Assembly: GCA_948144175.1 (NCBI GenBank)
Contig: CANXME010002498.1
Span: 62,001 to 126,000, forward strand
Source: Closterium sp. NIES-65
Lineage: Eukaryota; Streptophyta; Zygnematophyceae; Desmidiales; Closteriaceae
Length of the DNA stretch: 64,000 nt
Direction: 5' to 3'
Shown one piece after another: positions 1 through 64,000 of the stretch. The notes under the pieces are model-generated. The model worked only from the letters and a program-made list of their open reading frames with translations. It searched no databases and was not told the DNA's origin. Position numbers and translations under genes: made by a program. The number at the start of each line of letters is the position of its first letter. Position 1 is the stretch's first letter.

Positions 1-3000
1 GTGTGACTGAGTCAAGGTAATGGTGCGGCGAGCTCTGTCCCAGGTGATCTGCAAGCCAAGGTAGCTACGCAGTTCACCCAGGTCTGTGCATGTGTGTCTC
101 TTCTGCAGCTCGGACTTCACGTAGGCGAGTCCAGCAGTGTCAGCTGTATCAAAGACCAAGTCGTCGACGTACACGAGGATATAGAACGGCGGCAGAGAGG
201 TGTCGGTGCGCAGAAACAGCGACGGGTCGGCAGTAGAAGGAGCAAACACAAGAGCCACAAGTGTAGTCCTCAGTGTGTCGTGCCATTCACGGGGCGCCTG
301 GCGGAGACCGTAGACTGGACGCCGGAGACTCCACTAGGTACCAGGAGGGAACGACCCAGTGAAGCCAGGCGGGCGGCGCAGCCAGATCTCCTCGTGCAGG
401 GTGCCCTGCAAAAAAGTTGTGTTGAAGTCGAGACAGTGCAGCTCGTAGTCACGGTGAGCAGCAACGTGCAGTAGTACCCGAAGAGTGGTCATCTTCGGGG
501 TGGGAGAGAAGGTCTGAAAAGTAGTGAACTCCCTGCCGCTGACTGAAGCCACGAGCCACGTACCGTGCCTTGAAGACAGGCGGAGAACCCGACGGCCGCT
601 TCACCCTGAAGATCCACATGCCACTGACGATGTTCGCCCCAGGCAGGGGAACCTCATCAACGTAGATGCCTGTGGACTTCCAGGAAGCCATCTCTGTGCC
701 CATAGCTGTCTGCCACTGAGAAGAGTAGGGACCCTCTATCGCCTCAGCGTAAGAGTGCGGAGTCGGGATGTCAAGTGCATCCGGGTCTCCCTCAGGGGTA
801 AGCAGTACGGACACGAGACGAGGTGAAGCAGCAGCCAGACACTGGAACTCCTCCTGCCTGTCCTCAAGGACGTCCGTGCCAAGGGCACACTCACCCCCGA
901 CGGACGAAGGACAGACAGACTCAGACTCAGCGACAAGACTAGCAGCGTAGTCTAGGCGACAGCGAGCAGCTAAGTCGACGAGCTTAGCAACTAGGGCACA
1001 CGCAGCAGTGGACTCGAAAGAAGGGTCAGTGACAACAGTAGCAAGGAGACCCGTGACAGTAGAACTGGCAGCACGAAGAGAGTCCGACTCCGGGTCGTCA
1101 AGAGCAGGGAGAGAGGAGTCAGGAGGAGAAGGCAAAGGGGCACGCAGAGGAGCAGTGGACGGACGCAGAGACATCCGGTGCGTGCCAGGGACAGGAGGAG
1201 GACGCTGACGCGACCCACGACCACTAGTGTGAGCAGCACGAACAGGCGACGCAGGGCGAGACGCAGGCTCACGACGCTCGGCAAGGCCTCCAGTAGGACG
1301 AGTGTAGGGAGAAGGAGGACGCAAAGGGGAGGCAGGCTGCAACTATAACTGTGACGGGACAGGTTGTGGACACTCTAAAGAAGGAGGAGGACTTGTAGAA
1401 GGTGGAAGACCAAGAACCTGCTGCAGGAGTGGAACGAAGTACGGTCGAGGCCGCACGGCGACTCCGGACACAGCAGGGACAGCACCAGTACCTCCAGCAG
1501 GAGCACCCGCTCCAGCAGCACCTCCAGCAGCTTCAGAACCTCCAGCAGCACCAGTAGTACCCCCAGCAGGGCCGCGAGCAGTGGGCCGAAAACCAACGCC
1601 CGCAGCAGCACCAGCTCCAGTCGAACTCGCAGGCCCAGCAGCTCCAGTACTCCCAATACGAACACCTCCGGGACCCGCGACACCAGCACCCTCAGCAGCC
1701 GAAGAACCTTTAGCTTCAGCAGCACGCCTCCTGCGCCGGGCAAACCACTCGCACAGCTCCGGTAGAGAGAGTGGCTCCCGGCGAGACGAAGCACCCGGAT
1801 GACCTCCAGGCGTAGCACCTCCAAACTCAGCACCCCTAGGCTCAGCACCCCCAGGCTCAGCATCCCCAGGCACAGCACCCCTAGGCGTAGCACCCCAAGG
1901 CTCAGCACCCCCAGGCTCAGCACCCCCAGGCTCAGCACCCCCAGGCTCAGCACCCCCAGGCTCAGCACCCCCAAGCTCAGCACCCCCAGTCTCAGCACCC
2001 TCAGCAGCACCAGAGTCACCAGTAACCTCGACAGGCTCGACTGCGTCTACCTGGGACACACCTGAAGGGGCACGACCCTGAGGGGGGAGGGGGTCTACCG
2101 GGGGGGGACCTGGGACCAGGAAGAGCGGGGGTGGGGAGAGGGACGGAGTGCGGTAGGGGAAGAGGCGGTAGTAGGGGACCGACTCGTCAAACGTGACGTC
2201 CTGGGAGGACAGAACACGTCGAGAGGTGGGGTGGTAGAACTGCCACCCAGGCGCGTCAGGGGGGAACCCCAGGAAGACGCAAGGAGCAGCACGAGGGGAC
2301 AGCTTGTCCGCAGACAAGTCGCGGACAAACGCCTGAGATCCCCAGACCCGGAACGCCGACGCATCGCCAACCTTCTCCGTCCACAGCAAGGTTGGGGAGG
2401 TCTCCGACCTGGAGACCCTGGGGTGAAGGTTGATCTGATGCGCCGCGTACCTCACCGCAAACGGCCACGAAAAAAGGGGGGCAGCCGCATGCATCATGGA
2501 CGTACGAGCGACGTCCATGACCATGCCAATGCGGCGCTCAGCGATCCCATTTTGCTGCGGAGAGTCCGTAAGCGTGAAGGTCTGACGGATGCCTCGTGCG
2601 CGACAGTAGGCTCTTAGAAGGCCAGAGGAAAACTCTCCGCCTCTGTCCGAGTGCAGATGCAGAACAGGAAAGTCTGAGCCAAAGCTCTGCCGGAGCTGGA
2701 GACGAGCTGCGCGGATCCAATCGATCAGCACCTCAGTGACATCACCCTTTCTGCGCAAGGGGAAGACTGCAGTGTAACGCGAGTAGTCGTCAACAACGAG
2801 CAGGAAGTAGCGCTCGTGACCCTGTCCACAGACGCGGGCTGGGCCCCACACGTTCATGTGAAGTGTCTGCAACGGGGCCTCTGTCGGAGGAAACTGGGAG
2901 GAGTGAGGGGCAGCCCGCTGGCGCACCTCGACACAGGGGACAAAGGTAGGGCCAGGGCCCTGAGGAAGGGGAGGGAGGGACCGGGGGAGAACAGAAACAA

Positions 3001-5149
3001 GAAGACGGAAGGCCATGCCTCTGAGCCGAAGCAGAGAGGGGTGACCAAGGCGGTGGTGCTAGAGGAGAGTCTCGTGAGACAGGAGACGACACGAACAGGG
3101 GGCAGACTCAGGACCAGACCTGGACGCTGCAGCAAACACCTGACCCAACGCAGCTACCCTACCAGACTCAGCAACTGGAGGAGACGCAGTGGTTAGTGTA
3201 TACAGGCTCGACCCCGGCTGACGAGTAAACGTAGCCAGGTGTCGGCCTGTGCTAGCCCTTGTGCAGTGCGTCACCCGCTGACGCGCAGGAGTGAACTGGT
3301 GGACTCCCCCATCCTGTAGGTGAGCACCACTCACCAGGTTCGAAGAGAACGAGGGGAGGTAGAGACCAGACAGGGTGCAAGAGGGAGCCGCCGAACACGG
3401 GAGGACTGTGGAGAAGTGAGACAGTACAGGACCCCCAGAGGGGCCAGCTAGAGACACCGCAACCGGCCGACTAAGCGGCGTGAGTGTGGTGCGGTCCTGA
3501 AGGAGCGAGAAGCCCCAAAGTCAAGGATGAAGGTGAGGGAGGCCGAAGCCGACGTAGTACCTCAGAGCGCAGACTCACCAGTACCTGAGGACGCAGATAC
3601 ACTAGCACCTAGAGCAGGAGTGTCGCAAGCACCTAGGGCAGCCGCCTCACCAGTACCTAGAGCAGTAGTCTCAATGCCCGGATCGGGCGGGAAACACCGG
3701 TAACAGTCACCCTCATCACTAATAGACACAGCAAACATGGCAGAAAGAATAGCATCAAAATTAAGATCATAGATGGCAACACCCGCCCTAGACAGCTCGC
3801 CCCAGCGAGGGATCTGTGTGGCCTCCGGGAACTGGTGACGCCACGCTTCCGTCAGGCGGCCAAAGCAGCGCTGGGTGGGGTGCGCACCCCCACACTGCTC
3901 ACCCACACGGTCGCCGGTGCGCAGGACGTAGGTGCACGGACCAAAACCCCCACCCCGCTGGCGTGCAGTGTACCACTCACGGAGCTGCTGAGGGGACAGG
4001 GTCTCACGACCGCGCTGCTGCTGCTGGCGCGGACCACCACCGGAGCCACTCCTTTGCGTAGACCCACGACCAGCTCCACCGCCACCCCCACCGCCTCCGC
4101 CGCCTCCACTGCTACCGCCGCCTCCGCCGCCTCCTCCACTGCCGCCACCTCCGCCACCTCCGCTCCCACCGCCACCGCCGCCGCCGCCTCCGCCTCTACT
4201 GCCGCCACCGACACCTCCACCCCCACCTCCACTCCCACCGCCACCCCCACTCCCCCCGTCGCCTCCACCTCCACCTCCACCACCCCCGCTCGTGCCTCCA
4301 GTGCCCCTAATCCCCTTGCCCTTGCCAGAGCGGCGTCTCCCGCTAGGGGGAGACGCCACACCGACCGACTCAAGACCAAGGAGGTCGGCCGCAGCAGCAG
4401 AAGCAACAGAGGGTATAAGGGGGGAGGGGGAACACCCCTCAAAGATGGGGGTGCGCGGGTCACCACGAGAGGCCCCTACAGTGACTATGCTCTTCTCGCC
4501 CGCTAGGAGGGACTTCTCGAGGAGGTCAATAGTGAGAGTGGTGGAACACACTGAGAGGAAGTGGTCCTTGACTACGCGAAGGGAGTCAGGGAGGCGAGTG
4601 ACTATGTAGTAGAGAGTGATGTACATGGGGGGGGGTTCTTGGCGCAGAAGTCAGCAGGAAGCGCAGCGTGGTAGCGAGTGTCACTAGTGCGGAGGTGTGT
4701 TATGAGGTCAGCGACTGTGGGAAAGGCAGCAAGGTCAGGGAAGAGGTACGGTAGCATGAGACGGCTCAGTGCAGCAGTGGCAGGGGAGGAGTAGCGCGCA
4801 ACTACAGCGTCATACAAGGTCTGAGCACTCTTGTACTGACTAAAGTGCGCACGCTCGGAGGTAGGGAGGTGGCGGCGGACAGCAAGACGTGCAGCAGCGT
4901 CGTGCGTGGCCCACTAGGAGCGAACAGTGGCGTCGGCATCAGCAGAAGGGGCAGGAGAGGCGCCAGAGGTGAGGTCAAAGAGTGAGAGACCGTCTGCCCT
5001 ATCGCACTGTAAAAACAGCTGCAGGTCATCTACCCAGACGTCAAAGTCAATGGCTCGGCCCTCAGCGTCAAAAGCGAGGACACTAGGGGTAGCCATGACC
5101 ACAGTAGACTAGCAGTGCAACAGTAGGGTGAGGGCAGTGCAGTGAAAGA

Positions 5150-5751
5150 GGCACTGTGCTCACCGGACGGGGCTGCTCGGGCGGCTCGAAGGTAGGGCGG
5201 ATCGGCGGCTCGGCGGCTCGGCTGCACGGCGGCTCGGCTGCAGGGCGGCTCGGTTGCTGGGCGGCTCGGCTGCAGGGCAGCTCGGCTGCTCGGTTGCTGG
5301 GCGGCTCGGCTGCTTGGCTGCTGGGCGGCTCGGCTGCTCGGCTGCTCAGCTGCTGGGCGGCTCGGCCGTGCTGCTGCAGGGCGGCTCGGCGGTCGGCTGC
5401 TCGGCAAGGTGAGGCGGCCCGGGCGGCTCAGGTGGCGGGCGGCGCTGCAGCATGTGACGGGGCCGCAGGGAAGGCGGGTGGGCCGCAGGTAAGGGCGGCG
5501 AGGCCGCAGTTGTGGGCGGTGGGGACCGCAGGTGAGGGCGGCGAGGCCGCAGGTAAGGGCGGGGAGGCCGCAGTTGAGGGCGGTGGGGACTGCAGGTGAA
5601 GGGCGGTGGGGCCGCAGGTAAGGGCAGCGGGGACCGCAGGTAAGGGCGGTGGGGCCGCAGGTAAGGGCAGCGAGGCCGCAAGGGCGGCGCGCGGGGTCGA
5701 CGGGTGGCGTAAGGCGCCACTAGGGTGGCGCGCGGGGTCGACGGGCGGCGT

Positions 5752-5782
<31 letters not shown>

Positions 5783-6060
5783 TAGGGCGGCGCGCGGGGT
5801 CGACGGGCGGCGCAGGGGGCCGCTAGGGCGGCGCGCGGGGTCGACGGGCGACGCAGGGGGCTGCTAGGGCGGTGCGCGGGGTCGACGGCTTGGCGCAAGG
5901 AGCCGCAAAGGCGGCGCGCGGGGTCGACGGGTGGCGCAAGGAGGGGCCGCTAGGGTAGCGCGTGGGGTCGATGGGCACACGGGGCCGCGCGCGACTCGGT
6001 CTAGTCTGAGGCACGCTCTGGGCAGGAAAAAAAAAATTGTGGTGGGCCCTAGGTAGCGTT
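5150..6060 (-). repeat. GC-rich low-complexity leader of copia A
   Basis: This stretch holds repeats of CGGCTCGG type (5160-5410), then roughly 40-60 bp units around GCGGCGCGCGGGGTCGACGGG (5690-5960), and an unbroken G-run at about 5753-5780. It lies between primer site and gag and has no coding motif I recognise. The leaders of B, C, D and E are built in the same way. Confidence 0.75.
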
Positions 6061-6087
6061 CCTACTAGGGAACCTGCTCTGAAACCA

Positions 6088-6214
6088 TGAGAAGAAACGA
6101 GAATGAATCAACTATGAATGAAGTGGGTACAAGTACTAACCCTAATTGGGTTATACCCCCTATGGGATACCCCACTACAGCCTACACAAAAGCATAAGCT
6201 ATAATGTTCTGACA
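6088..6214 (-). repeat. 5' LTR of copia element A
   Basis: This is a 127-bp LTR. Read on the minus strand it begins TGTCAGAAC and ends TTCTTCTCA, giving the standard TG...CA ends. Its length equals that of the element B LTRs and it is related to them in sequence. The partner LTR and the target duplication lie outside the window. Confidence 0.85.
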
Positions 6215-6315
6215 TAAGTGCCGGCGCTTATGGCCGATACTCAATTAAAAGCGCCACCACCAAAAAACCGGATTTTATTATAAGCGCGTATGCGCTACTA
6301 TCCGGGGTAATACGG
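6215..6315. mobile_element. Right end of a small TIR element (family T), interrupted by copia A
   Basis: The piece ends TATCCGGGGTAATACGG, which matches the terminus of the complete family member at 42160-42670. It shares the subterminal GCGCTTATGGCC and AAGCGCGTATGCGCTA blocks. The left part is missing here because copia A begins directly at its edge. The TA at 6316-6317 is the presumed target dinucleotide. Copia B's target duplication starts at the next base. Confidence 0.7.
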
Positions 6316-6322
6316 TACAAAT

Positions 6323-6449
6323 TGTCAGATTTATATGACATAGCTACTGTAGGCTATAGTGGGGTAGCACATATGGGGTACAGCTTTCTAGGGTTCATAC
6401 TTGTACCCAACTTTCACTTAGTCATTCCATTCTTGTTTCAGTTTTCTCA
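6323..6449 (+). repeat. 5' LTR of copia B
   Basis: The LTR is 127 bp, starts TGTCAGATTTATATGA and ends CAGTTTTCTCA. The primer site TGGTATCGAGCAGG follows at once. CAAAT is duplicated on the outer side. Four differences from the 3' LTR are visible. Confidence 0.92.
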
Positions 6450-9400
6450 TGGTATCGAGCAGGTTCCCTCGTGGGAACCGTTCCTAGGGCCCACCGATTC
6501 GATCTTTTTTTTTTCCTGCCCGGAGTGTGATCAGCCCTTGCCCGAGTCGCGCTCCCCTTAGCGGCTGTATCGCGCCACCCTTGACGGCCCCGATCCGCCA
6601 CCCTAGTGGCCTCGTCGCCTACCCCGCGGCCCTCGCGCCGTCCCTCCCAGCCCCGATTCGCCGCCTTGCGGCCCCGTCGCCTACCTCGCGGCCCTCGCGC
6701 CGCCTTTCCCGGCCCCGATCCGCCGCCCTGCGGCCCCGTCGCCTACCCCCCGGCCCTGACGCCACCCTTCCCGACCCGGCCCCGCCCTTGCTGGCCCCGT
6801 CGTCTACCTGCAGCCCCGTCGCCTACCTGTGCGGCCCCGGCGGCGTCTCTGCCGGCCCCGCCACCGTCCCCACGCGGCCCCGCCGTCACCGCCGAGCCGC
6901 CCGCCGCCCGAGCCGCCCGAGCTGCCGAGTCGCTCGCGCCGCCCGAGCAGCCCGAACCGCCGAGCCGCCCGAGCCGCCCGAGCCACCCGAGCCGCCCGAG
7001 CCGCCGAGTCGCCGAGCCGCAAATGCTGCCGAACCGCCGAGCTGCCCGAGCCGCCGAGTTCACGAGCCACCCGAGCCGCCTGAGCAGCCGAGTTGCCGAG
7101 CCGCCCGAGCCGCCGAGCCGCCCGAGCCGCCCGAGCTGCCCTATCCGGTAAGAGCAGCACCTCTGTCACTGCACTGCCCTAACCCTACTGTTCGAGCTGC
7201 TAGTCTACTGCTGTCATGGCTACCCCTAGTGTCCTCACCTTTGACGCCGAGGGTCGGGCCATTGACTTTGACATATGGGTAGATGAGCTGCAGCTTTTCC
7301 TACAGTGCGATAGGGCAGACGGTCTCTCTCTCTTTGACCTCACCTCTGGTGCCTCTCCTGCCCCTGCGGCTGACGCTGACGCCACTATTCGCTCACAGTG
7401 GGCCACGCGCGATGCTGTTGCACGTCTTGCTGTGCGTCGCCACCTGCCTACCTCTGAGCGTGCGCACTTTAGTCAGTACAAGAGTGCTCAGACCTTGTAT
7501 GACGCTGTAGTTGCGCGCTACTCCTCCCCTGCCACTGCTGCACTGAGCCGCCTCATGCTACCGTACCTCTTCCCTGACCTTGCTACCTTTCCCACAGTCG
7601 CTGACCTCATTACGCACCTCCGCACTAGTGACACTCGCTACCGCGCTGCGCTTCCTGCTGAGTTCTGCGCCAAGAACCCCCCCCCCCCCATGTATATCAC
7701 CCTCTACTACATAGTCACCCGGCTCCCTGACTCCCTTCGCGTAGTCAGGGACCACTTCCTCGCAGTGTGCCCCACCACTCTCACTGTTGACCTCCTCGAG
7801 AAGGCCCTCCTAGCAGCGGAGAAGAGCATAGTCGCTGTAGGAGCCTCTCGTGGTGACCCCCGCACCCCCATCTTTGAGGGGTGTTCTCCCTCCCCCCTCT
7901 TGCCCTCTGTTGCTTCTGCTGCTGCGGCCGACCTCGTTGGTTTTGAGTCGGTCGGCGCTGCGTCTGCCCCTTCGGGGAAGCGCCGCACAGGCAAGGGCAA
8001 GGGGGGCAAGGGCGCTGGAGGAGCTGGTGGGGGCGTTGGAGGTGGCGATGGAGCCGGCGGAGGGGGTGGGGGTGGTGGTGGGAGTGGTGGCGGGGGTGGA
8101 GGTGTCGGTGGCGGCAGTGGAGGCGGAGGCAGAGGCGGCGGTGGCGGTGGGAGCGGAGGTGGCGGAGGTGGCGGCGGAGGAGGAGGCGGAGGCGGAGGAG
8201 GTGGAGCTAGTCGGGGTGGCGCTGTGAAGAGGCGCGGCTCAGGTGGTGGACAGCGCCAGCAGCAGCAGTAGCAGCAGCGCACTCGTGACATCCCTCCCCC
8301 TTCAGAAGCTCCGTGAGTGGTACGCTGCACGCCAGCGGGGTGGGGGGGGTGGTCCGTGCACTTACGTCCTACACACCGGCGACCGTGCGGGTGAGCAGTG
8401 TGGGGGTGCGCACTCCACCCAGCGCTGCTTTGGCCGCCTGACACACGCTTGGGGTCACCAGTTCCCAGAGGCCACTGAGATCCACGGCTTGGGTGAGCTG
8501 TCTAGGGCGGGAGTAGCTATCTTTGTCCTTGACTTTGATGCTATTCTTGCTGCCATGTATGCTGTGACTATTAGTGATGAGGGTGACTATTACCGGTGTT
8601 TCCCGCCCGATCCGGGCATTGAGACTGCTGCTCTACGTACAGGTGAGGCTGCTGCTCTAGGGGTAGTGCGTCTACGTCTCAGGTGCTGGTGAGTCTGCTC
8701 TCTCAGGTACTGCGTCTGCTCCGGCCTCCCTCACCTTCACCCTTGACTATATGGCTTCTCGCTCCTTCTTTCGAGACCGCACCACACTCACGCCGCTTGG
8801 TCGGCCAGTTGCAGCCTCTCTAGCAGACCCCTCTGGGGGTCCTGTCCTTGCTCACTTCTCCACTGTCCTCCCGTGTCCGGCGGCTCCCTCTGGCACCCTG
8901 TCTGGTCTTTACCTCCCCTTGTTCTCTATGAACTTGGTGAGTGGTGCTCACCTATAGGATGGGGAAGTGCACCAGTTCACTCCTGCGAGTCAGCGGGTGA
9001 CACACTGCACTGAGGCTCGGACACGCCGACACTTGGCCACGTTTACACGTCAGCCGGGGTCGAGCCTGTACACACTGACCACTAAGTCTCCTCCAGTCAC
9101 TGCATCTGATCGGGTAGCTGCGTCGGGTCAAGTGTTTGCTGCAGCGTCCAGGTCTGGTCCTGAGTCTGCCCCCTGCTCGTGTCGTCTCCTGTCTCACGAG
9201 ACTCTCCTCTGGCACCACCGCCTTGGTCACCCCTCTCTGCTTCATCTGAGAGGCATGGCCTCCCGTCTCCTTGTTTCTAGTCTTCCCCGGTCCCTCCCTC
9301 CCCTTCCTCCGGGGCCCGGCCCTACCTGTGTCCCCTGTGTCGAGGGGCGGCAGCGGGCTGCCCCTCACTCCTCCCAGTTTCCTCCGACAGAGGCCCCGCT

Positions 9401-10264
9401 GCAGACGCTTCACATGGACGTGTGGGGCCCAGCCCGCGTCCGTGGACAGGGTCACGAGCGCTACTTCCTGCTGGTGGTTGAGGACTACTCGCGTTACACC
9501 GCACTCTTCCCCTTGCGCAGCTAGGGTGATGTCACTGAGGTGTTGATCGACTGGATCCGCGCAGCTCGTCTCCAGCTCAGGCAGAGCTTCGCCTCGGACT
9601 TTCCTGTTCTGCGTCCGCACTCTGACAGAGGCGGAGAGTTCTCCTCTGGCCTTCTGCGAGCCTACTGTCCTGCACGAGGCATCCGTCAGATCTTCACGCT
9701 TCCGGACTCTCTGCAGCAAAATGGGATTGCTGAGCGCAGCATTGGCATGGTCATAGACGTCGCTCGTACGTCCATGATGCATGCGGTTGCCCCCCATTTT
9801 CTGTGGCCGTTTGCGGTTCGGTACGCGGCGCATCAGATCAACCTTTACCCCAGGGTCTCCAGGCCGGAGACCTCCCCAGCTTTGCTGTGGACGGGGAAGG
9901 TTGGCGATGCGTCTGCGTTTCGGGTCTGGGGATCTCGGGCGTTTGTCCGCGACTTGTCTGCGGACAAGCTGTCCCCTCGTGCTGCTCCTTGCGTCTTCCT
10001 TGGCTTCCCCCCTGACGCGCCCAGGTGGCAGTTCTACCACCCCACCTCTCGCCGTGTTCTGTCCTCCCAGGACGTCACGTTTTACGAGTCAGTCCCCTAC
10101 TACCGCCTCTTCCCCTACCGCACTCCGTCCCTCCCCTGCCACCGCTCTTCCTTGTGTCAGGTCCCCCCCCGGTAGACCCCCTCCCCCCTCAGGGTCGTGC
10201 CCCTTTAGGTGTGTCCCAAGTAGACGCAGTCGAGCCAGTCGAGGTTACTGGTGACTCTGGTGCT

Positions 10265-10520
10265 GCTGAGGGTGCTGAGCCTGGGGGTGCTACGACTGGG
10301 GGTGCTGAGCCTGGGGGTACTGAGACTGGGGGTGCTGAGCCTGGGGGTACTGAGCCTGAGGGTACTACGCCTGGGGGTGCTGGGCCTGAGGGTGCTACTA
10401 CTGGGGGTGCTGGGCCTGGGGGTGCTGAGCCTGGGGGTCCTACAGTTGGGGGTGCTGAGCCTGGGGGTGCTGAGCTTGGGGGTGCTGAGCCTGGGGGTGC
10501 TACGCCTGGAGGTGTGGAGC
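10265..10520 (+). repeat. 15-bp GGAEP-type coding repeats of copia B
   Basis: A 15-bp unit around GGTGCTGAGCCTGGG is repeated about 17 times and codes for a Gly/Ala/Glu/Pro linker between integrase and reverse transcriptase. The same kind of linker occurs in A (1800-2010) and C (45550-46090) on the minus strand. It is probably a flexible or disordered spacer, which is inference. Confidence 0.8.
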
Positions 10521-12887
10521 CTGAGGGAGCTGGACCTGTTTGTGTGGCGTCTGGTGGTGCTGGACCTGGAGGTTCTCCGGGTGCTTCGTCTCGGCGGGAG
10601 CCACTCTCTCCACCGGAGCTACGCGAGTGGTTTGCCCGGCGCTGGAGGCGTGCTGCTGGAGCTGGAGGTTCTTCGGCTGCTGAGGGTGCTGGTCCCGTCA
10701 TAGTTACAGTTACAGCCGGCCTCCCCCTTACCTGCTCCTTCTCCCTACACTGGTCCTACTGGAGGTCTTGCTGCGCGTCGTGAGCCTACGTCTCGCCCTG
10801 CGTCGCCTGTCCGTCCTGCTCGCACTAGTGGTCGTGGTTCGCGTCCGCGTCCTCCTCCTGTCCCTGGCACGCACCTGATGTCTCTGCGTCCGTCCACTGC
10901 TCCTCTGCGTGCCCCTTTGACTTCTCCTCCAGAGTCCTCTCTTCCTGCTCTTCCTGCTCTTCCCGACCCGGAGTCGGACTCTCTTCGTGCTGCCAGTCCT
11001 ACTGTCACGCGTCTCCTTGCTACTGTCGTCACTGACCCTTCCTTTGAGTCCACTGCTGCGTCTGCCCTAGTTGCTGAGCTCGTCGACTTTGCTGCTCGCT
11101 GTCGCCTAGACTACGCTGCTAGTCTTGTCGCTGAGTCTGAGTCTGTCTGTCCTCCGTCCGTCGGGGGTGAGTGTGCCCTTGGCACGGACGTCCTTGAGGA
11201 CAGGCAGGAGAAGTTCAAGTATCTGGCTGCTGCTTCACCTCATCTCGTGTCCGTACTACTTACCCCTGAGGGAGACCCGGATGCACTTGACATCCCGACT
11301 CCGCGCTCTTACGCTGAGGCGATAGAGGGTCCCTACTCCTCTTAGTGGCAGGCAGCTATGGATACAGAGATGGCTTCCTAGAAGTCCACAGGCACCTATA
11401 TTGACGAGGTTCCCCCTCCTGGGGCGAACATCGTCAGTGGCATGTGGATTTTCAGGGTGAAGCGGCCGTCGGGTTCTCCGCCTGTCTTCAAGGCGCGTTA
11501 CGTGGCTCGTGGCTTCAGTCAGCAGCAGGGAGTTGACTACTTTCAGACCTTCTCTCCCACCCCGAAGATGACCACTCTTCGGGTACTGCTGCACGTAGCT
11601 GCTCACCATGACTACGAGCTGCACTATCTTGACTTCAGCACTGCTTTCTTGCAGGGCAGCCTGCACGATGAGATCTGGCTGCGCCGCCCACCTGGCTTCA
11701 ATGGGTCTTTTCCTCCTGGCACCAAGTGGAGCCTCCGGCAGCCAGTCTACGGCCTCCGCCAGGCACCGCGCGAGTGGCACGACACATTGAGGACTACACT
11801 TGCGGCTCTTGGGTTTGCCACTTCTACTGCCGACCCGTCGCTGTTTCTGCGCACCGACACCTCTTTGCTGCCGTTCTACATCCTCGTGTACGTCGACAAC
11901 TTGGTCTTTGCCACAGCTGACACTGCTGGACTAGCCTACGTGAAGTCCGAGCTGCAGGAGAGACACACGTGCACAGACCTGGGTGAAATGCGTAGCTACC
12001 TTGGCTTGCAGATCACCCGGGACAGAGCTCGCCGCACCATTACCCTGACTCAGTCACACATGGTGCAGCAGGTCCTTCAGCGCTTAGGCTTCACGTACTC
12101 CTCGCCTCAGGCCACTCCTCTGCCTACTCGCCACTCGCTCTCAACTCTGCCTTCGGATGAGTCCGTAGAGTCGAGTGGCACGTATCCAGAGCTTTTTGGC
12201 TGCCTCATGTACCTGATGACCTGCACACGACCTGACCTTGCATACCCTCTTAGCATTCTCGCACGCTATGTTGCTCCTGGGAGACACAGACCGGAGCACA
12301 TGGCTGCAGCGAAGAGGGTGTTGCGCTACTTGTGCAGTACGTCGGGCATGGGGCTAGTGCTTGGAGGGCGGAGTCCGGTGGTCCTCACTGGGCACGCAGA
12401 CGCTTCTTGGGCTGACGACCAGGCTACGCAGCGGTCGTCACAGGGTTACACCTTCAGCCTTGGTTCTGGCTCTGTTTTGTGGAGTGCTACTCGCTCGTCT
12501 TCTGTTCTCGGCTCCAGTTGTGAGGCTGAGATCTACGCAGGGGCCATGGCTGCACAGGAGCTTCGCTGGCTCACCTACCTGCTGACTGACCTCGGAGAGC
12601 CGCCTCGTTCTCCTCCAGTTCTGTACGTAGACAACAAGGCCATGCTGGCCTTGTGTCGAGAGCAGAGACTGGAGCACAGAACAAAGCACATTGCTCTCCG
12701 CTACTTCCTTGCTCGTGAGCTACAGCAGCGTGGTCAGTTGCGGCTTGCGTACGTGGCCTCTGAGGCCAACAGTGCTGATGTCTTCACCAAGGCACTTGCG
12801 CCTTGTGATCATCAGCGCTTCTGCACTCAGCTCGGTCTTGTGCCCGTCTTGCCTCACTTGCTCACCTCTTGACCTTACTTGTACTGT

Positions 12888-12924
<37 letters not shown>

Positions 12925-13092
12925 GCTCTTGCTTGTCTAGCCTTATATATATATGTACTCCTGCATCTGAACTGGCCTTGTGGCCTTGAACTTGTGCTCG
13001 GAATGTGTGGTGACTTTGTGATCCACCCTGAGCTTGATTTGCTTAATTGGTCTTGTGACCCCTTGTTCTCCCCCACTTTGCCTATGGGGGTG

Positions 13093-13219
13093 TGTCAGAT
13101 TTATATGAGATAGCTACTGTAGGCTATAGTGTGGTAGCACATATGGGGTACAGCTTTCGAGGGTTCATACTTGCACCCAACTTTCACTTAGTCATTCCAT
13201 TCTTGTTTCAGTTTTCTCA
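13093..13219 (+). repeat. 3' LTR of copia B
   Basis: The LTR is 127 bp with the same ends as the 5' copy. The upstream sequence CCTATGGGGGTG is the likely polypurine primer region. The second CAAAT target duplication is at 13220-13224. A perfect (AT)n run lies a little upstream at about 12893-12920, within the element. Confidence 0.92.
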
Positions 13220-13268
13220 CAAATACCGTAAGAAGAACAATCCAAAGATGGGCATAAAAGTGCACCAC

Positions 13269-14889
13269 CAGGCCCCTAGATTCGTTTTGAGGTAGTCTGA
13301 CGCCTCAGAGTACACCCCTCTTCCTAGTCTGGCCGTCAGAGTTACCTTTTTTTCTATTCTGAAAATTCAGACAAGCACAATTTTTTTTGTCTGAACTGTG
13401 AGAGTTACTTCAAATTTTAAGATGTTCATGCAGTTTCATAACAGCATAGTTATAATAGCATTGAAGCTGATTACAGCATACCAACGCAGATGTGCGGCCA
13501 GAAATGGGGCACTCTGATTGGCCATTTTTCAAGAGTTAGGAACACTGAGTAGTCAGGGTCGAGGTGTGGGTAACATTGCGTGATCAACTCAAAACCCTCA
13601 GACAATGGCCTCGTGCAAGTGCCAAGTGTGGCAAAGCTCACAATCAGCTGACCTGGCAGCAGGCACGGTATCGCTCGGCACTTTTCTGTGCTGGGCGCGC
13701 TGGCAGCAGCAAGAGTTTTCAACCGTGTACACCGTATGTGCGTGGAATATTTTCTGCAAGTTGCAACTTCTAAATTTATACTCGGTTTGGCAAGGGGAAA
13801 TGATGTGCGGTTCTGCTGAAGTACGAGACTCATATGTGACAAGGCTTTCGTTTGCACCAATTCGCTTTTCGCCATGTGCGAGTCGCTAAAATCGTTTTGG
13901 CCATGTGCGATTGGCTATCTAGTTTCATAATTTAAGGGTTATTATAAGCCCCCAATGAATTCGACACTCGTGATAGCGTCGACAAAGTAGTGTATTCTGG
14001 TGCCCCAACTCGAGCAATTTTATCCGGAGGAAATCGTTAGTGCTGGCCCGTACACACGTGGGTGTATCGAAAAGAAGTTTCGAGGAAGTTTCGTTTCAAT
14101 AACCTTTCATTCAGGCTGGCGGAAACCCCTGTATAACTGGTTTCAGAGTGGACCCCCGAAACAAGTCTGAGGCTCAGCCTACACTACCGTCATACCCCGG
14201 ATATAAGCGCCACCCGCGGATAAGCGCCTGGCGCTTTTAATTGGCGTGTGGCGCTTATATCCGGTGCTTGATTATAAGGGCACCCACTGAAGGCTTACGT
14301 ATTATAAGAGCCACCATTTGTATTAGTTTTTTATAAAGTTACTGGAATCTTGTAGCGAAACACACTATTTGCATCCTCACTTGGTGAAATTTCGACCCTT
14401 CACCCTCACGGGACTCACTGCCCCACCCTCGCGCGACTCAACTGACTGCGCGTCCAGTCAGAATGAGCTGTCATGGGGCGAAATGACTCATTCTGACTGT
14501 GTGTGTTGGCAGTTGGCAAACTTACGCGAGATTCTTCTTCACACCCACTATGATCTTGACTCATTTGAAATCGCAATGACAAGATGAACATTTTGAAGTG
14601 AAAACAACTAGATTTCATATATGTCACTGTATAAGCCCCGGCGCTTATAAATTTACTCGATTATAAGCCCACCCCCTAAAAAAAACATGTTTTATTATTG
14701 CCCCCCATGGGGGCTTTTCCGGGGTATGACGGTACTATGACTACGCTGAAATTTCAGACAAGTCAGTTAAAAAAACTCTGAAAAATCAGACAGGGTGCAT
14801 AAAAAAATTCTTGGAGTTCAGACTAGGTAAAAAAAAAAAGTCTGAACGGACTCTGAATCAGACTCCAAAGTCTGATATCTAGGGCCCTG
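13269..14889. mobile_element. hAT-like non-autonomous DNA transposon
   Basis: The left end begins CAGGCCCCTAGAT and the right end, reverse-complemented, begins CAGGGCCCTAGAT, so the terminal inverted repeats match at about 12 of 13 sites. The flanks are an 8-bp near-duplication, TGCACCAC (13261-13268) and TGCACCAG (14890-14897), 7 of 8 matching. Subterminal sequence on both sides is rich in TCTGA/TCAGA blocks and A/T runs. Both the 8-bp duplication and the CAGGG-type ends are typical of hAT elements. No transposase was recognised. A TIR element (14187-14732) is nested inside; without it the element is about 1.07 kb. Confidence 0.72.
14187..14732. mobile_element. Small TIR element of family T, copy 1
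   Basis: The ends are perfect inverted repeats: CCGTCATACCCCGGA at left and its complement at right. They are flanked by TA on both sides, or CACTA/TACTA if a 5-bp duplication is read. Subterminal blocks repeat TATAAGCGCC and GGCGCTTAT in both orientations. The internal sequence is distantly similar to the copy at 42160-42670. There is no transposase. A TA target would fit Tc1/mariner-pogo type elements, which is inference. Confidence 0.75.
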
Positions 14890-14897
14890 TGCACCAG

Positions 14898-15004
14898 CAA
14901 CAAAGATACTTATAACACTAATCTACACAGGTACCATACAATATCAAACACGGTAGGCTCAAACGAGTCCTTGGCAACCACACGTACCGTACTTTCATAT
15001 CAAA
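14898..15004 (-). other. 3' flank of the left GT14 copy
   Basis: This is the short sequence after the stop codon of the minus-strand GT14 copy, up to the hAT-like element. The equivalent flanks of the other two copies (41401-41510 and 59158-59270) share blocks such as a CTGGTCTATTGA segment with each other. Here the homology is weaker and ends at the transposon. It probably corresponds to 3' untranslated sequence. Confidence 0.5.
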
Positions 15005-15525
15005 TCAGATCTGATACTTCTCAATATTTGGGACCTCTTCGTCCTTCCACTCTCCGTTTGTCAACCTCGCATCCCCCTCGGGCACTCGGCATGAGTTGCT
15101 CATGTCTAACAACATGAGAAACCGAGGCAGCATGGCCTCTACCCGTTTGCTTGGTGCTAGTCTCAAGGAGGCTACTAACGTGGTGTTTACTGTAGACGGG
15201 CAGCCAGCTCCACTCTCGATAGTATCACCTCCAGTTGCAGTTGTCCCCCTGTTGCAGGTTACGCTTTCACCATGTGATGTGACTATGAAAGGGGTATTCA
15301 CAGGAGCCTGCCTCCTGTAATGGTTGCACGGTGCAGGGGAGAGCAACCGCTGCAGCCAGCCTATAACACCAACACTGCTGCTGCTGCTGCTGCTGGTGCC
15401 GCTGGTACTGTCAGTGGTGCCATCGCTGGGTGGTAAGTGGAACATTGGAAGGCGAAGCAGAGGAGGAAGGGAGAGAGCACCAGGCGCCTGGCGTGATGCT
15501 GTCAGGCTGTCGCTGCAGTAGCTCC

Positions 15526-16010
15526 CTGCAAGCAAGAACGGGAGGATGGGGCGGGGAGGATGGAGGACGGGTATAGGGGAGGATGAGTGGGATGTGGGAG
15601 GCGATGCATCACTGAAGGCAGGGAGAGAGCACCAGGAGCCTGGCGTGATGCTGTCAGGCTGTCGCTGCAGTAGCTCCCTGCAAGCAAGAACGGGAGGATG
15701 GGCGGGGAGCATGGAGGACGGGTATAGGGGAGGATGAGTGGGATGTGGGAGGCGATGCAACACTGAAGGCAGGGAGAGAGCACCAGGTGACTGGCGTGAT
15801 GCTGTCGGGCTGCCGCTGCAGTAGCTCCCTGCGAGCATGGGATGGGGATAATGGGAAGAGGGAGTGTGGGGTTACAGGAGGATGGTAAGAGGGATGAGAA
15901 GGGAGGGAAACCGAGGCAGCGAAGGCAGGGAGAGAGCACCAGGCGTCAGGGGTGATGCTGTCAGGCTGCCGTTGCAGTAGCTCCCTGCGAGCACAGGAGG
16001 GGGGTGCGAA
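15526..16010 (-). repeat. Exon-6 acceptor-side partial copies, left GT14
   Basis: Upstream (in gene direction) of the full exon 6 there are three more copies of its first part, with acceptors near 15680, 15833 and 15990. Each keeps the CGCAG or TGCAG acceptor and about 60 bp coding for RELLQRQPDSITP and WCSLP, followed by a pyrimidine-rich spacer. The period is about 155 bp. The copy with its acceptor near 15680 is in the same frame as the exon-6 C-terminus, whereas the exon's own start is not. Confidence 0.8.
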
Positions 16011-16429
16011 AAGGAAGGGTGGGGAAACGGAAACAGGAAGATGGGTGTAAAGAAGGATGGAAATAGGGAAGGTGGGTGAGGGGGGATGGGGGTATGGAAG
16101 GATGGGAAGAGGTGAGATGGGGTGAAGGGAAGATGGGTGAGGGAAGACGAGGGTATGGACGGATGGGAAGAATGGGGTTACGTAAGGCAGAGGAGGGATA
16201 AAGAGGGTTGGAAGCTCCCTGTGATGAGTTACCCTAGTGAGACTCAATAGGTACACTTCAACACCAGAGTTCCCTGAACCTACAGTACCTGAACTAGGCA
16301 GAGGAGGGATAGGGAGGAGCAATGACGTAGCTCCTTGTGATGGTTATCTTGGAGAGAGAGTCTTGAGGTATGTACTTGTAGGGTCTGAACTAGTAGCCCG
16401 TGATTCACTATGATTGACTCGGTGCTTGC

Positions 16430-16620
16430 TTGACAGGGTTGACTTGGTTTACTGGGTTGACTTGGTTGACTGGGTTGACTAGGTTGACTTAGTTCACCGG
16501 GTTGACTCGGTTGACTTTGCTGACTTGGTTGACTAAAATGAGTGGGTTGACTAAAATGAGTGGGTTGATTGACTGAGATGAGTGGGTTGACTGAGATGAG
16601 TGGGTTGACTTTTCTTGACT
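16430..16620 (-). repeat. GTCAACC-type repeats in intron 5, left GT14
   Basis: These are short degenerate repeats built on GGTTGACT, read here on the plus strand, including two copies of an 18-bp unit with AAAATGAGTGGGTTGACT. They start just after the exon-5 donor. The other two GT14 copies have the same kind of repeat in the same place. Confidence 0.75.
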
Positions 16621-16799
16621 GGATTCCCTTGCTTGACTCGCTCTCGTACCTGTCAATCCTATCCAGAGTCGGTGAGCCGCGAGGAAACTTCTTGGCAAAT
16701 AGGAAGACACCACTTGTGAAGGCCTCATCGAAAGGGTTGACTCTGAACTTCATTGGTGAAGGCATCTTAAAACGAGTCGTTCTTGAGGGAGTGCTGTGG

Positions 16800-17330
16800 T
16801 GAGGGGATGGGGGAGGGGAGGGGGAAACAGTGGGTGCAGGGGAGGGGAGGAGAGGGGAGGCGAGGGACTATTGAGTTGACTCTGAACTCCACTGGTGAAG
16901 GCATCTTAAAACGACCCCACGGGGGGATGGGGGAGTCGGGGGATACAGGGGGTGCAGGGAGGGGAAGAGAGGGAAGGGATCGACTCAGAACTCCAGTGGT
17001 GACGGAATGAGACAGCTGCAGTGGAGTGAGTGAGAGGGAGGCAAGGGGAGGGGGGAGCGGGTGGGCGGGGGATCATCTTAAGGAGGTAATACCCTGGGAG
17101 GAGGGGGAGGGGGAGAGGGGAGAGGGGGGGAAGAAACAGGGGAAAGCAGGAAGTGAGGGAAGCGGGAGTTGACGAGAAGGTGCAGGGAGGAAGGGGGAAA
17201 GGGGGAAGCAGCTAGATAGGACTCATCTGCATTGGAAAGAAGGGGAGGCGGAGGAATGGGGAAACGGGGGGAAGCAGGAAGTGGGGGGGGGAGGGAGCAG
17301 GTGAGATACCACCCTTCTGTTGTAACGCAC
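16800..17330 (-). other. Purine-rich intron sequence with exon-5 fragments, left GT14
   Basis: On the plus strand this is a GGGGAGGGG-rich stretch, so pyrimidine-rich in gene direction. It contains at least two decayed fragments of the exon-5 start, near 16870-16915 and 16980-17000, each with the GGTGAAGGC or similar core. No independent gene is recognised. Confidence 0.6.
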
Positions 17331-17389
17331 CCTTCTACCAGTTGGCCGTGCCGCACCCCTGCCACTAGCAGCACCGGGCTGCCCTTTGC

Positions 17390-17580
17390 CATGCCATCAC
17401 CGGGGACGCACCGGGCTGCCCTTGGCGAAAGTGGCGATGTGCAGACTGGCGATGTGCAGACTGGCGATGTGCAGACTGGCGATGTGCAGACTGGCGATGT
17501 GCAGACTGGCGATGCGCAGACTGGCGATGTGCAGACTGGCGTTGACGAGGGAGCGGTGGAAGCGGGGCGATTGGCTCTGT
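17390..17580 (-). repeat. Exon-4 donor-side partial copy with a 15-bp expansion (left GT14)
   Basis: On the minus strand this reads as the end of exon 4 (SPRFHRSLVNASLH ... ATFAKGSP). The short peptide block SLHIA is repeated about eight times because a 15-bp unit, GGCGATGTGCAGACT on the plus strand, is tandemly duplicated at about 17431-17546. The expansion stays in frame. It lies in what is now intron 4 or a pseudo-exon. Confidence 0.8.
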
Positions 17581-17595
17581 GTGTCACTAACCGTC

Positions 17596-18638
17596 ACCCT
17601 GAGATGCCACTAACCATCACCCCGAGATGCCACTAACCATCACCCCGAGATGTCACTAACCATCACCCCGAGATGCCACTAACCATCACCCCGAGATGCC
17701 ACTAACCATCACCCCGAGATGCCACTAACCATCACCCCGAGATGCCACTAACCATCACCCCGAGATGTCACTAACCATCACCCCGAGATGCCACTAACCA
17801 TCACCCCGAGATGCCACTAACCATCACCCCGAGATGTCACTAACCATCACCCCGAGATGTCACTAACCATCACCCCGAGATGTCACTAACCATCACCCCG
17901 AGATGTCACTAACCATCACCCCGAGATGCCACTAACCATCACCCCGAGATGCCACTAACCATCACCCCGAGATGTCACTAACCATCACCCCGAGATGTCA
18001 CTAACCATCACCCCGAGATGCCACTAACCATCACCCCGAGATGTCACTAACCATCACCCCGAGATGCCACTAACCATCACCCCGAGATGCCACTAACCAT
18101 CACCCCGAGATGCCACTAACCATCACCCCGAGATGCCACTAACCATCACCCCGAGATGCCACTAACCATCACCCCGAGATGCCACTAACCATCACCCCGA
18201 GACGCCACTAACCATCACCCTGAGATCCCACTAACCATCACCCCGAGATGCCACTAACCATCACCCCGAGATGTCACTAACCATCACCCCGAGATGCCAC
18301 TAACCATCACCCCGAGATGCCACTAACCATCACCCCGAGATGCCACTAACCATCACCCCGAGATGCCACTAACCATCACCCCGAGATGCCACTAACCATC
18401 ACCCCGAGATGCCACTAACCATCGCCCCGAGATGCCACTAACCATCACCCCGAGATGTCACTAACCATCACCCCGAGATGTCACTAACCATAACCCCGAG
18501 ATGTCACTAACCATCACCCCGAGATGCCACTAACCATCACCCCGAGATGCCACTAACCATCACCACGAGATGCCACTAACCATCACCCCGAGATGTCACT
18601 AACCATCACCCCGAGATGCCACTAACCATCACCCCGAG
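17596..18638. repeat. 23-bp minisatellite, left arm (about 45 units)
   Basis: The unit is 23 bp, beginning ATGCCACTAACC and ending CACCCCGAG. Units differ mainly at one position, GCC versus GTC. The array continues in the same phase after the gypsy element, at 27024. Together the arms give about 130 units, roughly 3 kb. It lies within intron 4 of the decayed left GT14 copy, between donor-side exon-4 fragments. Confidence 0.95.
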
Positions 18639-19047
18639 TGTCACCAAATACAGTGGTAAAGAACAATATATTTGGTTGTACGCTATAGTTGGTGTAGTGA
18701 GGTGTAGGATTGGGGTTATGCAACTTTACAGAGGGGTTGTTGAGCTTCAAGGGAATGACGCGAAGTTGGTAGCATGGGGAATTGGGACATTGGGAAGAGC
18801 TACAAGCGCCTCGAGGAGCAGGGAATCTGCAAGCAACCAGTAAGGCACATGGCGACTCGAACCCAACCCAAGGCCATGGAAATGGTCGTGACTCTGGGTA
18901 GGGAATAAAGCAGCCTAGCCTAGACACTAGAACCTGCTCTCTCGTTTTGTTTGCCTACTATAGTGGATTCAATTCACCGTTCTAAGGCTACGGCAGCTAG
19001 GTGATACGCCACTGAGGGCAGCCAGCTTGTGGGGGTAGGAATCTCTC
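18639..19047 (+). repeat. 5' LTR of the gypsy element
   Basis: This is a 409-bp stretch beginning TGTCACCAAATAC, shared with 26487-26895 without visible differences. It contains AATAAA near 18905, a possible polyadenylation signal. The outer flank is a minisatellite unit cut after CGAG. I could not assign the primer site after it with confidence. Confidence 0.9.
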
Positions 19048-19329
19048 ACAAAACGAGAGAGACCTTACTGGCGACATGGATTGCCACGATCAACGTGTGC
19101 AGCGTACGTACTCACGGCGGGAACGATCTCCGTCGCGGAGGAGACGCTCGAGGGAGCGCGGGAGATCGCCGACGCGCTCGCCACGTCGGGCGGCGTACCG
19201 CGCGGATCCGGTGACGCCGACGGACGTGCGAAGGGAAGAAAGCGGGGAGGACCTGCGCGTCAGGTCAGAGCCGTGGAGGCGGCCGACGATCAGCAACCCG
19301 TGGAACCTGGCAGAAGGCCAACGCGGGAC

Positions 19330-20100
19330 GGGTGGAAGGCGTGACAACGCCGACGACGACGGATTGCCCACTGCGCGGGGCGGCGGAAGGCGCGAAAACG
19401 CCGACGACGACGGATCGCCCACTGCGCGGGGCGGCGGAAGGCGTGAAAACGCCGACGACGACGGATCGCCCACTGCGCGGGGCGGCGGAAGGCGTGAAAA
19501 CGCCGACGACGACGGATCGCCCACTGTGCGGGGCGGCGGGAGGCGTGAAAACGCCGACGACGACGGATCGCCCACTGCGCGGGGCGGCGAAAGGCGTGAA
19601 AACGCCGACGACGACGGATCGCCCACTGCGCGGGCCGGCGGAAGGCGTGAAAACGCCGACGACGACGGATCGCCCACTGCGCGGGGCGGCGGAAGGCGTG
19701 AAAACGCCGACGACGACGGATCGCCCACTGCGCGGGGCGGCGGAAGGCGTGAAAACGCCGACGACGACGGATCGCCCACTGTGCGGGGCGGCGGGAGGCG
19801 TGAAAACGCCGACGACGACGGATCGCCCACTGCGCGGGGCGGCGAAAGGCGTGAAAACGCCGACGACGACGGATCGCCCACTGCGCGGGCCGGCGGAAGG
19901 CGTGAAAACGCCGACGACGACGGATCGCCCACTGCGCGGGGCGGCGGAAGGCGTGAAAACGCCGACGACGACGGATCGCCCACTGCGCGGGCCGGCGGAA
20001 GGCGTGAAAACGCCGACGACGACGGATTGCCCACTGCGCGGGGCGGCGGAAGGCGTGACGCGGCCGACGAGGAGGAGTTCCCCACTCCGCGGGGCGGCGG
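19330..20100 (+). repeat. 51-bp coding repeats in the gypsy gag N-terminus
   Basis: Fourteen near-identical 17-residue units with the core GGRRENADDDGSPTAR are followed by two diverged units. Single-residue variants (VR, GGE, AGG, LP) recur in the same order with a period of five units (255 bp), which shows block duplication. The units are Arg/Asp-rich and probably disordered. The array is open in additional frames on both strands, which produces long spurious reading frames. Confidence 0.9.
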
Positions 20101-21481
20101 AAAGCGCGACATCGCCAACGACGAGCAGGCTTTCCCTGTTGCGCGGGAAGGAGGAGGGCAGAGGTACAAGAGGAGGGATGAAAGGGAGCGAGCCCGACAC
20201 GGAAAGGTGCGGGGGGAGGACGAGGAGCACGGGAACGAGGAGTACTCACCTGCGGGACGGCAGGGAGAGGGAAAGAGAGCATCAGCGGGTGTCTACCGCT
20301 CGCCTGAGCCGAGACCAGGATATGACCGCCGACGGCGCATGGCGATGGGTGAAGGTCGGTGGGCCGAGCGGGAACAGCGGGAAGAGAGGTTGGACTATGA
20401 GGAGCGACGTCAGCAGAGCCCGCCTGAGTGGGAGCGGGTGTGCAACAGAGAAGGACGAGAAAGGGGAAGGCGATCACCGCACGGCTCCAGAGCAGAAGGA
20501 GGAGGTCGGCAGCGGAGGGAGCAAGAGTGGCATCGCCAGGAACGTTCACCTGTGCGGGGAAATGGACGTTGGGAGGATCAGGAAAGGTGCAGGAGACAGA
20601 GCGAAGACGACCAGAGGAAAGGTCGGAGTCCAAGTGGCACTAGGAGGCTATGGCAGCATGGAGAAGGATCTAGTGGGGCCAGGGCAGCTCGTGAGGGACT
20701 GGAGCGAGCACTGTACGGGACAAGCGCAGGAAGCAGAGGAGACAAAGGAAAGCAGCGAGGGGCTGCTCTGCCAGATCGGGGAGGCTCGGGGAGTTGGGAT
20801 TGGGGGAGATGGGGCGCAACGGCAGCACCACGGGTGGAGGTGCCGGTGCGCTTCACAGGGAACGAGAACACAGGACCAAGCCTCAAGAACTACCTGATGC
20901 AGATCAGCAATGTGAAGTATCGGTGCGATCGAAGCGGGATGGACCCCATAGACTTCTTCTTGAGCCTGCCAAACACACTCGGGGGGGAAGCAGAAACCCT
21001 ATATCGCATGAAGATGGGAGAGTGGTTGAGGAGGGCCGATGAAGATGAGGAGGACCCGACGGTGCTATTTCTGGACCGGCTGAGAAAGCAGTTTCCAGGG
21101 CACACAGCGGCGCGCATCAAAGAGTTTCAAGAGTTCAAGAGGAGGGACGAGGAATCTTTGCTAACGTACTACGGCCGGCTGATGAATCTAGCGGAGGACG
21201 TGGTGTGCACGGACAGCAGTATGGTCATTAGTAAATTCCTAAATGGGCTGGACAAGGGACTGGCAGGGGGACTGAGAATGCGGGTCTACGAGCTGGGAGC
21301 AGACGCGACACCTGAAGAGGTGTTTGAGCTAGCAGAGAGAGTGGAGCTGGCACAGAGAAAGTATGAGGTGTACCTGCCGCGGCCAACAGAGAGGAAGAAT
21401 CCTGCTTGGGCTGCAGCAATGATACCTGAGACGGGAGGAAGAGAAGAGAGCCGACAGGAAAGAGGAGCTGAGACACGCACC

Positions 21482-21632
21482 TGCCACCGATGCAAGCAGC
21501 CAGGGCATCTGATGAGAAATTGCAGGAATTGCGACACCTGTGGGAAGCCAGGACACCGCCGAAGGGACTGCCCGGATGCACCCAGCTGCGAGGTGTGTGG
21601 GAAGCGGGGGCATAAGGGGAAGGACTGCTACC
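21482..21632 (+). other. Three CCHC zinc knuckles of the gypsy gag
   Basis: Three successive CX2CX4HX4C knuckles are visible: CHRCKQPGHLMRNC, CDTCGKPGHRRRDC and CEVCGKRGHKGKDC. In gag proteins these bind the element's RNA during packaging. Three in a row is more than the one or two usual for plant gypsy gag. Confidence 0.9.
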
Positions 21633-22505
21633 AACGCACAGGAGGGCCAAGGAGGACGCCAGAGGAGATAGAAGGGCAGATAGGGAGATTGCAAGCGCAG
21701 CTGCAGGCACTGGGAGGGAAGAAGGAGAAAGAGGCAGGATTGTATGCAAGGGAAGAGGATGACGAAGCAGAGGTGATAGATGAGCCAGCGCTTGAGTACA
21801 ATTTCATGGTGTTGCGCAGCCGAGAGGAGTTGGGCCTGCGCAGCGGGGGCAGGGATGGACGAAAAGAGCAAGTGGTGAGGGAGAGGAGCAGGCCAAAGAG
21901 AGCTCCAGAGGAGAAGGGTAGAGGGGAAGAAGAGCCAGCCAGGCATCCCAAGGAACGGCTAGCCAGTCAAGCGACGGTGCTGGTGGCAGGAGCGGGAACA
22001 GTGGCAGTGGGAGGGGAAGTGGCAAGAACTGCGATCATAGATACGGGGGCACAGAGTGTGATGTTGGGGAGGCGGTTAGCAGAGAAGCTGGGGCTGAACG
22101 GGCCGGGACAGCACATAAAACGAGGAATGCTAGTAATGACAGCAGAGGGAGGTGAGCCTAAGTCCCTGCCGTGCACCAAGACTCCAGTGGAGATAGTCCT
22201 GATGCCGGGGAAGGAGGAGCAGACTAGTATAAGGCTGCAGTGTGGGATTTCAGACTCAGAAGATTTTGATGTACTGCTAGGCACAGACCTGATTTGGGGA
22301 GTAGGGATGACCATCTGCACGTGGAAAGAAAAGGTAAAGTTTCGGAAGCAGTATTGGGAGCGGGGGAGCAAGACGGGAGAGCTGCCTGTGTCATTCACTA
22401 AGCAGGAGCCAAAGAGGGCGTACACGGGCGAGCAGATGGGGACCAGGGAGAGAGGGAGAGCAGGGATCGTGGGAAAAGCAGCAGCAGTCAACGCATGGCA
22501 AGAGC

Positions 22506-23480
22506 CGATAAAGCTGGTCGAGCTGTTCGGGGGAATAGGAGCAGGGCTGGCAGCAGTGCTCAAGGCAGGAGTGGCCGTGAGGGAATGGGTATACGTGGAA
22601 AATAACGAACAGGTGAGGAAGATGGCAGAGCACCATGCGAGAAAGCTGCAGCAAGAGTACCCCGAGCTACTAGAAGAAGCAGTGATAGTGAAGGCAATGC
22701 GAGGAACAGTGACTGATGTAAGAAGCATCACGCGGGAGGTGGTGAGGAGCTGGGGGCATGTGGACCTGCTGGTGGCCGGATGGGAGTGTCAGGCTGTGTC
22801 AAGGGCAGGGAAAGGAAAGGGATTAGGAGATCCAAGAGGGGCGCTGCTAGTGAACTTGCTGTGCATCATAGACTGGATTAAGGAAGGATAAGAGAAGGTG
22901 GTATACCTGCTGGAGCACCTGGATCTGGAAGGGGACTGCAGGGAGCCTGTCAGGAAAGTGCGGGAGTTAGTGACAAGGAAGCTGGGGAAGGGGGTAAGAT
23001 GTGATGCGGCCAGGCTGGGGGCACGAGCTCATCGTGTCCGGCGATACTGGCAGAACGTGGTCACAGATGAGCAACTGCAGCAGGAGCTGGATGGAATACG
23101 CAGGGACTGGAGCCGGACCGTGCGAGAGATTTTAGAGCCCGGTAGGACAGCGGCACCTGTTAGGAAAGGCAGGCATGAGACACAATGCCCATGCAACAAA
23201 GTGGGGGCAGAGCGCAGGGCGTGGCCGACATTAGTGGGGTACGAAGGGGCAGCTGGGTTCAGAGAGGAAGACGGGCTGCCAGGAGAAGGCATGGTGTATG
23301 ACTGCCGTTCGAAGAGATGGGAGGAGCCAAGTGCGTTAGAAAGGGAATTAGCAATGGGGTATGGAGAGGAGGCCACCAAGGCAGCAGGGGTGACAGAAAA
23401 GGAGAGAAGAAGAGCATTAGGACAGGCCATGGACGGACAAGTTATGCAGTGGTTACTGAGGCGGATGTGGAGAGGGCTGG
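22506..23480 (+). other. DNMT3-like cytosine-5 methyltransferase domain inside the gypsy element
   Basis: Motifs occur in the order of the DNMT3/DRM-type catalytic domain. There is a SAM-binding motif I (LVELFGGIGAGLAA, about 22509), an acidic motif II (VENNE), a GTVTDVRSI segment like motif III, and a Cys-containing motif IV region (DLLVAG...CQAVS, about 22765-22800) followed by GKGKGLGDPRG. Then come a YLLEHLD segment where motif VI is expected, AHRVRRYWQN (about 23025), like the AHRARYFWGN block of DNMT3, and a final block with ERELAMGYG and RRALGQAMDGQVMQWLL (about 23335-23460), like the end of DNMT3 catalytic domains. DNMT3 enzymes methylate cytosine in DNA de novo using SAM. The placement between protease and RT is in line with the element's own frame. 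Whether it is active cannot be told from sequence. Confidence 0.85.
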
Positions 23481-23739
23481 TGCTAGAAGAGGAAGGAGGA
23501 GAAGAGAGTGTGGGGACGAGGGTGAAAAAGGTGGGGGCATGGGTATGCATGGCAGCCAAGGAAGAGCCAGCATGGGTCGTGGGGAATGCAATGAGTGAGA
23601 AAGGAAAAGAGGCAATGCAGGCGGTGCTGGCGAGGTATAGGCACGCCTTCGCGTTTACTATGCAGGAGCTGGGGAAGTGCACTGTGAAGGAGATGGAGCT
23701 GAAGCTGGTGACGGATGAGCCGGTATTCCAGAGGAAGCG

Positions 23740-24890
23740 GAGGATGACCCCTGGAGATGAGGATGTCTGCAAGGAGAAATGTAAGGAGCTGATGGAAGCA
23801 GGGTTGATACAGAGGTCGGAATCAGAGTATGCAACACCGACAGTAGTAGCTGCCCGAAAGGACCTGCTGGGGGAGGTGCTGAGCAGACGCATGTGTGGGG
23901 ATTATCGGGCACTGAACAAGGTGACAGTGCCTGACCGCTACCCAATGCCCACAGCTGAAGATATCTTTGACCGGCTGGGGGCAGGTGAGGTCTTTAGCAC
24001 GCTAGACTTAAGACAGGGGTTCAACCAGATTAGGATAAGGAAAGAGGACGTGCGGAAGACGGCGTTCCATGGAGCAGATGGCCTATACGAGTGGCTGTTC
24101 ATGCCATTCGGGCTGCGAAACGCGTCTGCCATCTTTCAGAGAGTAATGGACAGCGTGCTGAGGGGGCTGGAGTGCGCGGCGTGTTACATAGATGATGTAG
24201 TAATTTTCAGCCGGACGGAAGAAGAGCATGTGAGAGACGTGGAGCAGACACTGAAGGCGTTGGCAGCAGCTGGGCTGACATGCCATCCGAAGAAGTGTAG
24301 GTGGGGAGAGGCGACAGTGCAGTACCTGGGCTATGAGGTTAGGGGCGGGCAGCTAGGGATCCAGCAGGCGAAGATTGAGGTGCTGAGAAGGCTGCAGCAG
24401 CCAAAGGACCGAAGCGGACTAAGGGCGGTACTGGGATTTCTGAGCTATTACCGCAGGTTCGTCCCGAATTTCAGCAAGCGGGCTGCACCACTGAACGGGC
24501 TGCTGAAGGAGGACAGGAAGTGGGAATGGGGGATGGAGCAGGAAGCAGCATTGAAAGATCTGATGGAAGCGGTGCAGACAGCAACGATTCTGCAGCTACC
24601 CAAGACTGACAAGCCCTTTTGCCTATACACCGACTGGAGCAGCCAAGGCATGGGGGCAATCCTGTGCCAGGAGTTAGATGGGGAGGAGAGGGTTGTGGCA
24701 TACGCAAGCAGGAGGTGCAGCCCAGCGGAAGCCAAGTACAGCTCTTACCACGGAGAGGGGCTGGCAGCCGTGTGGGCTGTAAAACACTTCAGGGTATACC
24801 TGCAGGGAAGGAAGTTCACACTGATCACAGACCATCAACCCCTGCAATGGCTGATGACCCACCAAGGGCTGACAGGGAGGAACGCGCGTT
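23740..24890 (+). other. Gypsy reverse transcriptase and RNase H region
   Basis: The reverse transcriptase shows CGDYRALNKVT, DRYPMPT, FSTLDLRQGFNQIRI, FMPFGLRNASAIFQRVMD and the catalytic YIDD (about 24185). RNase H begins at about 24595 with FCLYTDWSSQGMGAIL and includes YASRRCSPAEAKYSSYHGEGLA. This is a standard Ty3/gypsy arrangement, with integrase downstream. Confidence 0.93.
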
Positions 24891-25254
24891 GGGCCGTGAC
24901 GCTGTAAGAATATGACTTCAAGATACGCCACAGGCCGGGAAAGACTCTGCAGCACGTGGACGGGCTCTCAAGGAACCCGCCGGCAGCAGAGCCAGTACAC
25001 ACGCTGATGTTGCTGGCAAGGCAAGGGGAAGAGGCAGCAGCAGGGAAGCAAAAGGGGCCAAAGGATATTTGGGAAGATCCAGCAGCACTGCGATGGATTC
25101 AGGGAGAAACTGATGAGGAGGAGCAGGTCTCTGACAGGGTCAGGGCAAGGGGGCACCATTACCGATGGTACCAGGGACAGCTGCAGTTACAGACGGCGGA
25201 TGGATGGAAGCTGGTACCTGCACCACAGGACAGGGAGGGAGTGATTAAGGAGGT

Positions 25255-26370
25255 GCACAGGAAGCTGGGGCACTTCGGGCACGAGCGCACGACGGAACTG
25301 TTGAAGACCGGCTGGTGGTGGGAGGGTATGAGAAGGCAGGTCAAGGAATGGGTCAGCGGATGCGAAGGTTGTCAGAGGAGCAAGGCCAGCCTAGCACAGG
25401 CGAAGCAGGAGCTGCAGTCACTGCCGATAAGAGGGTTAGGGTTCAGGTGGTCTCTCGACATAGCTGGTGAACTGCCGCTGAGCAGGGGAGGCAAGCGGTA
25501 TATACTGCTAATGGTGGAACACGCGAGCAAGTGGGTAGAGGTGTGTGCATTGCCGAGCAAAGATTCCAGGCACGTGGCAAAGGCATTCAAGGGACAGGTC
25601 CTGTGCAGGTTTGGGGCACCAGGGGAAGTGCTCACAGATCAGGGGACGGAATTCAGAGGGGAATTTCAGGCACTGCTGGACGAGGCAAGGGTGACACACA
25701 GGCTGACATCTAGGTACCACCCACAGAGCGATGGGTTGACTGAGCGCCTGGTGCAAACCCTGAAACGGAACCTGAGGGCATATGGAGAGAAGCGCAAGAG
25801 AGACTGGGATGAGGAGTTGGACTGGATTGCGGCGGGGTACCGGTTTGGGAAGCAGGCCTCCCTGAAGGACTATTCCCCGTATAGCATGCTGTTTGGGAAG
25901 GAGCCAATCCTGCCAGTGGGAGCACCGAGGGTGCTGACAGATGTGGTGCAAGTCACAGGAGCAGAGCAGTGGGTGGCACTAGCGGAGGCACGGGCACGAT
26001 ACATGCGGGAGATGCTCCCTGCGGCCCTGGAAAACCTGCACACGGCGCAGTTGAGGGACGCACACAGGTATGAGCAGCGGCAGCAGCAGGGTGGCAGGAA
26101 GGCCAGACCAGCGGTGATGGAAGGACAAGAGGTGTACCTGCGCAGGGCAAAGAGGGATACGCTGGACGTGGGGCTAGGAACGCAGAGATGGAAGGTGAAG
26201 GAGGTGAGAGGGTCTGGAGTGCTGGTGCTGGAGAACGACAAGGGGGAAAAGACGGTGGATCATCAGACTAATGCTGCGGCGGTGAATGGACGAGGGCCTC
26301 AGCGAGAGGGTCCTGTGACCCGGGCACGGGCAGCCCGAGACCGGGCACAGGAGGGGGCAGGTAGTGGCTG
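25255..26370 (+). other. Gypsy integrase and C-terminal tail
   Basis: The HHCC zinc-binding segment (HRKLGHFGHERT ... CEGCQRSK) is followed by the DDE-type core with SLDIAGELP, TDQGTEFRGEF and HPQSDGLTERLVQTLKR. The C-terminus is basic and has a LENLHTAQLRDAHRYEQR segment. A decayed relative of this segment occurs at 55830-56215. No chromodomain motif is seen. Confidence 0.9.
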
Positions 26371-27023
26371 AGGCCGAGGCACGCAAAGTCTGCAGGCAGG
26401 CAGGGAAGTGCAGAAAGAAGAAGGGTAAGAGGACAAGGGAGGAAGCAGCCAAGGGGTGAGGTGAGAAAGAGGAGATCTCCGACAGCTGTCACCAAATACA
26501 GTGGTAAAGAACAATATATTTGGTTGTACGCTATAGTTGGTGTAGTGAGGTGTAGGATTGGGGTTATGCAACTTTACAGAGGGGTTGTTGAGCTTCAAGG
26601 GAATGACGCGAAGTTGGTAGCATGGGGAATTGGGACATTGGGAAGAGCTACAAGCGCCTCGAGGAGCAGGGAATCTGCAAGCAACCAGTAAGGCACATGG
26701 CGACTCGAACCCAACCCAAGGCCATGGAAATGGTCGTGACTCTGGGTAGGGAATAAAGCAGCCTAGCCTAGACACTAGAACCTGCTCTCTCGTTTTGTTT
26801 GCCTACTATAGTGGATTCAATTCACCGTTCTAAGGCTACGGCAGCTAGGTGATACGCCACTGAGGGCAGCCAGCTTGTGGGGGTAGGAATCTCTCTCTGG
26901 TAGTGGCTGAGGCCGAGGCACGCAAAGTCTGCAGGCAGGCAGGGAAGTGCAGAAAGAAGAAGGGTAAGAGGACAAGGGAGGAAGCAGCCAAGGGGTGAGG
27001 TGAGAAAGAGGAGATCTCCGACA
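26360..27023 (+). repeat. 125-bp duplication flanking the gypsy 3' LTR
   Basis: The 125 bp at 26360-26484, beginning GGTAGTGGCTGAGG and ending CTCCGACA, recur exactly at 26899-27023 on the far side of the 3' LTR. The outer copy ends in CA directly at the CGAG target duplication, so it behaves as the true right end of the insertion. The 5' LTR has no such tail. Confidence 0.9.
26487..26895 (+). repeat. 3' LTR of the gypsy element (shared part)
   Basis: The stretch matches 18639-19047 by eye. It is followed by 125 bp (26899-27023) that repeat the sequence just upstream of this LTR. Only after those 125 bp does the minisatellite resume. Confidence 0.9.
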
Positions 27024-28972
27024 CGAGATGTCACTAACCATCACCCCGAGATGCCACTAACCATCACCCCGAGATGTCACTAACCATCACCCCGAGATGC
27101 CACTAACCATCACCCCGAGATGCCACTAACCATCACCCCGAGATGCCACTAACCATCACCCCGAGATGCCACTAACCATCACCCCGAGATGCCACTAACC
27201 ATCACCCCGAGATGCCACTAACCATCACCCCGAGATGCCACTAACCATCACCCCGAGATGCCACTAACCATCACCCCGAGATGCCACTAACCATCACCCC
27301 GAGATGCCACTAACCATCACCCCGAGATGCCACTAACCATCACCCCGAGATGCCACTAACCATCACCCCGAGATGCCACTAACCATCACCCCGAGATGCC
27401 ACTAACCATCACCCCGAGATGTCACTAACCATCACCCCGAGATGTCACTAACCATCACCCCGAGATGTCACTAACCATCACCCCGAGATGTCACTAACCA
27501 TCACCCCGAGATGCCACTAACCATCACCCCGAGATGTCACTAACCATCACCCCGAGATGCCACTAACCATCACCCCGAGATGCCACTAACCATCACCCCG
27601 AGATGCCACTAACCATCACCCCGAGATGCCACTAACGATCACCCCGAGATGCCACTAACCATCACCCCGAGATGCCACTAACCATCACCCCGAGATGCCA
27701 CTAACCATCACCCCGAGATGCCACTAACCATCACCCCGAGATGCCACTAACCATCACCCCGAGATGCCACTAACCATCACCCCGAGATGCCACTAACCTT
27801 CACCCCGAGATGCCACTAACCATCACCCCGAGATGTCACTAACCATCACCCCGAGATGTCACTAACCATCACCCCGAGATGTCACTAACCATCACCCCGA
27901 GATGTCACTAACCATCACCCCGAGATGTCACTAACCATCACCCCGAGATGCCACTAACCATCACCCCGATATGTCACTAACCATCACCCCGAGATGCCAC
28001 TAACCATCACCCCGAGATGCCACTAACCATCACCCCGAGATGCCACTAACCATCACCCCGAGATGTCACTAACCATCACCCCGAGATGTCACTAACCATC
28101 ACCCCGAGATGTCACTAACCATCACCCCGAGATGTCACTAACCATCACCCCGAGATGTCACTAACCATCACCCCGAGATGCCACTAACCATCACCCCGAG
28201 ATGTCACTAACCATCACCCCGAGATGCCACTAACCATCACCCGGAGATGCCACTAACCATCACCCCGAGATGTCACTAACCATCACCCCGAGATGCCACT
28301 AACCATCACCCCGAGATGCCACTAACCATCACCCCGAGATGTCACTAACCATCACCCCGAGATGTCACTAACCATCACCCCGAGATGTCACTAACCATCA
28401 CCCCGAGATGTCACTAACCATCACCCCGAGATGTCACTAACCATCACCCCGAGATGTCACTAACCATCACCCCGAGATGCCACTAACCATCACCCCGAGA
28501 TGCCACTAACCATCACCCCGAGATGCCACTAACCATCACCCCGAGATGCCACTAACCATCACCCCGAGATGCCACTAACCATCACCCGAGATGCCACTAA
28601 CCATCACCCCGAGATGCCACTAACCATCACCCCGAGATGCCACTAACCATCACCCCGAGATGCCACTAACCATCACCCCGAGATGCCACTAACCATCACC
28701 CCGAGATGCCACTAACCATCACCCCGAGATCCCACTAACCATCACCCCGAGATGCCACTAACCATCACCCCGAGATGTTACTAACCATCACCCCGAGATG
28801 CCACTAACCATCACCCCGAGATGCCACTAACCATCACCCCGAGATGCCACTAACCATCGCCCCGAGATGCCACTAACCATCACCCCGAGATGTCACTGAC
28901 CATCACCCCGAGATGTCACTAACCATCACCCCGAGATGTCACTAACCATCACTCCGAGATGCACCGTGAGAA
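27024..28972. repeat. 23-bp minisatellite, right arm (about 84 units)
   Basis: This continues the array at 17596-18638 and starts with the duplicated CGAG. The same 23-bp unit shows the GCC/GTC two-state variant in runs, plus a few private changes such as a one-base-shorter unit near 28585. It ends against a donor-side fragment of GT14 exon 4. Confidence 0.95.
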
Positions 28973-29019
28973 TGCCAAGCTGCCACTAGCACCGCCACTA
29001 CCCCTGCCAGGAGGGTGGT

Positions 29020-29830
29020 GAAGTTACCGGGCTGCCCTTGGCAAAGGTGGCCAAGTGCAAGCTGGTGTTCAGCAGGGACCGGTTAAAACACGCTGTCTGG
29101 CACTCAACGGTGCTGAAGTAGTGCTCGTGCGAGTCGATGACATGAGGAGCTCAAGCAGTGCTCCCCACGGTGCTCATCCGAGTCAATGTGGGTGGTGACC
29201 TACAGTAGCCCTCTCACCCACTGCCACCCACACACTAATACGTACTGGGCTGCCCTTGGGCCTTGGCGAAGGTAGCGAAATGGAGACTAGCGTTGAGGAG
29301 GTAGTGGTTGAAGCGGGGCGCGGGGCAGGCGACGGTGCTGAAGTAGTGCTCGTCTGAGTCGATGACGTCAGCCGTGTACATGAGGATGCGGCGTGGCCAG
29401 CTGGCGGGCTCCCATAGGACGTAGCGCAGGAAGGGACGAGAGGCCTTGATCTAGTTGCAGCCTAGAGAGCGGGGAGGGGAGGGGGGGATGGAAGGTGAAG
29501 AGGAGGATTTAAGCGCTGGGCTCCCATAGGACTCACTGGATGAGGAACGAGTGGTGGGCTCCTGTTGGAGGGAGAGGAGGGGAGGGGGTGTGGAGCGGGG
29601 GCTCAAGCGGTGGGCTCCCATAGGATGTAGCGCAGGAAGGGGCGCGATGCCTTGATCGTTGCAACCTGGAGGAGAGGGTGGGGAGGGAAAGGGGGGGGTG
29701 GGGAGGGGGAGGGGAGAAGGGGGAGTGAATTGAGGGTTGAAGGTTGAAACGTGCAGCGGAGAAGTCAAGAGGTGGGCTCCCATAGCGCAGGAAGGGGCGA
29801 GACGCCTTGATCCAGTTGCAGCCTGGAGAG
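29020..29830 (-). repeat. Exon-4 copies and fragments, left GT14
   Basis: The full exon 4 of the left copy is at 29246-29461. Donor-side fragments lie downstream in gene direction (29020-29110, ending in FAKGSP-type sequence). Acceptor-side fragments lie upstream (about 29515-29550, 29605-29670 and 29765-29825), each with the GCNWIKASRPFLR or YGSPPL-type sequence. Spacers are pyrimidine-rich on the minus strand. Confidence 0.75.
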
Positions 29831-29857
29831 GTGCGAGTGGAGGGGTGGAAAGGGTGG

Positions 29858-30175
29858 GCCGCACATCCCGCATGCGCTTGTGCCTTGAAGTCAACTCAAG
29901 TCAACTCGAGTCAACACGGGTCAGCAGGCCGCACATCCCGCATGCGCTTGTGCCTTGAAGTCAACTCAAGTCAACTCGAGTCAACACGGGTCAGCAGGCC
30001 GCACATCCCGCATGCGCTTGTGCCTTGAAGTCAACTCAAGTCAACTCGAGTCAACACGGGTCAGCAGGCCGCACATCCCGCATGCGCTTGTGCCTTGAAG
30101 TCAACTCAAGTCAACTCGAGTCAACACGGGTCAGCCAGCCGCACATCCCGCATGAGCACCGTGCGTTGAAGTCGA
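29858..30175 (-). repeat. 70-bp tandem repeat made of exon-3 fragment plus GTTGACTC repeats
   Basis: Four near-perfect 70-bp units and a diverged fifth lie directly downstream (minus strand) of GT14 exon 3. Each unit joins a piece of exon 3 (coding HKLMRDVRPA in the intact copy) to several GTTGACT repeats. So donor-side exon sequence and intron repeat have been amplified together. Confidence 0.85.
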
Positions 30176-30399
30176 TTCGAGTCAACTCAGGTCAGCTCAA
30201 GTCAACGCAAGTCAACAGAAGTCAGCACTGGTCAACTCACCCATGAAAACATGGAAGCGAGTGGCAGCAGGCCGCACGTCCCGCATGAGCTTGTGCCCTT
30301 TGTGCTCCTGGAACAGCGCCCTGTCCAGATTCACTGCACGCTGCCGGTAGCTGGTGGGCAGAGGGAGGAAGGGAGTGTGTGGGTGGTAGTGTGTGTGGA

Positions 30400-31030
30400 G
30401 GAGGGTGGGGAATTTGGAAAGGAAGAGCTCCCTGTCCAGATTCACTGCACGCTGCTGGTAGCTAGCGGGCAGAGGAAGGGGGAAGGCGGGAGGGGCGGGA
30501 TGCGGTGTTAGGACTTGTGAAGGGGTAAGGGAGAGGGGGAGGGCGTGGGAAGGGGAAGAGAAGCGGGAGGGGAAGGGGGAAGGGGGGAGGGGAGTGGGGG
30601 TGGCGGCATGGGGTGTTAGAGCTTGTTTCATTCGTGCCCTTCCTTGCTTCTGTCTGGGGCAGTGGGGAAAGGGAACGACAGAAAACGGGGGGAGGGGAAG
30701 TTTCCTTGTGCCTACTCGGCCAGATTCATTGCGTGGTGGCGGCATGTGGGGTTCCAGGCAGGTGCACTGAGACAAGCATGCTTGGGAAACTTCTTAGTCA
30801 ACTCGAAATTCGCAATATATACTTCGGCCAATGTAGGGAGTATGAAAAGCAATGCGGGCATTCTAAGAGAGACGCAAGAGGGAGGGGAAGGTGAGGTAGG
30901 GAGATGCGGAACGGCAATCCGTTGCAGTGTGAATATAGTCACTGTGACAGTAACGATGTGTAGGATGAAGCAGTCACGAAGGATTGTTACAACTGACGCG
31001 TACAAACGTGTGACTATAACGGGGACACTA
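30400..31030 (-). other. Intron 2 of the left GT14 copy with exon-3 fragments
   Basis: An acceptor-side exon-3 fragment (RQRAVNLDREL) lies at about 30425-30470, and further remnants lie near 30720-30770. The stretch near 30900-31030 is homologous to the start of intron 2 in the right copy (about 36255-36400). No other gene is seen. Confidence 0.65.
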
Positions 31031-31836
31031 GACTCGTACGAGGCCAGGCGGCGACTCACTCGAATCGGTGCTCGACGCTGTGGTCCATGAACGAGAGGCT
31101 GCGATCCACGTGCGACAAGAGAGAGCATGTCTGGAGGGAGAGTGCGAAAGAAGTGGGAAGAGCAGGGTGAGAGTGTGAGGGGAGTGGGGAGAGTGAGAAC
31201 GAAGAGGGTGAGAGAGAGGGTGAGGGGGTGAGGAGAATGGGGACGAGGCGGGTGAGGAGGAGGATGAGGGGTGGGTAGGGGCTGGGATATGGATCAAAGG
31301 AATGGAGAGCGAGTGCAGCGACGTTCTCATAATGCCGGTCGTCGTGAGTGCATAAGAACGTGCTTTGAGCCATTTGTGAGTGCGAAGCACGCGCGGCCAA
31401 GTTGCATTGGTCAGAGGCGAAGTTGTGGGGGAGAACAGCGATTGCGAGGGGGGAAAGCGGTCAACCAAAGACCCCTTACAACCTACCAAAGCGTCGCGTT
31501 TCACTCACCATCTTGTGACATTAACGGGTAAGCCGCAGCGCTCAGGTTGATAAACCACTACCACCGACACGGACGGCCGCGCGCCTGAAGCCCCGCGAGC
31601 ACGAGCGCTTCGACCTCGTCGCGGTCGGGCGGGCAGGCGGGTCAGAGGCGGGGGTTGGCGGGAAAAAGGAGGAGATCGCCGAAGAGAAGCGCGCGGAGCA
31701 CGATGGCGGGGAGCGTGCAGCGGAAGGCGGAGATGACGAGCGCGGAAGCGGAGTGGGCGGAGGGTTTGGAGGAAGGGGAGAGCTGGTGGAATGTGTCGCG
31801 CGGGGAGGTGGCGTTTCCCTCGGGTAACCAGCCCAT

Positions 31837-32070
31837 GGTTACGGCACACGTGTTCCTCGGGGAGCTGTGCGAAAGGTGGCTGGAGACGAATTCCTGCCAG
31901 TTGCTGAGACTGACGTGGGTGGGGTGACGAAATCATATGGGACTGCGAAATGCTATGCGGGGCTAAAAAGTCCCCACTTTTTGCGTAGGAAAGGCTGCGG
32001 AGCAAGCTTCGCTCCTGAAACGCACCACTTGTGGTATAGCACCCGTGCACATGACATTGATCGAAGATGA
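31837..32070. repeat. Inverted duplicate of the right GT14 upstream region
   Basis: The sequence upstream of the left exon 1 matches, in inverted orientation, the sequence upstream of the right exon 1 at about 34510-34715. Both contain the GGTGACGAAATCATATG and GCTTCGCTCCTGAAACGCA type blocks. The inverted duplication therefore includes at least 200 bp of promoter-proximal sequence, and homology fades beyond that. Confidence 0.75.
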
Positions 32071-32601
32071 CGATGATGATGAAATGTGAATGTTTTATGT
32101 GTTTATTATCGGAAACGTTGGAAACAATGGCGTAATTCCTCATCCTTAGGATATTAATCATAATGCTGATCAGTGTTCTACTTTTAGGCAGACTGATTGC
32201 TCAGTTTTATTTGTGTTTGAACCCTGAATTAAGGTAACAGGGTTTTTCCACCGACGACACTGAAGATAAGTGTTACTATCCCAAGGGACACTGTGCTCAG
32301 GGTACCCAAAAACCAATACCCTGCTGATACCGTATTTACTTTCTACAATTGCCACATGGTTGTTTCATGGTGACAAAAATGTTATACGCCCTAACAGGTC
32401 TTACAACAAGAGGGCAAGAAGCCCACTCATGGAGCTTTATAAGCATCCCCGCGTCCGTGGCTGAACATCAGGTAAGAAACAACCTAAAGAACCCCTCAAA
32501 ATCATAACATTGAAAAACTATACGTCATCTATAGCTCCACATAATCCCCAAAACCAGCTGCTATGCACCAGGGCCTGCATCCGCCCGTCATGGTCACAAT
32601 T
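32071..32601. other. Intergenic, 3' side of eIF1A
   Basis: This AT-richer stretch lies between the left GT14 upstream region and the eIF1A stop codon. It presumably holds the eIF1A 3' untranslated region and terminator. No gene, RNA or repeat was recognised. Confidence 0.5.
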
Positions 32602-33039
32602 CTATATCCTGTCAATGTCTTCATCCTCGAATTCGATATAGTCATCTCCGCCGTCTTCACCCTCTTCGTCCATGCCTCCGGCAATACCCTCGTTCAACCT
32701 GATATTATCCGGCAATTCTCCATACGCCTTCAAAAGGCGCGCCTCGTCCGGTTGATACTTCAGAATGACGTCGGCCTTGTCGTCTTGGTAATCTCGCAGC
32801 CCAACCAGGATAATATCTCCTGCAGCGATCCACACCTTCTTATGCATCTTGCCTCGGATGTGGGAGAGCCGCTTAATCCCGTCGATGCAAAGCGCCTCGC
32901 AGCGACCGTTACCGAGCATACGCATCACCTGAGCGTATTCCTGCCCATCCTCCTTGAAAACCAGCTCGCGCTTCTCGTCATCGGCCTCGTTCTTTCCTCG
33001 CTTCCTGTTCTTACCTCCCTTTCCCTTGTTCTTCGGCAT
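32602..33039 (-). CDS. eIF1A: Eukaryotic translation initiation factor eIF1A
   Basis: The product is 145 aa, the usual length for plant eIF1A, in one uninterrupted exon. It starts [15 protein letters not shown], the basic N-terminal tail, followed by the OB-fold (about residues 30-95) with [29 protein letters not shown] and [19 protein letters not shown]. The tail is acidic and ends [10 protein letters not shown]. eIF1A binds the 40S subunit A-site region, helps scanning and start-codon selection, and works with eIF1, eIF2 and eIF5B in the cytoplasm. The start is certain because the N-terminus is conserved. TGCAG lies just upstream of the ATG, so a 5' untranslated intron is possible. It is the only plain single-copy host gene here, placed between two divergent GT14 copies. 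It looks functional. Confidence 0.97.
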
Positions 33040-34715
33040 GGCTGCAGATCAGTAAGACCGAAATCCCTGATAGATTTTAACAGTTAACAAACGGCGGGGC
33101 ACGAATCGCGCTGGTTAAGACAGAATCACTGGACGGTCGGACTAGGCCTTGCTGGTGGGTATCTGAGCCTAGCAACGCTCAAAGAGAACCAAACCCTAGC
33201 TTTCTGTCTTGAAATCTCTCGTCACAAGCAACCACCGCTCGGATAACCAAACCCAGATAGCTACAGTGAAGTTTATATAGGCAGTGAAAGCATATGGAAC
33301 CCCGTTCTGAATCGAGACGAGTGGTTCTGTAACGCGCTAGCGAGAGCCTGTTCTTGCTCGATATAGCCCTGCTTCAGTTAGTACAGAATTGCTGGTTTCG
33401 TTGGCATATACCTCTTATACATATTCTAGACAAGTCAGGGAGTCACGACTCTGCCGAACCGAGTGCCCAACCAAGCGACTCGTTCTGAATTTTCCGTGGC
33501 TGAGATTCGCAGAACAAAACGTTTGACGAGCCTGTTATCAAGTCTGGTTGAAGAGACCAGACGGTGCTGTGGTGAACTCGGCTACCTTGAGCCCCGGGCA
33601 GACCTGGGACATGCCTACCATACCTTGTCAAGGTTCGGTCTAGCTGCCCAGAACACGTTTCTTCCCAGCCTCTATACTAGCGTACATGATTCAATGGCAC
33701 ATGTTCATGTCTGGCCCCGGTTCGGGTAAAGCCTGATTGGCTTGACAGGAACCTCGTGTCGCGTTGAACCCTTGGCATTTCAAGGAGGACATGTCAGCCC
33801 GCCATCACGACACTTGTGATTTGGGTTGTGCTGTGCGTTCTCGTACGATCAGATGAGTTACAAAGTGTTACAAAGCGGTACAGCCTCACCCCCTCAACCT
33901 TCCTCCTCCCCTCGCGGCACGACATTCGTCCAACAAAAACCACACAAACCGCCCCCTCGCCCCTCTCGTCACGAAAATCGCCCCTCATTGCCCCCTGATT
34001 GAAATCGCCCCACCACATCTTGCTCCCTTGCCCTGGAATAGACCAGTTCTGCCTAGGGTTTTGTGGAGCCCTTGCTTTAACACAGGCTGCGTGCAGCGCG
34101 AAGCACGCATACTTCACATCGCGTGAGGAGTCTAGAAATAATAATTCACTGTTCACGCTTCGCCATCCTCAGTCCAGTGATTCATACAAACTCTTGCTCC
34201 TTGCCCAGCCAGGGTGGGTCAAGTTGTAGTGTGCAAAGACGTCGACAATCTAAAACATGAGAACTCGAAGTGACATACGTCAGGCTACGGTTCTCCGACA
34301 GCCCGTAATTTCGAAGTCAGGAGCAACTTGAGAGTGCATGTGCAAATGACGCCCACCGAACCGGCGCAAGTTCTCTAGTCGTCGACTAGACCTTCTATTT
34401 CCGTCAAACCAACACATTTCGAACGGATTGATTTTTCCAGGATGTTTCAGCAGCGGATCTGTAGACTCGTTGAGATGAGCTGATGCTATTAGAAATGTTG
34501 TGAATAGCTCCTCGATCGCGCGCAATCACGCTCGATTGCGATAAGTTGTGCGTTTCAGGAGCGAAACTTGCTTCGCAGCCTTTTCCACCCGATAGCCCCG
34601 CGTAATATTTCCCAGCCTTTCCCACTGCAGTCTCATATGATTTGGTCACCCCACGGACGTCATTCTTAGCATCTCGCAGGAATTCGTTTCCAGCCACCTT
34701 CGCTCACCTCTCGCC
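33040..34715. other. Intergenic between eIF1A and the right GT14 gene
   Basis: This region must hold the eIF1A promoter and 5' untranslated region (from 33040 upward) and the GT14 promoter (toward 34715). The last 200 bp are the inverted counterpart of 31837-32070. I see no convincing gene; the short reading frames have no recognisable motif. TATA-like elements are not clear enough to call. Confidence 0.5.
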
Positions 34716-41400
<6,685 letters not shown>

Positions 41401-42159
41401 TTTGAAACCCACATGTGGTTTGCCAGGGACTCAATTTACTTGAGCACTTGCATGTAATATATGTATGGTAATAAGCTTGCTGGTCTATTGAGCTACTAAC
41501 TTTGAATGGTGTCTACATAATAAGTGTCAAGAGTAGGTTAACAAATTGTGCATGGAAGAGCCGTTGAGATTATGCTACCGTATCTTTTCTATGCCTTTTT
41601 TCCATTGTTAATGGATTGTAGGTGACGAGTTGTTCGCCCTTGTATCATTCCTGGAGGTGTTGGCATCGTTCTATGTTTTTTAGGGTTTTAATCCCCCCTC
41701 TTCCCCCCCTACCGTACGTGTTTACAACGTACCGTATAGATATAGCCGTTATATCTAGTGGAAAGAAAAGATCGTGTACATGGATCACTCTAAACCGAAG
41801 TTTATTATGGTAATAATAAACTTGTAACGAACCGAAAACGCAGCAGCAGCTTTCGTCGGCCCCTTCCAGGCAGCCTCTTCTCTCATCCTCTCCTACGTGT
41901 TCAACTCTTGCCCCGTCACCATGTCGCGGAAGTAGTCGGTTTTTGAGGCGCGTCACCACTGCTAGTAGGGGAAGTGGTAGTAGCAGATCAATTCATCCGT
42001 GCCGCAAATGCCGCCGCCGCCAAAGCCAACTGCGATGCAGCCGCGAGCGTGGCTTGCACTCTCCGCCGCTCGTTGGCTCGCTGCCCTCATCTCTCCATGC
42101 CTGCGCAAGTCACGATCAACGCCACGCAAAGCCCGTCCCTCCTCCCGCAATGCTTACTA
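41401..42159. other. 3' flank of the right GT14 gene
   Basis: The first 110 bp are homologous to the 3' flank of the third copy (59158-59270) and are probably 3' untranslated sequence. The rest, up to the TIR element, shows no recognisable gene or repeat. Confidence 0.5.
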
Positions 42160-42670
42160 CCGTATGGCCCCGGATATAGGCGCCGTCCGATTAAAGGCGC
42201 CGGCGCCTCTATCTGGAGCATGGCGCTTATGGCCGTTCCTCGATTATAAGCGCCCCCCCTAGAAAACCTTAACATATTATAAGCGCACGTGTAAATCTAA
42301 TATAATTTCTTGCTTAAAACGGTAACGAAACACATTTTTGCAGCGAGTCAGATTTAAATTTCGCTTCGTTTGACTCGCGAAGACCTGACTGGCTTCGCGT
42401 CCAGTCAGGATGTGCTGGCATGATGTGTCTTCGCCTTTGTGTGAACCCAGAATATCGCTTGCGCGAGATTCTGCTTTGCGACGCTATAACATTTCGACTC
42501 GGTTGAAATGGCAAGAAGAAAATGAACAATTTGGTGCTCTAAATATACAATTTCTTATCTTTCATTATATAAGCGCCGGCGCTTATGGCCGTTGCTCAAT
42601 TACAAGCGCCCCCCCTAAAAAAAAATGATTTTTTATAAGCGCATATGCGCTACTATCCGGGGCCATACGG
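42160..42670. mobile_element. Small TIR element of family T, copy 2
   Basis: A 511-bp element with perfect 17-bp inverted ends, CCGTATGGCCCCGGATA and its complement, flanked by TACTA at 42155-42159 and 42671-42675 (TA if the duplication is 2 bp). Subterminal GGCGCTTATGGCCG and AAGCGCATATGCGCTA blocks match the piece at 6215-6315. There is no transposase. Copia C is inserted two bases beyond its right end. Confidence 0.82.
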
Positions 42671-42677
42671 TACTACC

Positions 42678-42808
42678 TGTGATAATAAGCAAACAGGAAT
42701 GAAATGACTAAGTCAGGGTTGGGTACAAATACAACCCTAGAAAGCTGTACCCCATATGTGCTACCCCACTATAGCCTACAAACATGCATCAGCTATAGTA
42801 ATCTGACA
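42678..42808 (-). repeat. 3' LTR of copia C
   Basis: A 131-bp LTR that begins TGTCAGATTACTATAGC and ends TTATTATCACA on the minus strand. It matches 49533-49663 by eye. The outer flank is CTACC. Confidence 0.92.
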
Positions 42809-45800
42809 CACCCCCATAGGCAAAGTGGGGGAGAACAAGGGGTCACAAGACCAGTCAAGCAAAGCAAAGCAAAGCAAGCTCAGGGTGGATCACAAAGTCA
42901 CCACACAGTCCGAGCACAAGAGCAGGGCCAGAGGCCAGTTCACAAGCAAGAGTACAGACATATATAGAAGACTAGACAAGCAAGAGCAGGTATATATATG
43001 TCATAGTACAAGTAAAGTCAAGAGGAGAGCAAGTGAGGCAAGACAGGCACAAGACCCAGCTGGGTGCAGAAGCGCTGATGGTCACAAGGCGCGAATGCCT
43101 TGGTGAACACATCAGCAGTGTTGGCCTCAGAGGCCACGTACGCAAGTCGCAACTGACCACGCTGCTGCAGCTCACGAGCAAGGAAGTAGCGGAGAGCAAT
43201 GTGCTTCGTTCTGTGCTCCAAGCGCTGCTCTCGACACAAGGCCAGCATGGCCTTGTTGTCTACGTACAGCACTGGAGGAGAAAGAGGCGGCTCTCCAAGG
43301 TCAGTCAGCAGGTAGGTGAGCCAGCGAAGCTCCTGTGCAGCCATGGCCCCGGCGTAGATCTCAGCCTCACAACTGGAGCTGAGAACCGAAGACGAACGAG
43401 TAGACCGCCACGAGACAGAGCCGGAACCAAGACTAAAGGTGTAACCCTGTGACGACCGCTGCGTAGCCTGGTCGTCAGCCCAAGAAGCGTCCGCGTGGCC
43501 TGTAAGGACCACTGGACTCCGCCCTCCAAGCACTAGCCCCATGCCCGACGTACTGCACAGGTAGCGCAATACCCTCTTCGCTGCAGCCATGTGCTCTGGT
43601 CGGTGTCTCCCAGGAGCAACATAGCGTGCAAGAATGCTCAGAGGGTATGCAAGGTCAGGTCGAGTGCAGGTCATCAGGTACATGAGGCAGCCAACAAGCT
43701 CTGGGTACGGGCCACTCGACTCTACGGACTCATCCGAAGGCAGAGCTGAGAGCGAGTGGCGAGTAGACAGAGGAGTGGCCTGAGGCGAGGAGTACGTGAA
43801 GCCGAAGCGCTGAAGGACCTGCTGCACCATGTGTGACTGAGTCAAGGTGATGGTGCGGCGTGCTCTGTCCCGAGTGATCTGCAAGCCAAGGTAGCTGCGC
43901 AGTTCACCCAGGTCTGTGCACGTGTGTCTCTTCAGCAGCTCGGACTTCACGTAGGCGAGTCCAGCAGTGTCCGCTGTGGCAAAGACCAAGTCGTCGACGT
44001 ACACGAGGATGTAGAACGGCGGCAGTGAAGTGTCGGTGCGCAGAAACAGCGACGGGTCAGCAGTAGAAGGAGCAAACCCAAGAGCCGCAAGCGTAGTCCT
44101 CAGTGTGTCGTGCCACTCACGCGGTGCCTGGCGGAGACCGTAGACTGGCCGTCGGAGGCTCCACTGGGTGCCAGGAGGGAAAGTCCCAGTGAAGCCAGGT
44201 GGACGGCGCAGCCAGATCTCCTCGTGCAGGCTACCCTGCAGGAACGCAGTGCTGAAGTCGAGAGAGTGAAGCTCGTAGTCGCGCTGAGCGGCTATGTGCA
44301 GCAGCACCCGAAGAGTGGTCATCTTCGGGGTGGGAGAGAAGGTCTGAAAGTAGTCAACTCCCTGCCGCTGACTGAAGCCACGAGCAACGTACCGCGCCTT
44401 GAAGACAGGTGGAGAGCCCGGCGGCCGCTTCACCCGGAAGATCCACATGCCACTGACGATGTTCGCCCCAGGAGGGGGAACTGCGTCAACGTAGGTGCCT
44501 GTGGACTTCCAGGAAGCCATCTCTGCATCCATAGCTGCCTGCCACTGAGAGGAGTAGGGACCCTCTACGGCCTCCGCGTAAGAGCGCGGAGTCGGGATGT
44601 CTAGTGCATCCGGGTCTCCCTCAGGAGCAAGCAGTACAGACGCGAGATGAGGTGAAGCAGCAGCCAGACACTGTAACTCCTCCTGCCTGTCCTCTAGGAC
44701 GTCCGTGCCAAGAGCACACTCACCCCCGACGGACGGAGGACAGACAGACGCAGACTCAGCAACAAGACTAGCAGCGTAGTCTAGACGACAGCGAGCAGCA
44801 AAGTCGACGAGCTCAGCGACAAGAGCAGACGCAGCAGTGGACTCAAAAGAGGGGTCAGCGACGACAGTAGCAAGCACACGCGTGACAGTAGGACTGGCAG
44901 CACGAAGAGAGTCCGACTCAGGGTCGGCAAGCGCAGGAAGAGAGGACTCAGGAGGAGAAGGCAAAGGGGCACGCAGAGGAGCAGTGGACGGACGCAGAGA
45001 CATCCGGTGCGTGCTAGGAACAGGAGGAGGACGCTGACGCGAGCCGCGTTCACTAGCGCGAGCAGCACGAACAGGCGACACAGGACGAGACGCAGGCTCA
45101 CGACGCTCAGCAAGACCTCCAGTAGGACCAGTGTAAGGAGAGGGAGCAGGCAGAGGAGAGGAAGGCTCCAACTGTGACTGCGACTGGACAGGCTGTGGAC
45201 ACTCTACCGAAGGAGAAAGACCAAGAACCTGCTGTAGGAGCGGAACGAAGTACGGCCGAGGCCGCGCGACAGCTTCAGACTCAGCAGGGACAGCACCAGC
45301 ACCCTCAGCGACAGCACCAGCGCCACCAACACCTCCAGCGGCAGGACCTCCAGCAGCACCAGCAGCAGAACCACCGCCAGGACAGACAGCAGTAGTCTCA
45401 GCACCAACACCCTCAACAGCTCCAGCTCCAGTAGGACCCGCAGGCCCAGTAGCTCCGGGACCGGCAGCACCAGCACCCTCGACGGTCGACGAAGCTCCAG
45501 CTCCAGCAGCACTCCTCCAGCGGCGAGCAAACCACTCGCGCAGCTCCTATGGAGAGAGGGGCTCCCGGCGAGACGCAGCAGCAGGAGAAACCCCAGGCTC
45601 AGCAGCTCCAGACTCAGCACCCCCAGGCACAGCAGCTCCAGACGTAGCACCCCCAGGCTCAGCAGCTCCAGACTCAGCACCTCCAGGCTCAGCAGCTCCA
45701 GACTCAGCACCCCCAGACTTAGGAGCTCCAGCTCCAGTAGGACCCGCAGGCCCAGCAGCTCCGGGACCGACAGCACCAGCACCCTCAGCAGGCGAAGAAG

Positions 45801-48399
45801 CTCCAGCTCCAGCAGCACGCCTCCAGCGGCGAGCAAACCACTCGCGCAGCTCCTGTGGAGAGAGCGGCTCCCGCCGAGACTGAAGAACCGGAGAGCCCCC
45901 AGGTCCAGCAGGCGCAGGCTCCGCACCTCCAGGCCCAGCACCCCCAGGCTCAGCAGCTCCTGACGTAGCACCCTCCGGCTCAGCACCCCCCTGCTCAGCA
46001 CCCCCAGACTCAGCACCCCCCGGCCTCGCACCCCCAGGCTCAGCACCCCCAGCAGCAGCACCCCCAGGCTCAGCACCCGCAGCAGGACCAGACTCAGCAG
46101 CAACCTCGACTGGCCCGACCGTGTCTACCTGGGACACACCTGAAGGGGCAGGAACCTGAGGGGGGAGGGGGTCTACCGGGGGGGGAACTGGTACCAGGAA
46201 GTCCGGTGGGGGGGGGAGGGAAGGAGTACGGTAGGGGAAGAGGCGGTAGAAGGGGACTGACTCGTCGAACGTGACGTCCTGGGAGGACAGAACACGACGA
46301 GAGGAGGGGTGGTAGAACTGCCACCCTGGAGCGTCAGGGGGGAAGCCAAGGAAGACACAGGGAGCAGCACGGGGGGACAGCTTGTCCGCAGACAAGTCGC
46401 GGACAAACGCCCGAGATCCCCAGACACGGAACGCAGACGCATCGCCGACCTTCCCCGTCCACAGTAACACTGGGGACATCGCGGGCCGAGAGACCCTGGG
46501 GTGAAGGTTGAGCTGATGCGCCGCGTACCGAACCGCAAACGGCCACAGAAAGTGGGGGGCAGCCGCATGCATCATGGACGTACGAGCGACATCCATGACC
46601 ATGCCAATGCGGCGCTCAGCAATCCCATTTTGCTGTGGAGAGTCCGGAAGCGTAAAGGTCTGGCGGATCCCCTGTGCACGACAGTAGGCTCGCAGAAGGC
46701 GAGAGGAGAACTCCCCACCGCGGTCAGAGTGCAGACGCAGAACAGGAAAGTCCGAGCCGAAGCTCCTCCTGAGCTGGAGACGAGCCTCGCGGATCCAGTC
46801 GATCAGCACCTCAGTGACAGCACCCTTGCTGCGCAAGGGGAAGACTGAGGTGTAACGCGAGTAGTCGTCAACCACCAACAGGAAGTAGCGCTCGTGACCC
46901 TGCCCACGGACGGGGGCCGGGCCCCACACGTCCATGTGAAGCGTCTGCAGAGGAGCCTCTGTCGGGGGAAACTGGGAGGAGTGAGGAGCAGCCCTGAGGC
47001 GCCCCTCGACACAGGGGACACAGGAAGGTCCTGGTCCCGAAGGAAGGGGAGGGAGAGACTGGGGAAGACCAGAGACAAGGACACGGGAAGCCATGCCCCG
47101 AAGACGGGGCAAGGAGGGGTGGCCTAGACGGTGGTGCCACAGAAGAGTCTCGTGAGACAGGAGGCGACACGAACAGGGGGCAGACTCAGGACCAGACCTG
47201 GACGCAGCAGAAAACACCTGACCCGACGCTGCTACCTGACCGGACGCGGGGACAGGAGGAGACTCAGTGGTCAGGGTGTAGAGGCTCGACCCCGGCCGAC
47301 GCGAGAACGTGGCCAGGTGCCGGCCTGTGCGTGCGTCCGTGCAGTGGGTCACCCGCTGACTCGCAGGAGTGAACTGGTGAACCCCCGCATCCTGTAGGTC
47401 TGCACCACTCACCAAGTTCGTCGAGAACGAGGGGAGGTACAGGCCAGACAGGGTGCCCGAGGGGGCAGCCGGACACGGGAGGACAGTGGAAAAGTGAGCG
47501 AGGACAGGACCCCCAGAGGGGTCAGCCAGGGAGACTGCAACCGGCCGACCAAGCGGCGTGAGTGTGGTGCGGTCCCGAAAGAAGGAGCGAGAAGCCCCAG
47601 AGTCAAGTGTAAAGGTGAGGGAGGCCGAAGCCAACGCGGTACCTGAGAGCGCAGCCTCACCCGCACCTGAGGAAGCAGACTCACTAGCACCTAGAGCAGC
47701 AGCCGCACCTGTACCTGGAGCAGGAGACTCACGAGCACCCAGAGCAGCAGCCTCACCAGTAGCTAGAGCAGCAGGTCCTATACCTGGGTCAGACGGGACG
47801 CACAGGTGACCGGCACGGTCAGCACTAGTAGGCAATGCATACATGGCAGTGAGAATAGCATCATAGTCAAGAGCATATATATCGACCCTCTGCCTAAGCA
47901 ACTCCACCCAGTCGGGAAGCTCAGCTTCGTCGCCAAACACGGTACGCCAGGCGTCGCTCAGACGGGCGAAGCAGCGGGACGGTGTATGACTACGTGTCCC
48001 ACAAGGCTGACCAGTCCGAGTACCAGTGCGTATGACGTAAGAGCAGCGAACAGCACTGAGAGACCCTCCACTCTGAGCGTACCACTCACGAAGCTGGCGA
48101 GGCGTGAGAGACACGCGAGAGGGTCGCGGGAGCTGCATCTGGCCGCCACCACGAGTAGAAGCAGCAGGAGTGGTAGTAGGAGTAGCGCCGCCACCCCTAC
48201 AGCCCCAACCAGCGTACCACTCACGCAGCTGCTGGGGCGTGAGGGACTCACGCAGGCGTCGATGGGGCTGCATCTGGCTCCGCAAGTAGAAGCAGGAGCA
48301 GGACTAGCAGCAGGAAGGCAGGCAGCCAGGCAAGCCAAAAGGCAGGCAGGCAGGCAAGCAGGCGACGCGCAGCGTGCTAGCAGGGCAAGAGCTCACCAG

Positions 48400-49450
48400 T
48401 GGTGGGAAGAGTAGGCTCGGCGACTCAGCGGCTCGGCAGCTCGGCGGCTCGGCGGCTCGGGCGACAAGGCGGCTCGACAGCAACTGCAGCTCAGCAGCTC
48501 GGTGACTCGGCGGCTCGGCGGCAGGGCGGCTCGGCAGCAACTGCAGCTCAGCAGCTCAGCGACCCGGCGGCTCGGCGGCAGGGCGGCTCGGCTGCTGGGC
48601 GGCTCGGGTGCAGGGCGGCTCGGCGGTGGGGCGGCTCGGCTGCTGCAGGTGAGCGGCTCGGCTGCTGCAGTGGGAGATGAAGGAGGAGGAGAAGCGGGGG
48701 AGGCCACACACCTGCCACCCCTCTGCGGGGCCCCCGAAGGAGCCGCGACGGGCGACGGGAAAAGGGGGGGGGGGGGGGGTGGTGGGGGCCGGTAGGTGCA
48801 GCGGCGGGGCCAGCAGGTGCAGTTGCGGGGCCGGTAGAAGGGGACGGCAGGAGCCGTCAGGAGGGGACGGCGAGGCCGTCACGAAGGGACGGCGGGGCCG
48901 TCACGAAGGGACGGCGGGGCCGTCAGGAGGCGACCGGGCCGCGAAGGGGCGGCTGGGCCGGGATGGGGCGGGGCCGCGACGGAGGCAGGCGGCGGGGCCG
49001 CGTAAGGGCCTGGGCGGGGCCGCGACAGAGCCGTCAGCGGGGCCGCGTGAAAGCCGGGGTGGGGCCGCGTAGAAGCCGGGGCGGGGCCGCGCGAGAGCAG
49101 GCGGCGGGGCCGCGAAGGAGCCGGGGCGGGGCCGCGTGAGAGCAGGCGGCGGGGCCGAGTAAGGGCCTGGGCGGGGCCGCGACAAAGCCGTCGGCGGGGC
49201 CGCGTGAAAGTCGGGGCGGGGCCGCGTAGAAGCCGGGGCGGGGCCGCGCGAGAGCAGGCGGCGGGGTCGCGAAGGAGCCGGGGCGGGGCCGCGTGAGAGC
49301 AGGCGGCGGGGCCGCGTAAAGGCCGGGGCGGGGCCGCGACAGAGCCGGCGGCGGGGCCGCGTGAAAGCCGGCGACGGGGCCGCGTAAGGGCCGGCGGCGG
49401 GGCCGCGTCAGTGAAGGCGGCGGGGCCGCAGGGGAAATGGCGACCCGAGG
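48400..49450 (-). repeat. GC-rich repeated leader of copia C
   Basis: CGGCTCGGCGG-type repeats (48415-48660) are followed by 30-60 bp units around GGCGGGGCCGCG (48890-49440) and a G-run near 48768. The block at 48660-48780 is shared with elements D (about 59950-60075) and E (about 63090-63240), which links these elements. Confidence 0.8.
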
Positions 49451-49532
49451 GGTCGCTAAAAAAAATCGCGCCTCGGGGGGCGCTTCGGTGGGCCCAAAAA
49501 AAACGGTCCTTAGAAGGACCCGCTCTATACCA

Positions 49533-49663
49533 TGTGATAATAAGCAAACAGGAATGAAATGACTAAGTCAGGGTTGGGTACAAATACAACCCTAGAAAGC
49601 TGTACCCCATATGTGCTACCCCACTATAGCCTACAAACATGCATCAGCTATAGTAATCTGACA
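49533..49663 (-). repeat. 5' LTR of copia C
   Basis: It matches the 3' LTR. The primer site, TGGTATAGAGCGGG on the minus strand, follows at 49532 and below. The outer flank is the second CTACC. Confidence 0.92.
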
Positions 49664-51575
49664 CTACCAGTGCAGAAATATAGTACCGGAATGCTTCTTT
49701 GGTTTGTACCTCCCTTCCTTCCCGCAGCCTGGTGTGATTGCGATACTATAACCATGCGACTGATATTATGTAACACGGGCTTATAGAGAAACGCCCTTAA
49801 AAGCACAATAAAGACCCAGGCTTATAAATGAATGCCCACAAAAAGGGTCACTAGTAGGCTTATAAAAATGCCAACAATAAAACACACAAGGTAGACTAGC
49901 TCCTAAGATAGCTTTGAGTCTTCTAGACTTGGTAGATGAAGCTTGGAGAGTGATAGAGTAGCTTCCACCAAAGGGACAGTTGGAGCTTAGAGCACTTGTG
50001 AGGGAAAAGTTCTGTACTTAGAGAAATCCCATTTCCAAAATTTTTCAATTGGAGTTGGGAATGAGAGAATGAGCCTTGGAGCTCCAAACCCCTTCCTCAA
50101 TACCCATTGGGGAGCTCCACCTCCTCCACGGCAACAAGGGTAACGAGCTCCTTAAGGTGAGTTTGCTTAGGTGGCATGTGTTGGGCTGAGGATTTCAGCC
50201 TTAGGATCTTTGCAGAGAATAGGCTAGTAGGTGCTAGAGTAGCACAGCGGAAGTTTTTTGAGTGAATGTAGTTGTGCTGGTATGTGAGAACAAGTAATTG
50301 ATTAAAGCAAAGAGCATACAGGCATATATAGAAAAGATAGATTACAGGAAGCGGTTATGTTTATCGAGACGCGTAACGCTTCGACTATCGAGGCGGTTAC
50401 TGTTCACAGAAGCATCGCCTGCTGTTGCGTAACCTCCAGGCGGTTACGGCTCGCAACCTCCAGTTGCGGTTTGATGTGGTATACGCCTTTTCGACTTCAT
50501 ACCCCCTTTGTTGTGTTTCAGTATCGGGTGAGGTTCGATACTACAGAAACGCACCAAGTCATGCGTTTATATTCCCAACAGCATGTTGGTTGGATTTGCA
50601 ACCAATGAGAGCAAATTATTTGTGATAAGAAATGTCTGGTTACCTGTTGTAACTTGTAACAGCAGCATTGAAATGTTATTGGTTTGAATTTCCACCAATG
50701 CAAAGGTTGGGCTGGTTCCCAACCTTGTTTGTCTTTTAGTGGATGGTGATTCACAATTGTGGACCAATCAACAATCATCCCTTCCAACCCTTTCTTCCCG
50801 TAAGTCGCTACCTTGCGTAGGTAGCGCTTTAGAGAGCCTTAGCTAGAATAGTCGCTAGGGTAGGTAGGTGATGCGTTACATATTAAGTGGGCAACCACAT
50901 GTACGTAGACGCTCATGGCTGGACTGGCAACGACAGGTCGGAGGCAGCCATTAGTACAGGTAATACCTGCAGCTAGTAATTACTACCCTGTTAACAGCGA
51001 GCAATGCCTCTCAACATCCCCTTTCGTACCTCGCAAACCTCACTGGAACTATCACGTGGTTTTGCACTGCCACAATGCGACTGAATAGCACTCGTGCGAC
51101 ACGGCACGAGCGCCGCGCGTTCTACATGTGGCGACACCGTTTCTTGGTGTGCGCGCTTGGAGCCGATGCTGCGTTTTTAGGTATACAGCTTGCGCAGGAT
51201 GGGAGAGACCCATCGTCACAAAGAGGCATGCCTCACCGCTTCTCGCGAGGTGGTGGGTTCAGCGTTGTGCAGCCGACTTTTGGCTGCAAGCTCTGCGCAA
51301 AGGCGAAGGCGAAGGTACTCGAAGACCCCCGGGGAGCAGTAACAGTAGTAGGTGTCAACAGCCATGGTTTTGAGTCGACTCAAAGCACGGAACGGTACCC
51401 GAAGGCCCCGGGGGAGCAGTAACCAACCAATCCGAGCACAGGTGTCGACAGCCATGGCGATGAATGAACTATGAATAAACCCCACCCAATCCGATCAAGC
51501 GGTGGTGGTACTTGTGTTCCTTGGCTCGTGCCGCCGCCAGCTGTACAGCCCACCCCACACTGCACGATGATGCTG
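49664..51575. other. Unassigned sequence between copia C and the third GT14 copy
   Basis: This stretch has AT-richer unique-looking sequence and many short reading frames without motifs. A repeated GGCTTATA/AATGCCC block occurs near 49788-49875. I recognise no gene. It may contain an old, unrecognised transposon. A TTTTGAGTCGACTCAAAG palindrome is at 51368-51385. Confidence 0.4.
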
Positions 51576-51582
51576 TGGGGTC

Positions 51583-51860
51583 TTGGGTGGAGATTGGGTC
51601 TTGGGTAGAGATTGGGTCCTGGGTGGCGATGAATGAACCATGAATGACCCCATGAATGAGGTTCTGGGTGGAGATTGGGTCTTGGGTGGAGATTGGGTCC
51701 TGGGTGGCGATGAATGAACCATGAATGACCCCATGAATGAGGTCCTGGGTGGAGATTGCAAGGTCCGTGATAGTAACGTCGCCGATCCACACCACCCCAC
51801 ATTCGCAGATCCACACCACCCCACATTCGCAGATCCACTCCACCCCACATTCGAGGTCCT
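51583..51860. repeat. Tandem repeats of about 81 bp and 24 bp
   Basis: A block of about 81 bp with TGGGTGGAGATTGGGTC and GATGAATGAACCATGAATG is present twice (51583-51745) with a partial third. It is followed by about three 24-bp units containing GATCCACACCACCCCACATT (51780-51855). Confidence 0.8.
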
Positions 51861-51892
51861 AGCAGGAGATTGGTCCGTGACAGTAACCACCA

Positions 51893-53440
51893 GCATGCAG
51901 CGAATCTGGACAGTGCCTTGCAAGTTGCAACATGTGCAGAGCAGGCGCAAGGGAATCTCCTACGTCTTCCTCTGTCGGCGCCCATCCCCCACGTGCCTCA
52001 GGCAGAACCAGCACAGACGGCACAAATGACACAGTTCTTAACACTCCTCTCTTTCTCCTCTCCTCATCCCCTCCTCCTCTCCTCTCCCCCTCCCCTCCCC
52101 CTCTCCTCTCCCCCTCCCCTCCCCCTCTCCTCTCCCCCTCCCCTTCCCATATCCTCTCCCCCTCTCCTTCCCATATCCTCTCGTCCTCCCCTCCCCTCTC
52201 CTCTCCACCTCCCCTCCCCCTCTCCTCCCCCTCCCCTCCTCATCTCTCCTCCCCCTCCCTTCCACCTTTCCTCTCCCCCTCCCCTCCCCTCTCCCTCTCC
52301 TCTCCCCCTCCCCTCCCCTCTCCATCTCCTCCCCCCCTCACCTCCCCATCTCCTCTTTCCCTCCCCTTCCCTTCCTCGTGAACACAACCCTCTCTTTCTC
52401 CCCACCCGCCCCGCCCTCTCGTCTGCCCGCCAGCTAACGGCAGCATCCAGCGAATCTCACAGAGCTCTGGTTCAGGTGCACACAGGGAACAACCTGCCCC
52501 TACTCTCTCCGCAACCCTCCCACAACCCCCTTCCTCCGCCCTCACTCTGCCTACCGGCAGCATCCAGTGAATCTGACAGAGCTCTGGTTCAGGCGCACAC
52601 AACCCTTCTCTCCCTACTCTCTCCGCAAACCTGCCACGACCGCCTTCCTCCGCCCTCCCTCTTCCCTCCAGCTACCGCCAGCGTGCAGTGAATCTGGACA
52701 GGGCGCTCTTCCAGGGCGCCGAGGGCACAGCCCCCCCCTACTCCCTCCCCAACCCTCCCACAACCCCCTTCCTCCGCCCTCCTCTGCCCGCCTGCTACCG
52801 GCAGCGTGCAGTGAATCTGGACAGGAAGCTCTTCCTTCCCCAACCCCCCACCCTCCCCACATTCTCCCCCCATCCCTAACCCTTCTCCTATCTGCTCGCT
52901 AGCTACCGCGCAGTGAAGCAGGACAGGGCGCACAGAGAGCACACGCTCCCCATACTCCTTCCCCCTCTTCCTCACAACTCCCCCCTCACCCCCCTCCTTC
53001 CTCCCCCCGCCCCCCCCCCCACCCCCCCCACTCTCATCCCCCACCCATACTTATTCTCTGCTCTGCTTGCCAGCTACCGGCAGCGTGCAGTGAATTTGGA
53101 CAGAGCGTTGTTCCAGGCGCACAGAGGGCACAAGCCCCCCCTGCTCATTGTGCAATCCCCCCTCTTTCCTTCCCCCTTACGTCCCCTCCCCCACCAGCTA
53201 CCGGCAGCGTGCAGTGAATCTGGACAGGGCGCTCTTCCAGGCGCACAGAGGGCACAAGCTCATGCGGGACGTGCGACCCGCTGTCACTCGCTTCCACGTC
53301 TTCATGGGTGAGTTGACTCGCGTTGAATCGCGTTGAATCGCGTTGACTCGCGTTGACTCGTGTAACTTCAACGCACAGTGCTGATAAGGGACGTGCTGCC
53401 CGCTGCCGTCGCTTCTATGTCTTCATGGGTGAGTCAACTC
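51893..53440 (+). repeat. Exon-3 halo in the third GT14 copy
   Basis: Seven acceptor-side fragments of exon 3 begin near 51894, 52434, 52556, 52672, 52796, 52902 and 53074, before the full exon at 53198-53307. Most keep CAGCTACCGGCAGCGTGCAG or a close variant. One donor-side fragment follows at about 53375-53430, with GGACGTGCTGCCCGCTGCC and its own GGTGAGT. Spacers are long C/T tracts. Confidence 0.85.
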
Positions 53441-53481
53441 GCGTTGACCTGCATTGGTGCGGCCTTCTGCCGATAGTTACG

Positions 53482-53524
53482 TGAAAGGAGTGTTTTGAGA
53501 CGTCTCAAAACACTCCTCCTTTCA
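53482..53524. repeat. Extended palindrome around TTTTGAGACGTCTCAAAA
   Basis: The 18-bp core at 53493-53510 is perfect. It is extended on both sides by GTGAAAGGAGTG and a near-complement, giving a hairpin of about 43 bp. It has the same core and centre as the tandem palindromes at 38621-38745. Confidence 0.85.
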
Positions 53525-53582
53525 CGTGGTGCGGCCTTCTGCCGATAGTTGACTTCAATGCATTCGTGAATACTCGCCGCGC

Positions 53583-53768
53583 ACTCCCACCGAGAGTAAC
53601 TCCCACCGAGAGTAACTCCCACCGAGAGTAACTCCCACCGAGAGTAACTCCCACCGAGAGTAACTCCCACCGAGAGTAACTCCCACCGAGAGTAACTCCC
53701 ACCGAGAGTAACTCCCACCGAGAGTAACTCCCACCGAGAGTAACTCCCACCGAGAGTAACTCCCACCG
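53583..53768 (+). repeat. 16-bp minisatellite TCCCACCGAGAGTAAC
   Basis: About twelve near-perfect units of 16 bp lie in intron 3 of the third GT14 copy. They have no equivalent in the other copies. Confidence 0.92.
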
Positions 53769-54171
53769 TGCTTCGTCTGTGCTGCATCTCACCCCTTCCT
53801 GTTGCCTCATCTGCCAAACAGCCTGCAAGCCTAGCAGCTTGCCATCTTTTCCTGCCGCCTGCCCTTTCACTTTCCATTTCGTACCACCCTCCCCCCACCC
53901 CCGCCTGCTCCTGCCTCCGACTGACCTTCCATCTCCTCCATCCTCCGCCCTTCCCACTTGCACCCCTCCTGTCGGATCCTCTCCCCCCTTTCTCTTGGGC
54001 ACCTCTGCACTCGTATCCGCGTATTCCCCCTCCTTCCCCATTCACACCTCAACACTGCGCGGCCTGCAATTGGATCAAGGCGTTTCGCGCCCCTCGCAGG
54101 CAGCCACGAGCGCCCTGACAGTCAATCTGTCATCTCGTAGGCCCCCATTGCTTCTTATTGGCTTGTCATCC

Positions 54172-54530
54172 CCCTTCCCTCCCCTCCCCTCCCCTCCCCT
54201 CCCCTCCCCTCCCTTCCCCTCCCCTTCTCTCCCCTCCCCTCCCCTTCTCTCCCCTCCCCTCCCCTCCCCTTCTCTCCCCTCCCCTCCCCTCCCCTTCTCT
54301 CCCCTCCCCTCCCCTCCCCTTCTCTCCCCTCCCCTCCCCTCCCCTTCCCTCCCCTCCCCTCCCCTCCACTCCACTCCGCTCCCCTCCCCTCCCCTCCACT
54401 CCACTCCCCTCCCCTCCACTCCACTCCCCTCCCCTCCCCTCCCCTCCACTCCCCTCCCCTCCCCTCCACTCCACTCCCCTCCCCTTCACCTCCCCTCCTC
54501 TCCTCTCCCCTCCCCTCCCCTCCCCACATT
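54172..54530 (+). repeat. CCCCT/CCACT pentamer array
   Basis: About 350 bp of CCCCT repeats with CTTCTCTCCC and CCACT variants form higher-order blocks of 25-40 bp. The array is a strongly expanded polypyrimidine tract between two exon-4 fragments. Confidence 0.9.
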
Positions 54531-55829
54531 CCGCACTGCAGGCTGCAACTGATGGCCCGCCCCCTCTTCCCATCCTCCCCTATTCCGTCTGCTTTGTGTT
54601 GACTTGCCATCTCTTCCCCCTCTGCCTTCTCCACACCCCTTCCACTTTCCTCCCCTCTCCAGGCTGCAACTGGATGAAGCGTGGCATCTTGCTGCCCACC
54701 GCTTGACTACTCTGCTGCACCTCCCAACCCCCCTCTTCCTCCCCCGTCCCCCCCCCCCCTTCCCTGCCGCCAACCACACCTCTCCAGGCTGCAACTGGGT
54801 CAAGGCATTGCGTCCCTTCTTGAGCTACGTCCTATGGGAGCCCGCCACTTGAACCCCCCCCTCCTCCCACAGAAGCCCACCACTCGTCCCTCATCCGCTA
54901 ATTCCTATGAGAGCCCACCGCTTAAATCCTCCTCTTCACCTTCCACCGCCCCCCTCCCCGCTCTCCTCTCGCCACCACAACTCGCCAGGCTGCAACTGGA
55001 TCAAGGCGTCTCGTCCCTCCCTGCTATACGTCCTATGGGAGCCCTTCCTCCCCTCTCTACGGGAGTTCACCACCGGCACCCTACATGCCATGTCCCATTC
55101 CCCCTCGCCCTCCCCACCGCACGCGCTCCAGGTTGCAACTGGATCAAGGCGTCACGCCCCTTCCTGCACTACGTTTTATGGTAGCCCACCAGCTGAACTC
55201 TTGGGTGTACCTTTCACCCCTTCACTCCCTACTTCCTCCCCTCAACTTCCTTTCCTCCCCATTGCAACTGGATCAAGGCGTCGCGCCCCTTCCTGCGAGA
55301 CGTTTTATGGTAGCCCACCAGCTGAACTCTCGGCTGTACCTTTCACCCCTTCACTCCCTACTTCCTCCCCTCAACTTCCTTTCCTCCCCATTGCAACCGG
55401 ATCAAGTGTCTCTCTTCCCACTTCCAACTTTCTGCTGCACCCTCCACCCCCGTCCCCACACCTTTCCCCTCTCTCCCTTTCCCCTCTCTCCCTTTCCCCT
55501 CCTCTCCCCTCCCGTCCACTCGCACTCGCACCTCTACTCGCAACTCTCCAGGCTGCAATTGGATCAAGGCGTCGCGCCCCTTCCTGCGCTACGTCCTGTG
55601 ATGGGCTTCCACTCCCTCCTGCCGCCTGCCTTTGCCCTGGCGTCTCATCACTCCCAACCCCTCTTCCTCCTCCCCACAGCGCAGGCTGCAACTGGATCAA
55701 GGCGTCGCGCCCCTTCCTGCGATACGTCCTATGGGCTGCCACCATTAGCACGGACAAGGCTGAGGATTGGGCAGCACTAGCTCACCTCACCGCAGGGCGG
55801 CGGTGGAGCTGGCAAGGAATATCTCAAGG

Positions 55830-56215
55830 AGCTCATGCCAGCTGCACTGGAGAATGTGCATGTGGCTCAACTGCGGGAGGCTAAGAGGTATCAGCAGAGG
55901 AAGGAGGGTAACAAGGAGCCACATCTCCTTGTGGCGCAGGTAACAGGACAAGGGAGTGGCGCAAGGAAGAGAGGTGTACCTGCGCCTCTCTTCCTTCCGC
56001 CAAGGGAGATACTCTGGACATGGCGGTTGGAGCAGAGAGATGGAAGGTAAAAGAAGTGCGCGCTGGTGCTGGTAGATGAGAAGGGGAGGGAGCAGCGAGA
56101 ACATGTGACAAATGTCGCGGTGGCGGGAAAGGCGGTGTGGTGCCCAAGCTGACGGGTCCCGTGAGCAGAGCCGCTAAGGCAAGGGCTTTGGCACGGGAGG
56201 GGGCAGGGGTGCATG
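55830..56215 (+). mobile_element. Decayed Ty3/gypsy integrase-tail fragment
   Basis: Similarity to the C-terminal tail of the gypsy element at about 26010-26370 is clear: PAALENVHVAQLREAKRY, then EVYLR, DMAVGAERWKVKEV-type and TNVAVAG-type blocks. It is an old fragment with several breaks, lying in intron 4 of the third GT14 copy. The rest of its element was not found. Confidence 0.75.
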
Positions 56216-56556
56216 GGCACTGAAGGGAGAGAATAGGAGGAGTTGCAACCTGGGACCAGGGATGGGGACGGCAGAGAGCAGAGAAGGGAAGAGACAGGAT
56301 TGTAAGAGAGAGGGCAAGGAAGGGAAGCAAGAGTGCAAGAGAGGGACAGAGGGTGAGGTCACGACATCCTCCCCCTCCCCCCTCTCTCCCCTTCTTCCTG
56401 CTTTCCACATGTCATCCCCCCCTCCTTGCGTTACATCCCAAGGATGGTACTCCGTGCTTTCTATAGTCTGCCACCTTGCGTTACATCCCAAGGAGGTGAA
56501 TTCTCTGATGCACCTTGTATCCCCACTCTGCCTCCACCTCTCCCCTCCACCTCTTC

Positions 56557-56574
56557 TTTTGAGTCGACTCAAAA
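56557..56574. repeat. Palindrome TTTTGAG-TCGA-CTCAAAA
   Basis: A perfect 18-bp palindrome next to an exon-4 fragment. A 17-of-18 match is at 51368-51385. Confidence 0.85.
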
Positions 56575-57019
56575 GTTACCGGGCTTCAACTGGATCAAGG
56601 CGTCGCCTTTTTCCCCTCTCCTCCCCTCACCTCTCCCTTCCACTCGCCCCTCTCCAGGCTACAACTGGATCAAGGCATCTCGCCTATTTCTTGTGCTTCT
56701 TGTTGACTTGCCATATCCTCCCCCCCTTGCCCACCTTTCAATATTCCCCCTTTCCACCTGCAACACTGGGCAGGTTGCAACTGGATCAAGGCGCCGCGGC
56801 CCTTCCTGCGCTACGTCCTATGGGAGCCCGCCAGCTGTACATGGCTGACGTCATCGACTCAGACGAGCACTACTTCAGCACCGTCGCCTGCCAGAAAGCT
56901 CGCTTCAACCGGTCCCTGCTCAACGCTAGCCTGCATTTCGCCACATTCGCCAAGGGCAGCCCGGGTAAGTTCACCTTCCCAGTGCTTGACTGTGTGTTGT
57001 GCCCCGCCAACCCCATTCA

Positions 57020-57470
57020 CTCGCACGAGCATCACTTCAGCACCGTGGCCTGCCACTCGCCCCACTTCAACCGCACGCTCCTGAATGCGAGTCTCCATTT
57101 CGCCAAGGCCAGCCCGGTATGTTTCCATGTGATTCATTTGCTGAGAGGGATAGAATTCGAATGCTGGGAGCCACGGATTCTGATGTTGGGAGCCACTTGG
57201 ACGAGCATCACTTCAGCACCGTCGCCTGCCACTCGCCCCGCTTCAACCACTCCCTCGTGAATGCCAGTTTGCACTTCGCCACATTCGCCAAGGGCAGCCC
57301 GGGTACGTATCCATGTGTGGGTGCCACTTTAACGTGCGCTGTGCGCCTGCCGCCACCACATCCACTCGGATGAGCACTGCTGGGGAGCACTTGCGCTCCT
57401 GACGTCATCACCTGACGTCATCGACTCGGACGAGCACTACTTCAGCACCGTCGCCTTCCCTCCCCTCCAC
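57020..57470 (+). repeat. Exon-4 donor-side fragments, third GT14
   Basis: Three copies of the second half of exon 4 follow the full exon, at about 57025-57118, 57207-57300 and 57417-57465. The second one keeps FNHSLVNASLHFATFAKGSP and a GGGTACGT donor-like end. Confidence 0.82.
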
Positions 57471-57527
57471 TTCCCCTCCTCCCCCTGCTTTCCCCTCCCT
57501 GGCCCCTCCCCATCCCCCGTCCCCGAT

Positions 57528-57950
57528 GGCAGCACTCCCTTGAGATGAACGATGCCTTCACTATTGGAGTTCTGAGTCGATCCCTTCCCTCTCCTCCCCT
57601 TCCCTGCAACCCCTTGTATCCCCCGACTCCCCCATCCCCTCATCTCAGCACTCCCTCGAGGTGAATGACTCATTCTACGATGCCTTCACCCATGTGCCAT
57701 GCTTCAACCACTCTCTCCCCTCCCCTCCCCTCACCTCCCCTCCCCCCCCACCCCACACCGCAGCACTTCCTGGAGATGAACGACTCTTTCTACGATGCAT
57801 TCACCAGTGGAGCTCTGAGTCGACTCATAAATGCCTCCTCTCTCCTCCCCTCCTCTCCACTCACCTCCCATGGCAGCACTCCCTGGAGATGAACGGCTCC
57901 TTCTACGACGCCTTCACCAGTGTGCCCCCTCACCATCCCCTCTTGTATCT
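57528..57950 (+). repeat. Exon-5 acceptor-side fragments, third GT14
   Basis: Four partial copies start near 57532, 57648, 57764 and 57874, ahead of the full exon at 58049-58155. Each begins with (G)CAG, then a CACTCCCTNGAGATGAA variant. Spacers are C-rich, including a run of C at about 58014-58034. Confidence 0.85.
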
Positions 57951-59279
57951 TCCTCTCCCCTCTCCCCTCTCCCCTCCCGCTTCAATCACTCTCTCTTTCC
58001 TCCCCTCCCCAACCCCCCCCCCCCCCCCCCCCCCACCCCCCAATGCAGCACTCCCTCAAGATGAACGACTCCTTCTACAAGGCATTCACCAGTGGCGTCG
58101 TCCTCTTTGCCAGGAAGTTTCCTCGCAACTCACAGACTCTGGATAGGATTGACAGGTATGGCCAAGTCAACCCAGTCAAGCCAGTCAATGAAGTCAATAC
58201 AGTCAAGAGACCAAATTAAGCTGGTCAATTGAAACAGCCCATTTCTACACAATCAACCAAGTCAACCCAGTTAAGCAATCCCACAGATGGTGTTTCGAGG
58301 CGCCTCAAGTTAACCAAGTCAATTCTGGTGAAGGAATGAGTACTATGCATCCAGAGAACACTAGACTTCACTAGTCTGGGCACTTGCAAGTATATCTCCA
58401 GAAAACTAGACTTCATTTGCAAGTATACATCTAGACTCTCTTCATGACGCTTTATTCCAGGTTGTTACAACATTGGCACTCCCTATACCTCCTCTACCTC
58501 ACCTTACCCCATCTCACCTCTTCCCGTCCTTCCATACCCTCATCCTCCCTCGCCCATCTTCCCTTTTCCCATCCTTCTTTACACCTCCCCCCCCGCTTCC
58601 ATTTTCCCATCCTCCCCCACTTGCTCGCAGGGAGCTGCTGCAGCGGCAGCCTGATAGCATCACCCCCGGCACTTGGTGCTCTCTCCCTGCCTCCACTGCC
58701 TCCAACCATGCCTCGCCTCCCGATTTTTACTCAACACCTGACCCCTCAAGCAGCGGTGATGGCACCACTGGCAGCAGCAGCAGTGTTGGTGTTATAGGCT
58801 GGCTGCAGCGGTTGATATCCCCTGCACCGTGCAGCCCTCACAGGAGGCAGACTACCACAGATACCCCCTACTCACTCACTTCTACAGTATTTTCACATGG
58901 TGAAAGTGAAACCAGCAACAGGGGGACAACTGCAACTGGAGGTGATGCTGAGCTAGCTGTCTGTCTACAGTACACACTGTGTTAGTATCCTCGTTGAGAT
59001 TAGCACCAAGCAAGCGGGTAGAGGCCATGCTCCCTCGGTTTCTCTAGTTGCTGGACACAAGCAACTCGTGCCGAGTGCCAGAGGGGGACACCCGGTTGAC
59101 AGAGGGAGTGTAGAGGGACGGAGAGGTTTCAAACATTGAGAAGTATCAGATTTTATTTGAAACCCACATGCGGTTTGCCGAGGAAGGACTTGTTTGAGCC
59201 TACCGTGTATGATATTGTATGGTCTTACGGCAAGTTAGCTGGTCTATTGAAATAATGTTGTGCATGTATAGTAGGTAGC

Positions 59280-60678
59280 TGTGAAAGTTTAGAAGAAAGA
59301 AGAGAGGTTGAACTAGCAGGAATGAGGATACAAATAGCAAACCCTAGAAGGGTTGTACTCGCTATAGAGCACCCCACTACAGGCTAGAGCATAAGATAAC
59401 ATTCTGACACACCCCCATAGCCAAAGTGGGGTGTAATCAGCAGAGCAAGCAAAGCAGTACAAGCTCAGGGTGGATCACAATGTCACCACACATTCTGAGC
59501 ACAAGTTCAAGAAGCAATAGTTTAGAGTTCACAATTATGAGCAAAGCTAGAGGCTATCGCATAGGGCAAGTGAGGAGGAGAAGAGAGAGTGAGAGGAGAG
59601 GAGATAGGAGGCGACGGCTGAAGCTGCAGACACACGGGCAACAGGAGGCACACTGGCACAGTGGCTACCGGAACAACGCTCCGGAATACTGGAGTAACTG
59701 GCCCCGCGGCTAAAGTAGCGGCAGACGAGCAACGGACCCACGGGCGACTGGCACAGCTGGCTACGACTGGGCTACCGGACGAATTCCCCGGAATACAGGT
59801 GCTGCTGGCGACACGACGGCAACCTCCGTGCAACTTCCCCAAACAGTCCCACCCCCCTAACACACACCCGCTGCTACACCCCTAGCTCCACTCCCACCCC
59901 ACCCCCTAGCACCACTCCGTCGAATCCCACACACCCACCCCCCTCAGCGGCAGCTGCAGCAGTGGGAGACAGAGGAGGAGGAGCAGGGGAGACCACACAC
60001 CCGACACCCCCCAGGTCGCGGCCCCCGAAGGAGCCGCGACGGGCGACGGGAAAAGGGGGGGGGGGGGGGGGGGGAGGCGGTGTCGAGGAAGGGGCCCACC
60101 ACGGGCCTGGTAGGGTCGCCCGAGCCGCGCGCAGGCGGCCCGAGTCGCGCGCGGGCCTGGCGCCGCCCGTACGGGCCGCGCGCGGGCCTCGCGCAGCCCG
60201 TACGGGCCGCGCGCTGCCTGTACGGGCCGCGCGTAGGCCACGACGGGCGACGGGGGGTGACGACCGGGTCCCCGTCGCCCGTCGCGGCGCCTCCCGAGGG
60301 CGACGCGCCGGTCGACGGGGCCGAAGCCCGCCGCGCGCCTCGGGGCGCACAGCGGGCAGAGAACCACCGCGCGCCCCGCCGCGCGCCCCAAACCGCCGCG
60401 CGCCTCGGGGCGCACGGCGGGAAGAAAAACTGCCACACGCCACGGGGCGTGCGGCACCGAGTGTAGTGATAGTAGTTGCAGCGGAAGCAAGGAGGTGGTA
60501 AGCCCACCCACAGGATCGATCCAAGGGGATCGACCTGCTCTGATAGCATGTGAAAGTTTAGAAGAAAGAAGAGAGGTTGAACTAGGAAGAATGAGGATAC
60601 AAATAGCAAACCCTAGAAGGGTTGTACTCGCTATAGAGCACCCCACTACAGGCTAGAGCATAAGATAACATTCTGACA
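59280..60678 (-). mobile_element. Non-autonomous LTR element D
   Basis: It has 130-bp LTRs at 59280-59409 and 60549-60678, differing at two sites by eye, with flanks GTAGC and GTAAC (4 of 5). Read on the minus strand it starts TGTCAGAATG. A primer-site-like TGCTATCAGAGCAGG lies inside the right LTR. The interior (1.1 kb) has no gag or pol. It keeps the sequence next to the 3' LTR that copia B and C share (ACCACACATTCTGAGCACAAG) and the GC-rich leader of C. It must use proteins from copia relatives, which is inference. Confidence 0.85.
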
Positions 60679-61200
60679 GTAACTGTATCGTTTTGTTTAG
60701 TTTTGAGCTTATCAATAATCTTGAATCGGATTGATATTGTCATACATGTTTACATGTGGCGACATGTTTAGCGATCAGAAAGTGATCGTCCATAGGATCA
60801 CCTCACGAAGGTTCGCACACGACTATGTGTTGGTGGTGGGTCCTTGACCTCAATAGCAGAGTGAATGTAAAATGTTTGAGATGAATAAAACATGCAAGTT
60901 CAAGGAATATAAATAAGAGTACAGGGGAATACCAAGCGTCCTATCTAACCATGTACTCTAAGGGGTACATTCCCTTATTACAGCGAGACCCAACCGTGCG
61001 ACTCCAGACGGTTACAAACTACCTAGGCAGAATCCTCGCCACTGTTGCTGCCTGATGCTTTCTGCCCAACAGTCTAGATGCCTCTGTAACCGTATGACCC
61101 TTCGCGTCACTTCCGTCCCTTCGTCTTCATTCTCGGTAGTGCGTGTTTTGATTGCTGCGGTAAGGAGTGCACAGTGATGCTTCAATAATTAATATTCGTA
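60679..61200. other. Flank of element D and of copia fragment F
   Basis: No gene was recognised. It may include the 3' LTR of fragment F, since it lies just past the end of its RNase H, but I could not define LTR ends. Confidence 0.4.
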
Positions 61201-62425
61201 CCAACCCCCTTCACCCCTGGCCGTAGAAGGTCTTGACCCGCTTGACTAATCCGCTGAGTTCGGAGCAGTGCTGATACTGCTGACGCGGCAGTTTCTTTGT
61301 GAGGAAATCTGCTGCCATGTCACCCGTCGGGCAGTAGGTTAGGTCAACCTTGCCCTTGTCACCTTCATCCTTGACGAAGAAGTATTGCAGCGTGATGTGT
61401 TTGGTTCGGCCAGGTTTGTTCGCGATCCTGATCACGCTCTGGTTATCGCAGTGCAGACGGAAGTTCCGTGAAATTGGAATTTTTGCCTCCTGCAGTAGTT
61501 CGTAAAGGTAAAGACCTTCGCGAACGGCTGGCGTTGCTGCAATGAACTCTGCTTCTGCCGATGACAGAGCAACCAGCTCCTGCTTCTGCGAGTTCCAGTA
61601 GATGGGATCGCTGGGTTCGAGGCGAAATAGAAAGCCCGTTCTGGACTGTCGATTGTTGGGATCAGCAGCATGGTCAGCATCCACGTATCCGATGAGGTTG
61701 AATGATGCGGTTGGGATGGTGGAATAGCAGAGCCCAACATTGGGCGTGGAAACGAAGAATTGAAGTGCTCGCTGAAGATCTGAGAGATTTTCAACCGTTG
61801 GTTTGCGGGAGTACTGGGCAAGCTGACTCGCGATGTACGAGAGGTCTGGCCTGCAGGTAACAGAGGCAAAGATCAGGCATCGGAATTGCTGCTGGTAAGT
61901 CTGAAGCCCAGGAGGGGACAGGGCTTTGTTGTCAGTTTGTGGTTGGGTCCTGGAGTGCGGTAAGGGGTGGAGAGTGGTGCAGGTGCGATGTTGAAGCGCT
62001 TGCCAAGTTCCTCTGCGTACTTGGCTGCTGAGAGATGAATGGCTTCCGACGAGTAGGAGATTTTGAGCCCGAGGAACTACTTCATGTCATGGTTGCAGGT
62101 GATATCGACACACCCTGCGAGGTTTTTCTCGAACTGCTCGAGCAACTCGTTGCTTGACCCTGTGTAGAGGAGGTTGTCGACGTAGACCGTGAGTAGGATA
62201 TATTCGTTGCGAAAATTGCGGCGATACATCCCTGGATTGTGAGGCAGCTGCTTGAACCCGATTTCAAGCAGTATGTTGTGCAGGTACTGCTGCCAGAGCC
62301 TTGGTGCTTGTTTGATTCCGTAAAGGGATTTTCACAACTGGCAGACTCGTGAATCCCCTTCGACGTATGTGTGCAGCTGCTCCATATAGATCACTACATC
62401 TACTAACGCGTACAGAAACACATTC
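61200..62425 (-). mobile_element. Old Ty1/copia fragment F (different family), interrupted by element E
   Basis: RNase H on the minus strand is clear at about 61210-61690: an ALSSAEAEF core, TKHITLQYFFVKD and ADFLTKKL. Reverse transcriptase pieces follow up to 62425, including a YVDNLLY motif (about 62175). The sequence is much less GC-rich than A, B and C and belongs to another copia lineage. It is broken, with several breaks. Element E is inserted into it, so more of F may continue beyond 63998. Confidence 0.85.
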
Positions 62426-63993
62426 TGTCAAAGTTTGAAGGAAGAAAAGAGGATTGAACTAGCAGAAATGGGGATACAAATAGCAAACCCTAGAAGGGTT
62501 GTACTCGCTATAGAGCACCCCACTACAGGCTAGAACATAAGATAATATTCTGACACACCCCCATAGCCAAAGTGGGGTGTAATCAGCAGAGCAGGCAAAG
62601 CAGTACAAGCTCAGGGTGGATCACAATGTCACCACACATTCTGAGCACAAGTTCAAGAAGCAAAAGTTTAGAGCTTACAATTTTGAGCAAAGCTAGTGGT
62701 AGTCACAACGGGCAAGTGAGGAGGAGGAGAGAGAGTGAGGGGGGGAGATAGGAGGCGACGACTGAAGCTGCAGACACACGGGCAACAGGAGGCAGACTGG
62801 CACAGCGGCTACCGGACAGCGCCCGGACTACAGGAGTAACAGGCCCCGCGGCTAAAGTAGCGGCAGACGGGCAACGGACCCATGGGCGGCTGGCGTAGAA
62901 GTCTAGCTCACTGGGCTACCGGGACAGCGCCCCGGACTACAGGTGCTGCGGACAATAGTACGGCAACCTCCATGCAGCTTCCCCAAACAGTCCCACCCCC
63001 CCCGACACACACCCGCTGCTACACCCCTAGCTCCACTCCCACGCACCCCCCTTAAACCCTAAACCCCAGTCTCCCACACAACCACCCCCCTCAGCGACAG
63101 CTGCAGCAGTGGGAGACGAAGGAGGAGGAGGAGCAGAGGGAGTAAAGTACACCGGTCACCCCCATACCCGCCACCCCACAGCTCGCCCCTCAAGGGGAAA
63201 TGGGGGGGAGGGGAGAAAGGGGGCCCACCACGGACCTGAGAGAGTCGCAGGTGGGGGCACGGGGCCGGGGCCGCGAGTAGGGCGACGGGGCCGCGCGGGC
63301 GGCGACGGGGCCGCTGCGGCGGCGACGGGGCCGCGCGGGCGGTGAAGGGGCCGCGGCGGGTGGGGACGGGGTCGCTGCGGGCGGCGACGGGTCGGTGGCG
63401 GGGCCGCGACGGGTCGGTGGCGGGGCCGCGTCCGGAGTTGGCGGGGCCGCGACCGAAGGCGGCTGGGCCACGACGTGAGGCGACAGGGCCGCGACCGGAG
63501 GTGGCGGGGCCGCGACGGGTCTGTGGCGGGGCCGCGACCGAAGGTGGCGGGGCCGCGACCGGAGTGGGGCGGCGGGGCCGCGACGGGTCCCCGTCGCCCG
63601 TCGCGACGCCTCCAGAGCGGGACGCGGCGAACGCCGCGAGGCAGACGCCCGCCGCGCGCCTCGGGGCGCACAGCGGGCAGAGAACCGCCGCGCGCCTCGG
63701 GGCGCACGGCGGGCAGAAAACCGCCGCGCGCCTCGGGGCGCACGGCGGGCAGAAAACCGCCGCGCGCCTCGGGGCGCACGGCGGGAGGAAAAAGTAGCAG
63801 CGGAAGCGAGGTGGGAACACACCCACAGGATCGATCCAAGGGGATCGACCTGCTCTGATAGCATGTCAAAGTTTGAAGGAAGAAAAGAGGATTGAACTAG
63901 CAGAAATGGGGATACAAATAGCAAACCCTAGAAGGGTTGTACTCGCTATAGAGCACCCCACTACAGGCTAGAACATAAGATAATATTCTGACA
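62426..63993 (-). mobile_element. Non-autonomous LTR element E (young)
   Basis: It has 130-bp LTRs at 62426-62555 and 63864-63993 without visible differences and an exact 5-bp duplication CATTC (62421-62425 and 63994-63998). It is the same family as D: same LTR core, same sequence next to the 3' LTR, same GC-rich leader with GCCGCGCGCCTCGGGGCGCA units repeated four times (about 63650-63785). There is no gag or pol. Identical LTRs mean recent movement, so an autonomous helper was active recently. Confidence 0.88.
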
Positions 63994-64000
63994 CATTCTT

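Follow-up and report, generated by a model that had tools for sequence, protein, structure and literature searches.

A recent, defective Ty3/gypsy copy with a DNMT3-like cytosine methyltransferase domain in its Pol frame in Closterium sp. NIES-65

Retrotransposons carrying the type of enzyme normally used to silence them are seldom reported. The locus described here, within a window of 64,000 nucleotides (positions 62,001 to 126,000 of contig CANXME010002498.1, the whole stretch of DNA that was analysed), raises the question of whether a retrotransposon has captured a cytosine methyltransferase and, if so, what the enzyme could do for the element. The precedent named in the preliminary description of the locus is real and close, Dnmt3-type domains having been described in the Pol frame of the Klebsormidium nitens Gypsy element KnitGypsy-Dnmt3 (de Mendoza et al. 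2018, PMC5890265). The explanation favoured here is a recent, now defective Ty3/gypsy copy of the KnitGypsy-Dnmt3 kind with a captured DNMT3-like C5-cytosine methyltransferase, together with a proposed mechanism of action on cDNA. Taken as a whole, this explanation is given slightly better than an even chance; its identity part appears highly probable, and its mechanistic part is tentative, being somewhat more likely wrong than right.

The element and its surroundings

The element comprises a single gag-pol frame (19076-26371) encoding Gag, protease, methyltransferase, reverse transcriptase (RT), RNase H, and DDE integrase, bordered by split direct repeats and embedded in a satellite array. 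The features are as follows, in order along the window.

17585-18638: left-flanking array of the 23-bp satellite
18635-18638: target-site duplication CGAG, left
18639-19047 (+): split direct repeat A1 of 409 bp, beginning with TG, LTR-like; identical to A2 over 409/409
18937-18950 (+): 14 nt that can pair with the primer-binding site; predicted to act as self-primer and inferred to be the transcript start
19048-19061 (+): primer-binding-site-like 14-mer, directly 3' of A1
19076-26371 (+): gag-pol frame, from the in-frame ATG at 19076 to the TGA at 26369-26371, interrupted by two TAA codons
19076-22000 (+): Gag, from the first in-frame ATG at 19076; PF00098 E=2.7e-9
near 21482 (+): Gag CCHC zinc knuckles
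22001-22288 (+): aspartic protease; PF13650 E=2.6e-6, residues 976-1071 of 19076-22888
about 22508-23491 (+): C5-cytosine DNA methyltransferase domain with DNMT3-like motif order, placed by Pfam, PHROG, PDB, and motifs
22889-22891 (+): first TAA in the frame, located in the methyltransferase domain after motif IV and before motif VI
23888-24340 (+): reverse transcriptase; PF00078 E=5.2e-31
24527-24904 (+): RNase H; PF17919 E=7.8e-31, PF17917 E=9.5e-34
24905-24907 (+): second TAA in the frame, after RNase H and before integrase
25226-25723 (+): DDE integrase, H2C2 zinc finger and core; PF17921 E=6.9e-18, PF00665 E=1.2e-14
26360-26484 (+): split direct repeat B1, 125 bp, overlapping the frame's final 12 bases
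26487-26895 (+): split direct repeat A2, 409 bp, separated from B1 by the dinucleotide GC
26899-27023 (+): split direct repeat B2, 125 bp, ending in CA, the right end of the element; identical to B1 over 125/125
27024-27027: target-site duplication CGAG, right
27024-28962: right-flanking array of the 23-bp satellite

Assignment to Ty3/gypsy follows from the Ty3-type RT, whose top PDB match is the Ty3 RT/RNase H (E=2.7e-63), and from a DDE integrase placed after RT-RNase H. Among the Pfam matches listed at E<=1 for three frames of the element there was neither a chromodomain nor a tyrosine recombinase, the integrase being of the rve and H2C2 type instead. The methyltransferase lies in line with the polyprotein, between the protease motif DTGAQ at 22040 and the RT motif YIDD at 24185, as had been proposed. 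Within Gag, 15.7 copies of an in-frame 51-bp tandem repeat (19322-20124) encode 17-residue arginine-/aspartate-rich units.

Elsewhere in the window, a degenerate remnant with a stop (55820-56208) corresponds to the C-terminus of a related Gypsy integrase, with 62% and 45% identity to that of the element (E=1.7e-13); no methyltransferase or RT piece was listed beside it within 54-59 kb (tblastn, E<=10). Three Copia frames carrying an RVT_2 or an integrase domain, 11382-12869 (+), 43021-45546 (-), and 45550-48303 (-), lie in long inverted similar stretches of up to 1952 nt that are 93% complementary. A Core-2/I-branching glycosyltransferase at 34641-35606 (+) (PF02485 E=2.1e-20) is likely to be a host gene or gene fragment, and presumably a plant-like one; together with the KnitGypsy-Dnmt3 precedent it suggests a host among green algae of the charophyte grade. 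A coding-like stretch of 60 nt occurs in four copies, 162-229 nt apart, at 56857-57483, where three pieces in and after the stretch, taken in unverified frames, gave no Pfam match. The tRNA and Rfam searches likewise returned no match.

The methyltransferase domain and its possible role

The claim that 22506-23480 encodes a cytosine methyltransferase was borne out by profile search, PF00145 matching the 127-residue N-terminal half of the domain at E=1.6e-7 (31.5 bits, cut-off 22) and a longer version, with the stop read as X, at E=2.3e-6. The C-terminal half alone had no Pfam match at E<=1 and was recognised by phrog_363 at E=0.0031, while phrog_116, a PHROG methyltransferase profile, spans residues 1-321 (stop read as X) at E=1.2e-16. 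The NCBIfam model dcm matched the N-terminal half at 5.1e-9 with 36 bits, which is below its own cut-off of 100.65. All of the motifs named beforehand were found in one frame and in the order given, namely FGGIGAG (22526), VENNE (22595), TDVRSI (22712), GWECQ (22778), AHRVRRYWQN (23027), ERELAMGYG (23339), and RRALGQAMD (23408). The regular expression for this series found no match in 20000 shuffles of the domain's residues, a weak check given that the expression was written after the motifs had been seen. A structure prediction from the single sequence reached a mean pLDDT of 34.6 and was discarded.

The C5-methyltransferase motifs run I, III, IV, VI, VIII, X; this is the unrearranged order, and the rearranged order of plant DRM enzymes is not found. 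When the domain was ranked against the PDB, DNMT3A/DNMT3B came first (E=2.2e-6, domain residues 67-215), followed by M.HhaI (1.7e-3) and a "DNA methyltransferase", 4onj (0.021), which we take to be a plant DRM. Phage methyltransferases found by tblastn served as controls; four loci were aligned with the domain, of which three were searched against the PDB and the fourth (L004) was aligned only. DNMT3 ranked first for two of the three, with M.HhaI close behind in one of these two, and M.HhaI ranked first for the third. The PDB ranking alone does not, therefore, show an origin from a host DNMT3. The membership in DNMT3 originally suggested is upheld as regards motif order, and the structural ranking turns out not to discriminate; with these two as its basis, the DNMT3 label is plausible but not proven.

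The same controls bear on whether the domain may have lost its function. In C5-methyltransferases, motif IV usually reads PC and motif VI usually reads ENV. The alignment with the four phage enzymes showed the motif IV Cys, the motif VI Glu, the motif VIII R-x-R, and the motif X Gly to be invariant, with EC in the element at motif IV against PC in 4/4 phage enzymes and EHL at motif VI against ENV in 4/4. Because of these two replacements, the catalytic activity of the domain is doubtful as judged from its residues. A domain that is catalytically dead or vestigial throughout the lineage, serving at most to bind nucleic acid or as a spacer within Pol, would accommodate both replacements as well as the TAA within the methyltransferase; it is nonetheless considered unlikely, the catalytic Cys, the motif VI Glu, R-x-R, and the SAM-site FGGIGAG all being retained, and the domain in published KnitGypsy-Dnmt3 copies being under purifying selection (PMC5890265).

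Derivation from a viral or bacterial C5-methyltransferase rather than from a host DNMT3 is assigned an equally low probability. Phage enzymes match most of the domain, the best being that of Vibrio phage 1.148.O (87% covered, E=1e-7), and 394 of 50,697 phage records match it at E<=1; the PHROG profiles score above Pfam, and the top PDB match shared with two of the three phage enzymes also speaks for such a source. Against it stand an identity of just 25-27% to the four aligned phage enzymes and the placement of the published relative's domain, that of KnitGypsy-Dnmt3, in a divergent Dnmt3-related clade (PMC5890265). No relatives of the element were confirmed in viral contigs scanned with the N-terminal half, the C-terminal half, and the RT, nor were relatives of the domain confirmed in prokaryote genome contigs by one scan with the domain.

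As to what a captured DNMT3-like enzyme would do, the mechanism tentatively proposed is that, in intact sister copies, the protease cuts the methyltransferase out of Pol, and the released enzyme, co-packaged with RT and integrase, methylates the cDNA in its double-stranded form ahead of integration; the new copy might thus enter methylated chromatin and not be treated as foreign DNA. Methylation of cDNA was proposed by de Mendoza et al. for DIRS elements (PMC5890265). An action on the RNA of the element, or as a brake on the element for the benefit of the host, is a less probable role than either of the readings just weighed; the same authors discuss methylation of RNA in the case of LINE elements and, for DNMT elements generally, a role as a brake, but two SymbioDIRS-Dnmt3 domains methylate CG in yeast DNA, and RNA activity is not among the results reported in the relevant text of PMC5890265.

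Base composition was considered separately as a sign of self-methylation. The CpG observed/expected ratio is 0.55 in RT-integrase and 0.54 in the methyltransferase, compared with 0.71 and 0.73 in the remainder of the window; in Gag, whose repeats are rich in CpG, it reaches 1.12. Compared with synonymous shuffles, CpG at codon junctions gave z of -4.3 for Gag outside the repeats, -2.7 for the methyltransferase, and -5.4 for RT-integrase; the complete first frame (z +1.2) does not fall below the shuffles. The three Copia frames, which carry no methyltransferase, gave z of -4.9, -9.1, and -4.6, with the same CpG depletion and excess of TpG/CpA. The depletion was therefore ruled out as a sign of self-methylation, being common to the Copia frames in the window, and fits a general methylation of transposons by the host.

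Insertion, age, and in-frame stops

The element begins with TG, ends with CA, and has CGAG on either side. Its target is the 23-bp satellite, present in about 46 copies on the left and about 84 on the right with a 97% match. When the flanks are joined with one CGAG, 117 of 120 positions match the satellite unit, versus 73-80 of 120 when the join is shifted by 1-4 bases; excision of the element restores the satellite register. From the restored register and the CGAG duplication it follows most simply that B2 came in together with the rest of the element, so that the split layout (A1-coding-B1-A2-B2, with GC separating B1 from A2 and TCT separating A2 from B2) belongs to the inserted molecule. 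The A and B repeats show no difference over 534 of 534 positions, which sets the age of the insertion, as a 95% upper bound, at about 0.0028 changes per site in each copy. Judged by this identity, the target duplication, and the restored register, the element is a recent insertion. Recent mobility, initially argued from identical LTRs, accordingly stands, the repeats being split ones and not plain LTRs.

With its two TAA codons, the copy as it reads cannot make an intact methyltransferase or Pol under the standard code and so would be unable to mark its own DNA, a capacity once suggested for it that has to be given up for the present copy. Nonsense changes make up 4.5% of the point changes in the frame, and about 0.9 of them would be expected at the 95% age bound over about 7.3 kb of coding sequence (hand calculation). 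Gain of both stops after insertion is hence possible but less likely, and inheritance from the template, or assembly errors, is likelier than two later stops. The copy may stem from a template that was already broken and was mobilised in trans, or else the damage may postdate insertion.

An alternative code with TAA read as glutamine, considered for two stops in otherwise open frames, is disfavoured by codon counts. That the frame is effectively intact, through such recoding by the host or through readthrough, is very improbable, since two TAA and no TAG stand beside 84 CAG and 22 CAA in the element, and none of either stop beside 90 Gln codons in the three Copia frames (a count biased by their having been picked as open), notwithstanding that both stops read TAA then GA and that the second (24905) presumably occupies a position where Gypsy Pols usually have Gln.

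Repeat layout, priming, and comparison with known elements

In self-priming of the Tf1 kind, the first bases of the transcript act as the primer. Here the site just after the 5' repeat is complementary to a stretch within that repeat, 19048-19061 pairing with 18937-18950 over 14/14 nt and starting exactly at the A1 boundary. Complementarity of 14 nt is unique to this start among 7312 internal start positions, and, apart from the starts that overlap it, 10 nt is reached at a single further position, 21626. This suggests Tf1-like self-primed reverse transcription, with the 5'-terminal 14 nt of the transcript as the probable primer. Self-priming has been predicted in Tcn1 chromoviruses and in the plant Copia TAR lineage (PMC6317226).

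The joint between B1 and A2 (...CCGACA-GC-TGTCACC...) contains the palindrome GACAGCTGTC. A hybrid scheme of replication by a Gypsy element with a DDE integrase, combining Tf1-like self-priming, a DIRS-like circle-junction step, and the action of a sister copy's methyltransferase on cDNA, can be drawn up and is rather improbable. The interior B1-GC-A2 joint would, under this scheme, be a copy of the right end of the element fused to its left end and would serve as the template needed for rebuilding the terminal B2, a repeat that would not be regenerated by reverse transcription of the ordinary LTR type; the methyltransferase of an intact sister copy would then act on the circular or end-joined cDNA. 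Another clear instance sharing the unusual arrangement of repeats suggests that Gypsy-Dnmt3 elements form a stable type that replicates in a way of its own. The predictions are self-primed cDNA, circle-junction intermediates, and cDNA that is methylated before integration.

The nearest known system is KnitGypsy-Dnmt3, described as having a DIRS repeat structure with typical Gypsy domains (PMC5890265, Fig. 4c legend). The two elements share Ty3/gypsy coding with protease, RT, RNase H, and DDE integrase in order, a Dnmt3-type methyltransferase inside the Pol frame (here interrupted by the TAA at 22889), a lack of visible introns, and the DIRS-like repeat order A-coding-B-A-B, these likenesses all being judged from the published description. 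The retrotransposon DNMT of K. nitens gave no methylation in yeast, a result that its authors call inconclusive (PMC5890265). A 2025 paper also places DNMT3 in streptophyte and dinoflagellate retrotransposons, which it calls LTR Copia and DIRS (PMC12344493).

Other systems share single traits with the present element. SymbioDIRS-Dnmt3 of Symbiodinium likewise has a Dnmt3 domain in Pol and A-coding-B-A-B repeats but is a DIRS-type element of a dinoflagellate host with a tyrosine recombinase in place of the DDE integrase (PMC5890265). The Ngaro/PAT/VIPER elements have the same split order, A1 followed by B1-A2-B2, yet encode a tyrosine recombinase, as opposed to the DDE integrase and target duplication seen here (PMC6681497); of the two hallmarks of DIRS/Ngaro elements, the present one has the split direct repeats and lacks the tyrosine recombinase. 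With the Tf1/Sushi and Tcn1 chromoviruses it would share self-priming, predicted here, instead of a tRNA primer, and it differs from them in that a chromodomain was not found; split repeats and a methyltransferase, both present here, go unmentioned for those chromoviruses in the relevant text of PMC6317226. The element is best filed as a new copy or member of the published Gypsy-Dnmt3 kind represented by KnitGypsy-Dnmt3, from which it differs by the two stops of the present copy. What it adds to that kind, besides these stops, is precise ends, a target duplication, and a predicted self-primer, the main text of PMC5890265 making no mention of primer binding, self-priming, or a target site.
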